27,501 nucleotides of DNA, taken from IMG/VR virus record IMGVR_UViG_3300011115_000374, positions 1 through 27,501 of that record. One strand, 5' to 3'. The position numbers were made by a program, and so were the translations under genes. Numbering within the stretch: the stretch's first letter is position 1; every line of letters starts with the position of its first letter. Shown here piece by piece: positions 1 to 27,501 of this stretch. A model generated the notes under the pieces. That model saw only the letters and a list, made by a program, of their open reading frames with translations, had not been told where the DNA came from and made no database searches. The DNA comes from a virus.

Positions 1-571
1 GTCGCGCCCATCCGTTGTCCGGCGCCTTTAAGCCTTTGCCCTTCACATCATCACAGATTGCTTTGGCGAACGCCTCAGCCCTTTGACGCGGGGTTGCATC
101 AGGCGGCAGGCTGTCCAGCACACCATCACGCCATGCGTCACCCAAAGGCGCCGGCTTCGAATCAATCACGGGCGCGGCCTTTGCTGCCGCGTTGCCATCG
201 TCATCCTCGGGCGCAATTCCGGCCATCGACATCAGGCCATAACGGCGCGCATAGGTGACGGCGCTGCCATAGCCCTGCATGTCGTTCTTGGCGAGGATCA
301 ACTCAACTCGGCATTCAAGCTGATCGCCGCTCTCATGAGCGAGGATTGTCTTGACGTAACGCTTGCCTTCCTCGTCGCAGATCGGCTGGATCACCGCGAT
401 GCCGTGCTTGTTAAGAGCGGGCATACATGCCGCCATGACGCTGGCCAGATCCGCATACTTGGATTTAAATGCGGGGTTTGTGCTATCCTTCAGCGCAGGC
501 CCCATTTCCGTCTGCGCGGCAGCAAGCGCTCTGTAAATGAGCCTAGCTGCAATTTTAGTTTCTTCCGTCAT
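1..571 (-). CDS. erf: ERF-family single-strand annealing protein (3' end outside window)
   Basis: Reading the minus strand from the ATG at 571 gives 190 codons open to the window edge, so the C-terminus is missing. The protein has the ERF hallmark run: ALAAAQTEMGPALKDS (about residues 16-31), NPAFKSKYADLASV (about 32-45), then QGYGSAVTYARRYGLMS before an acidic stretch EDDDGNAA. ERF proteins such as P22 Erf anneal complementary single strands in phage recombination and genome circularisation. The tail after about residue 135 is Ala/Pro/Lys-rich and looks like a linker. A strong ribosome site (AAAGGAGAG) sits just upstream of the ATG. The gene is the last visible member of the leftward set after helicase and methyltransferase. 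The family call is secure; the partner nuclease or SSB is not visible. Confidence 0.94.
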   Translation of the reverse strand, partial: MTEETKIAARLIYRALAAAQTEMGPALKDSTNPAFKSKYADLASVMAACMPALNKHGIAVIQPICDEEGKRYVKTILAHESGDQLECRVELILAKNDMQGYGSAVTYARRYGLMSMAGIAPEDDDGNAAAKAAPVIDSKPAPLGDAWRDGVLDSLPPDATPRQRAEAFAKAICDDVKGKGLKAPDNGWAR

Positions 572-975
572 GTTCTCTCTCCTTTGGTTTTGAAGTGCGG
601 GGTGCGTGATCCTGTGCCCCGCGTCACAGCTTCAAGCGGGGGAGGGTCCGCCGATCACGCAGGCAATGGAATTGGCCCCCGGCACATTTGGGATAGCCGG
701 GGGCGCTTGGATCACACGCAGGCAAACCGTGCCGCTCGGACGCCCGCTCATGCGGTAATGGGTTGCCCCCGGCGTTTTCCGGTTAGCGCCTGTCCGCGCC
801 GGGGGTGTTCTGGGGTCCAATACAAAACCGCTGTTGCGGTTGGTTGCGGCGCGCATTGCGTCACCGATCCGGCCCCATGCCGAATGAAAGAGTGGGGGCA
901 AGCTTGCACTCAAACCCCCACAGGCGGCGGGGATGTGGGAGGAACAACCGCCCCGCGCGGTGTGGGAAAAGGTGG
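572..975. other. Hairpin-rich block between ERF and the methyltransferase
   Basis: About 400 bp with no secure gene but at least five GC inverted repeats. They are GCGGGG/CCCCGC (597-602 with 617-622), GCCCCCGGC/GCCGGGGGC (675-683 with 696-704), CCCCCGGCG/CGCCGGGGG (766-774 with 797-805), GTGGGGG/CCCCCAC (892-898 with 915-921) and GCGGGG/CCCCGC (927-932 with 951-956). The first and last share one stem sequence; the second and third share the CCCCCGGC core. None is followed by a clear T-run in either direction, so they are not convincing intrinsic terminators. They could be RNA structure, an origin-type region, or by-products of the weak ORF described separately. Confidence 0.7.
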
Positions 976-979
976 TCAT
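632..979 (-). CDS. Doubtful small ORF downstream of the methyltransferase
   Basis: An ATG at 979 overlaps the methyltransferase stop in an ATGA arrangement and opens 115 codons. The product is rich in Pro, Ala, Gly, Arg and Ser, with no transmembrane helix, no recognisable domain, and motifs such as PLFHSAWGRIGDAMRAAT. The frame runs through four of the five GC hairpins of this block, and its composition looks partly dictated by them. It recalls the style of hairpin-spanning phage ORFs of the Ash/Icd-like kind in enteric phages, but I cannot show homology. It may be a coupled gene or a chance frame over structured RNA. Confidence 0.3.
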   Translation of the reverse strand: MTTFSHTARGGCSSHIPAACGGLSASLPPLFHSAWGRIGDAMRAATNRNSGFVLDPRTPPARTGANRKTPGATHYRMSGRPSGTVCLRVIQAPPAIPNVPGANSIACVIGGPSPA

Positions 980-1968
980 TCGGCTGCAAGACCGAATAGA
1001 TCGCCAACCGATTGCTCGGCTTGGGCCAAGTTCTTGCCAGCCTGGCGCGCATATTCCGGCTTCAACTCAAACCCGAGATACCGGCGATATTGCTTGATTG
1101 CCTGATAGCCGGTGCTGCCTATGCCGTTGAATGGGTCCATCACAACATCACCGGGCTTGCTGTAAAGCCGCAGGCATTTGTCGATAACGTCCAGTTGCAG
1201 CGGGCATACGTGGCGTTCATCGCCAGCGGCTTTGATGCGGCTCAGAACGTTGCCCTGCTGAATGTCCATCCAGACCGGGCTTGCCAACTTCTGCCACTCG
1301 TAAACGTCAAACTCGGCAATCTTGACCAGATCGGCCAAAACATCATCAGGCGGGGTCTGCGATGCCAGCCCTTGCCGGTGCATTTCGTCAAGCCATTTGC
1401 GGGCAATGCGCAATGCCTCTTTGGTGTCACCGGGCGCGCAATGTTCAATGCGGTCTGGGTTGTCGCCGTCCTTGCGGAAAAACAGCATGTAGTCAGGCAT
1501 CCCGACCCGGTTCATTCCGCTGTCTTTGCGGATCTGCTTGTAAAGCAACCCAAGCGCCTTGGTGCGCTGCATCTCCACTACCGGGTCTTTCCAGATGGTG
1601 CTGCGCCCATGATAGATCAGCCCTGCATCGGTATGGGCCTTGATCAGATCCCCAGAGAAGTCCTGCAGGCCGATAGCCCCGTCACGGCCCTTGCGCATGG
1701 GCAGATCAGTGCAATGAACGCAGACCATCCGCCCAGGCTTCATGACGCGGGCAATAGCATCGGCAAAGAAGGCGTATTGGTTCAGAAACTTCTGACCGCC
1801 GCCCGCGTTGCCCAAGTCACGCTCACTGTCCGAATAGACAAACAGATCACCGAACGGCGGCGAAAAGATCGCACAATCCACGCTGCTTTCGGGCATCGCG
1901 TGCATTCCTTCGATGCAATCCGAATTGTGCAGCGCCCATCCGGCCCCTTGATATTCTGGCTGTTTCAT
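976..1968 (-). CDS. DNA methyltransferase, beta class (N6-adenine or N4-cytosine)
   Basis: A 330-aa amino-methyltransferase with the motif order of the beta class. Catalytic motif IV is SPPF at residues 36-39 and the AdoMet-binding motif I, DPFNGIGSTG, is near the C-terminus at 278-287, with the target-recognition region between. SPPF is commoner in N4-cytosine enzymes but also occurs in N6-adenine ones, so the base is not settled. The start chosen is the ATG at 1968, which overlaps the helicase stop (ATGA) and has GAGG upstream; an in-frame ATG at 1986 is less likely. Helicase plus methylase is a familiar phage pair, and here no restriction enzyme is adjacent, so it probably acts as an orphan methylase that marks phage DNA. 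Specificity cannot be read from the sequence. Confidence 0.93.
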   Translation of the reverse strand: MKQPEYQGAGWALHNSDCIEGMHAMPESSVDCAIFSPPFGDLFVYSDSERDLGNAGGGQKFLNQYAFFADAIARVMKPGRMVCVHCTDLPMRKGRDGAIGLQDFSGDLIKAHTDAGLIYHGRSTIWKDPVVEMQRTKALGLLYKQIRKDSGMNRVGMPDYMLFFRKDGDNPDRIEHCAPGDTKEALRIARKWLDEMHRQGLASQTPPDDVLADLVKIAEFDVYEWQKLASPVWMDIQQGNVLSRIKAAGDERHVCPLQLDVIDKCLRLYSKPGDVVMDPFNGIGSTGYQAIKQYRRYLGFELKPEYARQAGKNLAQAEQSVGDLFGLAAE

Positions 1969-3923
1969 TGTCCCGCCCTCACCCATTCAGGGAATGCCAG
2001 ATCAAGCGGCCTGTCATAGGCGACCCGGCGTGATGTTGTTGATTGTGCGTTGCGCATCGCATCGGCCATGCGGCGTTTCATTTCGTCGTGCTTGGCAGCC
2101 TTGGTATGAATAATCTCAATAATGGATGATTCAGTGTCACTGATCACAATATGAACATTGACCTGCCGCCCTTGGCCGAACCGCCAAACCCGCCGAATGC
2201 CTTGGTAGAAGGATTCGTAGCTGAAATTGACAGACGCGAAGATCACATTGCGGCAGTGCTGGAAGTTCATTCCAAAGCCGACGATTTTTGTTTTACTTAT
2301 CAGAACTGGCCGTTCACCATCGCACCATGCCAAGATGCGGCGTTCTTTTTCGTCTGGATCGTCCGAACCTCTCACTGAAAACGCGAGATTGCCAAACGCC
2401 ATTTCCAATGCGTCTTGCTCGTCATTTGTCTCGCAATAGATCAGCCACGGGTCAGCCGTTATGGCGCTCCAGGTATTCGATAGCACGGCGCAATCTTGTG
2501 GTATCGTCTCGCATTTTTCCGAGTGCGGTGTTGCAAGCGGTGCAGAGCAACTGCCGGACTTTTCCGGTTGCGTGGCAATGATCGACGTGAAGGATTTTGC
2601 CGCGCTTTTCTTCATGCTTGACGCCGCAAATGGCACAAGCCGATCCCTGATCTGCAAGCATTCGCTCGTAGTCAACTTGGGTGATCCCATAAGTTGATTT
2701 AAGGCGACCGTTCCTCCTGGATATAGCAGGTCTGCTTTTGGCGCTGGATTTGGCTTTTTCTGCGTATTCCGGGTCGGATGCGTATTTTGCGCGCCGATTG
2801 GCGTTGTTTCTGTCTCGCCGCTCTTTAGTGTTGGCAAACTTTTCTGGGTTGGCAATGTAGTATTGCCGCATGTATTCGGCGTTTTCTTCTGGCGTTCTGC
2901 CTTGGGATTTGCGCCGTTCGCGTTCTGCGTCGTCATCGTGGTATCGCTGTTTGCGGGCAGCGGCATATTCTGGCTTCCACGGCATTCGATATCTCCAATG
3001 TCAATTCTTGCCAGCGTGTTTCGGAACCCTTCAAAAGCAAGGGAAACCGCCATTTCGCAGCGTTGCTTCAGGGTCAGCCGCTTTTCCTCATGGAATGACG
3101 TGGCCGACATTTCAGGGATACGGAACAACATGCCTTCGGCAATGTTCGCCATCCGGTCCGCTGCAACGGTGTGGATGCGCCGATCTACATCGGGCAGAAC
3201 ATACCCGGCATCATCGCCGCCAAGGTCAGACGGCAGGGTTGCGCAACGCGACCAAGACGCAACCCACCCCCAGAAGTCCGCAACCGCATGGCCTTTCAGC
3301 CGCCACTCTTGCGAAGCCGTCGCGGTGTCATTGATGAACCACTTCGACAGCATCTCTTGCTGGCGCATGACCCCCAAAAACTCAGCATGGTTGCCTAGTT
3401 CGGTGTGATCGTTCGGGCTTGGTGTTGCCGTCGCTGCCAGCTTGTAATCCGTCTTGGCAAAGGCATCCTCGATCATGGCGCGGGTGCGGCCCGCATAGCT
3501 TTTCAGGATGCTGCTTTCATCCAAGACAACAGCGCCGAATGCAGCCGGGTCCAGCTTGGCAAGCCGCTCATAGTTCGCCACCATGACGCCTTGGCCGACT
3601 TCCGACTGTTCGCGGATTTGACGGGCATCAATGCCGAACTTCTGACCTTCCCGAACCATCTGACCGGCCACCGCAAGCGGGGTCAGGATCAACGATGGCT
3701 TGCCAGTTTCATCCGCGCATTGGCGGGCGAACTCCAACTCAATGAGGCTCTTGCCAAGGCCGGTGTCCAAAAACGCTGCCGACTTGCCAGCGTTCAGGGC
3801 AAAGTCCAGAACGGCAGATTGATGCACCTTGACGGCGCTATTTAGCGGACGCGGGGCAAAGCCGGTCTTGAAGGTGTTGCCAGCGCGGGCAGCGATGAAG
3901 GCGCGATATTTATCGAGGCTCAC
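1965..3923 (-). CDS. SNF2-type DNA helicase with an inserted segment
   Basis: A 652-aa superfamily 2 helicase of the SNF2-like phage type. Visible motifs are Walker A DTGLGKS (53-59), motif II LDESS (about 134-138), motif III ATATPSP (about 164-170), the motif V region SKTKIVGFGMNFQHC, and motif VI QGIRRVWRFGQGR (about 574-586). Residues about 298-490 do not look helicase-like; they are rich in Thr, Asn, Lys and Pro, and this is the stretch where an HNH endonuclease gene is encoded in another frame. Removing it leaves roughly 460 aa, close to the usual size of this family. The start chosen is GTG at 3923, overlapping the upstream stop (GTGA) with AAAGG in front. Likely role: duplex unwinding or remodelling in phage replication or recombination. 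Whether the enlarged protein is active cannot be told. Confidence 0.92.
   Translation of the reverse strand: MSLDKYRAFIAARAGNTFKTGFAPRPLNSAVKVHQSAVLDFALNAGKSAAFLDTGLGKSLIELEFARQCADETGKPSLILTPLAVAGQMVREGQKFGIDARQIREQSEVGQGVMVANYERLAKLDPAAFGAVVLDESSILKSYAGRTRAMIEDAFAKTDYKLAATATPSPNDHTELGNHAEFLGVMRQQEMLSKWFINDTATASQEWRLKGHAVADFWGWVASWSRCATLPSDLGGDDAGYVLPDVDRRIHTVAADRMANIAEGMLFRIPEMSATSFHEEKRLTLKQRCEMAVSLAFEGFRNTLARIDIGDIECRGSQNMPLPANSDTTMTTQNANGANPKAERQKKTPNTCGNTTLPTQKSLPTLKSGETETTPIGAQNTHPTRNTQKKPNPAPKADLLYPGGTVALNQLMGSPKLTTSECLQIRDRLVPFAASSMKKSAAKSFTSIIATQPEKSGSCSAPLATPHSEKCETIPQDCAVLSNTWSAITADPWLIYCETNDEQDALEMAFGNLAFSVRGSDDPDEKERRILAWCDGERPVLISKTKIVGFGMNFQHCRNVIFASVNFSYESFYQGIRRVWRFGQGRQVNVHIVISDTESSIIEIIHTKAAKHDEMKRRMADAMRNAQSTTSRRVAYDRPLDLAFPEWVRAGQ
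2452..2985 (-). CDS. HNH homing endonuclease (endonuclease VII type) nested in the helicase gene
   Basis: A complete 177-aa HNH protein encoded on the same strand as the helicase but in a different frame. The C-terminal half has the endonuclease VII layout: zinc Cys at 117 and 120, the active-site block HVDHCHATGK at 133-142, and Cys 148 and 151 before N152. The N-terminal half is charged, with NPEKF and DPEYAEKAK elements seen in such mobile HNH proteins. It has its own ribosome site, GGAG seven bases before the ATG. Its TGA stop lies within the helicase codons for the conserved-looking ADPWLIYC stretch, so nothing is left over at the 3' side. This looks like a mobile endonuclease gene that landed in the helicase gene. 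It is too compact to include an obvious intron. Confidence 0.93.
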   Translation of the reverse strand: MPWKPEYAAARKQRYHDDDAERERRKSQGRTPEENAEYMRQYYIANPEKFANTKERRDRNNANRRAKYASDPEYAEKAKSSAKSRPAISRRNGRLKSTYGITQVDYERMLADQGSACAICGVKHEEKRGKILHVDHCHATGKVRQLLCTACNTALGKMRDDTTRLRRAIEYLERHNG

Positions 3924-4114
3924 GCTGCACCTTTGAAGGTAAAGCAATCGCGGGGCAGAGGCCGCCCTGCGCGGTTTTCAAGCATGTTGTACCAGGCGGC
4001 GGGCAGCTTGTTGCCGTCCTCGGCCTTGCGGACGGCATCAATTTTGACGCTGACCAGATCAGCGACCGCTTGGCGACCGCCTAGGAATGTGATGATGTCG
4101 GATGCTGTTTTCAT
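3920..4114 (-). CDS. Small Cro-like HTH DNA-binding protein
   Basis: A 64-aa protein, MKTASDIITFLGGRQAVADL..., followed by VKIDAVRKAEDGNKLPAAWY and AGRPLPRDCFTFKGAA. The pattern (a GGRQAVADL helix, a V-x-x-DAV recognition helix, then LPAAWY...GRPLP) is that of short phage HTH proteins related to Cro and YdaS, sometimes called carph-isopro domains. It is the first gene of the leftward set, next to two palindromes and a divergent promoter, so it is the best candidate for the regulator of this switch. The ATG at 4114 is chosen because a sigma70-like -10 element ends seven bases before it; an in-frame GTG at 4129 lies inside that promoter. The binding site assignment is inference. Confidence 0.8.
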   Translation of the reverse strand: MKTASDIITFLGGRQAVADLVSVKIDAVRKAEDGNKLPAAWYNMLENRAGRPLPRDCFTFKGAA

Positions 4115-4120
4115 GCGCCC

Positions 4121-4148
4121 ACAATACACGCCAAGGATGCTCGGTCAA
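4121..4148 (-). promoter_or_regulatory. Leftward promoter for the HTH-helicase operon, predicted leaderless
   Basis: On the minus strand TTGACC (4148-4143) is separated by 16 bp from TATTGT (4126-4121). The expected transcription start falls at about 4114, the A of the HTH gene's ATG, so the mRNA would be leaderless, as the lambda cI transcript from PRM is. No strong Shine-Dalgarno sequence precedes this ATG, which fits. Confidence 0.65.
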
Positions 4149-4161
4149 GGAAAACAATTCC
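4149..4161. promoter_or_regulatory. Putative operator O1
   Basis: Imperfect palindrome GGAAAACAATTCC directly upstream of the leftward -35 box. It shares the pattern GGAAA-N3-WTTCC with the second site, and the two centres are 21 bp apart, two helical turns. A protein bound here could touch polymerase at the leftward promoter. Confidence 0.55.
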
Positions 4162-4162
4162 G

Positions 4163-4191
4163 TTGACGCGGAAAATGTTTCCGCATAGTGT
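4163..4191 (+). promoter_or_regulatory. Rightward promoter for the early operon
   Basis: TTGACG (4163-4168), 17-bp spacer, then TAGTGT (4186-4191), a weak -10. It precedes the first early gene, whose ATG at 4224 has an AGGGAG ribosome site. The perfect palindrome of O2 occupies the spacer, so repressor binding would block it. Confidence 0.55.
4168..4184. promoter_or_regulatory. Putative operator O2
   Basis: Perfect 7-bp inverted repeat GCGGAAA-ATG-TTTCCGC, with core GGAAAATGTTTCC at 4170-4182. It lies between the -35 and -10 boxes of the rightward promoter, the classical place for a repressor site. The core matches O1 at the outer positions. Confidence 0.6.
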
Positions 4192-4223
4192 TTGCGCATA
4201 GAAACGCTACAGGGAGAGCGAAG

Positions 4224-4520
4224 ATGAACAACATCACACCCGCCTTCGTCCGCATCGCCGAGGAAGAACTGGACTTCAGCCACGGCGGCGAAGATTTCCG
4301 CGCCTACTTCATGATGGACGATCCGCCCCGGCTGATTGGCCTGATCCGCTACGGCGACGATCTGCCGATGGATCGGACCTACGCAATCTATTGGGTCGGG
4401 TCGGATACGGTGAAGCGGTGGGAGCAGGTCTGCGATGACATGCGCCCGGAATGGCAAGACGACGATCCCCGCGAGCAGGCGGGATACGACGCAGCAAAGG
4501 AGGCACGCTATGCAAGCTGA
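4224..4520 (+). CDS. Hypothetical early protein, first gene of the rightward operon
   Basis: A 98-aa acidic soluble protein (MNNITPAFVRIAEEELDF...) rich in Asp, Glu, Trp and Tyr, with no membrane segment or recognised domain. The middle (RTYAIYWVGSDTVKRWEQV) looks like a small alpha/beta fold and the end (DDPREQAGYDAAKEARYAS) is helical and charged. Start: ATG 4224 with AGGGAG nine bases upstream. It overlaps the next gene by 11 bp, and that gene's AAGGAGG ribosome site lies inside this coding end. As the first product from the rightward promoter it is expected early. I do not recognise its function; small acidic early phage proteins often target host proteins, but nothing here proves it. Confidence 0.78.
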   Translation: MNNITPAFVRIAEEELDFSHGGEDFRAYFMMDDPPRLIGLIRYGDDLPMDRTYAIYWVGSDTVKRWEQVCDDMRPEWQDDDPREQAGYDAAKEARYAS

Positions 4521-4686
4521 AATCATTCACATCAAAGCCCTGACCGCCGCAGATCGGCTGTCGCAGGCCATTGCCGTCACATCGAAGGCGGTTGACGAGG
4601 GCCGCGGCTATGTCCTGCATGTGTTCAGGGATGGCAGCCTGTTCTGCGTCACCGTGACGCTCGATGCCGTGCAGGTGGCAGAATGA
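4510..4686 (+). CDS. Hypothetical small early protein
   Basis: A 58-aa protein (MQAEIIHIKALTAADRLS...) with a predicted helix around AADRLSQAIAVTSKAVDEG and a beta end YVLHVFRDGSLFCVTVTLDAVQV. There is no recognised family. The ATG at 4510 is picked over an in-frame start at 4435 because a perfect AAGGAGG lies about eight bases upstream and the upstream gene ends at 4520. Its stop overlaps the next start (ATGA), so the two are translationally coupled. Confidence 0.72.
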   Translation: MQAEIIHIKALTAADRLSQAIAVTSKAVDEGRGYVLHVFRDGSLFCVTVTLDAVQVAE

Positions 4687-5033
4687 GTTCTTGCATCATG
4701 GTTCACACGGACGCGGCCCCGGTCGCAAAGATGGCTGACACGACGACTTCGTGGCTGCACTTCCCGACCGAGTGCGGCGGGTACGTCGCCATTTTCATGC
4801 CGTCTCACGTCGCTGAGGCAATGGTTGCCGCATTCAACGAGGCATCCGTTCCCGGCTATGACGCCCTGTTCGGCTTCACCGAGGAAGTCCGCGACCACAA
4901 GCCCGAGGTCATCAGCGGACGCCGCCGCGACCCACAAGACGACACAGACGACCTGATGCCTCTGCCCGAGTTTGAAGCGTTCCAAGCGGATGCTGAGGCG
5001 CTGGTGGGTAAGAAGCGGAAGGTGGCAGCATGA
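4683..5033 (+). CDS. Hypothetical early protein
   Basis: A 116-aa soluble protein. The N-terminal half has WLHFPTECGGYVAIFMPSHVAEAMVAAF, an alternation of strand and helix. The C-terminal half is acidic (DDTDDLMPLPEFEAFQADAEALV) and ends in a basic tail KKRKVAA. It starts with ATG inside the upstream stop (ATGA) and ends in the same way on the next gene, so it sits in the middle of a coupled chain. No domain was recognised. The basic tail could contact nucleic acid, but that is a guess. Confidence 0.72.
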   Translation: MSSCIMVHTDAAPVAKMADTTTSWLHFPTECGGYVAIFMPSHVAEAMVAAFNEASVPGYDALFGFTEEVRDHKPEVISGRRRDPQDDTDDLMPLPEFEAFQADAEALVGKKRKVAA

Positions 5034-5245
5034 ACGCCAGCGATGACGATTGGGCAGCCAACGGCGAACTGTACCGCATCCTGGTCGAGGATGAAGTGGA
5101 ACGGCTCGGCGCGCCTGCATCGGATTTCTGGGAATGGATTGACGATCTGAAATGGTGGATCTGCGCCGGGGTCGCAATGTATGCGGGCCTGAACATCTCC
5201 GCCGCTGTGATTGTCAAAGTCGGCATGTGGGCTGGGTGGTGGTGA
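5030..5245 (+). CDS. Small membrane protein
   Basis: A 71-aa protein with an acidic N-terminal half (NASDDDWAANGELYRILVEDEVERLG) and a hydrophobic C-terminal third (KWWICAGVAMYAGLNISA and AAVIVKVGMWAGWW) that could form one or two membrane helices. Start ATGA overlaps the upstream stop; its TGA overlaps the next ATG (TGATG). It sits in the early operon far from the lysis genes, so it is more likely an early host-membrane factor than a holin. No family was recognised. Confidence 0.7.
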   Translation: MNASDDDWAANGELYRILVEDEVERLGAPASDFWEWIDDLKWWICAGVAMYAGLNISAAVIVKVGMWAGWW

Positions 5246-5892
5246 TGCCGCTTCGCGTTTTGATCGGTTGCGCCACGTCCTGCGTGGCCCTCGATGCCTT
5301 CCTCGCGCGGGGCCATGACGCTTGGCAATGCGACCTGTTGCCAGCAGACAAGCCCACCAACCGGCACATCCAAGACGACATCCGCAACGTGCTGCATCTG
5401 GGTTGGGACTTGGCGCTGGTGTCGAACCCGCCATGCACCAGGCTCTGCAATTCCGGGGTGCGATGGTTGTCTGTCCCGCCACCCGGCAAGACCACGGCAC
5501 AGATGTGGCGCGAACTGGACGAGGCCGCGGACCTATTCAACGCCTGCCTGAATGCGCCGATTGCGCGGGTTGCGGTGGAAAATCCGGTCATGCACGGCCA
5601 TGCCCGCGAAAAGATTGTGGGCTGGGTCAAGCCGCAGATTGTGCAGCCTTGGTGGTTCGGTGATCGGGCATTCAAGGCAACGGGGCTTTACCTGCGCGGC
5701 CTGCCGCCGCTGGTGCCCACCAACCGCCTGACCCCGCCGAAACCCGGCACAGATGAACACAAGGCGTGGTCGATGATCCACCGTGCCAGCCCCGGCCCGG
5801 ATCGGTGGAAGGTTCGCAGCAAGACGTTTCCCGGTATGGCCGATGCTTGGGCGGATCAATGGGGCACCTACACAATGGAATCCGCCGCATGA
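5245..5892 (+). CDS. C5-cytosine DNA methyltransferase-like protein
   Basis: A 215-aa protein that starts MPLRVLIGCATSCVALDAF and continues ARGHDAWQCDLLP, a reduced AdoMet-binding motif I region with the acidic residue after strand 2. SNPPCTRLCNSG carries a PPC motif like the catalytic PCQ of C5 enzymes, and VAVENPVMHGHA resembles their ENV motif VI. It then has QPWWFGDRAFKATGLYLRGLPPLVPTN, typical of the short phage 'DNA cytosine methyltransferase-like' proteins. At 215 aa it is much shorter than a standard C5 enzyme and lacks an obvious target-recognition domain. It may modify cytosine or a nucleotide, or act differently. Start ATG 5245 overlaps the upstream TGA, and its own stop overlaps a micro-ORF start. 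Confidence 0.82.
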   Translation: MPLRVLIGCATSCVALDAFLARGHDAWQCDLLPADKPTNRHIQDDIRNVLHLGWDLALVSNPPCTRLCNSGVRWLSVPPPGKTTAQMWRELDEAADLFNACLNAPIARVAVENPVMHGHAREKIVGWVKPQIVQPWWFGDRAFKATGLYLRGLPPLVPTNRLTPPKPGTDEHKAWSMIHRASPGPDRWKVRSKTFPGMADAWADQWGTYTMESAA

Positions 5893-5942
5893 CCCGCCCT
5901 CGCCACGTCCACAGCCCACCATCGCCGCCGCGCCGGAAATGA
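5889..5942 (+). CDS. Micro-ORF, copy 1
   Basis: A 17-codon frame, MTRPRHVHSPPSPPRRK, starting in an ATGA overlap with the methyltransferase-like gene. A nearly identical micro-ORF occurs at 7988-8044 in the same relation to its neighbours. The Arg/Pro/His-rich peptide has no known fold. It may be a leader peptide that carries ribosomes to the next start 24 bases on, or just conserved junction DNA. Confidence 0.4.
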   Translation: MTRPRHVHSPPSPPRRK

Positions 5943-6001
5943 CAACAGCAACACATGAGGATGAATATGACCCCCGCCGAAATAGCCGCCAAGTTGACGC
6001 C
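5901..6001 (+). repeat. Long direct repeat, copy 1
   Basis: A 101-bp stretch matched at 8003-8103 with three mismatches by eye (5939, 5970 and 5971). It covers most of the micro-ORF, the gap with the MRMNM multiple-ATG start, and the first 11-12 codons of the next gene. Sequence identity stops abruptly at the right end. Confidence 0.9.
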
Positions 6002-6287
6002 CGCGCACCTTCAGGTTTCGCGCTATTCCGTCTTTGATCAAGACACCCAAAGATACAGCGGCGATTTCATCCAGGTTGGCCCGGTCGACTTGGGGTCATT
6101 CCGCGACTTGACGAATGCCGAATATGAAAGGTGCAAACTGGACTATCCGGCCAATCCTGCTTTTGCCATGCGCCCGATGTGGCACACGGGGTCGGCATTT
6201 GGCGCAGACATTCTGGCCTTGGCCGTGCAAGTGCGTGGCCTGTCCGTCCTGGCCGCTCTTGACGCGAAGGAGGCGGGGAATGGGTGA
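5967..6287 (+). CDS. Hypothetical early protein, duplicated module gene A, copy 1
   Basis: A 106-aa protein starting MTPAEIAAKLTPAHLQVSRY. Three in-frame ATGs occur (5955, 5961, 5967); the last is preferred because AGGA sits five bases ahead of it. The first 11-12 residues and the end VLAALDAKEAGNG match the paralogue at 8069, while the middle (DLGSFRDLTNAEYERCKLDY...) is unrelated by eye. No domain was recognised. It overlaps the next gene, whose AAGGAGG site lies in its last codons. The conserved ends with a different centre suggest exchange of central segments. Confidence 0.72.
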   Translation: MTPAEIAAKLTPAHLQVSRYSVFDQDTQRYSGDFIQVGPVDLGSFRDLTNAEYERCKLDYPANPAFAMRPMWHTGSAFGADILALAVQVRGLSVLAALDAKEAGNG

Positions 6288-6579
6288 TCTGGTGGAGCGG
6301 CTGCGACTGCGCGGTGACCCTGAAAGCCGGGATGCCGCCGCCCGCATCACCGCCCTTGAGGCACAGGTGGACGCCGCCAACGCAACTGCCATCGCCGACG
6401 CCATGCAGATCAGCGACCTGATCCGGGCGAATGCGCATCTTATGGCGCAGGTAGCGGCGGCTGACAGGCTGGTGGATGCGGCTCATAGAGCCGCAGAGTT
6501 GCTGGAGTTTTCATACGGTGAACCTCCTAGACTGTTGTGCCAAGCAATCGCCGCCTGCCGTGCGGCAAAGGGGGAATGA
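6280..6579 (+). CDS. Small coiled-coil protein, duplicated module gene B, copy 1
   Basis: A 99-aa helical protein (MGDLVERLRLRGDPESRDAA...). Residues about 23-67 carry heptad-like AARITALEAQVDAANATAIA and AQVAAADRLVDAAHRAAEL segments, likely a coiled coil and oligomeric. The end IAACRAAKGE is shared with the paralogue at 8409, as are the MGDL start and the RITALEAQV segment. The ATG overlaps the upstream stop and has AAGGAGGCGGGG before it. Function unknown; this kind of short coiled-coil protein is frequent in phage early operons of this group. Confidence 0.75.
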   Translation: MGDLVERLRLRGDPESRDAAARITALEAQVDAANATAIADAMQISDLIRANAHLMAQVAAADRLVDAAHRAAELLEFSYGEPPRLLCQAIAACRAAKGE

Positions 6580-7100
6580 TGACCGGACCTGAACGGATTT
6601 TCGCCACAGGCGACGGCACCCACGGGGTTTGGATGGACGCCTCATTGCCGCTTACACCCGGCCCCGGAGGCGTTGAATACATCCGCGCCGACACATTGAC
6701 CCTTGGGGTGGTGGTCAAGCCGCTGGTGTGGGAGCATCACCCAATGGGCTACATCGCTGCTCCACCAACTGGGCGGGCCTACATCATCGACATTCGCGTG
6801 AAGAACCGCGTGTTCTTCGTGAAGGGTATGGAGCCGCCACCCAAAGTTGACACGCTATATGAAGCAAAAGCACTAGCCCAAGCCGACTACACCGCCCGCA
6901 TCCTCGCCGCACTGGAACCGCCAGACCACGCGGCCCTGCTTGCCCATGCCATGAGGCTGCCCGAGGTGACGGCGCTGGTGGGATGTGGGCAGCGGATGCG
7001 AGGTCATTTGCATCGTATAGCCGATGACGGCGACCTTAACGCAACGGGGGCAATGATCGAATGGGATGACGCCCTCGCAGCCTTGGAGGCCAAGCCATGA
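6579..7100 (+). CDS. Hypothetical early protein, duplicated module gene C, copy 1
   Basis: A 173-aa protein. The start TGPERIFATGDGTHGVWMD and the GGVEYIRADTL element belong to a pattern common in small phage proteins of unknown function (PERI...EYIRAD). The second half has KNRVFFVKGMEPPP, YEAKALAQADYTARILAAL and HAALLAHAMRLPEVTALV, ending ALAALEAKP. The HAALLAHA...LPEV and ALAALEAKP parts recur in the gene at 8665. Two adjacent ATGs (6576, 6579) are possible; 6579 has the better distance to AAAGGGGG. Its stop overlaps the next start within the reused junction AGGCCAAGCCATGA. Confidence 0.75.
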   Translation: MTGPERIFATGDGTHGVWMDASLPLTPGPGGVEYIRADTLTLGVVVKPLVWEHHPMGYIAAPPTGRAYIIDIRVKNRVFFVKGMEPPPKVDTLYEAKALAQADYTARILAALEPPDHAALLAHAMRLPEVTALVGCGQRMRGHLHRIADDGDLNATGAMIEWDDALAALEAKP

Positions 7101-7354
7101 AAGACACGCCTATCAGCAAATACGTGCGTGAAAAGCGCGGCCTGCCGGATAACTGGCGGGTGTACATGACGGAAGCCACGGGTGCCAATTATACAAAGGT
7201 CAAGGTGACAGGTTCGCTTGTCAGGCCGGTTGACCCTCACTTTGAGCCGCACCTTCATAGGGATTTTGACTGGATCAAACCACTGCAAGGCAAGGCGCAA
7301 ATGACAATCACGTCAGACGAATATGCGCGGATATACAATGAGGCCAAGCCATGA
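7097..7354 (+). CDS. Hypothetical early protein
   Basis: An 85-aa basic protein (MKDTPISKYVREKRGLPDNW...) with beta-like runs RVYMTEATGANYTKVKVTGSLV and KAQMTITSDEYARIYNEAKP. No domain was recognised. It begins and ends at copies of the reused junction AGGCCAAGCCATGA, so its last residues EAKP are set by that junction rather than by its own fold. It lies between the two copies of the duplicated module. Confidence 0.72.
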   Translation: MKDTPISKYVREKRGLPDNWRVYMTEATGANYTKVKVTGSLVRPVDPHFEPHLHRDFDWIKPLQGKAQMTITSDEYARIYNEAKP

Positions 7355-7659
7355 CTGACCAGATCGACATCAGCCGGGAAGCGGTTGCGTTTGAAGTCAA
7401 TGGGTTGCGGTTCCTGCATAATTCGACCTGCAAGGAAACGCGACTGCCGCCGAAAGAATGGGTGACGGCGCATAGTCGTGCTGCCACCATGATCCTTGCC
7501 CTACGCGCCGCCCTTGACGCCGCCGAGGCCGAGAAGGCGCGGGCGGTGGAGGCGGAACGGGCGGCATTTGCCGAGGCCGTGACTACTCTTTGCGACCCGG
7601 CCCTCGCTACAGAGATTGCCTTTGCGACATCAGCCATCCGCACGGAGGCCAAGCCATGA
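7351..7659 (+). CDS. Coiled-coil hypothetical early protein
   Basis: A 102-aa protein with an N-terminal mixed part (DISREAVAFEVNGLRFLHN) followed by a long Ala/Glu helix (LALRAALDAAEAEKARAVEA and on to AEAV) that is probably a coiled coil. It ends IRTEAKP at another copy of the reused junction. The start ATGA overlaps the upstream stop with AGG 10 bases upstream. The helical region resembles the coiled coils of the genes at 6280 and 8409 in composition only. Confidence 0.72.
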   Translation: MTDQIDISREAVAFEVNGLRFLHNSTCKETRLPPKEWVTAHSRAATMILALRAALDAAEAEKARAVEAERAAFAEAVTTLCDPALATEIAFATSAIRTEAKP

Positions 7660-7991
7660 CCGCCCCCACCAAAACCCGCCTTGCCGCCGCCCTGCGTGAG
7701 GTGGCTGCCAAGGCAAACGCCGCCAATGCAGCAGTCTATGAAGCCTTGGCCGTCCGCGCCGAAACGGGCGAGTTTGACGATTATGCCGATGTGCATGTCT
7801 GCGGACCGACCGCGCTTTACGCCGAACTGACCCGCCACGGCTTTACCAAGTTCGCCGCCCGCGTGGCAGATGGCGAGTTCGATGCCAGCGAGGCCGAGAG
7901 CGAGGAATGGGCGCGGAACCAGACCGACCCGCAGATCATCGCCTTGATGTACGCAATGGGCATCGGCCCGGACAGGAGCAAGGATCAATGA
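7656..7991 (+). CDS. Hypothetical early protein
   Basis: A 111-aa protein (MTAPTKTRLAAALREVAAKA...) with helical N- and C-terminal parts and a central VHVCGPTALYAELTRHGFTKFAARV. The acidic region DGEFDASEAESEEWARN precedes a hydrophobic helix QIIALMYAMGIG. It is soluble by appearance and no family was recognised. The ATG at 7656 has GGAGG eight bases upstream inside the reused junction. Its TGA overlaps the ATG of the second micro-ORF, exactly as the methyltransferase-like gene does at the first copy. Confidence 0.75.
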   Translation: MTAPTKTRLAAALREVAAKANAANAAVYEALAVRAETGEFDDYADVHVCGPTALYAELTRHGFTKFAARVADGEFDASEAESEEWARNQTDPQIIALMYAMGIGPDRSKDQ

Positions 7992-8044
7992 CCGACCGCC
8001 CCCGCCACGTCCACAGCCCACCATCGCCGCCGCGCCGGAACTGA
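7988..8044 (+). CDS. Micro-ORF, copy 2
   Basis: An 18-codon frame, MTDRPRHVHSPPSPPRRN, in an ATGA overlap with the upstream gene. It matches the 5889 copy except near the start and in the last residue. Conservation of the frame, its start overlap and its place in two contexts argues mildly for translation. Confidence 0.4.
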   Translation: MTDRPRHVHSPPSPPRRN

Positions 8045-8103
8045 CAACAGCAACACATGAGGATGAATATGGACCCCGCCGAAATAGCCGCCAAGTTGAC
8101 GCC
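8003..8103 (+). repeat. Long direct repeat, copy 2
   Basis: Second copy of the 101-bp repeat at 5901-6001, offset by 2102 bp, with three mismatches. It marks the left edge of the second copy of the duplicated gene module. Confidence 0.9.
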
Positions 8104-8416
8104 ATTTGTCGCAGTTCCCAGCCAATTCTTCCGATGCCATCAAGACTGGGTAAACCGTGCAAGCCGCTGCCTGACATCGCATCCCAAGTATCGCAACACG
8201 TCGCACCTGATGGTTAAGGGTTGGCGCGGCTATGACTTTGTTGCCATGTGTTTTGACCAAAAAGGCAGGCGTTGCCTGAATGGCGGCGATTTCCAGCGCG
8301 CCGCTGATGATGGTGCATTCCCCGTCTGGTGGATTTGGCCTGATCAGATTGCCGAGTTGATCATGGGCCGCGCCGTCTTGGCCGCTCTGGATGCGAAGGA
8401 GGCGGGGAATGGGTGA
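8069..8416 (+). CDS. Hypothetical early protein, duplicated module gene A, copy 2
   Basis: A 115-aa protein starting MDPAEIAAKLTPFVAVPSQF. The start chosen is the third of three in-frame ATGs, with AGGA ahead, as in the first copy. The centre (HQDWVNRASRCLTSHPKYRN, KGWRGYDFVAMCFDQKGRRC, FPVWWIWPDQIAEL) differs entirely from copy 1, whereas the end VLAALDAKEAGNG is the same. No domain was recognised. It overlaps the next gene in the same geometry as copy 1. Confidence 0.72.
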   Translation: MDPAEIAAKLTPFVAVPSQFFRCHQDWVNRASRCLTSHPKYRNTSHLMVKGWRGYDFVAMCFDQKGRRCLNGGDFQRAADDGAFPVWWIWPDQIAELIMGRAVLAALDAKEAGNG

Positions 8417-8663
8417 TCTGACAGACGCTTGGGATGACCTTAAAGACCGATTGCCTGATGATGATGCAAGCGCAGCCGGGATGCTTTTTGACTTTTGCGA
8501 CAAGTTGGCCGACCGCATCACCGCCCTTGAGGCGCAGGTAGCGGAGGCTGACAGGCTGGCGGATGAAGCCGATGCAGCAGCGGGCACTCTGGACTGCTTG
8601 GGGATGCATCGGCCAATTTTGGAATTGAAAATCGCCGCCTTCCGTGCGGCAAAGGGGGAATGA
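8409..8663 (+). CDS. Small coiled-coil protein, duplicated module gene B, copy 2
   Basis: An 84-aa acidic helical protein (MGDLTDAWDDLKDRLPDDDA...). It shares MGDL, RITALEAQVAEADRL and IAAFRAAKGE with the protein at 6280, with a different region before the coiled coil. The ATG at 8409 has AAGGAGGCGGGG upstream, identical to copy 1. Likely an oligomeric coiled-coil protein of unknown role. Confidence 0.72.
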   Translation: MGDLTDAWDDLKDRLPDDDASAAGMLFDFCDKLADRITALEAQVAEADRLADEADAAAGTLDCLGMHRPILELKIAAFRAAKGE

Positions 8664-8664
8664 C

Positions 8665-9027
8665 ATGATGACAACTGAGGAATGGAACGACAAGCCCACG
8701 GGTTCCAGTGATAAACGCGCCGATCTGTCCTCGCCCCTTGGGGCGGTGGCGATGCGGGAAGATGTGTATAAAGCTGCCCGCATCGCCTATAACAAGACTG
8801 AGAATTTCCCGGCGGTATTCAACGCCATCCGCTCAATCCCCCTGCCCACCCACGCGGCCCTGCTTGCCCATGCGTTGAAGCTGCCCGAGGTGGCGGCGCT
8901 GGTGGAGGCGTTGGATGATATGTGTATCATTGCCAAGCAAGACGACTGGGACAAATCGCTATCCGGTCGGCAGTTGGTTTATCGCAACTCATGCGCCGCC
9001 CTAGCCGCATTGGAGGCCAAGCCATGA
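8665..9027 (+). CDS. Hypothetical early protein, duplicated module gene C, copy 2
   Basis: A 120-aa protein (MMTTEEWNDKPTGSSDKRAD...) followed by YKAARIAYNKTENFPAVFNA. It lacks the PERI...EYIRAD part of its counterpart at 6579 but has the shared C-terminal parts HAALLAHALKLPEVAALV and ALAALEAKP. So only the C-terminal half is homologous, which points to a swapped N-terminal half. The start at 8665 has AAAGGGGG six bases upstream. It ends at a copy of the reused junction. Confidence 0.72.
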   Translation: MMTTEEWNDKPTGSSDKRADLSSPLGAVAMREDVYKAARIAYNKTENFPAVFNAIRSIPLPTHAALLAHALKLPEVAALVEALDDMCIIAKQDDWDKSLSGRQLVYRNSCAALAALEAKP

Positions 9028-9119
9028 CCGCAAAGAAAATCTGCATCTGCGGCTGGAATGCGGCGGCTGGAAAGTGCCCGTATCCGATTAACTGCAAGCC
9101 TTCAAAGGCCAAGCCATGA
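9024..9119 (+). CDS. Cys-rich mini-protein, last gene of the early operon
   Basis: A 31-aa frame with four cysteines: KICICGWNAAAGKCPYPINC, spacing C-x-C-x8-C-x5-C, then a Lys-rich tail ending AKP. Four closely spaced Cys suggest a small metal-binding knuckle or a disulphide loop. It starts in ATGA overlap with the upstream gene, preceded by GGAGG, and ends at another copy of the reused junction. A further nine-codon frame (9116-9145) follows but is probably the junction tail only. The stop lies two bases from the convergent lysis gene's stop. Confidence 0.55.
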   Translation: MTAKKICICGWNAAAGKCPYPINCKPSKAKP

Positions 9120-9121
9120 CC

Positions 9122-9322
9122 TTACCAGCCCGCCAGCGCCTCTAGCTGCGCCAAGAAGGCCCTGCCTGTAATCCGGGCGGCTGCCATGTCATCGCCTGCC
9201 AAAGCGATAGCGTGCGCAGCCGCAGGGGCGCGCAAACGATCAACGCTTGTTGCGGTCTGCGAACTCACGCATCCACTTGATATGATCGCCATCGGCAGCA
9301 CCAATGCCCAGATCCGCATCAT
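9122..9322 (-). CDS. Outer-membrane spanin lipoprotein (Rz1-like)
   Basis: A 66-aa protein with a short signal peptide MMRIWALVLPMAIISSGC, in which the lipobox ISSGC puts the lipidated Cys at residue 18. The mature part is about 49 aa and Ala-rich. The gene overlaps the preceding small membrane-protein gene in another frame, as Rz1 does with Rz. o-spanins link to the inner-membrane partner and fuse inner and outer membranes in the last step of lysis of Gram-negative hosts. The mature part lacks the usual Pro-rich stretch, so the call rests on lipobox, overlap and position. An upstream AGAGGA serves the tandem ATGs at 9322/9319. Confidence 0.68.
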   Translation of the reverse strand: MMRIWALVLPMAIISSGCVSSQTATSVDRLRAPAAAHAIALAGDDMAAARITGRAFLAQLEALAGW

Positions 9323-9446
9323 TCATCCTCTCATGGGCCTTCGTGTCTTGTTTGCGCTTGGCGTCCGTTACAGCATCCGCGCGGATCAACCAGATCGTCA
9401 GGAACTTCCAAACGATCTGGCCGATGATCGCAGTAAAAGCCTTCAT
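9240..9446 (-). CDS. Putative inner-membrane spanin (Rz-like), overlapping the o-spanin
   Basis: A 68-aa protein with one N-terminal membrane helix (FTAIIGQIVWKFLTIWLIRA) and a charged periplasmic part (DAKRKQDTKAHERMNDADLG...). The start overlaps the holin stop (ATGA). The end overlaps the lipoprotein gene by 83 bp in another frame. Topology, order (holin, this, lipoprotein) and overlap fit an i-spanin. It is much shorter than lambda Rz (153 aa) and its periplasmic helix is short, so a different accessory role is possible. Confidence 0.58.
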   Translation of the reverse strand: MKAFTAIIGQIVWKFLTIWLIRADAVTDAKRKQDTKAHERMNDADLGIGAADGDHIKWMREFADRNKR

Positions 9447-9610
9447 GCCTTGCGCTTGGCGTAGATCGACCAGGCAGCGACAGCAATCGTTGCAGCAGCG
9501 CCGCCGATGGTGGTGACGGTTTCCGCGTCCACCAAGCCCTGCCCGACGAAATAACCGCCGATTGCCGCCGCCAATGCGCGGACGATGCCGCCGATTTGCT
9601 CACCAGTCAT
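9443..9610 (-). CDS. Holin (Pam3-gp28-like)
   Basis: A 55-aa protein, MTGEQIGGIVRALAAAIGGY..., with two Ala/Gly-rich membrane helices (about 8-25 and 32-49) around VDAETVTT and a basic end YAKRKA. This is the look of the small Pam3-gp28-type holins of phages of Rhodobacterales. A holin permeabilises the inner membrane so that endolysin reaches the cell wall. AGGAG lies about eight bases before the ATG. It sits 10 bp after the endolysin gene and overlaps the next gene by four bases. Confidence 0.82.
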   Translation of the reverse strand: MTGEQIGGIVRALAAAIGGYFVGQGLVDAETVTTIGGAAATIAVAAWSIYAKRKA

Positions 9611-9620
9611 GATTGTCTCC

Positions 9621-10031
9621 TCATTTTGCCGGATAGACCCGGCGATCAAGCTGCCAATGCGGGCCGTCCTTGAAGCTTCGCCACGAACCGCCCCAGACAA
9701 TGGCCACATCTTCCTTGTCAGCAGCGGCCTTAATGACAGGCGCCAGCTTGTAGTAGAGCGGCCATGCGTACATCTCCTCGACCTCGACCTTGCCGTTCTT
9801 GTCGATGTCCACATAGGGGACCAGATCGACGGCATGGCCGGTGAGGTGACGGCTGTTGAGGATATTCGACGCACCGACGCGCACAAGTTCACGCTGGCGT
9901 TCAATGGTGCGCAGACCTTCAGTCACGACAAAAGCAAACGGTGCTTCCTGCAATGCCCGGTCCATGACACGGCGCAGATCTGGGTGAATACCCGTCAGGT
10001 TTCGAAGGCTGCGCGCGTCCCACTGTCTCAT
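9621..10031 (-). CDS. M15-family peptidase endolysin
   Basis: A 136-aa enzyme with the M15 (VanY/D-Ala-D-Ala carboxypeptidase-like) signature SRHLTGHAVDL: S60, H62, G65 and D69 fit the SxHxxGxAxD pattern, and H125 in DGPHWQL is the third zinc ligand. Phage members cut peptide bonds in peptidoglycan. No signal peptide is seen, so export would depend on the holin. The length matches single-domain phage M15 endolysins. The start overlaps the upstream stop (ATGA). Substrate bond not determined from sequence. Confidence 0.93.
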   Translation of the reverse strand: MRQWDARSLRNLTGIHPDLRRVMDRALQEAPFAFVVTEGLRTIERQRELVRVGASNILNSRHLTGHAVDLVPYVDIDKNGKVEVEEMYAWPLYYKLAPVIKAAADKEDVAIVWGGSWRSFKDGPHWQLDRRVYPAK

Positions 10032-10261
10032 TTGCTGCCAACCCGCGAAATCAGGGACTTTATATCATCGCGGATCTCGGACAGCATCTTGTTGGTTTCC
10101 TCGCGCGCCTGCTTGGACGTCTCCAAGTCTTCCTTGCGCTGATACCACAGCCGCTTGATCTCCTTGCTGTTCTCAACGCTGCGCGCTTCCAGGCGGATCA
10201 GCCAGACGATGGTTGCCACGAAAGCAACGGCAAGCGGCCAAAATGTGCGGATTATTTCCAT
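10028..10261 (-). CDS. Membrane-anchored coiled-coil protein of the lysis module
   Basis: A 77-aa protein with an N-terminal membrane helix (FWPLAVAFVATIVWLIRL) followed by a charged helix (NSKEIKRLWYQRKEDLETSK and on to LSEIRDDIKSLISRV), probably a coiled coil. The ATG at 10261 has GGAG six bases upstream; an in-frame TTG at 10273 overlaps that site and is rejected. It lies between the transglycosylase and endolysin genes. It could be a second holin/antiholin-like or a spanin-like protein. Topology is clear, family is not. Confidence 0.78.
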   Translation of the reverse strand: MEIIRTFWPLAVAFVATIVWLIRLEARSVENSKEIKRLWYQRKEDLETSKQAREETNKMLSEIRDDIKSLISRVGSK

Positions 10262-10277
10262 CTTAGTCTCCAAACCG

Positions 10278-10832
10278 TTACTTCAAATTGAACTGCTGCA
10301 AGATAGCATAAGGGTCATATGCTGCCAGTGCATCTGACTGCGTGCTGCGCAATTGTGGGATTGTGAACGGCGGCATCCGAGCCGTCGATGCAATGCCGTA
10401 GTCATTCCCAGCAGGCTGCCCCATCGTCAACGGGAGGTTCGCCGACCGGCCATTGAAGGCAGTATCAGCCACGCCCGTGCCGAGGATCTTGGCAACGTAG
10501 TTCTGCGTTTCCTTGAAGGGCGGCATGCCACCATATGCGCGCACATTGCCTGGCCCAGCGTTATAGGCGGCCAGAGCCGTGGGCATGTCGCCGAACTCGT
10601 CCTGCATCATCCTGAGATATCGCGCCCCGCCGCGCAGGTTTTGTTCAGGGTCCATCGGGTCAACGCCGAGATCAGCAGCAGTGCCAGGCATTAATTGAGC
10701 CAGACCCAACGCACCCGCCGATGATACTGCGTCAGCGTTGAAACTGCTTTCGGCTTCAACCAGACGCACGAACACGTCGGGATCAATGCCCTCCTCGATC
10801 GCTATCTGTTTTGCCAGCTCTCTATAGTCCAT
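10278..10832 (-). CDS. SLT-type lytic transglycosylase
   Basis: A 184-aa enzyme with the SLT/Slt70 catalytic fold. The catalytic Glu is E28 in VEAESSFN, followed by SSAGALGLAQLMPGTA (37-52), NLRGGARYL (66-74) and AYNAGPGNV (89-97). Such enzymes cleave glycan strands with anhydro-ring formation. After the domain the tail (GTGVADTAFNGRSANLPL...) is low in charge and carries no anchor. The gene lies between virion and lysis genes, so it may work in lysis or be a virion muramidase used at entry. The ATG at 10832 has AAGGGGAAG upstream; a GTG at 10838 is too close to that site. Confidence 0.92.
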   Translation of the reverse strand: MDYRELAKQIAIEEGIDPDVFVRLVEAESSFNADAVSSAGALGLAQLMPGTAADLGVDPMDPEQNLRGGARYLRMMQDEFGDMPTALAAYNAGPGNVRAYGGMPPFKETQNYVAKILGTGVADTAFNGRSANLPLTMGQPAGNDYGIASTARMPPFTIPQLRSTQSDALAAYDPYAILQQFNLK

Positions 10833-10834
10833 TG

Positions 10835-11131
10835 TCACTTCCCCTTATTGCGTGCGGAGATTGCCTTGGCTTTTCTGCGCGCGTCGGCTTTGCTGGATGC
10901 GCCCCACGCCTTCAAAGACAGCAGCAGGCGCGTTGGTTCGCCATCCTTGCGTTCAGGCCCCGGCATGTTGCCCATGCGCGCCAGGAACGACGCCCTGCGA
11001 GGGTTGTTGCCAGACTTCACCGGGGCTTTCAGGTTCATGCCTTCAGCCTTCGCAGATGCGCGCCCCTTGGCGTTCAAGCCGCCGCTGGCAGACTTGCCTT
11101 CTTTGCGCATCCACGCTGGTGTCTTGGACAT
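10835..11131 (-). CDS. DUF6321-like small basic phage protein
   Basis: A 98-aa very basic protein (MSKTPAWMRKEGKSASGGLN...). The runs GGLNAKGRASAKAEGMNLKA and NPRRASFLARMGNMPGPERK are characteristic of a conserved phage family, which I recall as DUF6321. The high Arg/Lys content and Gly-rich loops suggest binding to nucleic acid or to another virion or terminase component, but the role is not known. It starts in a TGATG overlap with the preceding small gene, and AGAAGG precedes the ATG. The stop is two bases before the transglycosylase start. Confidence 0.85.
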   Translation of the reverse strand: MSKTPAWMRKEGKSASGGLNAKGRASAKAEGMNLKAPVKSGNNPRRASFLARMGNMPGPERKDGEPTRLLLSLKAWGASSKADARRKAKAISARNKGK

Positions 11132-11289
11132 CACTTGCCCTTCTTCTTCGGCTTGGCCGTCACAGCAGATGCTCTGAAAGCCGCCGCTGTGGGTGCGCCC
11201 TTGGTGCCAGGCTTGCGCATCTTTTCATTGCTGCCCAGCTTGATGCGGCGCCTTTTGGCTGCGATGTTGGCGTAAAGACCCTTTGCCAT
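11131..11289 (-). CDS. Small basic phage protein (52 aa)
   Basis: A 52-aa frame read from the ATG at 11289: MAKGLYANIAAKRRRIKLGS, then NEKMRKPGTKGAPTAAAFRA, ending in Lys-rich KPKKKGK. This MAKGLYANI...KPGTKGAPTA pattern is a known small conserved phage protein of unknown function, often beside the DUF6321-type gene that follows here. It starts four bases after the upstream stop codon begins and has no strong ribosome site, so it depends on coupling. Its stop overlaps the next start (TGATG). Confidence 0.82.
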   Translation of the reverse strand: MAKGLYANIAAKRRRIKLGSNEKMRKPGTKGAPTAAAFRASAVTAKPKKKGK

Positions 11290-11290
11290 A

Positions 11291-11584
11291 TCAATAACGA
11301 GGCGGCCAGTTGTCGTAGCCGTTCAGCGTGATCGTGGCAGATCCAGACGTGTAGGCACCTGTCTTGATGCCAGCCCGATAAAAGTTCTTCATCGGGTCAT
11401 AGCCGACTTCCTCGACCGGTATGGTCCAGGTGTCAACATCGCGCCAAACCGTGCCATCGGTCGAGCGTTGCACCGTCACCGTGGCGGCGAATGTCCCCGA
11501 GATTGACAGATTGAAATCACCGATGATGAGGATGGCATCGGTGAAGGTGTTCTGGGCCGATAGGGTCTTGGTTGTCGCGGGCAT
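11291..11584 (-). CDS. Small beta-rich virion protein
   Basis: A 97-aa protein of alternating strands (FNLSISGTFAATVTVQRSTD, WRDVDTWTIPVEEVGYDP, YRAGIKTGAYTSGSATITLN). It resembles small phage structural beta-sandwich proteins with the TVTVQRSTDGTVW...D element. A strong AGGAGGCGATC site precedes the ATG. It follows the repetitive beta protein and lies at the boundary between virion and lysis genes. A role in the tail or as decoration is inferred from fold style and position. Confidence 0.75.
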   Translation of the reverse strand: MPATTKTLSAQNTFTDAILIIGDFNLSISGTFAATVTVQRSTDGTVWRDVDTWTIPVEEVGYDPMKNFYRAGIKTGAYTSGSATITLNGYDNWPPRY

Positions 11585-11596
11585 GATCGCCTCCTG

Positions 11597-13051
11597 TCAG
11601 AAAATGGGTCGGAAGATTGACGTGAACACCTGGCTGAAAACCCTCCTGACAGCAGGGAAGAAATCCCAGCCCAAGTTGTTCCCTGCGTCCACGTTACCTG
11701 ATTTCAGAAACGCATTCCAATTTGCGCCGCCGGTAGCAGAGATGTCTTTGATCGAGACGTTGGACACCTCAACCGTCCCGGTGCTGTTGCTCAACGTGGC
11801 GCGCGTGCCTGCTGGGCTGCTATCCAGCGTGATGAGGTTGCCAGCGGTGCCAGAGACGCCAAAGGCAGCAACCGTCTGCGTCGTGCTGGCAGCAATCGTG
11901 ATGGTTGCGGGCTGCACGCTGTTCGTGATGTTTGCAAACGTATTGCTTGACTCAATCAAGAGCGTGCCAGCACCGCCTTGGTTTAGTGTAGGCCATGCTT
12001 TTCCACCGCCCACAAAATTCTTTGCGCTGGCACTGTTCATGCTAATGACACCAGTTGCAGACGAAACTGTCAGCCCCGTGACGTTTGTATTACTTTCAAA
12101 GTTTCCAGACAGCACAGACCAAGTTCCGCTGCCGATGCTCAATGTCTTTGTCCCAGCACCAAGCCCAAAGTCACCGAAGCTGACATTCTGACCATTGGCG
12201 TCCAGTGTTCCATTGGTCAGCGTCAATTTCCGGCCGCTAGATATGGCAAACGACCCTGTAAGCTGCCAAGACCCACCAACTCCGTTGAATGTTACAGGCG
12301 CATTTATGGTCTTCCCGAATAAGTTAATCTGATGCGGGCCACCTGTTGCGTTGAACGTCTGAAGAGTGTTTGTTCCGCTATCGACGGTCATAGTCGCATT
12401 CAGGATCAGGCCGCCGCGATATGTGGATGCGAAAGACCCAAGCGCCCAAGTTCCACCAAAACCTGTGAAATCCAGATCGCCGTTTGAGTTGCCTGTTGTT
12501 GTAACAATGTCGGTTCCAGCAGTGACAAATAGAGCAATGCGAGTGGCATATGTGCCAGAACCATTGTCCAGGTTGATCGTCCGCGTTCCGACAGCCCCCG
12601 CATATGTAGAGAAAACGCGAGGCGTACCGGTGATCGTGGCATTCGTTCGGTTGCCTATTGTGAAAGCAATGCCGTTGTTTCCGGTGACTGTTATACTGCC
12701 AGTTCCGAAGGCCAGCGTCCTAACATTGGCATTGGCTCCCAAGAATGTCAGAGACGTTAGGTTGAAGCTGTTGAGGTTGATCGTCCCCTGAGTAAACGTA
12801 AACGCTCCAGCGAAGGTTGGGCTTCCAGAGAAAGACAGCGTGATGTCGGCTTTGTTGACCGTGCAGGCAAGGCAGGCAGCAGTAGAGGCAACAGTGACAG
12901 TTGCAGTTGCTCCGCTGTTTGCGTCAAAAATTACATTGTCAGCACTGGTTGGAATGCCAGCAGCGCCAGCGCCGCCAGATGACAGAGACCATCTAGCATT
13001 GCTGGCGTTATCCCAAGTTCCAGTTCCGCCGACCCAGTAATACATTGCCAT
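11597..13051 (-). CDS. Repetitive beta-strand protein, likely tail appendage or adhesin
   Basis: A 484-aa protein rich in Thr, Asn, Gly and Ser. It begins MAMYYWVGGTGTWDNASNAR and IPTSADNVIFDANSG, a start widely seen in phage and metagenomic surface proteins, and continues with irregular repeats of short strands (TLTNGTLDANGQNVSFGDFG, WSVLSGNFESNTNVTGLTVS). This suggests a beta-helix or beta-solenoid. The last 20 residues, PAVRRVFSQVFTSIFRPIF, are amphipathic and different. GAGGA precedes the ATG. It directly follows the tailspike gene, so it may be a second host-contact protein or a spike partner. No enzymatic motif seen. Confidence 0.75.
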   Translation of the reverse strand: MAMYYWVGGTGTWDNASNARWSLSSGGAGAAGIPTSADNVIFDANSGATATVTVASTAACLACTVNKADITLSFSGSPTFAGAFTFTQGTINLNSFNLTSLTFLGANANVRTLAFGTGSITVTGNNGIAFTIGNRTNATITGTPRVFSTYAGAVGTRTINLDNGSGTYATRIALFVTAGTDIVTTTGNSNGDLDFTGFGGTWALGSFASTYRGGLILNATMTVDSGTNTLQTFNATGGPHQINLFGKTINAPVTFNGVGGSWQLTGSFAISSGRKLTLTNGTLDANGQNVSFGDFGLGAGTKTLSIGSGTWSVLSGNFESNTNVTGLTVSSATGVISMNSASAKNFVGGGKAWPTLNQGGAGTLLIESSNTFANITNSVQPATITIAASTTQTVAAFGVSGTAGNLITLDSSPAGTRATLSNSTGTVEVSNVSIKDISATGGANWNAFLKSGNVDAGNNLGWDFFPAVRRVFSQVFTSIFRPIF

Positions 13052-13061
13052 GCCGGGTTCC

Positions 13062-14966
13062 TCAGATGATGTTCATGGTGAAGTTGAAATCCATGTCAGT
13101 AGCCGCACCTGCAGTGTTGGCAAAGTAGATTTCAAACGTGTTGCTCGACAAGGCCATGCCAGAGCAATAGCCGAGGCCAGCAGCGCCAGATGGGGTTGCC
13201 ACCACCGCATAGGTATTTGGAGAAAGCGCGAGATTGTGCGTGACAACATAAATCCCCGTTCCTGTTTTAGTACATGACCAACCACGGGGCAGTCGCAAAG
13301 AAGTTCCAGCACTTGCAACGCGGCCAGAAAATTGCCCGAGTGGGATTTGCCACCAATTTGTTCCATCAGAAACCGCCAGAGATGGCAGCGAACTTCCCGT
13401 TCCGTCTGCGCAATACTGAATACCGTTTCTAAACCTTGACGCGCTAGGCAAAGACGCAAAAGGAATTTGGTGGTATGATCCGATTGGTGCAAAAACAGAA
13501 ACCGAAAGACCTACCAGACCACCAGTAGTGTCACAAAGCAAATTGCCACCAGCATCAAGCACTTGAGAGTTGCCAGTTGCCACCCATAAACGTGCCGCAC
13601 TAGAAACATACGGCGCATAGTCCTTAAACCCGCAACCGCTGATAGACACCAAGCTAGGGTTTGCACCATCCAGTAGAATGTTGTTCGTGACATAGCGTGT
13701 GTCCGAAAATCTTAAAAATGAGCATCCAGAAAAGGTGTTCATAGATACGTTCGTGACAGCAGTTGTGGTGCTTACAATCCAAACGTCAGCCTTGCCATTG
13801 TTGTTTTCAATATACGTGCCGTTCAAGTTAATGCCGACCGCGCCTTCTGAACCGGGCTGCTCAACATAAAGCCCCCATGAATTTGGATCGGCCAGAATCC
13901 CTGTGTACCCGTTACTCTCGATAGACCCACCGATGTAGTTAAACGTAGATGGTTTGATCAGCGATCCGCCATAAATCTGGTTGTTCAGCGTGATGACGCC
14001 ACGGAAGGATATGTTGTTTGGGTGGCTTCGTGTCCCCTTCAGAAATTTGAAACCGTAGTTATTCAATCGAATGCTGCCGGTAGAGAATGACCCAGACAAA
14101 CAATCTGTGCCGTAGATACCATATTCAAAAAATGACATATCAAAATTTTGAATATTAAAGTAAACCGACTGATCCATCTTCAAGCCGATAGAACCCGCAT
14201 TGCGTGCATAGTTTGCCTTGAGAAGGCCAATGCCTGAAAATGTGAAATATGTATGCCATCCAGCGCCAGCACCACCAATAAAGCTAATGCAAGCGCCATT
14301 ATGGTCAGACGCAATCTGGCACGAGGCTGGGTCTGCTCCTTCAAGCGCAATGCCAAACATCCCACCGCTAGTGGGGTCTTCGGTGTTAAACGAGCGATCA
14401 ATCACGAGCGGTGCGGTGGTACGATACCGTCCAGGCGGGAAGAAAAGGCCAACACCGTTTGCCACACAATAATTGATTGCGCTTTGTATTGCCGCCGTGT
14501 CATCTGTCCCAGTTCCCGGCACAGATTGAGTGCCGTTCCAGTCGCCCACAGCGCCAAAGTCGTTGACAGAGACGAAATCCTGCAAACGAGAGGTCAGGAT
14601 GCGAGAAACTGCGCCCGTCCCGCCTTGGTTATAAGTCATCTGATTGGTGTTGACGAACGACGCAGGGATTATGCCATAGCCGACCGGGCTGTAGATCACC
14701 AACTCGCTGTTTTTGTTGCGCACGGTGACCGAAAATTGTTCGTTGGCATAGATCAACGCCGGGCTGCCATTGCGCATGACGTAACCGTTTGACGTGCGCA
14801 GCGGCTGGGCTGCTGGCTGCGTCAGGGTGCTGTCATAGTAAACTTGGATCGGGTTGGTTTCCGGGTTCAAGTTCGCCGTGCCGAAATACAGATAGCCCGC
14901 ATCGAGCGGCGATCCGTTCTTGTCGGTGAAAATCGGATACGGCGGGGTAAGTTGCGTTAGCGGCAT
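13062..14966 (-). CDS. Tailspike with P22-type head-binding domain
   Basis: A 634-aa protein. Residues 1 to about 105 (PPYPIFTDKNGSPLDAGYLY, NPIQVYYDST, SELVIYSPVGYG) match the P22 tailspike head-binding fold that attaches to the virion. Residues about 130-200 (VSVNDFGAVGDWNG, GTDDTAAIQSAINYC, FFPPGRYRTT) are a pectate-lyase-3 start of a right-handed beta-helix, with about 300 residues of short strands after it. The C-terminal portion is likely for trimerisation. Such spikes bind and often cleave host surface polysaccharide; the exact active residues cannot be assigned. P22 gp9 is 667 aa. The beta-helix part looks more A+T-rich than its neighbours, compatible with exchange. AAGGA precedes the ATG. 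Confidence 0.9.
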   Translation of the reverse strand: MPLTQLTPPYPIFTDKNGSPLDAGYLYFGTANLNPETNPIQVYYDSTLTQPAAQPLRTSNGYVMRNGSPALIYANEQFSVTVRNKNSELVIYSPVGYGIIPASFVNTNQMTYNQGGTGAVSRILTSRLQDFVSVNDFGAVGDWNGTQSVPGTGTDDTAAIQSAINYCVANGVGLFFPPGRYRTTAPLVIDRSFNTEDPTSGGMFGIALEGADPASCQIASDHNGACISFIGGAGAGWHTYFTFSGIGLLKANYARNAGSIGLKMDQSVYFNIQNFDMSFFEYGIYGTDCLSGSFSTGSIRLNNYGFKFLKGTRSHPNNISFRGVITLNNQIYGGSLIKPSTFNYIGGSIESNGYTGILADPNSWGLYVEQPGSEGAVGINLNGTYIENNNGKADVWIVSTTTAVTNVSMNTFSGCSFLRFSDTRYVTNNILLDGANPSLVSISGCGFKDYAPYVSSAARLWVATGNSQVLDAGGNLLCDTTGGLVGLSVSVFAPIGSYHQIPFASLPSASRFRNGIQYCADGTGSSLPSLAVSDGTNWWQIPLGQFSGRVASAGTSLRLPRGWSCTKTGTGIYVVTHNLALSPNTYAVVATPSGAAGLGYCSGMALSSNTFEIYFANTAGAATDMDFNFTMNII

Positions 14967-15018
14967 TGGGCATCCTTTCGCGTGACTTTTACCACGAAAT
15001 GCATGGACGGGTATAGTA

Positions 15019-16920
15019 TCATTGCGGACCTGCCTGTGGCTGATCTTCAGCCGCCTTCTCTGCGCGCAGAGCCGCCGTTAGCTGCTTGATGAGTTCCTGC
15101 TCTTGCTTGCTGCCTCTGGCGACCTGCGGCAGCTTCAACAGGATGTTTCGCACAGGCGCGCTTTCATACAGACGGGCAATGCCGCCAATGGTTGCACCGC
15201 CAACGATGCCAGCGCCAGCATTTCCTAGGATGTCGGTCAAGATAGCCGCGCCGACAACAGGCACAGCCTGCACGCCAGTCGGAGGTGAAACGCCAGCGCG
15301 CCCAGCCTGCTCAGTCATCTTCAGCGCGCGGATCAGCCCCTCAACGGACTTCAGATCTTCCCCAGAGAAAAACACCCCGATGGGTGCGCCAAGGCGTATC
15401 AACTGACGCTTGAACTGATCGGGGCTTAGGTTCTCAAAGTTTCCGCCGACCTTGCTGAAAGCTTCCTGCAAAACAGCCGTGCGCGCATTGCTCTTGCCTT
15501 CAGCGGACAGGCCTCGATAAAGCGCCTTCACATCGCTGGGTTTGGCCGAGAACAGCAACGTGCGGACAACTTCAGGCGATGTGTCACCCTTGGCCAAAGC
15601 AGCTTTCATCGCCCCAAGTTCAAGTTCGCCGACCATCATGGCAAGCTGCCTGTTGGCAATGTTCCACTTGTCAAAGTCACGGCGCTGCCCGTTGGCTTTG
15701 ATGTAGTCTGCCATATCCTCGCGCAGCGGTGCATAGATGCGGCTTAGAACCTTCTCGCCCTCACTACGCACAGCCGCCAAGCTTGGATCAGTAAACGCTT
15801 CGCCGATCTGCTTACGCAGAACCTCGATAGTCGCCAAAGGCTGTCCTTGCTGGACCACTTGCGTCTGACCATTCGGAAGGTTGACTTCGCGCGTGCCTGT
15901 AAGATCGTCACGCCAAGTGATCAGACGATCGATCACGGGCTTAAACTGCGTCGGGCTGATGCTGTTCAGGCGTGCAATTTCCTCGTCGATCTTGGCAACA
16001 GATTTTGCAACTGGCACAGTGCTATTCGGCTGCGACAGGCGGTCAATCACCTCGGTCTTCATGCCGGTGTATTTTTTCAGGTTTTCGCCACGACGTGCCA
16101 GAAGATCTTTGGCCACATTCGAGATGATGGTGTTGTCTGCGGCTGATGCCTCGGTGACGCCATAGTTGCGCAAAAGATCAACCGATGCATCAATTCGTTC
16201 TTTCTGCTGCGCAGCACGCGGGCCACCAGTTCCAGCGCCGGGGATCATCTCGCCAGTGCGTTGCAACCATCGGCCAGCAAAGGTCGTCGGCTGGCGCACG
16301 TCAGTAGTCATCACGCGGATACCTAGATCTTCTGCCTCGCGCACAGCGGCTGGCAAGGCCGCCGAAGGCGTTTCTGTTCTAACCCCAGCGGCACGTCCGC
16401 CAGCGACGCCACCAACCAAGCCAGCCGCCAGTTGCGCGGCCATGCCGCCGCCTGCTTCTGCTGTGGCCTGTGCCGCAGCGCCAGCCGTGCCGCCTGCCAC
16501 AGCCTGTGCGCCAGGCTGGGCTGCAAGCTGGGTGGCAACTTGTCTTGCGCCACCCGTCAACACGTCAGCGCCATACTGAGCCATTTTAGCTTGGCCACCA
16601 GCACCAACCGCACCCTCACTGATCGCCCCGATAACACGCTCCATAGCGCTCTCAGGTTCAGGCACGCCTAGATCCGTCAACACTCGCTTGACCTGTTCAC
16701 GCAGTGGCTGCACTTCGGTTCCGAAAAGGTAGTTCTGCACTGCGGCAATGGGGTCATATACAATGCCACCAATGCCAGCCAAACCTTGCGCACCATAACG
16801 TGCTGTCAGACCAAGTTGCCGCTCCAGATCGGCAGTCATGCCTTGGGGCTTTTGTAGCTCGCCTTTGGCCGTCGCCTCGGCAATTGCAACAGCAAGCGCG
16901 ATTGGGTCTAGATCTGCCAT
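15019..16920 (-). CDS. gp16-like DNA ejection protein
   Basis: A 633-aa internal virion protein. The N-terminus is helical (MADLDPIALAVAIAEATAKG), a Gly/Ala-rich segment follows at about 105-190 (AGGTAGAAAQATAEAGGGMA), the middle is long and helical, and a second hydrophobic Gly-rich part lies near the end (VVGAAILTDILGNAGAGIVG). Hydrophobic Gly/Ala segments fit proteins that are ejected and enter membranes. It is last of three genes in the P22 gp7-gp20-gp16 positions, and P22 gp16 is 609 aa. The ATG at 16920 overlaps the upstream TAA (TAATG). Assigned by order, size and composition; no enzymatic motif seen. Confidence 0.75.
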   Translation of the reverse strand: MADLDPIALAVAIAEATAKGELQKPQGMTADLERQLGLTARYGAQGLAGIGGIVYDPIAAVQNYLFGTEVQPLREQVKRVLTDLGVPEPESAMERVIGAISEGAVGAGGQAKMAQYGADVLTGGARQVATQLAAQPGAQAVAGGTAGAAAQATAEAGGGMAAQLAAGLVGGVAGGRAAGVRTETPSAALPAAVREAEDLGIRVMTTDVRQPTTFAGRWLQRTGEMIPGAGTGGPRAAQQKERIDASVDLLRNYGVTEASAADNTIISNVAKDLLARRGENLKKYTGMKTEVIDRLSQPNSTVPVAKSVAKIDEEIARLNSISPTQFKPVIDRLITWRDDLTGTREVNLPNGQTQVVQQGQPLATIEVLRKQIGEAFTDPSLAAVRSEGEKVLSRIYAPLREDMADYIKANGQRRDFDKWNIANRQLAMMVGELELGAMKAALAKGDTSPEVVRTLLFSAKPSDVKALYRGLSAEGKSNARTAVLQEAFSKVGGNFENLSPDQFKRQLIRLGAPIGVFFSGEDLKSVEGLIRALKMTEQAGRAGVSPPTGVQAVPVVGAAILTDILGNAGAGIVGGATIGGIARLYESAPVRNILLKLPQVARGSKQEQELIKQLTAALRAEKAAEDQPQAGPQ

Positions 16921-18275
16921 TATTGCCCCATTTTCTCTTGGTAAACTTTCCAAGCAAATTCACGGAGATCAGGGGCCAGTGCCATGACTTTGGGATCGGC
17001 CATGAATGCAGCCTTTGCATCGCCGCCAGCAGGCGCCGGGGCAGCGGCAGGCGCAGGGGCAGTGCCTGCAGTGCCTGCAGTCGCAGCAGTCGCAGCACGC
17101 GCACCGAACACGTTGATCGGGTCAAGCCCATAGTTATCGACAATCAGTTGATAGCTTTGCTGAACGCCCTGCTCCTGCGCTTTAGCGGCTCTCAGATATT
17201 CCCCGGCAAGGCGCGTGAAGTCAGCGCGCTGCCGTTCGCTTAGGAATTGCCCGTCCTCAACCTTTGCCGCAATGCCAGTCAAGCGCGCCAGCAGACCGCC
17301 CGCGTTGGCAGCAGTCGCGAATTCAGTTTCACGCACCACCGATCCTGGGTCCAGCATCTTCATGAACGACGTAACAAGCGCGATGTCACCTGCACCGCTC
17401 TGATCCAGTGACGACGTTTCAATGATTGAGAAATTGCGTTCAGCCGCACCCAGATCCTCCGTGCGCTTTGCATATTCACCGCGCAGGCGGGCTTCCTCTG
17501 CAATCTTCTGCTGCAGCGTCAAACCTTCTTCCTTTGCTTTGGTTTCCAGATCGATAGCCGCATCAAGAACGCTTTGCGGGATGAGACCGGCTTCCACGTC
17601 TTGCGCAATCTTGCCCAGAGGCGACGCACCTTCTGGTACTGCCTGATCCTGCCCCGCCAGCTTGAGGATCGTCTCGGCCTGCTTGTCGTCAATCGCGCGG
17701 GTTGCAACCAAGGTGCCAAGCATGGAAACCCCGTATGCGCGGGGGTCTGCCTCAAGAATGGCACGATTCGCGCGCAATGCTTGCGCCTCGGCCATAGCCT
17801 CTGGCGTGCCTGTATTCTCCGCAGCCGCAATGCGCTCATCAAACAATGCCAGCGCAGCGGCGGGGTTTCCTGTCAGCGCAGGAATAGTTGTTTCAATGTT
17901 GAACTGAACTTGAGGCTGCCGCTTTGCAGATTCAATCGCACTGAATGCTGTTGCAAATTCGGCAAAGGTATCAGCGTTGCCAAGCGCATATTGGTTCAAC
18001 GCATCAACGGTCAACTTGCCATCAATCGCACTTTGGCGAAGCTGCATCAACTGCGCCTGCATGGCATCAGCCTTGGCGCGCTCCTTGGCAGCCGCCGCGC
18101 GTTGCTCCTCAGCAGCCGCCGCCGCACGGGATTCTTGAGCCGCACGCAGAGCCATCGCCTGCGACCGTTCTTGCATGATTTGGGTTTGCTCAATGTCCTG
18201 GCGACCCAAGCCATATCCCATCAGCGCCTGCTCAATGGGGCTTTTCACGTCGAGCATGTAGTTGATCGGTTCCAT
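16920..18275 (-). CDS. gp20-like DNA ejection protein
   Basis: A 451-aa mostly helical protein. From about residue 30 it has a Gln/Ala/Arg-rich helix (RSQAMALRAAQESRAAAAAE and on to QLMQLRQSAIDGKL), likely a long coiled coil. An Ala/Pro/Gly/Thr low-complexity linker lies near residue 410 (AATAATAGTAGTAPAPAAAP), matching a short DNA repeat at 17054-17095, and the end is helical. P22 gp20 is 471 aa. The ATG at 18275 has GGAGG about nine bases upstream and overlaps the upstream stop (TAATG); an earlier in-frame start at 18407 is rejected. Called by position between gp7- and gp16-like genes. Confidence 0.75.
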   Translation of the reverse strand: MEPINYMLDVKSPIEQALMGYGLGRQDIEQTQIMQERSQAMALRAAQESRAAAAAEEQRAAAAKERAKADAMQAQLMQLRQSAIDGKLTVDALNQYALGNADTFAEFATAFSAIESAKRQPQVQFNIETTIPALTGNPAAALALFDERIAAAENTGTPEAMAEAQALRANRAILEADPRAYGVSMLGTLVATRAIDDKQAETILKLAGQDQAVPEGASPLGKIAQDVEAGLIPQSVLDAAIDLETKAKEEGLTLQQKIAEEARLRGEYAKRTEDLGAAERNFSIIETSSLDQSGAGDIALVTSFMKMLDPGSVVRETEFATAANAGGLLARLTGIAAKVEDGQFLSERQRADFTRLAGEYLRAAKAQEQGVQQSYQLIVDNYGLDPINVFGARAATAATAGTAGTAPAPAAAPAPAGGDAKAAFMADPKVMALAPDLREFAWKVYQEKMGQ

Positions 18276-18961
18276 TAGAACGCGCCTCCGTTGTAGAACA
18301 TGCCCTGACCGAATGTCAGCGGCGAGGTGGCTCCTTGAGGCGTGTATCCCTGATAAGCGGCGCCACGCCCAGCAAGCATTCCAACGTTTCCAATCAGATT
18401 GCCCCAAGTCTGGCCCTGCGCCAGCGCATTACCGGCCTGTGCTGCGCCGACTTGGCCATACAGGTTCGCAATGTTCGCTCCGGTCTGCTGGCCAAAACCT
18501 GCCTGCCCGGTCGCAGCCGCTTGCCCTGCGCTGGCAAGGCCGCCTAGGCGGCTGTATTGCTGATTGATAAGACCGCTCAAAATCTCGGGCCGGAACTTGG
18601 CAAGAGCGCCCTGCACGTTGCCGCCACGAAGGCCGCCCGTGGCCGCTGCATTTTGAAGGATTGACTCCTCGCCTTGCCGGGTCAGTGCCTGAAACTCTGG
18701 CCCCTGCTCCAAAGCAGTTATCGCTGCGCGCTGCGCATCAACACCACCAGCCCCAACAAGCGCAGCCTGCTGAGACAACGCGCTAGATCCTGTTTCAATG
18801 TAAGGCTTTAGAAGCTGCTGGATGGCGTCAAACTGGCGGCGCTGCTCTTCAACACCTTTGTCTGCAGCCTCAACCTGTGCTGTTGAGGCTTTGCTTGCAG
18901 CTTTTGACTGCACGATGCCGCTGATAACTGATCCGCCAAGTACTGCTGCTGCGACCCACAT
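18275..18961 (-). CDS. gp7-like DNA ejection protein
   Basis: A 228-aa protein starting MWVAAAVLGGSVISGIVQSK, an N-terminal hydrophobic Gly-containing helix, followed by a helical region (STAQVEAADKGVEEQRRQFD) and a Gly/Ala/Gln-rich C-terminal half (AGQAAATGQAGFGQQTGANI). This pattern occurs in many podophage internal proteins, and P22 gp7 is 229 aa. Such proteins leave the capsid with the DNA and help form the trans-envelope channel. It overlaps both neighbours by TAATG junctions. Confidence 0.8.
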   Translation of the reverse strand: MWVAAAVLGGSVISGIVQSKAASKASTAQVEAADKGVEEQRRQFDAIQQLLKPYIETGSSALSQQAALVGAGGVDAQRAAITALEQGPEFQALTRQGEESILQNAAATGGLRGGNVQGALAKFRPEILSGLINQQYSRLGGLASAGQAAATGQAGFGQQTGANIANLYGQVGAAQAGNALAQGQTWGNLIGNVGMLAGRGAAYQGYTPQGATSPLTFGQGMFYNGGAF

Positions 18962-19509
18962 TAGTTTGACCTCTCAAGACATTTTCTTGTTTCGTCATCA
19001 ATTGCTTCTACAATTGCTTCTACGATGGAAATTTCAATCTGCTTATCATTCCATGCTTCGCTCTTATCGATGAACTCGTCTTCTATCTCAGATAAATCTG
19101 TTTTGTCTGTCGCGTGGATGTTCTGAAAGATACAGTCTTCAATAGAATAACCAAACTTTCGGCCCGGTTCACTGATGAATATATATGGCCCCTCGATGAC
19201 CTTTGCCTGACCGTTGACAAAAACAGCCATCTTTCCCTTGAGCAATACATTCATCGTTTGCTTTTTGTGAGCATGACCCATGATGTAAGTCCCAGCAGGA
19301 ATAAAACCCTCGCGGATGTATATCCCTGCCCCAAAATGGTGCACAACCGGGCAATCAACCTGCGGCGCAGAAAGCATCATCGCCTCGATGTGATCGAGCG
19401 ATGTCGCAACAGCGATGTCGTGATTGACCTGCACCAACGCGCCCTCTGCGGAACATGGCTGCTGGATGCCGTTGGTCTCAGCGTCGGCAGTATCGCGCAA
19501 ATCCTTCAT
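18961..19509 (-). CDS. Cupin-fold protein in the virion module
   Basis: A 182-aa protein with a cupin barrel at about 55-140: FGAGIYIREGFIPAGTYIMG, then HAHKKQTMNVLLKGKM, the conserved HxH segment of a metal-binding cupin, and GPYIFISEPGRKFGYS. Cupins of this sort occur in several podophages near virion genes; their role is unknown. The C-terminal tail is acidic and carries the repeat VEAIVEAI, encoded by a perfect 12-bp tandem duplication at 18999-19022. The C-terminal coding part is visibly more A+T-rich than neighbours. GAGGG lies about 10 bases before the ATG. Confidence 0.84.
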   Translation of the reverse strand: MKDLRDTADAETNGIQQPCSAEGALVQVNHDIAVATSLDHIEAMMLSAPQVDCPVVHHFGAGIYIREGFIPAGTYIMGHAHKKQTMNVLLKGKMAVFVNGQAKVIEGPYIFISEPGRKFGYSIEDCIFQNIHATDKTDLSEIEDEFIDKSEAWNDKQIEISIVEAIVEAIDDETRKCLERSN

Positions 19510-19521
19510 TTTGCCAAGCCC

Positions 19522-19893
19522 TCAGTCATCTTCTTCCCACGCCTGGCAAGTGCGCAGGTTGTGACAGACGAAATCAAACTTTCCGCAATAGCCGCGACCA
19601 CCGCCGTCCATGTCAAACTTGTCAAGCGGGATGGCTTCCATCTTGGCTTGGAACATAGGGTCGTTCTGGAAGTATTCGCAGTTGGCGCAAAGACGCCGCC
19701 GCGCTTCCTTCTCATCCATGCCCCAAGCCTTGCCGACCGACGCCCAGAACTCCTTGTTGTCATTCGGTTCAACCGAAGCCTTCTCGGGGCCAAGCTGCCA
19801 TTCATCAATCACCATCTGGCGATTCTTGCGGTTCTGCGATGCAGAAACGATCTTTGTGGTCGAAAGACCAAACTCAATCATCATGTCGTCCAT
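19522..19893 (-). CDS. Cys-rich putative metal-binding protein
   Basis: A 123-aa protein. The C-terminal half has five cysteines in RRLCANCEYFQND and GYCGKFDFVCHNLRTCQAWE, that is CxxC, then CxxxxxxC and a last Cys before an aromatic. The spacing recalls small iron-sulphur or zinc-ribbon proteins with CxYF...C...C elements, but five rather than four Cys leaves the ligand set open. The N-terminal half is polar. GGAGG precedes the ATG and the start overlaps the upstream stop (TAATG). It sits between structural genes, so a virion or assembly function is possible. Confidence 0.75.
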   Translation of the reverse strand: MDDMMIEFGLSTTKIVSASQNRKNRQMVIDEWQLGPEKASVEPNDNKEFWASVGKAWGMDEKEARRRLCANCEYFQNDPMFQAKMEAIPLDKFDMDGGGRGYCGKFDFVCHNLRTCQAWEEDD

Positions 19894-20228
19894 TATGAAA
19901 CCTCCCGGCCTGAACAGCGAATTGTGAGAGACGTGGCCGCACTGGCCAGCGTCGAGATGAAGCCACCAGCCTCAAGCACATGACCAACCAACTCAGGGCA
20001 GGTATAGGTCTCGTCTGGCACGATGGTGCGGGCATCGATGATCCGGTTGCTTGCCCCGGCAGTCCCCAGAACCGTCACAAGGTTTACCGACAGCGCGACG
20101 TTGCTGGCGCTGGTATTGGTGACGGTGAACTTGTCGATGATCGCCTTGACCGCCGTAGCGGTGTATTGCGCGGTCTGCGCACTCTCAGCCTGCTTGGCTG
20201 GGATCAGAACCTTTGGCGTGACTGCCAT
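19893..20228 (-). CDS. Small beta-rich virion protein
   Basis: A 111-aa protein (MAVTPKVLIPAKQAESAQTA...) of short beta strands (FTVTNTSASNVALSVNLVTV and SLTIRCSGREV). It looks like a small phage structural domain that displays an Ig-like or beta-sandwich fold. It lies at the place of P22 gene 14, but similarity to gp14 is not evident. A near-perfect AAGGAGGTCGGT lies ahead of the ATG, one of the strongest ribosome sites in the window, so the product may be needed in many copies. Confidence 0.72.
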   Translation of the reverse strand: MAVTPKVLIPAKQAESAQTAQYTATAVKAIIDKFTVTNTSASNVALSVNLVTVLGTAGASNRIIDARTIVPDETYTCPELVGHVLEAGGFISTLASAATSLTIRCSGREVS

Positions 20229-20238
20229 ACCGACCTCC

Positions 20239-20766
20239 TTAGACTATGCTTGTGATGATGCCGTCAACGACGGTTACTGTTTGAATGCCTGCGACGAATG
20301 ACCCAGACGCGCCGATATTCTCAAACGCCATTGATCCAAGCCCAGAAACAGCAATCGTGATCGAGCCATCTGCGTTGGTTATGGAAATGTTTGCGCCTGG
20401 CGTGATCGTATTGGCCAACCAGACGCGCCTTGTGGCATCGTAGATTATAACCATGCCCGCCGCTGCGAACGGAGCATCCACGTCTTGCAACCGATCCAAG
20501 CGCGGATCTTGCGGGGCTGGCTGCATTGCAGCGAGATTGGCAAGCTGTTCAGCATTCGTAGCGTTGGCCAAAGCGACCTCGGCCTTGTTGTCTGCCGATC
20601 CGGTGGAATAGACGTTGTCCGAGATCAATTGCGTCAGCGTTGCAATCTCGGATGGCGTCAATGTGCCAGCGACTTGGAAGAGCCGTTCAATGGCACGTAT
20701 CGCATCGGGATCATTGCCGACGAAGCGGGAAATCTGGTTTCGATTGAGAGTGAAAGGATCAGCCAT
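20239..20766 (-). CDS. Short protein at the tail-needle position
   Basis: A 175-aa protein that follows the gp10-like gene, exactly the place of gp26 in P22. The N-terminal part is helical (LNRNQISRFVGNDPDAIRAI) and includes possible heptads (ADNKAEVALANATNAEQLAN). The C-terminal part has short fibre-like strands (VIIYDATRRVWLANTITPGA, ISITNADGSITIAVSG) ending in TVTVVDGIITSIV, an ending common in short tail-fibre proteins. A helical stem plus fibre-like tip fits a plug or needle, but no homology to gp26 (233 aa) can be shown. TGATG overlap with the upstream gene. Confidence 0.62.
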   Translation of the reverse strand: MADPFTLNRNQISRFVGNDPDAIRAIERLFQVAGTLTPSEIATLTQLISDNVYSTGSADNKAEVALANATNAEQLANLAAMQPAPQDPRLDRLQDVDAPFAAAGMVIIYDATRRVWLANTITPGANISITNADGSITIAVSGLGSMAFENIGASGSFVAGIQTVTVVDGIITSIV

Positions 20767-22166
20767 CAGAACGCCAGCGGCTCAACCCGCGCCTCCAGGC
20801 GTGCCATTGCAAGCTGCGCCTCGCTAGTGCCTCTGAACTTCTGCAGACGCCAGTTGCGCATGTGGCCCTGCTGAAGCCAGACCACTCGCTTGTTGTATTC
20901 GCCCAGCTTGCCCACACGCGCAGGCTTCTCCACGCTGTAGGTCAGCCCATCCAGCGAATACGATGTCCAGACAGTCGGATCAGCGCCAGGCTGCACGCGG
21001 CCCGTCAGACTGACCAGTTCCATCTCATGGAAAATCGCCCCGCGTCCTTCGTTGTACACAATAGCCGTGCCAAACTCCCAGCCGATGGTCTCGCCCCAGT
21101 GCGTGGCGATGTTCTTGTCCAGATATCCCACGTCAGTGTCAGCAGGCTTGCAGACGTTCCACCGATCATAGGCAAAGACGGCATCGCATACAGCCCACTG
21201 GCCAAGACCGACTAGAGACGTGCGCAATATAAACCAGACAGGCTGGCCAATAGCCTGCGACCCTGCGGAATCAAATACAATGGTTTGATCAGGCAGATGG
21301 ATTTCAAGGAACTCATGCGCGCCCTCGGTGCGCTCCTGCATGAACGTGCCAGCGAGTTGCGTCTCGGTGTAGCCTGACAGGATTTCCTCAATCTCGCGCG
21401 TGGCAATCTTTTGCACCGTGCCGTTGGCCCCAACATAGATCGAGATGTTTTCGTTGGTGCCGCTGCCCATGAAAGCAATTGCCTCGCCAAAGACGCAGCA
21501 AGTGTATGTGCCAAGCGACCCCTTTTGCATCTGGGCGCCAGTGACGCGCTGGAAAGGAAAGCCCGCTGCGCCAGTGTTATCGAACACCTCGATGGTGTGG
21601 CGGTTGAGGGCGTATATCTCGTTCCGCAGCTTCAACAGTGCCTTGATAGGATCAGGGTCAGCTTCGGATGATCCATACTTCAGAGGGTCAACGGCGAAGG
21701 GGTTATTTAGTTCCGTGATGATCAAAAATTCGCCGTCTGTCGTCATGAAATACCCATCAACCCAGACAACGGTCAAAGCCGTGCCCAGATCTGGGTCGGT
21801 TACCTGCGCCAGCGTTGTGCCGTCATACAGGTAAAGCCGCCCGCCAGACGTGACCGCCAGATAGTCGAAGCTGTAGGTGAACGTCACGCGCCCACCGCTG
21901 CCCACATCCCCGATCACAGTGACAGTGCCGTTCTGCGCGACAGTAACCAACTTGGTGCCCATCACGCGATACAGCACGCCCTCCCAGTTCAAGCCGCCTC
22001 GGTTTGATCCAGGGCCGTCACCTGTTTTTACGATGCCATCTGCTGGGCGAAGATAGCCTTCCGAGATGCCCGTGGATTTCGGCACAGGCACAAGGTTGAC
22101 AGGATAGCCCGTCCTAAAATCGGGCGAGCCATCCGTGTAGATCCCATTGATGATGCCGATCTGCAT
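20766..22166 (-). CDS. gp10-like tail accessory / DNA stabilisation protein
   Basis: A 466-aa protein starting MQIGIINGIYTDGSPDFRTG and continuing YPVNLVPVP, the beginning typical of the P22 gp10 family, with beta-propeller-like repeats afterwards (RVTFTYSFDYLAVTSGGRLY, VDGYFMTTDGEFLII, EIYALNRHTIEVFDN, AIAFMGSGTNENISIYV). P22 gp10 is 472 aa and forms the ring below the portal/gp4 that retains packaged DNA and carries needle and spikes. AAGGGG is five bases before the ATG. Length, N-terminus and position agree. Confidence 0.9.
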   Translation of the reverse strand: MQIGIINGIYTDGSPDFRTGYPVNLVPVPKSTGISEGYLRPADGIVKTGDGPGSNRGGLNWEGVLYRVMGTKLVTVAQNGTVTVIGDVGSGGRVTFTYSFDYLAVTSGGRLYLYDGTTLAQVTDPDLGTALTVVWVDGYFMTTDGEFLIITELNNPFAVDPLKYGSSEADPDPIKALLKLRNEIYALNRHTIEVFDNTGAAGFPFQRVTGAQMQKGSLGTYTCCVFGEAIAFMGSGTNENISIYVGANGTVQKIATREIEEILSGYTETQLAGTFMQERTEGAHEFLEIHLPDQTIVFDSAGSQAIGQPVWFILRTSLVGLGQWAVCDAVFAYDRWNVCKPADTDVGYLDKNIATHWGETIGWEFGTAIVYNEGRGAIFHEMELVSLTGRVQPGADPTVWTSYSLDGLTYSVEKPARVGKLGEYNKRVVWLQQGHMRNWRLQKFRGTSEAQLAMARLEARVEPLAF

Positions 22167-22175
22167 TGCTGCCCC

Positions 22176-23108
22176 TTAGAAGTTGATGTGCAGCTTGAAG
22201 GCTTCCAACTTCACGATGTTGTTCGCAGCGGCAGGCTGCGCGGTGATCGCAAAGGTTTGGTCAACGGTGGCGTCAACGCTCAAGAACACGTTGGCGCCTG
22301 TCGAAAGCCCGTGTCCTACTTGGTTGGCCGCGTTGCTTACAATCTGCGAAGATCCGCGATTGCACAGCAGCTTCTGCGCGCAAGCACTCGCGTTACTGCC
22401 TGCGCTGACTGCCATCAGGACGCCGCCACCATAGGTCAGGCCGAGGTTCTTGGCCGTGGCGCTGTTCGTGATGGTAAACAGGGCATCGATCTCCATGCCG
22501 CCGCCAACGCCCATCGACCAGCCCGGCACCGTGACAGATGCCAGCGTGACCACAGTATTGGCCACTGCGACGGTCGGTGTGCCAAGGCCAGCCACAAACG
22601 GCAGGTTGATCGTAATCTTGACGCCCGTGGTGTCGGTATCAAGCGCGGTGATCTCATAGAAGCCGTTGACGCCCGTGCCAGTGGCCCAGGTCACATAGAC
22701 GCTTGCACCGACTGCCACGGCTGCTGTCAGGCCATGCGCGCCTGCGCTCACCAGACGGACCAAGCCTGCGTTGGTTTCGTAGGTCAGCGTGATGAATGTT
22801 GCCGCTGGCTCCACCAGCGCAACAGGCGTCAGAGAGCCAAGCACCAGAGTCGGAAAGCTGCGAAGCTTCGGCTGCGTGCCAACATCGTATTCAACCGTCG
22901 CGCCGCGATTGTAGATCGTGGCCATGCGGTCATTCGCATAGGGGCCAAAGGTCTGCGCGCGGTTCAGCAGTTCAACAACACCTGTCGGCTCCTGCACGCC
23001 GATCTGAACCAGCGACGGTTGGTCGCCAATGCTGCCAACACTGAGAGACGATCCGCGCGGAATGGCGATTTCTTTTTCTGTGCTGGCTGCGGATGGATAG
23101 AGGAACAT
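22176..23108 (-). CDS. Structural protein with repeated beta domains
   Basis: A 310-aa protein beginning MFLYPSAASTEKEIAIPRGS. The middle segment HGLTAAVAVGASVYVTWATG and VNGFYEITALDT resembles the small 'HGL...G..V.V...G...NG.Y.V' beta domain found in phage structural proteins, which I recall annotated as E1-FCCH-like. It has further beta strands up to the end FKLHINF. The ATG at 23108 is chosen with AAAGGA upstream; an in-frame start at 23183 would overlap the upstream gene. It has no counterpart in P22 and may be a head or tail decoration. Confidence 0.74.
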   Translation of the reverse strand: MFLYPSAASTEKEIAIPRGSSLSVGSIGDQPSLVQIGVQEPTGVVELLNRAQTFGPYANDRMATIYNRGATVEYDVGTQPKLRSFPTLVLGSLTPVALVEPAATFITLTYETNAGLVRLVSAGAHGLTAAVAVGASVYVTWATGTGVNGFYEITALDTDTTGVKITINLPFVAGLGTPTVAVANTVVTLASVTVPGWSMGVGGGMEIDALFTITNSATAKNLGLTYGGGVLMAVSAGSNASACAQKLLCNRGSSQIVSNAANQVGHGLSTGANVFLSVDATVDQTFAITAQPAAANNIVKLEAFKLHINF

Positions 23109-23124
23109 GTCTGTGATCCTTTGG

Positions 23125-23571
23125 TTAAGAGACCCGATACCAGGCATTTGTTGCCGCATCGAACCGCATGGTGAAGAAGGCATTGGCCGCAGCCAAAGTG
23201 GTCGGTGCGCCTGTGACCGTTCTGCCCGCGCCCGAGACGGTCAGCGCCGTGACGATCTGCGTGCAGTTGACGCTCACCTCAGATCTGTCAGTAGGGGCCG
23301 ATGGCAGAACGATGGTGCCAGACGCAAAGGTTGACGTGGGGGTCAGCAGCAGCCAAGTATTTGCCGCAGATACAGTGACCGAAAACGCAGTGGCGCTGGG
23401 TGCCGCATATTGCGTTGTCAACGACCCCGGCACCGTCAGGTTGGCCTGCATGAACGACAGCATCAGGCTCATTGATGCCTTGCGCGTGTCGCCATTATTC
23501 GTGGCCCAGACAGCGAGTAGATCGCCAAGCTGGATCGTGTCGAGCGAAGAAAGCTGGTTGATGTTGGTCAT
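23125..23571 (-). CDS. Small beta-rich virion protein
   Basis: A 148-aa protein. The N-terminal segment NINQLSSLDTIQLGDLLAVW and NNGDTRKASMSLMLSFMQ is a recurrent podophage element found at the start of small structural or fibre proteins. The remaining part is beta-rich (TAFSVTVSAANTWLLLTPTS and on to NAFFTMRFDAATNAWYRVS). No equivalent in P22. The ATG at 23571 is five bases past the upstream stop's first base and has only a weak ribosome site, so coupling is likely. Virion location is inferred. Confidence 0.74.
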   Translation of the reverse strand: MTNINQLSSLDTIQLGDLLAVWATNNGDTRKASMSLMLSFMQANLTVPGSLTTQYAAPSATAFSVTVSAANTWLLLTPTSTFASGTIVLPSAPTDRSEVSVNCTQIVTALTVSGAGRTVTGAPTTLAAANAFFTMRFDAATNAWYRVS

Positions 23572-23575
23572 CGCG

Positions 23576-24061
23576 TCAATCCCATGTCAAGGCGCTGTCC
23601 GGTCCAACCGTCAGCGGGTCAATTGGTTGACGCAGAAACGCGTCGTTGTAGTAGCGCCAGCCCTTGTTGCCTTGGCCAGACGGGATCGTCATGTTGCCAA
23701 GCTGCATCTCAACCGGGAAGGTCGATCTGGACAACAGCGCCTTGTATGACATCTGCGCATTTGCCTTCGTGTCTGGCGAAACACTCTTTCCATAACCAGG
23801 CGCGATGCGAACAGCCAGATTGAGGTGCATGGCTTCAAGCGCGTCATCAGGGACGCCGATATCTTGGTCAAGATCACTGGCAGCCGTTGAGGATGGCAGA
23901 GGATAGCGCAGGCGGATGCCCTTGCCGTTCCACGTTGCCATCATAGCATCAAGACGCTGCAAAGCGCCCTCAAGCTGCTGCGGGGCCAGATCGTAGACAT
24001 AGCCCGCAAGGCCTATCTCTTCAAACGCCCGGTTCACAATGTCGCGCTTGGTGTATGCCAT
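23576..24061 (-). CDS. gp4-like tail accessory factor (head-closure adaptor)
   Basis: A 161-aa protein: MAYTKRDIVNRAFEEIGLAG, QLEGALQRLDAMMATWNGKG, IGVPDDALEAMHLNLAVRIA, and KANAQMSYKALLSR. These helices with D-DAL...NLA..IAP.YGK follow the P22 gp4 adaptor fold (166 aa), which assembles under the portal after packaging and joins it to gp10. P22 gp4 also has muramidase activity; no catalytic residues are claimed here. The ATG at 24061 overlaps the upstream TGA with GAGG seven bases ahead. Confidence 0.88.
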   Translation of the reverse strand: MAYTKRDIVNRAFEEIGLAGYVYDLAPQQLEGALQRLDAMMATWNGKGIRLRYPLPSSTAASDLDQDIGVPDDALEAMHLNLAVRIAPGYGKSVSPDTKANAQMSYKALLSRSTFPVEMQLGNMTIPSGQGNKGWRYYNDAFLRQPIDPLTVGPDSALTWD

Positions 24062-24270
24062 CACAGAGCCTCAGATTTGCGCGGGCGGCCACGCTTTGGC
24101 TTGGCCTCGGGTGCAGGACCGCTTGCGGCATCGATAGCCGCGCGCACGGTGTAATGCCACCCCGCCTCGATGGTGGCTTCAATCTCGTCGTCTTCCACGA
24201 TGCAGGTGTCAAACGTCTCGGTGGCGCTGCGCTTGACCTTGCCGGGAGACTTGTAAAGCATGGTCGTCAT
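24061..24270 (-). CDS. Small phage protein with an AT-hook-like tail
   Basis: A 69-aa protein: MTTMLYKSPGKVKRSATETF, then an acidic DDEIEATIEAGWHYTVRAAI and a basic tail KPKRGRPRKSEAL. The LYKSPG...AGWH.T...A pattern is a frequent small phage protein between coat and tail-adaptor genes. The KRGRPRK segment matches the core of an AT-hook, so minor-groove DNA contact is possible. It overlaps the upstream gene (ATGA) and the downstream one (TGATG). Function unknown. Confidence 0.78.
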   Translation of the reverse strand: MTTMLYKSPGKVKRSATETFDTCIVEDDEIEATIEAGWHYTVRAAIDAASGPAPEAKPKRGRPRKSEAL

Positions 24271-24437
24271 TTCTTCTTGCCTTTCGGTGCCTTCGACAGC
24301 TTGCCTGCCTTCATGGCAGCGGTGCGTGCCGTGTTTAGCGCGATGGCAATAGCCTGCTTGCGCGGCTTCCCAGACTTCTCTTCCATCTTGATATTCTCTC
24401 CGATGGATTTGCGGCTGTAACCTTTTGTCAGCGGCAT
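24267..24437 (-). CDS. Small basic phage protein (DUF6496-like)
   Basis: A 56-aa frame read from the ATG at 24437: MPLTKGYSRKSIGENIKMEE, KSGKPRKQAIAIALNTARTA, AMKAGKLSKAPKGKKK. The motif MPL.KG.S...I..NIK.E...GKP.KQA.AIAL..AR is a widespread tiny phage protein family, which I recall as DUF6496. It is highly basic. Coupled to the next gene by ATGA. It lies right after the terminator-like hairpin behind the coat gene, so its transcription may depend on read-through. Biochemical role not known. Confidence 0.84.
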   Translation of the reverse strand: MPLTKGYSRKSIGENIKMEEKSGKPRKQAIAIALNTARTAAMKAGKLSKAPKGKKK

Positions 24438-24464
24438 GGCACTATCCCATTGTCAAAGGTGAAA

Positions 24465-24486
24465 GGGGGCGAGTTTCCCCGCCCCC
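24465..24486 (-). terminator. Hairpin terminator or attenuator after the coat gene
   Basis: GGGGGCG (24465-24471) pairs with CGCCCCC (24480-24486) around an 8-base loop, starting 13 bases after the coat stop in the minus direction. The transcript then reads TTTCACCTTTG, a short broken U-run. It probably acts as a partial terminator that lowers expression of genes after the coat gene or stabilises the coat mRNA end. Confidence 0.62.
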
Positions 24487-24498
24487 GATGCTATCAGA

Positions 24499-25794
24499 TC
24501 AGGGAACCTGATTGAACAGCAAGATGCCCGACATCTCGGGCTGCTTGTTCACAACGCCGAAGAAGGTATCCATGCGATACTTCGTGATGGCGGTGTTGAT
24601 GTCGTAGAACTTCTGCATCACCAGTTCGATGCCCTGGTCGGTCGTGCCGCGCATGATGTCCACGCCAGCGTTGGCGGGGATTGCGTAACGGCCCGGCAAG
24701 ATTTCCAGAGCGTCTTTCTGCCAGAAGCAGTTGATGTCGGCAGCGTCCACGTTCAGGATCGTGACGGTCGAACCGTTGGCCGGGGTCGCCGTGACGTTCT
24801 TGTACTGCAGTTCAGCATCGGTCGTGCCCTGCGCCGAGATGATCGGCGGGGAGATGACGATGGTGTTGTTGCCTGCAGTGCCGCCGCCCGAGGTGATCGA
24901 GATCACGCGGAACGTCTTGGCTTGGCCAGTGTCGCCCTTGGTGATGTGGTGCACCGCGTTTACGCTTGCCAAACGGAAGCAATCGCCGACACGCACGACA
25001 GCACCGGCTGCCAAGGTGACGTTGAGCGACTGGTAACGGTTGTCCACGTTGTTGGTTTCACCCGTGCCTGCGGTCGAGGTCGCGCGCGGGGTGTAGTACT
25101 GGTTGGCGCCGTTGATGGTGATGTCACCGACCGGGGTCGTGTTCCCCAGAATGCGGTTGGCATAGTCCATCTTGTACGTCTGGAAGCCAGCGACTTCACC
25201 GACAAACGACCGCTCATAGGCGGTTGTCGGCTTGCCCGTCATGGTCTGGCGACCAGCAAGATCAGACGCCATCCCGTTATACGAGCGCGACGACAGCGCC
25301 AGATAACGGTCAAACATTTGCACGCCCTGCTCGTTGAACACGGCATCGCATTCCGCAACGTCGGAGTAACCGCCAGCCGAACCGGAGCGGGTCACGACCA
25401 TCGTGGACTGGGCAGCGGCCACGTTCATGATGGCGACGTTGATGTCCGAAGCCAGTTTCTGCTTCGCGGAATCGCCAAGGCGACCTTCCTGCAGCTGGTC
25501 ACGCAGTTCCAGAGCGTCCAGAGCAAACGGCACGGTCTTGTTGAAGCCGAGCGTTGCCGGAACAGCAAGCTGCGTGAAGTCGATGAACTGGGCCGAAATG
25601 TCGGTGCGCGGTGCGCCGTTGATCGAGGTCGCAATGTAGGGCTGCGGACGCCAGATCACGTCGTTCGTGCGTTCCATCATCGATCCATCGGTGTTGTACA
25701 CCGACACGTTGCGCGACATCACCAGCGCATCGTTGAAGCCTTCGAGGATGTTCTCAAAGGCAACTCGTTCTTCTTTTGAAAAAGCGTTAGCCAT
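24499..25794 (-). CDS. Major capsid protein, P22 coat type
   Basis: A 431-aa protein; P22 coat (gp5) has 430 aa. The N-terminal segments MANAFSKEERVAFENILEGF, DALVMSRNVSVYN, and MMERTNDVIWRPQPYI followed by SAQFIDFTQLAVPATLGFNK are characteristic of the P22-coat family of the HK97 fold. The central domain has YNGMASDLAGRQTMTG and an inserted beta-rich part about 210-330. It is followed by a hairpin and preceded by the scaffold gene. Upstream AAGGACC serves as ribosome site. Homohexamers and pentamers of this protein form the T=7-type shell in relatives. Confidence 0.94.
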   Translation of the reverse strand: MANAFSKEERVAFENILEGFNDALVMSRNVSVYNTDGSMMERTNDVIWRPQPYIATSINGAPRTDISAQFIDFTQLAVPATLGFNKTVPFALDALELRDQLQEGRLGDSAKQKLASDINVAIMNVAAAQSTMVVTRSGSAGGYSDVAECDAVFNEQGVQMFDRYLALSSRSYNGMASDLAGRQTMTGKPTTAYERSFVGEVAGFQTYKMDYANRILGNTTPVGDITINGANQYYTPRATSTAGTGETNNVDNRYQSLNVTLAAGAVVRVGDCFRLASVNAVHHITKGDTGQAKTFRVISITSGGGTAGNNTIVISPPIISAQGTTDAELQYKNVTATPANGSTVTILNVDAADINCFWQKDALEILPGRYAIPANAGVDIMRGTTDQGIELVMQKFYDINTAITKYRMDTFFGVVNKQPEMSGILLFNQVP

Positions 25795-25818
25795 TTCCGT
25801 GGTCCTTCATATGGGGGT

Positions 25819-26667
25819 TTAGCCCTTGGCCTTCTGCTTCTTATACTGGAAAACTTTGGAATAGTCGCCAGTCTTTTCTGCTTCAGACCGCAGGCGGTCT
25901 AGGGTGCTGTCAACCGCGCCAGATGGGCGGGCGGTGCCGCTGATCTTGCGCTCGGGTGACGATTGAGCCTTGCGGTTAGATACCTTCAACTGCGTCTCCA
26001 ATTTCGCAACCGCAAAAGCGAACTTCACGGGATCTGTAATGGAAGCGATTTCCTTCGCCTTTTTCGGGTTCTTGCCCAAAGCATAAACGACCAAGGCCGG
26101 GTTGTCGGCACCTTGCACAATCATGCCCTGCTGCATGACGCTGAGATTGTCTTGGACGACATCCTCGGCGAACTCGAAGTCACGCACTTTCAGGCCAGCC
26201 TTCGCCCCCTGATAGCTTTCCAGCTTGCGCTCCCATTCTTTCTGAACGGCTTGGTGTTCAGACTTTACGGCAGCCTCACGCTCGTCATGCTGGCGCTTCT
26301 TCTCATACCATGCAGTAAGATCCTTCTCATATCGATCGGTGTCGTAGTCGGCCTTTTCAAGCGTTGGCTTTTGCCCAAGTGGCGCAACCGCCTGGGTGTT
26401 CCGCTGTTCGACTTGTGCGAGCCGCTGCTCCAATTCCTTGGATCGACGTTTCTCCTCACGATAGTTCTTGCGAAGATCCCGGACCCAATCGGGGGCGCGG
26501 GCTTCATCATCTTCCTCCGGGGCTGGCGCTTCCCCGTTAATCGAAATCACAACCTCTTCGTCTTCCGCTTCGTCATCATTGCCATCAGCCATCCCGGCCT
26601 TGTCGGCATTGATTTCTTCAGCATCGTCTTCAAAGTCATCTTCAATCTGTTCTGCCAATTCAGTCAT
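25819..26667 (-). CDS. Capsid scaffolding protein
   Basis: A 282-aa protein between portal and coat genes. The N-terminal 65 residues are strongly acidic (IEDDFEDDAEEINADKAGMA), a central charged helix (EEKRRSKELEQRLAQVEQRN) looks like a coiled coil, and the C-terminus is basic (TLDRLRSEAEKTGDYSKVFQ, then YKKQKAKG). P22 gp8 (303 aa) has the same design, and its basic C-terminal helix-turn-helix binds coat. The scaffold guides procapsid assembly and leaves before DNA filling. GAGGA precedes the ATG. Confidence 0.87.
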   Translation of the reverse strand: MTELAEQIEDDFEDDAEEINADKAGMADGNDDEAEDEEVVISINGEAPAPEEDDEARAPDWVRDLRKNYREEKRRSKELEQRLAQVEQRNTQAVAPLGQKPTLEKADYDTDRYEKDLTAWYEKKRQHDEREAAVKSEHQAVQKEWERKLESYQGAKAGLKVRDFEFAEDVVQDNLSVMQQGMIVQGADNPALVVYALGKNPKKAKEIASITDPVKFAFAVAKLETQLKVSNRKAQSSPERKISGTARPSGAVDSTLDRLRSEAEKTGDYSKVFQYKKQKAKG

Positions 26668-26692
26668 GCGATCCTCGCGATTTTCTCACCCA

Positions 26693-27501
26693 TTACATTG
26701 TGCGGCTGGGCGGTTGCCGCATTCCGGTGGCGACGGTCTCTTGCAGAGCCTTCGCTGTTTCCACTACGTTGGTGCGTTCTTTTTGCTGGATGCCAGCAAG
26801 CACCTCCACGGTCTTGGCGCGGGTCTCTTCCGCACGCGCCAAGGTGTATTCTGTGTTCGCTTGCGCCTGGCCTGCCTTCGCCTGCGCTTCCATCGCGGCA
26901 GCTTGCAGATATTGCGCCTGCGGGTCTGGCTGTTGCGCGGCCTCCATTTCTGCCAGAAGCTTTTCGCCTTCTTGTTCGGTCGGCTGAATGACGCCCATCT
27001 TGATCAGCTTGTTGCGGAAATAGGCGCGAACTTCTCCGATGCCTTCGCCATCCATATTCATCATGGCCATAGAGGTCAGCACCTGCTGCGTCTCTGGATC
27101 AGGCGAAAGCTGGATCATGCCCAACAGCGCACGGACGGTGGCGCTGCGCTTGCTTGCCGATGCAGGGCCAACATCAACAGCCACGTCAAACTTGGCGTTG
27201 CTCAGATCGTTCTCGTATTCCACTTCGCCGGTTTCGACATTCAGGATCGGCTTGCCCATTTCAATGCTGGACAACTCACCACCGGCGCCCACCGCCTTCA
27301 TCTTGCGGCCAGGCTCCACCAGGATGTCACGCGCCATCGAAAGCCAGATTTCGCCGCCGCGCTTGATCGCCTTGGACATGTTGGACATGTAGATGAATGT
27401 CTGCATGTCGAGGCGCTGCTGTACCAGTTCAACCGCCTTGCCGCTGACGTTGGCAACCACCTCATCGGCAGAGTCTGGTTTGCCCAGAAGGTCGCTCATG
27501 T
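26693..27501 (-). CDS. Portal protein, C-terminal part (5' end outside window)
   Basis: A frame of 269 codons that runs off the right edge; the Met at 27499 is very probably internal. Residues NVSGKAVELVQQRLDMQTFI and YMSNMSKAIKRGGEIWLSMA, followed by LVEPGRKMKAVG, match the P22-type portal stem and wing area, and GEVEYENDLSNAKFDVAVDV GP is in the same family's later region. The C-terminus is a long Gln/Ala/Glu helix (QYLQAAAMEAQAKAGQAQAN and on), the barrel-like helix of this family. The portal is the DNA entry ring (12 subunits in P22, 725 aa each). Terminase genes are expected beyond the edge. Confidence 0.88.
   Translation of the reverse strand, partial: MSDLLGKPDSADEVVANVSGKAVELVQQRLDMQTFIYMSNMSKAIKRGGEIWLSMARDILVEPGRKMKAVGAGGELSSIEMGKPILNVETGEVEYENDLSNAKFDVAVDVGPASASKRSATVRALLGMIQLSPDPETQQVLTSMAMMNMDGEGIGEVRAYFRNKLIKMGVIQPTEQEGEKLLAEMEAAQQPDPQAQYLQAAAMEAQAKAGQAQANTEYTLARAEETRAKTVEVLAGIQQKERTNVVETAKALQETVATGMRQPPSRTM

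Follow-up and report, generated by a model that had tools for sequence, protein, structure and literature searches.

An overprinted endonuclease VII-family HNH gene between the RecA lobes of a phage SNF2-type helicase

How can a complete nuclease gene lie within the coding sequence of a helicase and leave the helicase frame open from end to end? The question is posed by the window studied here (the whole 27,501-nucleotide stretch of virus record IMGVR_UViG_3300011115_000374), in which a 534-bp HNH ORF (minus strand, 2985..2452; 177 aa, running from ATG to TGA) is nested in another frame of a helicase ORF (minus strand, 3947..1965). The initial annotation had proposed that a whole endonuclease VII-type HNH gene lies inside an uninterrupted helicase frame, and the two ORFs, together with a Pfam assignment to PF02945, bear this out. 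We describe below the anatomy of the locus, its filled and empty relatives, and the constraint acting on each of the two frames.

A nuclease gene nested in a helicase gene

The helicase ORF (1965..3947, minus strand) spans 660 codons when counted from a TTG and stays open across the insert; an in-frame GTG at 3923 is the likelier start, relatives beginning with MSL, VSL or MGL. A Pfam scan returned Helicase_C (PF00271) above cutoff (E 1.9e-7) and SNF2-rel_dom (PF00176) below it (E 0.0023), and the best Foldseek matches of the predicted fold are SNF2 remodellers, such that two RecA lobes, helicase motifs and an SNF2 fold place the protein among the SNF2-type enzymes. Lobe 1 (3033..3947, minus strand) contains Walker A (DTGLGKS), LDESS and TATP, and is nearest to that of an insert-free relative, L004 (95% aa identity, ~0.9 at the nucleotide level); lobe 2 (1965..2456, minus strand) contains motifs IV-VI (PWLIYCETNDEQ ... 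RRVWRFGQ). The two halves flanking the insert share one frame and retain intact motifs. Downstream, an N6/N4 DNA methylase gene (976..1986, minus strand) overlaps the helicase end, and the same neighbour is found in L001-L003 and in Gordonia phages. Farther along the window, 9621-27499 is a phage structural and lysis region with all genes on the minus strand (endolysin, tail spike-like, DNA transfer protein, head closure, major head protein, scaffold and portal products).

Comparison with L004 delimits an insert of 192 codons (576 bp; 2457..3032, minus strand, with borders uncertain by ~10 nt), a multiple of three as the common frame of the two helicase halves had led the initial annotation to expect. 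This segment is absent from L004 and ~130 other relatives, and it lies immediately before the PW[LIV][VI][WYF]C strand that opens lobe 2, i.e., between both RecA lobes. AlphaFold2 assigns the lobes a pLDDT mostly of 80–98, with insert residues 320–421 and 451–483 below 50; the insert read in the helicase frame is thus predicted to form a mostly disordered loop between the lobes, although a short helix predicted at 427–448 means that it may not be wholly featureless. The earlier suggestion of a flexible loop between the RecA domains therefore holds, and 133 empty relatives have no such linker.

The nested gene itself (2452..2985, minus strand) is read such that position 3 of a helicase codon is position 1 of an HNH codon. 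Its Endonuclease_7 domain (PF02945, E 1.7e-27, above cutoff; 2467..2706, minus strand) includes zinc Cys pairs and a DHCH...CN motif, and the catalytic and zinc residues (DHCH, the CxxC pairs and CN) are invariant across nine HNH sequences. Structural relatives include Hpy99I and T4 EndoVII, and the AlphaFold2 model of the HNH frame has a mean pLDDT of 85. The TGA stop overlaps helicase codons A498/D499. The initial annotation had placed this stop within conserved-looking host codons (ADPW), and the arrangement is real in five loci, where TGA is made by nnT GA(C/A/G) directly before the conserved PW codons; the position is not universal, in that the HNH frame runs further in others. In L003/L086, L085, L087 and L088 it extends beyond the insert into conserved lobe-2 codons (PW..WC..N), and because of this overrun the HNH C-terminus would there also be encoded by conserved helicase codons.

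Only ~47 nt of the insert precede the HNH start (5′ leader, 2986..3032, minus strand). Relatives have in common a AAACTGGCA box in this leader, found directly or ~20–30 nt before the HNH start in L001, L002, L081, L085, L087, L088 and L099; the box resembles helicase exon codons (E/K-L-A) and might represent a target remnant or a duplication. A ribosome-site-like GGAG, already noted in the initial annotation, is present at 2993..2996 (minus strand), 7 nt before the ATG. The longer GGAGAT of the window also precedes the HNH of L001, L002 and L087, and GGAG precedes the different HNH of L132; a clear Shine-Dalgarno is absent before the HNH start in L088, L091, L081, L099 and L146. Upstream of its start the HNH frame is open for only a few codons in most loci. 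Given the local ATG or GTG, the GGAG of the window, L001, L002, L087 and L132, and the closure of the HNH frame just upstream in most loci, translation of the HNH would probably proceed by internal initiation.

Filled and empty alleles

Relatives were gathered from scans of virus contigs, phage records and genome contigs (some loci carrying two locus numbers). Twelve distinct filled loci, i.e., those with an EndoVII HNH gene at this helicase site, were identified: ten virus contigs (the window, L001, L002, L003, L085, L087, L088, L099, L132 and L146, one filled virus contig having 43% GC), a Sphingobium MAG (L091) and the Gordonia phage Squiddly (L081), to which Gordonia phage Malisha (L082) is nearly identical. 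They span 43–70% GC overall, and their HNH genes share ~50–80% identity. The fetched loci further include 133 empty relatives, with a clean length gap between the filled and empty classes. A whole-genome search of the 27.5-kb virus record found no copy besides the window's own. In the Gordonia records MN096370 (L081) and OP434458 (L082) the nested 176-aa HNH gene (3403-3933) is unannotated and only the long helicase is listed.

The initial annotation had asked whether related phages always hold the insert in frame, and the helicase frame is indeed open in 12/12 filled loci, the third frame holding 1–15 stops in each. This count is to be read with the route by which loci were found: those from the HNH query (L083-L088, L091, L099) were picked without regard to an open host frame, whereas L132 and L146 came from a helicase match spanning the insert, a selection that favours open frames. 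The latter two loci contain a different, shorter EndoVII HNH (3357-3800 in L132, 3357-3806 in L146) that is devoid of the MPWKPEYA start and occupies the same site in the other alternative frame, with the helicase again open; they apparently represent an independent colonisation of the site.

Two close filled/empty pairs inform on mobility. Nucleotide identity between the window and empty L004 is ~0.9 up to the insert, falls to 0.48–0.62 for ~100 codons beyond it, and then returns to 0.82–0.96; Squiddly and the empty phage Holliday display the same three-part pattern. In these pairs the insert is accompanied by 150–350 bp of downstream helicase. The first ~350 bp of window lobe 2 are of the "filled" clade type, unlike L004, and its final ~50 codons are again L004-like, which delimits a putative recombination or co-conversion tract (2112..3032, minus strand) within which the insert and ~350 bp of downstream helicase would have been replaced together. 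Both pairs (window/L004 and Squiddly/Holliday) thus combine filled/empty polymorphism with co-converted flanks, as in homing, and the pattern is the expected mark of an element copied along with its 3′ flank, such as homing with co-conversion would leave.

Trees of the two lobes (built by a quick method, with change counts compared to shuffles) are in keeping with this. In the lobe-1 tree filled rows are scattered, requiring 9 changes against a shuffled mean of 10.3; in the lobe-2 tree the empties are separated from a single clade (support 94) that unites the window, L001, L002, L003 and L085, and the filled rows need 6 changes, a number as low as which was reached in 0/500 shuffles. Filled and empty alleles alternate among close relatives. 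Adaptation to the insert could account in part for the way filled loci group by lobe 2; recombination is favoured over adaptation because identity returns to ~0.9 at the 3′ end. From the nuclease family and the recombination tracts we infer that the HNH would cut empty alleles site-specifically. The tract, in showing mobility, upholds the initial annotation's view of a frame-compatible, overprinted mobile gene. Following the WC strand, we also observe EQ[DE] as a common feature of the filled helicases, in place of the ES of most empties; the difference may be a signature of the co-converted flank or of the site that the nuclease targets.

Selection on the two frames

To what extent an open helicase frame is to be expected by chance was modelled by replacing HNH codons with synonyms sampled at the codon frequencies of the helicase. 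For the window copy alone, 2.0 helicase-frame stops are expected and the probability of none is 0.07, such that the earlier argument from the unlikelihood of a single open copy falls short, and it is the comparative data that carry the case. Per copy, the expectation is 0.8–4.1 stops (with a probability of no stop of up to 0.43 in a GC-rich copy); the product of the 12 single-copy probabilities is ~1e-15, a figure overstated since the loci share ancestry.

Stop avoidance in the helicase frame, which the initial annotation had proposed to measure, is evident in codon context. In the offset-2 set, the helicase frame acquires a stop wherever xTG precedes A or xTA precedes A/G: Leu/Val xTG stands at 0/23 before A versus 38/114 elsewhere (p=5e-4), and xTA at 0/106 before A/G versus 10/85 elsewhere (p=2e-4). 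In the offset-1 set it is NNT followed by AA, AG or GA that would form such a stop, and NNT stands at 0/63 in this context versus 43/163 elsewhere (p=2e-7); all three p-values overstate independence, the codon counts being pooled from related sequences. The context groups were tested after the frames had been seen to be open, a point answered in part by a reciprocal control in which neither frame set avoids the stop-forming context of the other. As a control, a search with the L132 HNH recovered 72 virus EndoVII loci. An alternative frame is open even across the short matched segment in 9 of them, and none lies within a longer ORF apart from the helicase copy itself; in another seven free HNH relatives, both alternative frames are interrupted by stops. 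The zero stops in 12 diverged loci and the reciprocal codon-context avoidance together exclude, at the level of sequence comparison, chance openness across these loci.

Beyond openness, the two frames differ in constraint. Between the window and L001, dN/dS is 0.14/1.31 in lobe 1 and 0.15/1.40 in the HNH frame, with lobe 2 at a dN of 0.17 and saturated dS; the insert read in the helicase frame gives 0.32/0.24, and dN/dS exceeds 1 in this reading in most pairs. By the measure of substitution rates, the HNH and both helicase lobes are under purifying selection. We looked for selection on the helicase-frame peptide in distant pairs, relative to the expectation from HNH constraint, and found none beyond that of the third frame (mean z 0.96 versus 1.29). 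Since the helicase-frame identity of the insert exceeds the HNH expectation no more than that of the untranslated third frame, the insert is, on these comparisons, selected in the helicase frame for openness only and not for sequence. The selection that the initial annotation had envisaged in this frame stands as stop avoidance, and does not extend to the insert sequence otherwise.

The locus is, with high probability, best described as an overprinted, splicing-free homing-type element, comprising an EndoVII HNH gene in the segment that joins the RecA lobes of a phage SNF2-type helicase. Its anatomy, the repeated open frames, the stop avoidance, the empty alleles and the recombination tracts are read directly from the compared loci. 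In the mechanism that we propose, an EndoVII-family HNH gene would have invaded the joint between the two lobes; the HNH would be translated in one frame from its own internal start (ATG, with GGAG before it), and the same RNA would be read straight through in the helicase frame to give a working helicase in which ~190 additional residues would be retained as a mostly disordered loop. Host function would survive because the insert is a multiple of three, the site tolerates a loop, and the codon contexts never form a helicase-frame stop. Like other homing endonucleases, the HNH would then act on a co-infecting phage whose helicase allele is empty: this allele would be cut and, on repair templated by the filled one, would acquire the insert together with flanking, mainly 3′, helicase sequence.

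Several other readings of the locus were weighed. One is that of a domesticated dual-coding gene, whose helicase-frame loop has gained a function (e.g., DNA binding or regulation) and whose HNH serves the phage and not homing. Domestication would accord with an arrangement kept across very diverged phages, with the predicted helix at 427–448, and with an MPWKPEYA-type HNH N-terminus found at this helicase site only; we nevertheless regard it as unlikely, given that helicase-frame residues are no more conserved than those of the third frame, that dN/dS there mostly exceeds 1, and that close relatives alternate between filled and empty alleles.

Removal of the insert from the mRNA as a group I or II intron with an HNH gene, rendering the open helicase frame incidental, is very improbable. 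Whilst HNH genes are common in phage introns and relatives without the insert exist, an intron needs no open helicase frame, yet stops are avoided in 12/12 loci; moreover, the ~47 nt outside the HNH ORF leave no room for a ribozyme core, the insert RNA is not unusually stable (z -1.45), and Rfam gave no match even at E<=5 for the window region, nor at gathering score for nine loci. Removal from the protein, as an intein or mini-intein whose HNH is encoded in a different frame, we consider scarcely credible: the precedent of the Gordonia phage Nordenberg terminase shows that such an arrangement exists, but here only ~16 helicase residues lie outside the HNH span, inspection of the translations shows no block A, B, F or G motifs, the AlphaFold2 model leaves most of the helicase-frame insert disordered, and a Pfam scan of the window helicase was without a Hint or intein domain (the same library detects one in the Nordenberg terminase). 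These results agree with the initial annotation's view that the segment is neither intron nor intein. An alternative frame that merely happens to be open, in a recent lesion of a dying helicase, has the single-copy probabilities above in its favour and is equally hard to credit in view of 12/12 open frames at ~50–80% HNH identity, the reciprocal codon-context avoidance, and purifying selection on lobe 2 downstream of the insert.

Other candidates were set aside separately. A frameshift or dead helicase is ruled out by the single frame of both lobes and by purifying selection, and an assembly or metagenome artefact by two isolate phage genomes with the same arrangement. Entry into the HNH by translational bypass or frameshift need not be invoked: in most loci the HNH frame extends only a few codons ahead of its start, nor would bypass depend on the helicase frame being open. 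Suspected nested HNH genes in Klebsiella ZCKP3, Yersinia WX2 and Cyanophage PP proved to be ordinary genes with stops in both alternative frames.

Relation to known nested and homing nucleases

On balance we favour a wider reading, in which introns and inteins are joined by overprinted homing genes as a third general means by which a mobile nuclease can inhabit a coding gene: unrelated HNH families would repeatedly settle loop-tolerant sites in either alternative frame, kept without splicing by selection for stop-free host-frame contexts, the helicase site having been colonised at least twice, in two frames, in phages of widely different bacteria. So read, what had been a single-lineage curiosity (the ShiLan domain of mycobacteriophage methylases) would become a recurrent mechanism with measurable selection, in which codon choice keeps the host frame open, the contexts avoided change with the frame in use, and the 3′ flank travels with the element. 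The locus also offers a clean natural case of overlap, one frame bearing sequence constraint and the other only "no stop", and a warning for annotation, since the Gordonia phage records give the long helicase alone and miss the nuclease gene.

Gene-splitting homing endonucleases, such as mobE in Aeh1 nrdA, likewise settle inside an essential gene and do not rely on splicing; in that case the host gene is divided into two parts that are translated separately, whereas the window helicase frame is unbroken. Free-standing phage EndoVII/HNH genes (T4 endonuclease VII, T7-like gp13.5) and T4-type homing genes share the nuclease family PF02945 but sit between genes, and the controls have stops in their alternative frames. 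In Gordonia phage Nordenberg (NC_055777, L095) the terminase at 514-2907 contains an intein (PF14890, E 1.9e-11), and an EndoVII HNH (~1380-1844) is encoded in another frame of that intein, the host frame staying open; the HNH search also matches the terminase gene of Charming, Tangent, BobBob, Rofo, Fosterous and Angelicage. A 2025 preprint by Gosselin on actinophage inteins may already cover the Gordonia terminase case.

The closest counterparts are two out-of-frame HNH genes described by Arsenault, Gosselin and Gogarten (PMC11855218, 2025): the ShiLan domain, whose host gene is a methylase of mycobacteriophages, and an HNH hidden within Pacc40 gp60. The latter (sequence NC_011287, L100) is alike in having a hidden HNH at frame offset 2, in a helicase homologous to that of the window (36% aa) and fused to a methylase; it differs in that the HNH follows an RPSDI motif, at ~residue 242 in window helicase numbering, and belongs to phrog_374 and not to endonuclease VII.

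The ShiLan domain and the helicase insert both place an HNH in an alternative frame of a stop-free host frame. Each has a small leader, ends its HNH at the 3′ border, lacks signals of an intron or intein, shows a disjunct distribution among related phages and is predicted to form a loop in the host protein. For the helicase insert we find each feature of the ShiLan type, namely a same-strand, other-frame HNH, an open host frame (12/12), insert-free homologues with disjunct distribution, and no splicing signals. The ShiLan HNH is a Pfam HNH_3 with a sub-cutoff zinc-finger match, whereas that of the window is an EndoVII, and BLASTP gave no homology between the two (E 2.4); they are of the same kind by architecture, not by descent. 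ShiLan has a methylase host gene, mycobacterial hosts and a proposed leaderless GTG initiation with no RBS reported, in contrast to the helicase host gene and the ATG with GGAG seen here. The helicase HNH joins an already published out-of-frame kind and founds no new category. New here are the EndoVII nuclease family, the helicase host gene, the linker site, and phages outside actinophages across 43–70% GC, as well as recombination tracts and, with reference to the part of that paper drawn on (in which neither a stop-avoidance test nor a second frame appears), the use of two frames at a single site and a test of stop avoidance backed by a reciprocal control.

Follow-up and report, generated by a model that had tools for sequence, protein, structure and literature searches.

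The window (the whole stretch analysed, 27,501 nt of IMG/VR record IMGVR_UViG_3300011115_000374) contains an array of small genes beside a methyltransferase gene. Within it a four-gene module, comprising a micro-ORF and genes A, B and C, occurs in two copies with the same gene order (Table 1), as the initial annotation had described from the sequence and as the ORF coordinates bear out. Its by-eye count of 98/101 identities at the left junction (5901-6001 vs 8003-8103) was reproduced on recomputation; the full left repeat, J1, has a longest exact run of 38 nt.

Table 1. Coordinates of the array, its boxes and the recombinase gene in the window
Feature	Position	Strand	Description
ERF-family single-strand annealing protein	179..629	-	PF04404, 89 bits, E 5.4e-27, domain match at 179-538; start and extent judged visually on the open frame
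Methyltransferase gene	5152..5892	+	phrog_757, E 7.8e-49; start probably ATG near 5242
Micro-ORF, copy 1	5889..5942		
J1 box, copy 1	5894..6001	+	micro-ORF, spacer, RBS, A head (MTPAEIAAKLTP)
Gene A1	5955..6287	+	head and tail common to both copies, centre unrelated
J2 box, copy 1	6244..6291	+	A tail, RBS, B start; gene overlap 8 nt
Gene B1	6280..6579	+	coiled-coil-like, C-terminus RAAKGE-stop
B internal box (RITALEAQV...ADRL), copy 1	6337..6478	+	30/32 and 33/35 to 8508-8565
J3 box, copy 1	6546..6583	+	B tail, SD read as K-G-E, ATGATG start of C
Gene C1	6579..7100	+	head type PERIF...YIRAD, C-terminus LAALEAKP-stop
C internal box (HAALLAHA.LPEV.ALV), copy 1	6926..6981	+	52/56 to 8850-8905
J4 junction GAGGCCAAGCCATGA	7086..7100	+	after C1; SD plus overlapping stop/start
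Gene D	7097..7354	+	3' end is J4
Gene E	7351..7659	+	head DQIDISREA; box LALRAALD...AEKARAVEAE; 3' end is J4
Gene F	7656..7991	+	strongest DNA relatives in named phages among array genes
Micro-ORF, copy 2	7988..8044		
J1 box, copy 2	7996..8103	+	104/108 to copy 1
Gene A2	8057..8416	+	copy 2 ORF
J2 box, copy 2	8373..8420	+	45/48 to copy 1
Gene B2	8409..8663	+	copy 2 ORF
J3 box, copy 2	8630..8663	+	33/34 to copy 1
Gene C2	8668..9027	+	3' end is J4
SSPL(G/E)AVAMR box within C2	8716..8759	+	93.2% identical to L247 over 44 nt
C internal box, copy 2	8850..8905	+	partner of 6926-6981
Gene G cassette (31 aa)	9024..9120	+	occurs singly, from start codon through stop, at a locus of another phage

Repeated boxes and divergent gene bodies

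Divergence between the two copies is uneven, whereas even divergence would have told against the initial idea of cassette exchange, and islands alone are alike: J1, the A tail/B start (J2), two in the B core, the B tail/C start (J3), the C internal box and the C end (28/31). Local alignment of the A centre, the B tail-middle and the C tail-middle stays at shuffle level (20, 170 and 69 of 300 shuffles score as well), and weak leftover similarity is seen in the B head (0/300) and C head (3/300). The initial description of kept junctions and divergent centres has to be amended for the islands that lie inside genes, in the B core and the C internal box. Plain duplication followed by fast divergence of the gene bodies, with the junctions held by selection on RBSs, start/stop overlaps and protein ends, would fit boxes that do contain SDs and overlaps, as well as the similarity that remains in the B and C heads. 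It is nevertheless very unlikely, given that J1 is 96% identical, synonymous and spacer sites included, next to an A centre at shuffle level.

Many of the boxes recur in other loci (L numbers). J1, J3, J4 and the A head are common to the window and L242, L244, L005 and L246; the gene A head and tail are present in L003, L005 and L131; and the B internal box, interrupted in copy 1 by extra sequence relative to copy 2, occurs in L242, L247 and L005. Both copies of J3 match L242 (92.7% over 41 nt for copy 1, 96.9% for 8632-8663 of copy 2), and the boxes of gene E are common to L242, L246, L243 and L245. Across eight arrays and the one window, tracts that have a counterpart in the other copy or in relatives make up 66% of the ±30-nt start-codon zones vs 27% elsewhere, a value equalled by 0.5% of circular shifts in what is one test on one array.

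The closing junction, J4, is not confined to the two module copies and also ends D, E and G. It is exact at the ends of C1, D, E and C2 (recurring at 7340, 7645 and 9013) and carries one mismatch at the end of G (9105), giving five places vs 0.25 expected by chance, all on one strand. Locus L061 has nine exact copies. Exact junction repeats are uncommon, because 1 of 76 methyltransferase loci picked without reference to junctions holds an ATGA-containing 14-mer at least three times. We counted as evidence only repeats inside one contig and tests done without J4. Spread of J4 between distant phages by transfer was considered and rejected, since L010-L129 were selected, among the matches listed, by the J4 15-mer itself, and its sharing may be convergent or due to chance. 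A repeat array with variable content could also be the work of dedicated diversification machinery (for example a diversity-generating retroelement, an invertase or a cassette integrase); this is scarcely credible with J4 on one strand only, with differences that affect whole segments and not scattered bases, and with no such enzyme among the scanned proteins, which represent part of the window's ORFs.

The array proteins were compared with several collections. A Pfam scan of nine of them found no family at cut-off, the Ea22-like family (which we take to be PF13935) included; NCBIfam gave nothing above cut-off for the array proteins, and Rfam no match. Among PHROGs the methyltransferase alone was named, the best array value being E 0.008, for a family without an assigned function. 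Gene F is related over 7677-7995 to four Rhodobacter phages (72.7-73.7%) and over 7656-7977 to EBPR podovirus 2 (71.1%). No match was found in named phages to the L247 PERIW gene, the L247 C gene, the L005 A gene or the L148 hinge gene, nor in plasmids to the latter, in searches where the BLAST low-complexity filter may mask coiled coils. The A1 pattern gave five pattern matches and no relative in viral contigs. A head pattern occurs in 35 stretches of genome contigs, mostly from unrelated phyla and probably by chance; the one examined, L215, held nothing relevant, and its family (394 genomes) and class (385 genomes), searched with two array or hinge proteins, gave one weak match (E 2.4e-4) and zero matches, respectively. 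The compact A protein of L005, modelled from its sequence alone, looks helix-rich with a short hairpin (pLDDT 68.9), and the model has no significant match in the PDB (best E 4.8); that gene A might encode a winged helix is a guess.

Different arrays and travelling cassettes in other phages

Relatives contain segments that stop abruptly at boxes, genes that are chimeric and, in six cases, different arrays between similar flanks. All six right-flank relatives (flank 85-96% identical; L243 is represented by its last 215 nt) carry an array unlike the window's, and fixed orthologues, the other finding that would have told against cassette exchange, are not retained. On the left, the methyltransferase gene that flanks the array is 87-93% identical in L130, L131 and L134, and in L246 another methyltransferase replaces the phrog_757-type gene. 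The presence of other gene bodies at the same joints is a further argument against divergence from a simple duplication.

One exchange is between L246 and L247. These loci share blocks of 96.0% identity over 5,007 nt, 96.6% over 2,240 nt and 97.1% over 688 nt, and despite this their methyltransferase region and array middle are swapped. The right breakpoint lies in an SPLEAVAMR box, counterpart of the SSPL(G/E)AVAMR box of C2, and the resulting C genes are chimeric, their last 109 codons differing at 2. From the C2 tail to G the window has an ordinary homologue in both loci (76.9% over 307 columns). Single cassettes are also found in isolation. A search with a short box returned 27 new loci, most of them chance matches, of which L250, L274 and L275 were analysed further. 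In the clearest case, L242 and L275 share one 533-nt block, 99.4% identical, with a GGAATGATG start junction at one end and a GAGGCTGACAAGGCGGCTGCGGTGGAGG box at the other, in otherwise unrelated loci with no second match at E 1e-5; this block contradicts duplication and divergence. The gene G cassette (window 9024-9120) matches L250 10993-11089, reversed, at 90.7% over 97 nt, and L250 also holds an 82-aa gene built from pieces matching different relatives. Cassette exchange, proposed earlier for the junctions, is seen directly between phages and does end at junctions. It is not restricted to them, as internal coiled-coil boxes are crossover sites too, yielding chimeric genes that stay in frame, and its scope widens to single cassettes that move between otherwise unrelated phages.

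Because all relatives with arrays are uncultivated contigs, some assembly error is possible. Chimeras joined at repeats during metagenome assembly could imitate such mosaics, and one hinge-gene contig, L061, is suspicious in departing from L280 and L287 about 210 nt from its own end, beside repeated sequence. As a general account we find this decidedly improbable: the longest exact runs of the window's boxes are 14-38 nt, which is short for misjoining by long k-mers, and in the hinge genes described below each of three combinations of head and tail is present in three contigs (L061/L280/L287, L282/L283/L286 and L277/L278/L284).

Coiled-coil hinge genes in a second phage group

Genes with a coiled-coil hinge in an independent phage group repeat the cassette logic of the window's array. 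From loci L001-L204 we collected 32 genes with one hinge pattern and an ATGA/GTGA start, leaving out of the pair count those pairs with a head or tail below 36 nt. Both halves are shared by 4 pairs and one half by 40 (22 head-only, 18 tail-only), and 26 of the 32 genes sit in at least one recombinant pair; this stricter count supersedes a looser tail clustering that merged most tails into one family. Tails 89-95% identical in DNA lie behind unrelated heads, again at odds with duplication and divergence, and a hinge-blind tail search found one tail behind five heads.

The position of the joints bears on whether they arose by illegitimate, homology-independent recombination followed by selection, with boxes recurring only because no working gene can do without a start, an RBS and a coiled coil. 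This is the usual view for mosaic joints without shared boundary sequences (PMC3029335, in part), and the protein may require the hinge. Among 62 comparisons of genes with different heads, the onset of homology coincides with the first codon of the hinge in 25, precedes that codon by 2-16 nt in 7 and falls within the hinge in 30, the latter all involving one head family; comparisons and five head families were grouped by hand from translations, and near-identical contigs reduce them to far fewer independent events. Moreover, hinge codons for the same residue are identical in 74% of comparisons vs 43% expected from codon usage, in pairs that are not independent. With joints so placed, illegitimate recombination is rather unlikely.

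Proposed assembly from a shared kit, and known systems

We consider it likely that the array forms a hypervariable accessory arm, put together from interchangeable cassettes through recombination at the short repeated boxes. It would lie in a tailed-phage operon between the methyltransferase gene and a converging late-gene block. Two types of joint are proposed. The first comprises the translation-coupling junctions J1-J4, where stop and start overlap or nearly do and the next gene's SD would be read as the preceding gene's last codons; the second comprises internal coiled-coil or helix boxes, at which a head would receive a new tail with the frame kept. The two window copies would be two assemblies from one kit, and the parts between matching joints would differ because they came from different donors. 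The enzyme would probably be a phage annealase, here ERF, that uses short homologies while the phage replicates or in coinfection. That the phage encodes an ERF annealase was claimed at the outset, and the PF04404 match above cut-off confirms it. Among 28 relatives' records, ERF is found in 1, RecT-like proteins in 4, AAA_24 in 3 and none of these in 20, which are mostly fragments, and no recombinase common to all was found. The small proteins are plausibly dispensable early host-interaction factors. Translation or coiled-coil function may be what conserves the boxes, their role as joints being only a consequence. A more far-reaching idea, which we regard as doubtful, is that the shared hinge is both a DNA crossover point and a common protein pairing surface, such that any head fuses to any tail and the products co-assemble as a dedicated combinatorial repertoire of two-sided adaptors against changing host targets.

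Whether phage mosaics arise by illegitimate joining or at short shared sequences is an old question. Here breakpoints are placed within a few codons in two phage groups, and the pieces are short and defined, making exchange at a box directly measurable. Shuffling of the array would account for some of the many small phage proteins that lack relatives, as new head-tail fusions of old parts, and the terminal motifs K-G-E-stop and E-A-K-P-stop would be the ribosome-binding site of the following gene, translated in frame. With joints constant and the pieces between them swapped from phage to phage, some viruses would build new small proteins from a shared kit.

Parts of this arrangement resemble known systems. 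In lambdoid phages, short conserved boundary sequences at module joints were proposed to serve homologous recombination (PMC3029335, in part). Likewise, short conserved sequences here flank exchangeable segments, boundary sequences are shared between phages and different modules lie between the same flanks; unlike the lambdoid type, breakpoints also fall in boxes inside genes, and one genome holds some boxes several times, with successive genes sharing a joint. The same portion of that source presents mycobacteriophage Island3 genes 67 and 68, with 18 common C-terminal residues (about 50 bp), as the first case described. Cluster K mycobacteriophages carry Start-Associated Sequences, a 13-bp repeat present 11-19 times at the RBSs of non-structural genes from different families and interpreted as probable translation signals (PMC3203893, in part). 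J4, at five places in the window and nine exact in L061, is likewise a repeated RBS-containing sequence at start codons of unrelated genes; it differs from their consensus GGGATAGGAGCCC, the boxes here are located where genes overlap and where breakpoints fall, and the relevant passages of PMC3203893 describe no cassette exchange. PeSL cassettes of T4-type phages (Arbiol 2010; Comeau 2014), promoter and stem-loop elements proposed to shuffle small genes (PMC4503421, in part), are also short and repeated. Unlike them, the array has no sigma-70-like promoter in 5800-9150 (0 vs 1.2 in shuffles, in a search covering that type), and J1 is unstructured, its folding being less stable than that of all 200 shuffles.

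Ea22 of lambdoid phages has an N-terminal part, a coiled coil, dissimilar C-termini and a terminal K/R-G-E of unknown meaning (excerpts of PMC7093339), all matched by the array proteins. The lambda Ea22 KGE-stop is AAAGGAGAGTGA, an SD-like stretch read in frame as in J3; these excerpts concern one gene across four phages and describe no joint mechanism. Mosaic proteins from exchanged parts also recall the shuffling of phage protein fragments, reported mainly for core functions and expected more in unknown accessory proteins (PMC10684548, in part). Finally, Rad52-like recombinases, including Erf of phage D3, are relaxed, Erf recombining substrates 78% identical; that work (PMC3945230, in part) is experimental and deals with no boxes in small-gene arrays, the setting in which such an annealase would act here.

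The array and its islands of identity

The small plus-strand genes of the array run between a methyltransferase-family gene and a convergent minus-strand block in the window, a virus record of 27,501 bases. Their order is identical in both copies of the module (micro-ORF, A, B, C), with D, E and F in between and G behind copy 2; F is the only array gene with good DNA relatives among named phages.

Features of the window
Feature	Position	Strand	Remarks
Helicase-like ORF	1965-3947	-	overlapped by HNH-nuclease-like ORF
HNH-nuclease-like ORF	2452-2985	-	by eye; overlaps helicase-like ORF
Methyltransferase-family gene	5152-5892	+	phrog_757, E 7.8e-49; left neighbor of array
Micro-ORF, copy 1	5889-5942		encodes HVHSPPSPPRR
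Micro-ORF, copy 2	7988-8044		encodes HVHSPPSPPRR
Convergent gene block	from near 9120	-	right of array; resembles lysis and structural genes by reading of translations

Alignment of the copies confines their similarity to islands: J1, the box spanning micro-ORF, spacer, ribosome-binding site (RBS) and A head (104/108 identical); A tail/B start (45/48); B core (30/32 and 33/35); B tail/C start (33/34); an internal C box (52/56); and the C end (28/31). Similarity in the A centre and the tail-middles of B and C does not exceed that of shuffled sequence, while B and C heads retain faint leftover similarity. The initial annotation placed the copies correctly and rightly counted 98/101 identities between 5901-6001 and 8003-8103, and described conserved junctions with divergent centres; the A centre, at shuffle level, bears this out, but two islands that it did not stress lie inside genes. 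Since 96% identity, including spacer and synonymous sites, adjoins a stretch without detectable similarity, either bodies or joints have been exchanged; a duplication of a single age cannot yield both. GC content by codon position in the A centres of both copies is similar to that of the complete genes, which is what coding centres should show.

The closing junction GAGGCCAAGCCATGA stands at the ends of four genes (C1, D, E, C2) and, with a single mismatch, at that of G (five places versus 0.25 expected). It contains a Shine-Dalgarno (SD) stretch (GGAGG in 3/5), then an overlapping stop/start, which suggests that the C-terminal EAKP is the RBS of the following gene, translated in frame. A point against the shuffling reading is that exact repeated junctions are uncommon, found in 1/76 loci chosen through the methyltransferase alone. 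Three further loci (L127, L051, L053; L-numbers denote loci retrieved for comparison) carry a third array type, in which small genes with ERIKRLEEAGD-like boxes end in KEAKP at junctions AAGGAGGCCAAGCC(A/G)TGA.

The micro-ORF product has two Pro-Pro pairs and could be a leader peptide; in L003 and L005, related leader ORFs rich in proline stand ahead of other genes. A protein rich in LTGGDYATLTGG-like repeats lies immediately upstream of the array in L005 (reversed 4682-5506). The same locus aligns with window 964-2093 and 3047-4216, either side of the HNH-nuclease-like ORF and not across it, so this ORF may be a homing-type insertion.

Exchanges among relatives

Six viral contigs were found via the gene right of the array. 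Their right flanks are 85-96% identical to the window, varying by block, and their arrays differ from the window's in 6/6, L243 being visible only for its last 215 nt. Between-flank length is 3.2 kb in the window, 1.3 kb in L242, 2.0 kb in L247, 2.6 kb in L246 and 0.2 kb in L245; L244 has different genes upstream. L245 (reversed 1-800) has nearly lost the array, its shortened methyltransferase ending at window-equivalent 5655 beside a right flank 93-96% identical; judged from this contig, the array seems dispensable. Window-array tracts homologous to other arrays cover 66% of the sequence lying 30 nt or less from a start codon versus 27% elsewhere, and 0.5% of circular shifts of these zones gave as strong a result. 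Against shuffling, C2 tail and G have an ordinary homologue in L246/L247.

The common blocks of L246 and L247 (96.0% over 5,007 nt, 96.6% over 2,240 nt, 97.1% over 688 nt) are separated by two unrelated segments, the methyltransferase and the mid-array. Between the same neighbors L246 carries a different DNA methyltransferase, cytosine-5 type by eye (reversed ~1438-2952), a whole-gene swap at the array's left edge. The mid-array swap has its right edge at box CTCGCCCCTTGAGGCGGTGGCGATGCGG, so the two C genes combine unrelated heads with tails that differ at 2/109 codons. One L246 gene holds an in-frame tandem module repeat (reversed 4951-5262; AMREAAIDA... / AMRDAALKA..., 73% over 152 columns).

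Otherwise unrelated, loci L242 and L275 have one common block (533 nt, 99.4%), which begins at the GGAATGATG start junction and ends at a coiled-coil box. Gene G occurs alone in L250, behind a polymerase gene (by eye), at 90.7% over 97 nt from ATG to stop. An 82-aa gene of L250 is composite, matching L242 for 52 nt (90%), L246 for 145 nt (97%) and, in its final 26 nt, L246/L247 (100%). The DNA-polymerase-like ORF of L250 (reversed 8282-10993) has an apparent intein-like insert by eye.

An independent group with a coiled-coil hinge

L061, among the loci fetched with a junction 15-mer, has ten successive junctions of one form between small genes with mostly EAKP ends. A coiled-coil hinge, EIERLRARV, occurs in genes of the 15-mer loci and of methyltransferase-relative loci L013, L143, L144, L147, L148 and L149. 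Among 32 hinge genes in 18 loci, four pairs have head and tail in common, 22 the head only and 18 the tail only; recombinant pairs include 26/32 genes from 16 loci. In L281, two different L061 genes are recombined at the hinge, one supplying the head and the other the tail. L061 also diverges from two near-identical contigs at the hinge; this point is near L061's own end, so it may be an assembly error.

A hinge-independent viral scan for the single tail GNSVPPHIEAA gave 13 contigs with five head families. In 62 between-family comparisons, leftward homology stopped precisely on the first codon of the hinge in 25 cases, ran 2-16 nt past it in seven, and ended within the hinge in the remaining 30, all involving one head family. 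Where genes with neither half in common have the same residue at a hinge position, they also use the same codon in 74% of cases versus 43% expected from pooled codon usage (2,863 comparisons from 376 non-independent pairs).

Mechanism and known systems

The evidence supports recombination with ends inside short shared boxes, as read from these alignments. The cassette exchange at junctions first proposed is partly supported; boxes also lie inside genes. A candidate for the recombining agent is ERF, present in the window; in PMC3945230, Erf of phage D3 recombined substrates of 78% identity with roughly the efficiency of Red. But among 28 relatives' records, mostly fragments, one has ERF, four RecT-like, three AAA_24 and 20 none of these.

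A search of 5800-9150 found no sigma-70-like promoter, and all 200 shuffles fold better than either copy of J1; by these measures J1 is no promoter-terminator element. The weak folding would suit an open translation start. Boxes may be retained for translation and coiled-coil function, recombination being a by-product.

Overall, box-bounded shuffling of cassettes and half-genes is a well-supported, real case. We found no cultivated phage carrying such an array and no description of these arrays in open-licence PMC papers, a search that does not prove absence elsewhere. The start-associated sequences of PMC3203893 are similar in position and different in sequence, and Ea22 (PMC7093339) is similar in architecture. 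Lambda ea22 (J02459 29300-31400, reverse strand of 548-1096 in that segment) ends AAAGGAGAGTGA, or K-G-E-stop, with an SD-like stretch and GTGA overlap, although the following frame has only five codons; the KGE at its end, so far unexplained, could be an SD translated in frame. The array works like boundary-sequence exchange, from which it differs in that boundaries repeat within one array and internal boxes create chimeric genes.
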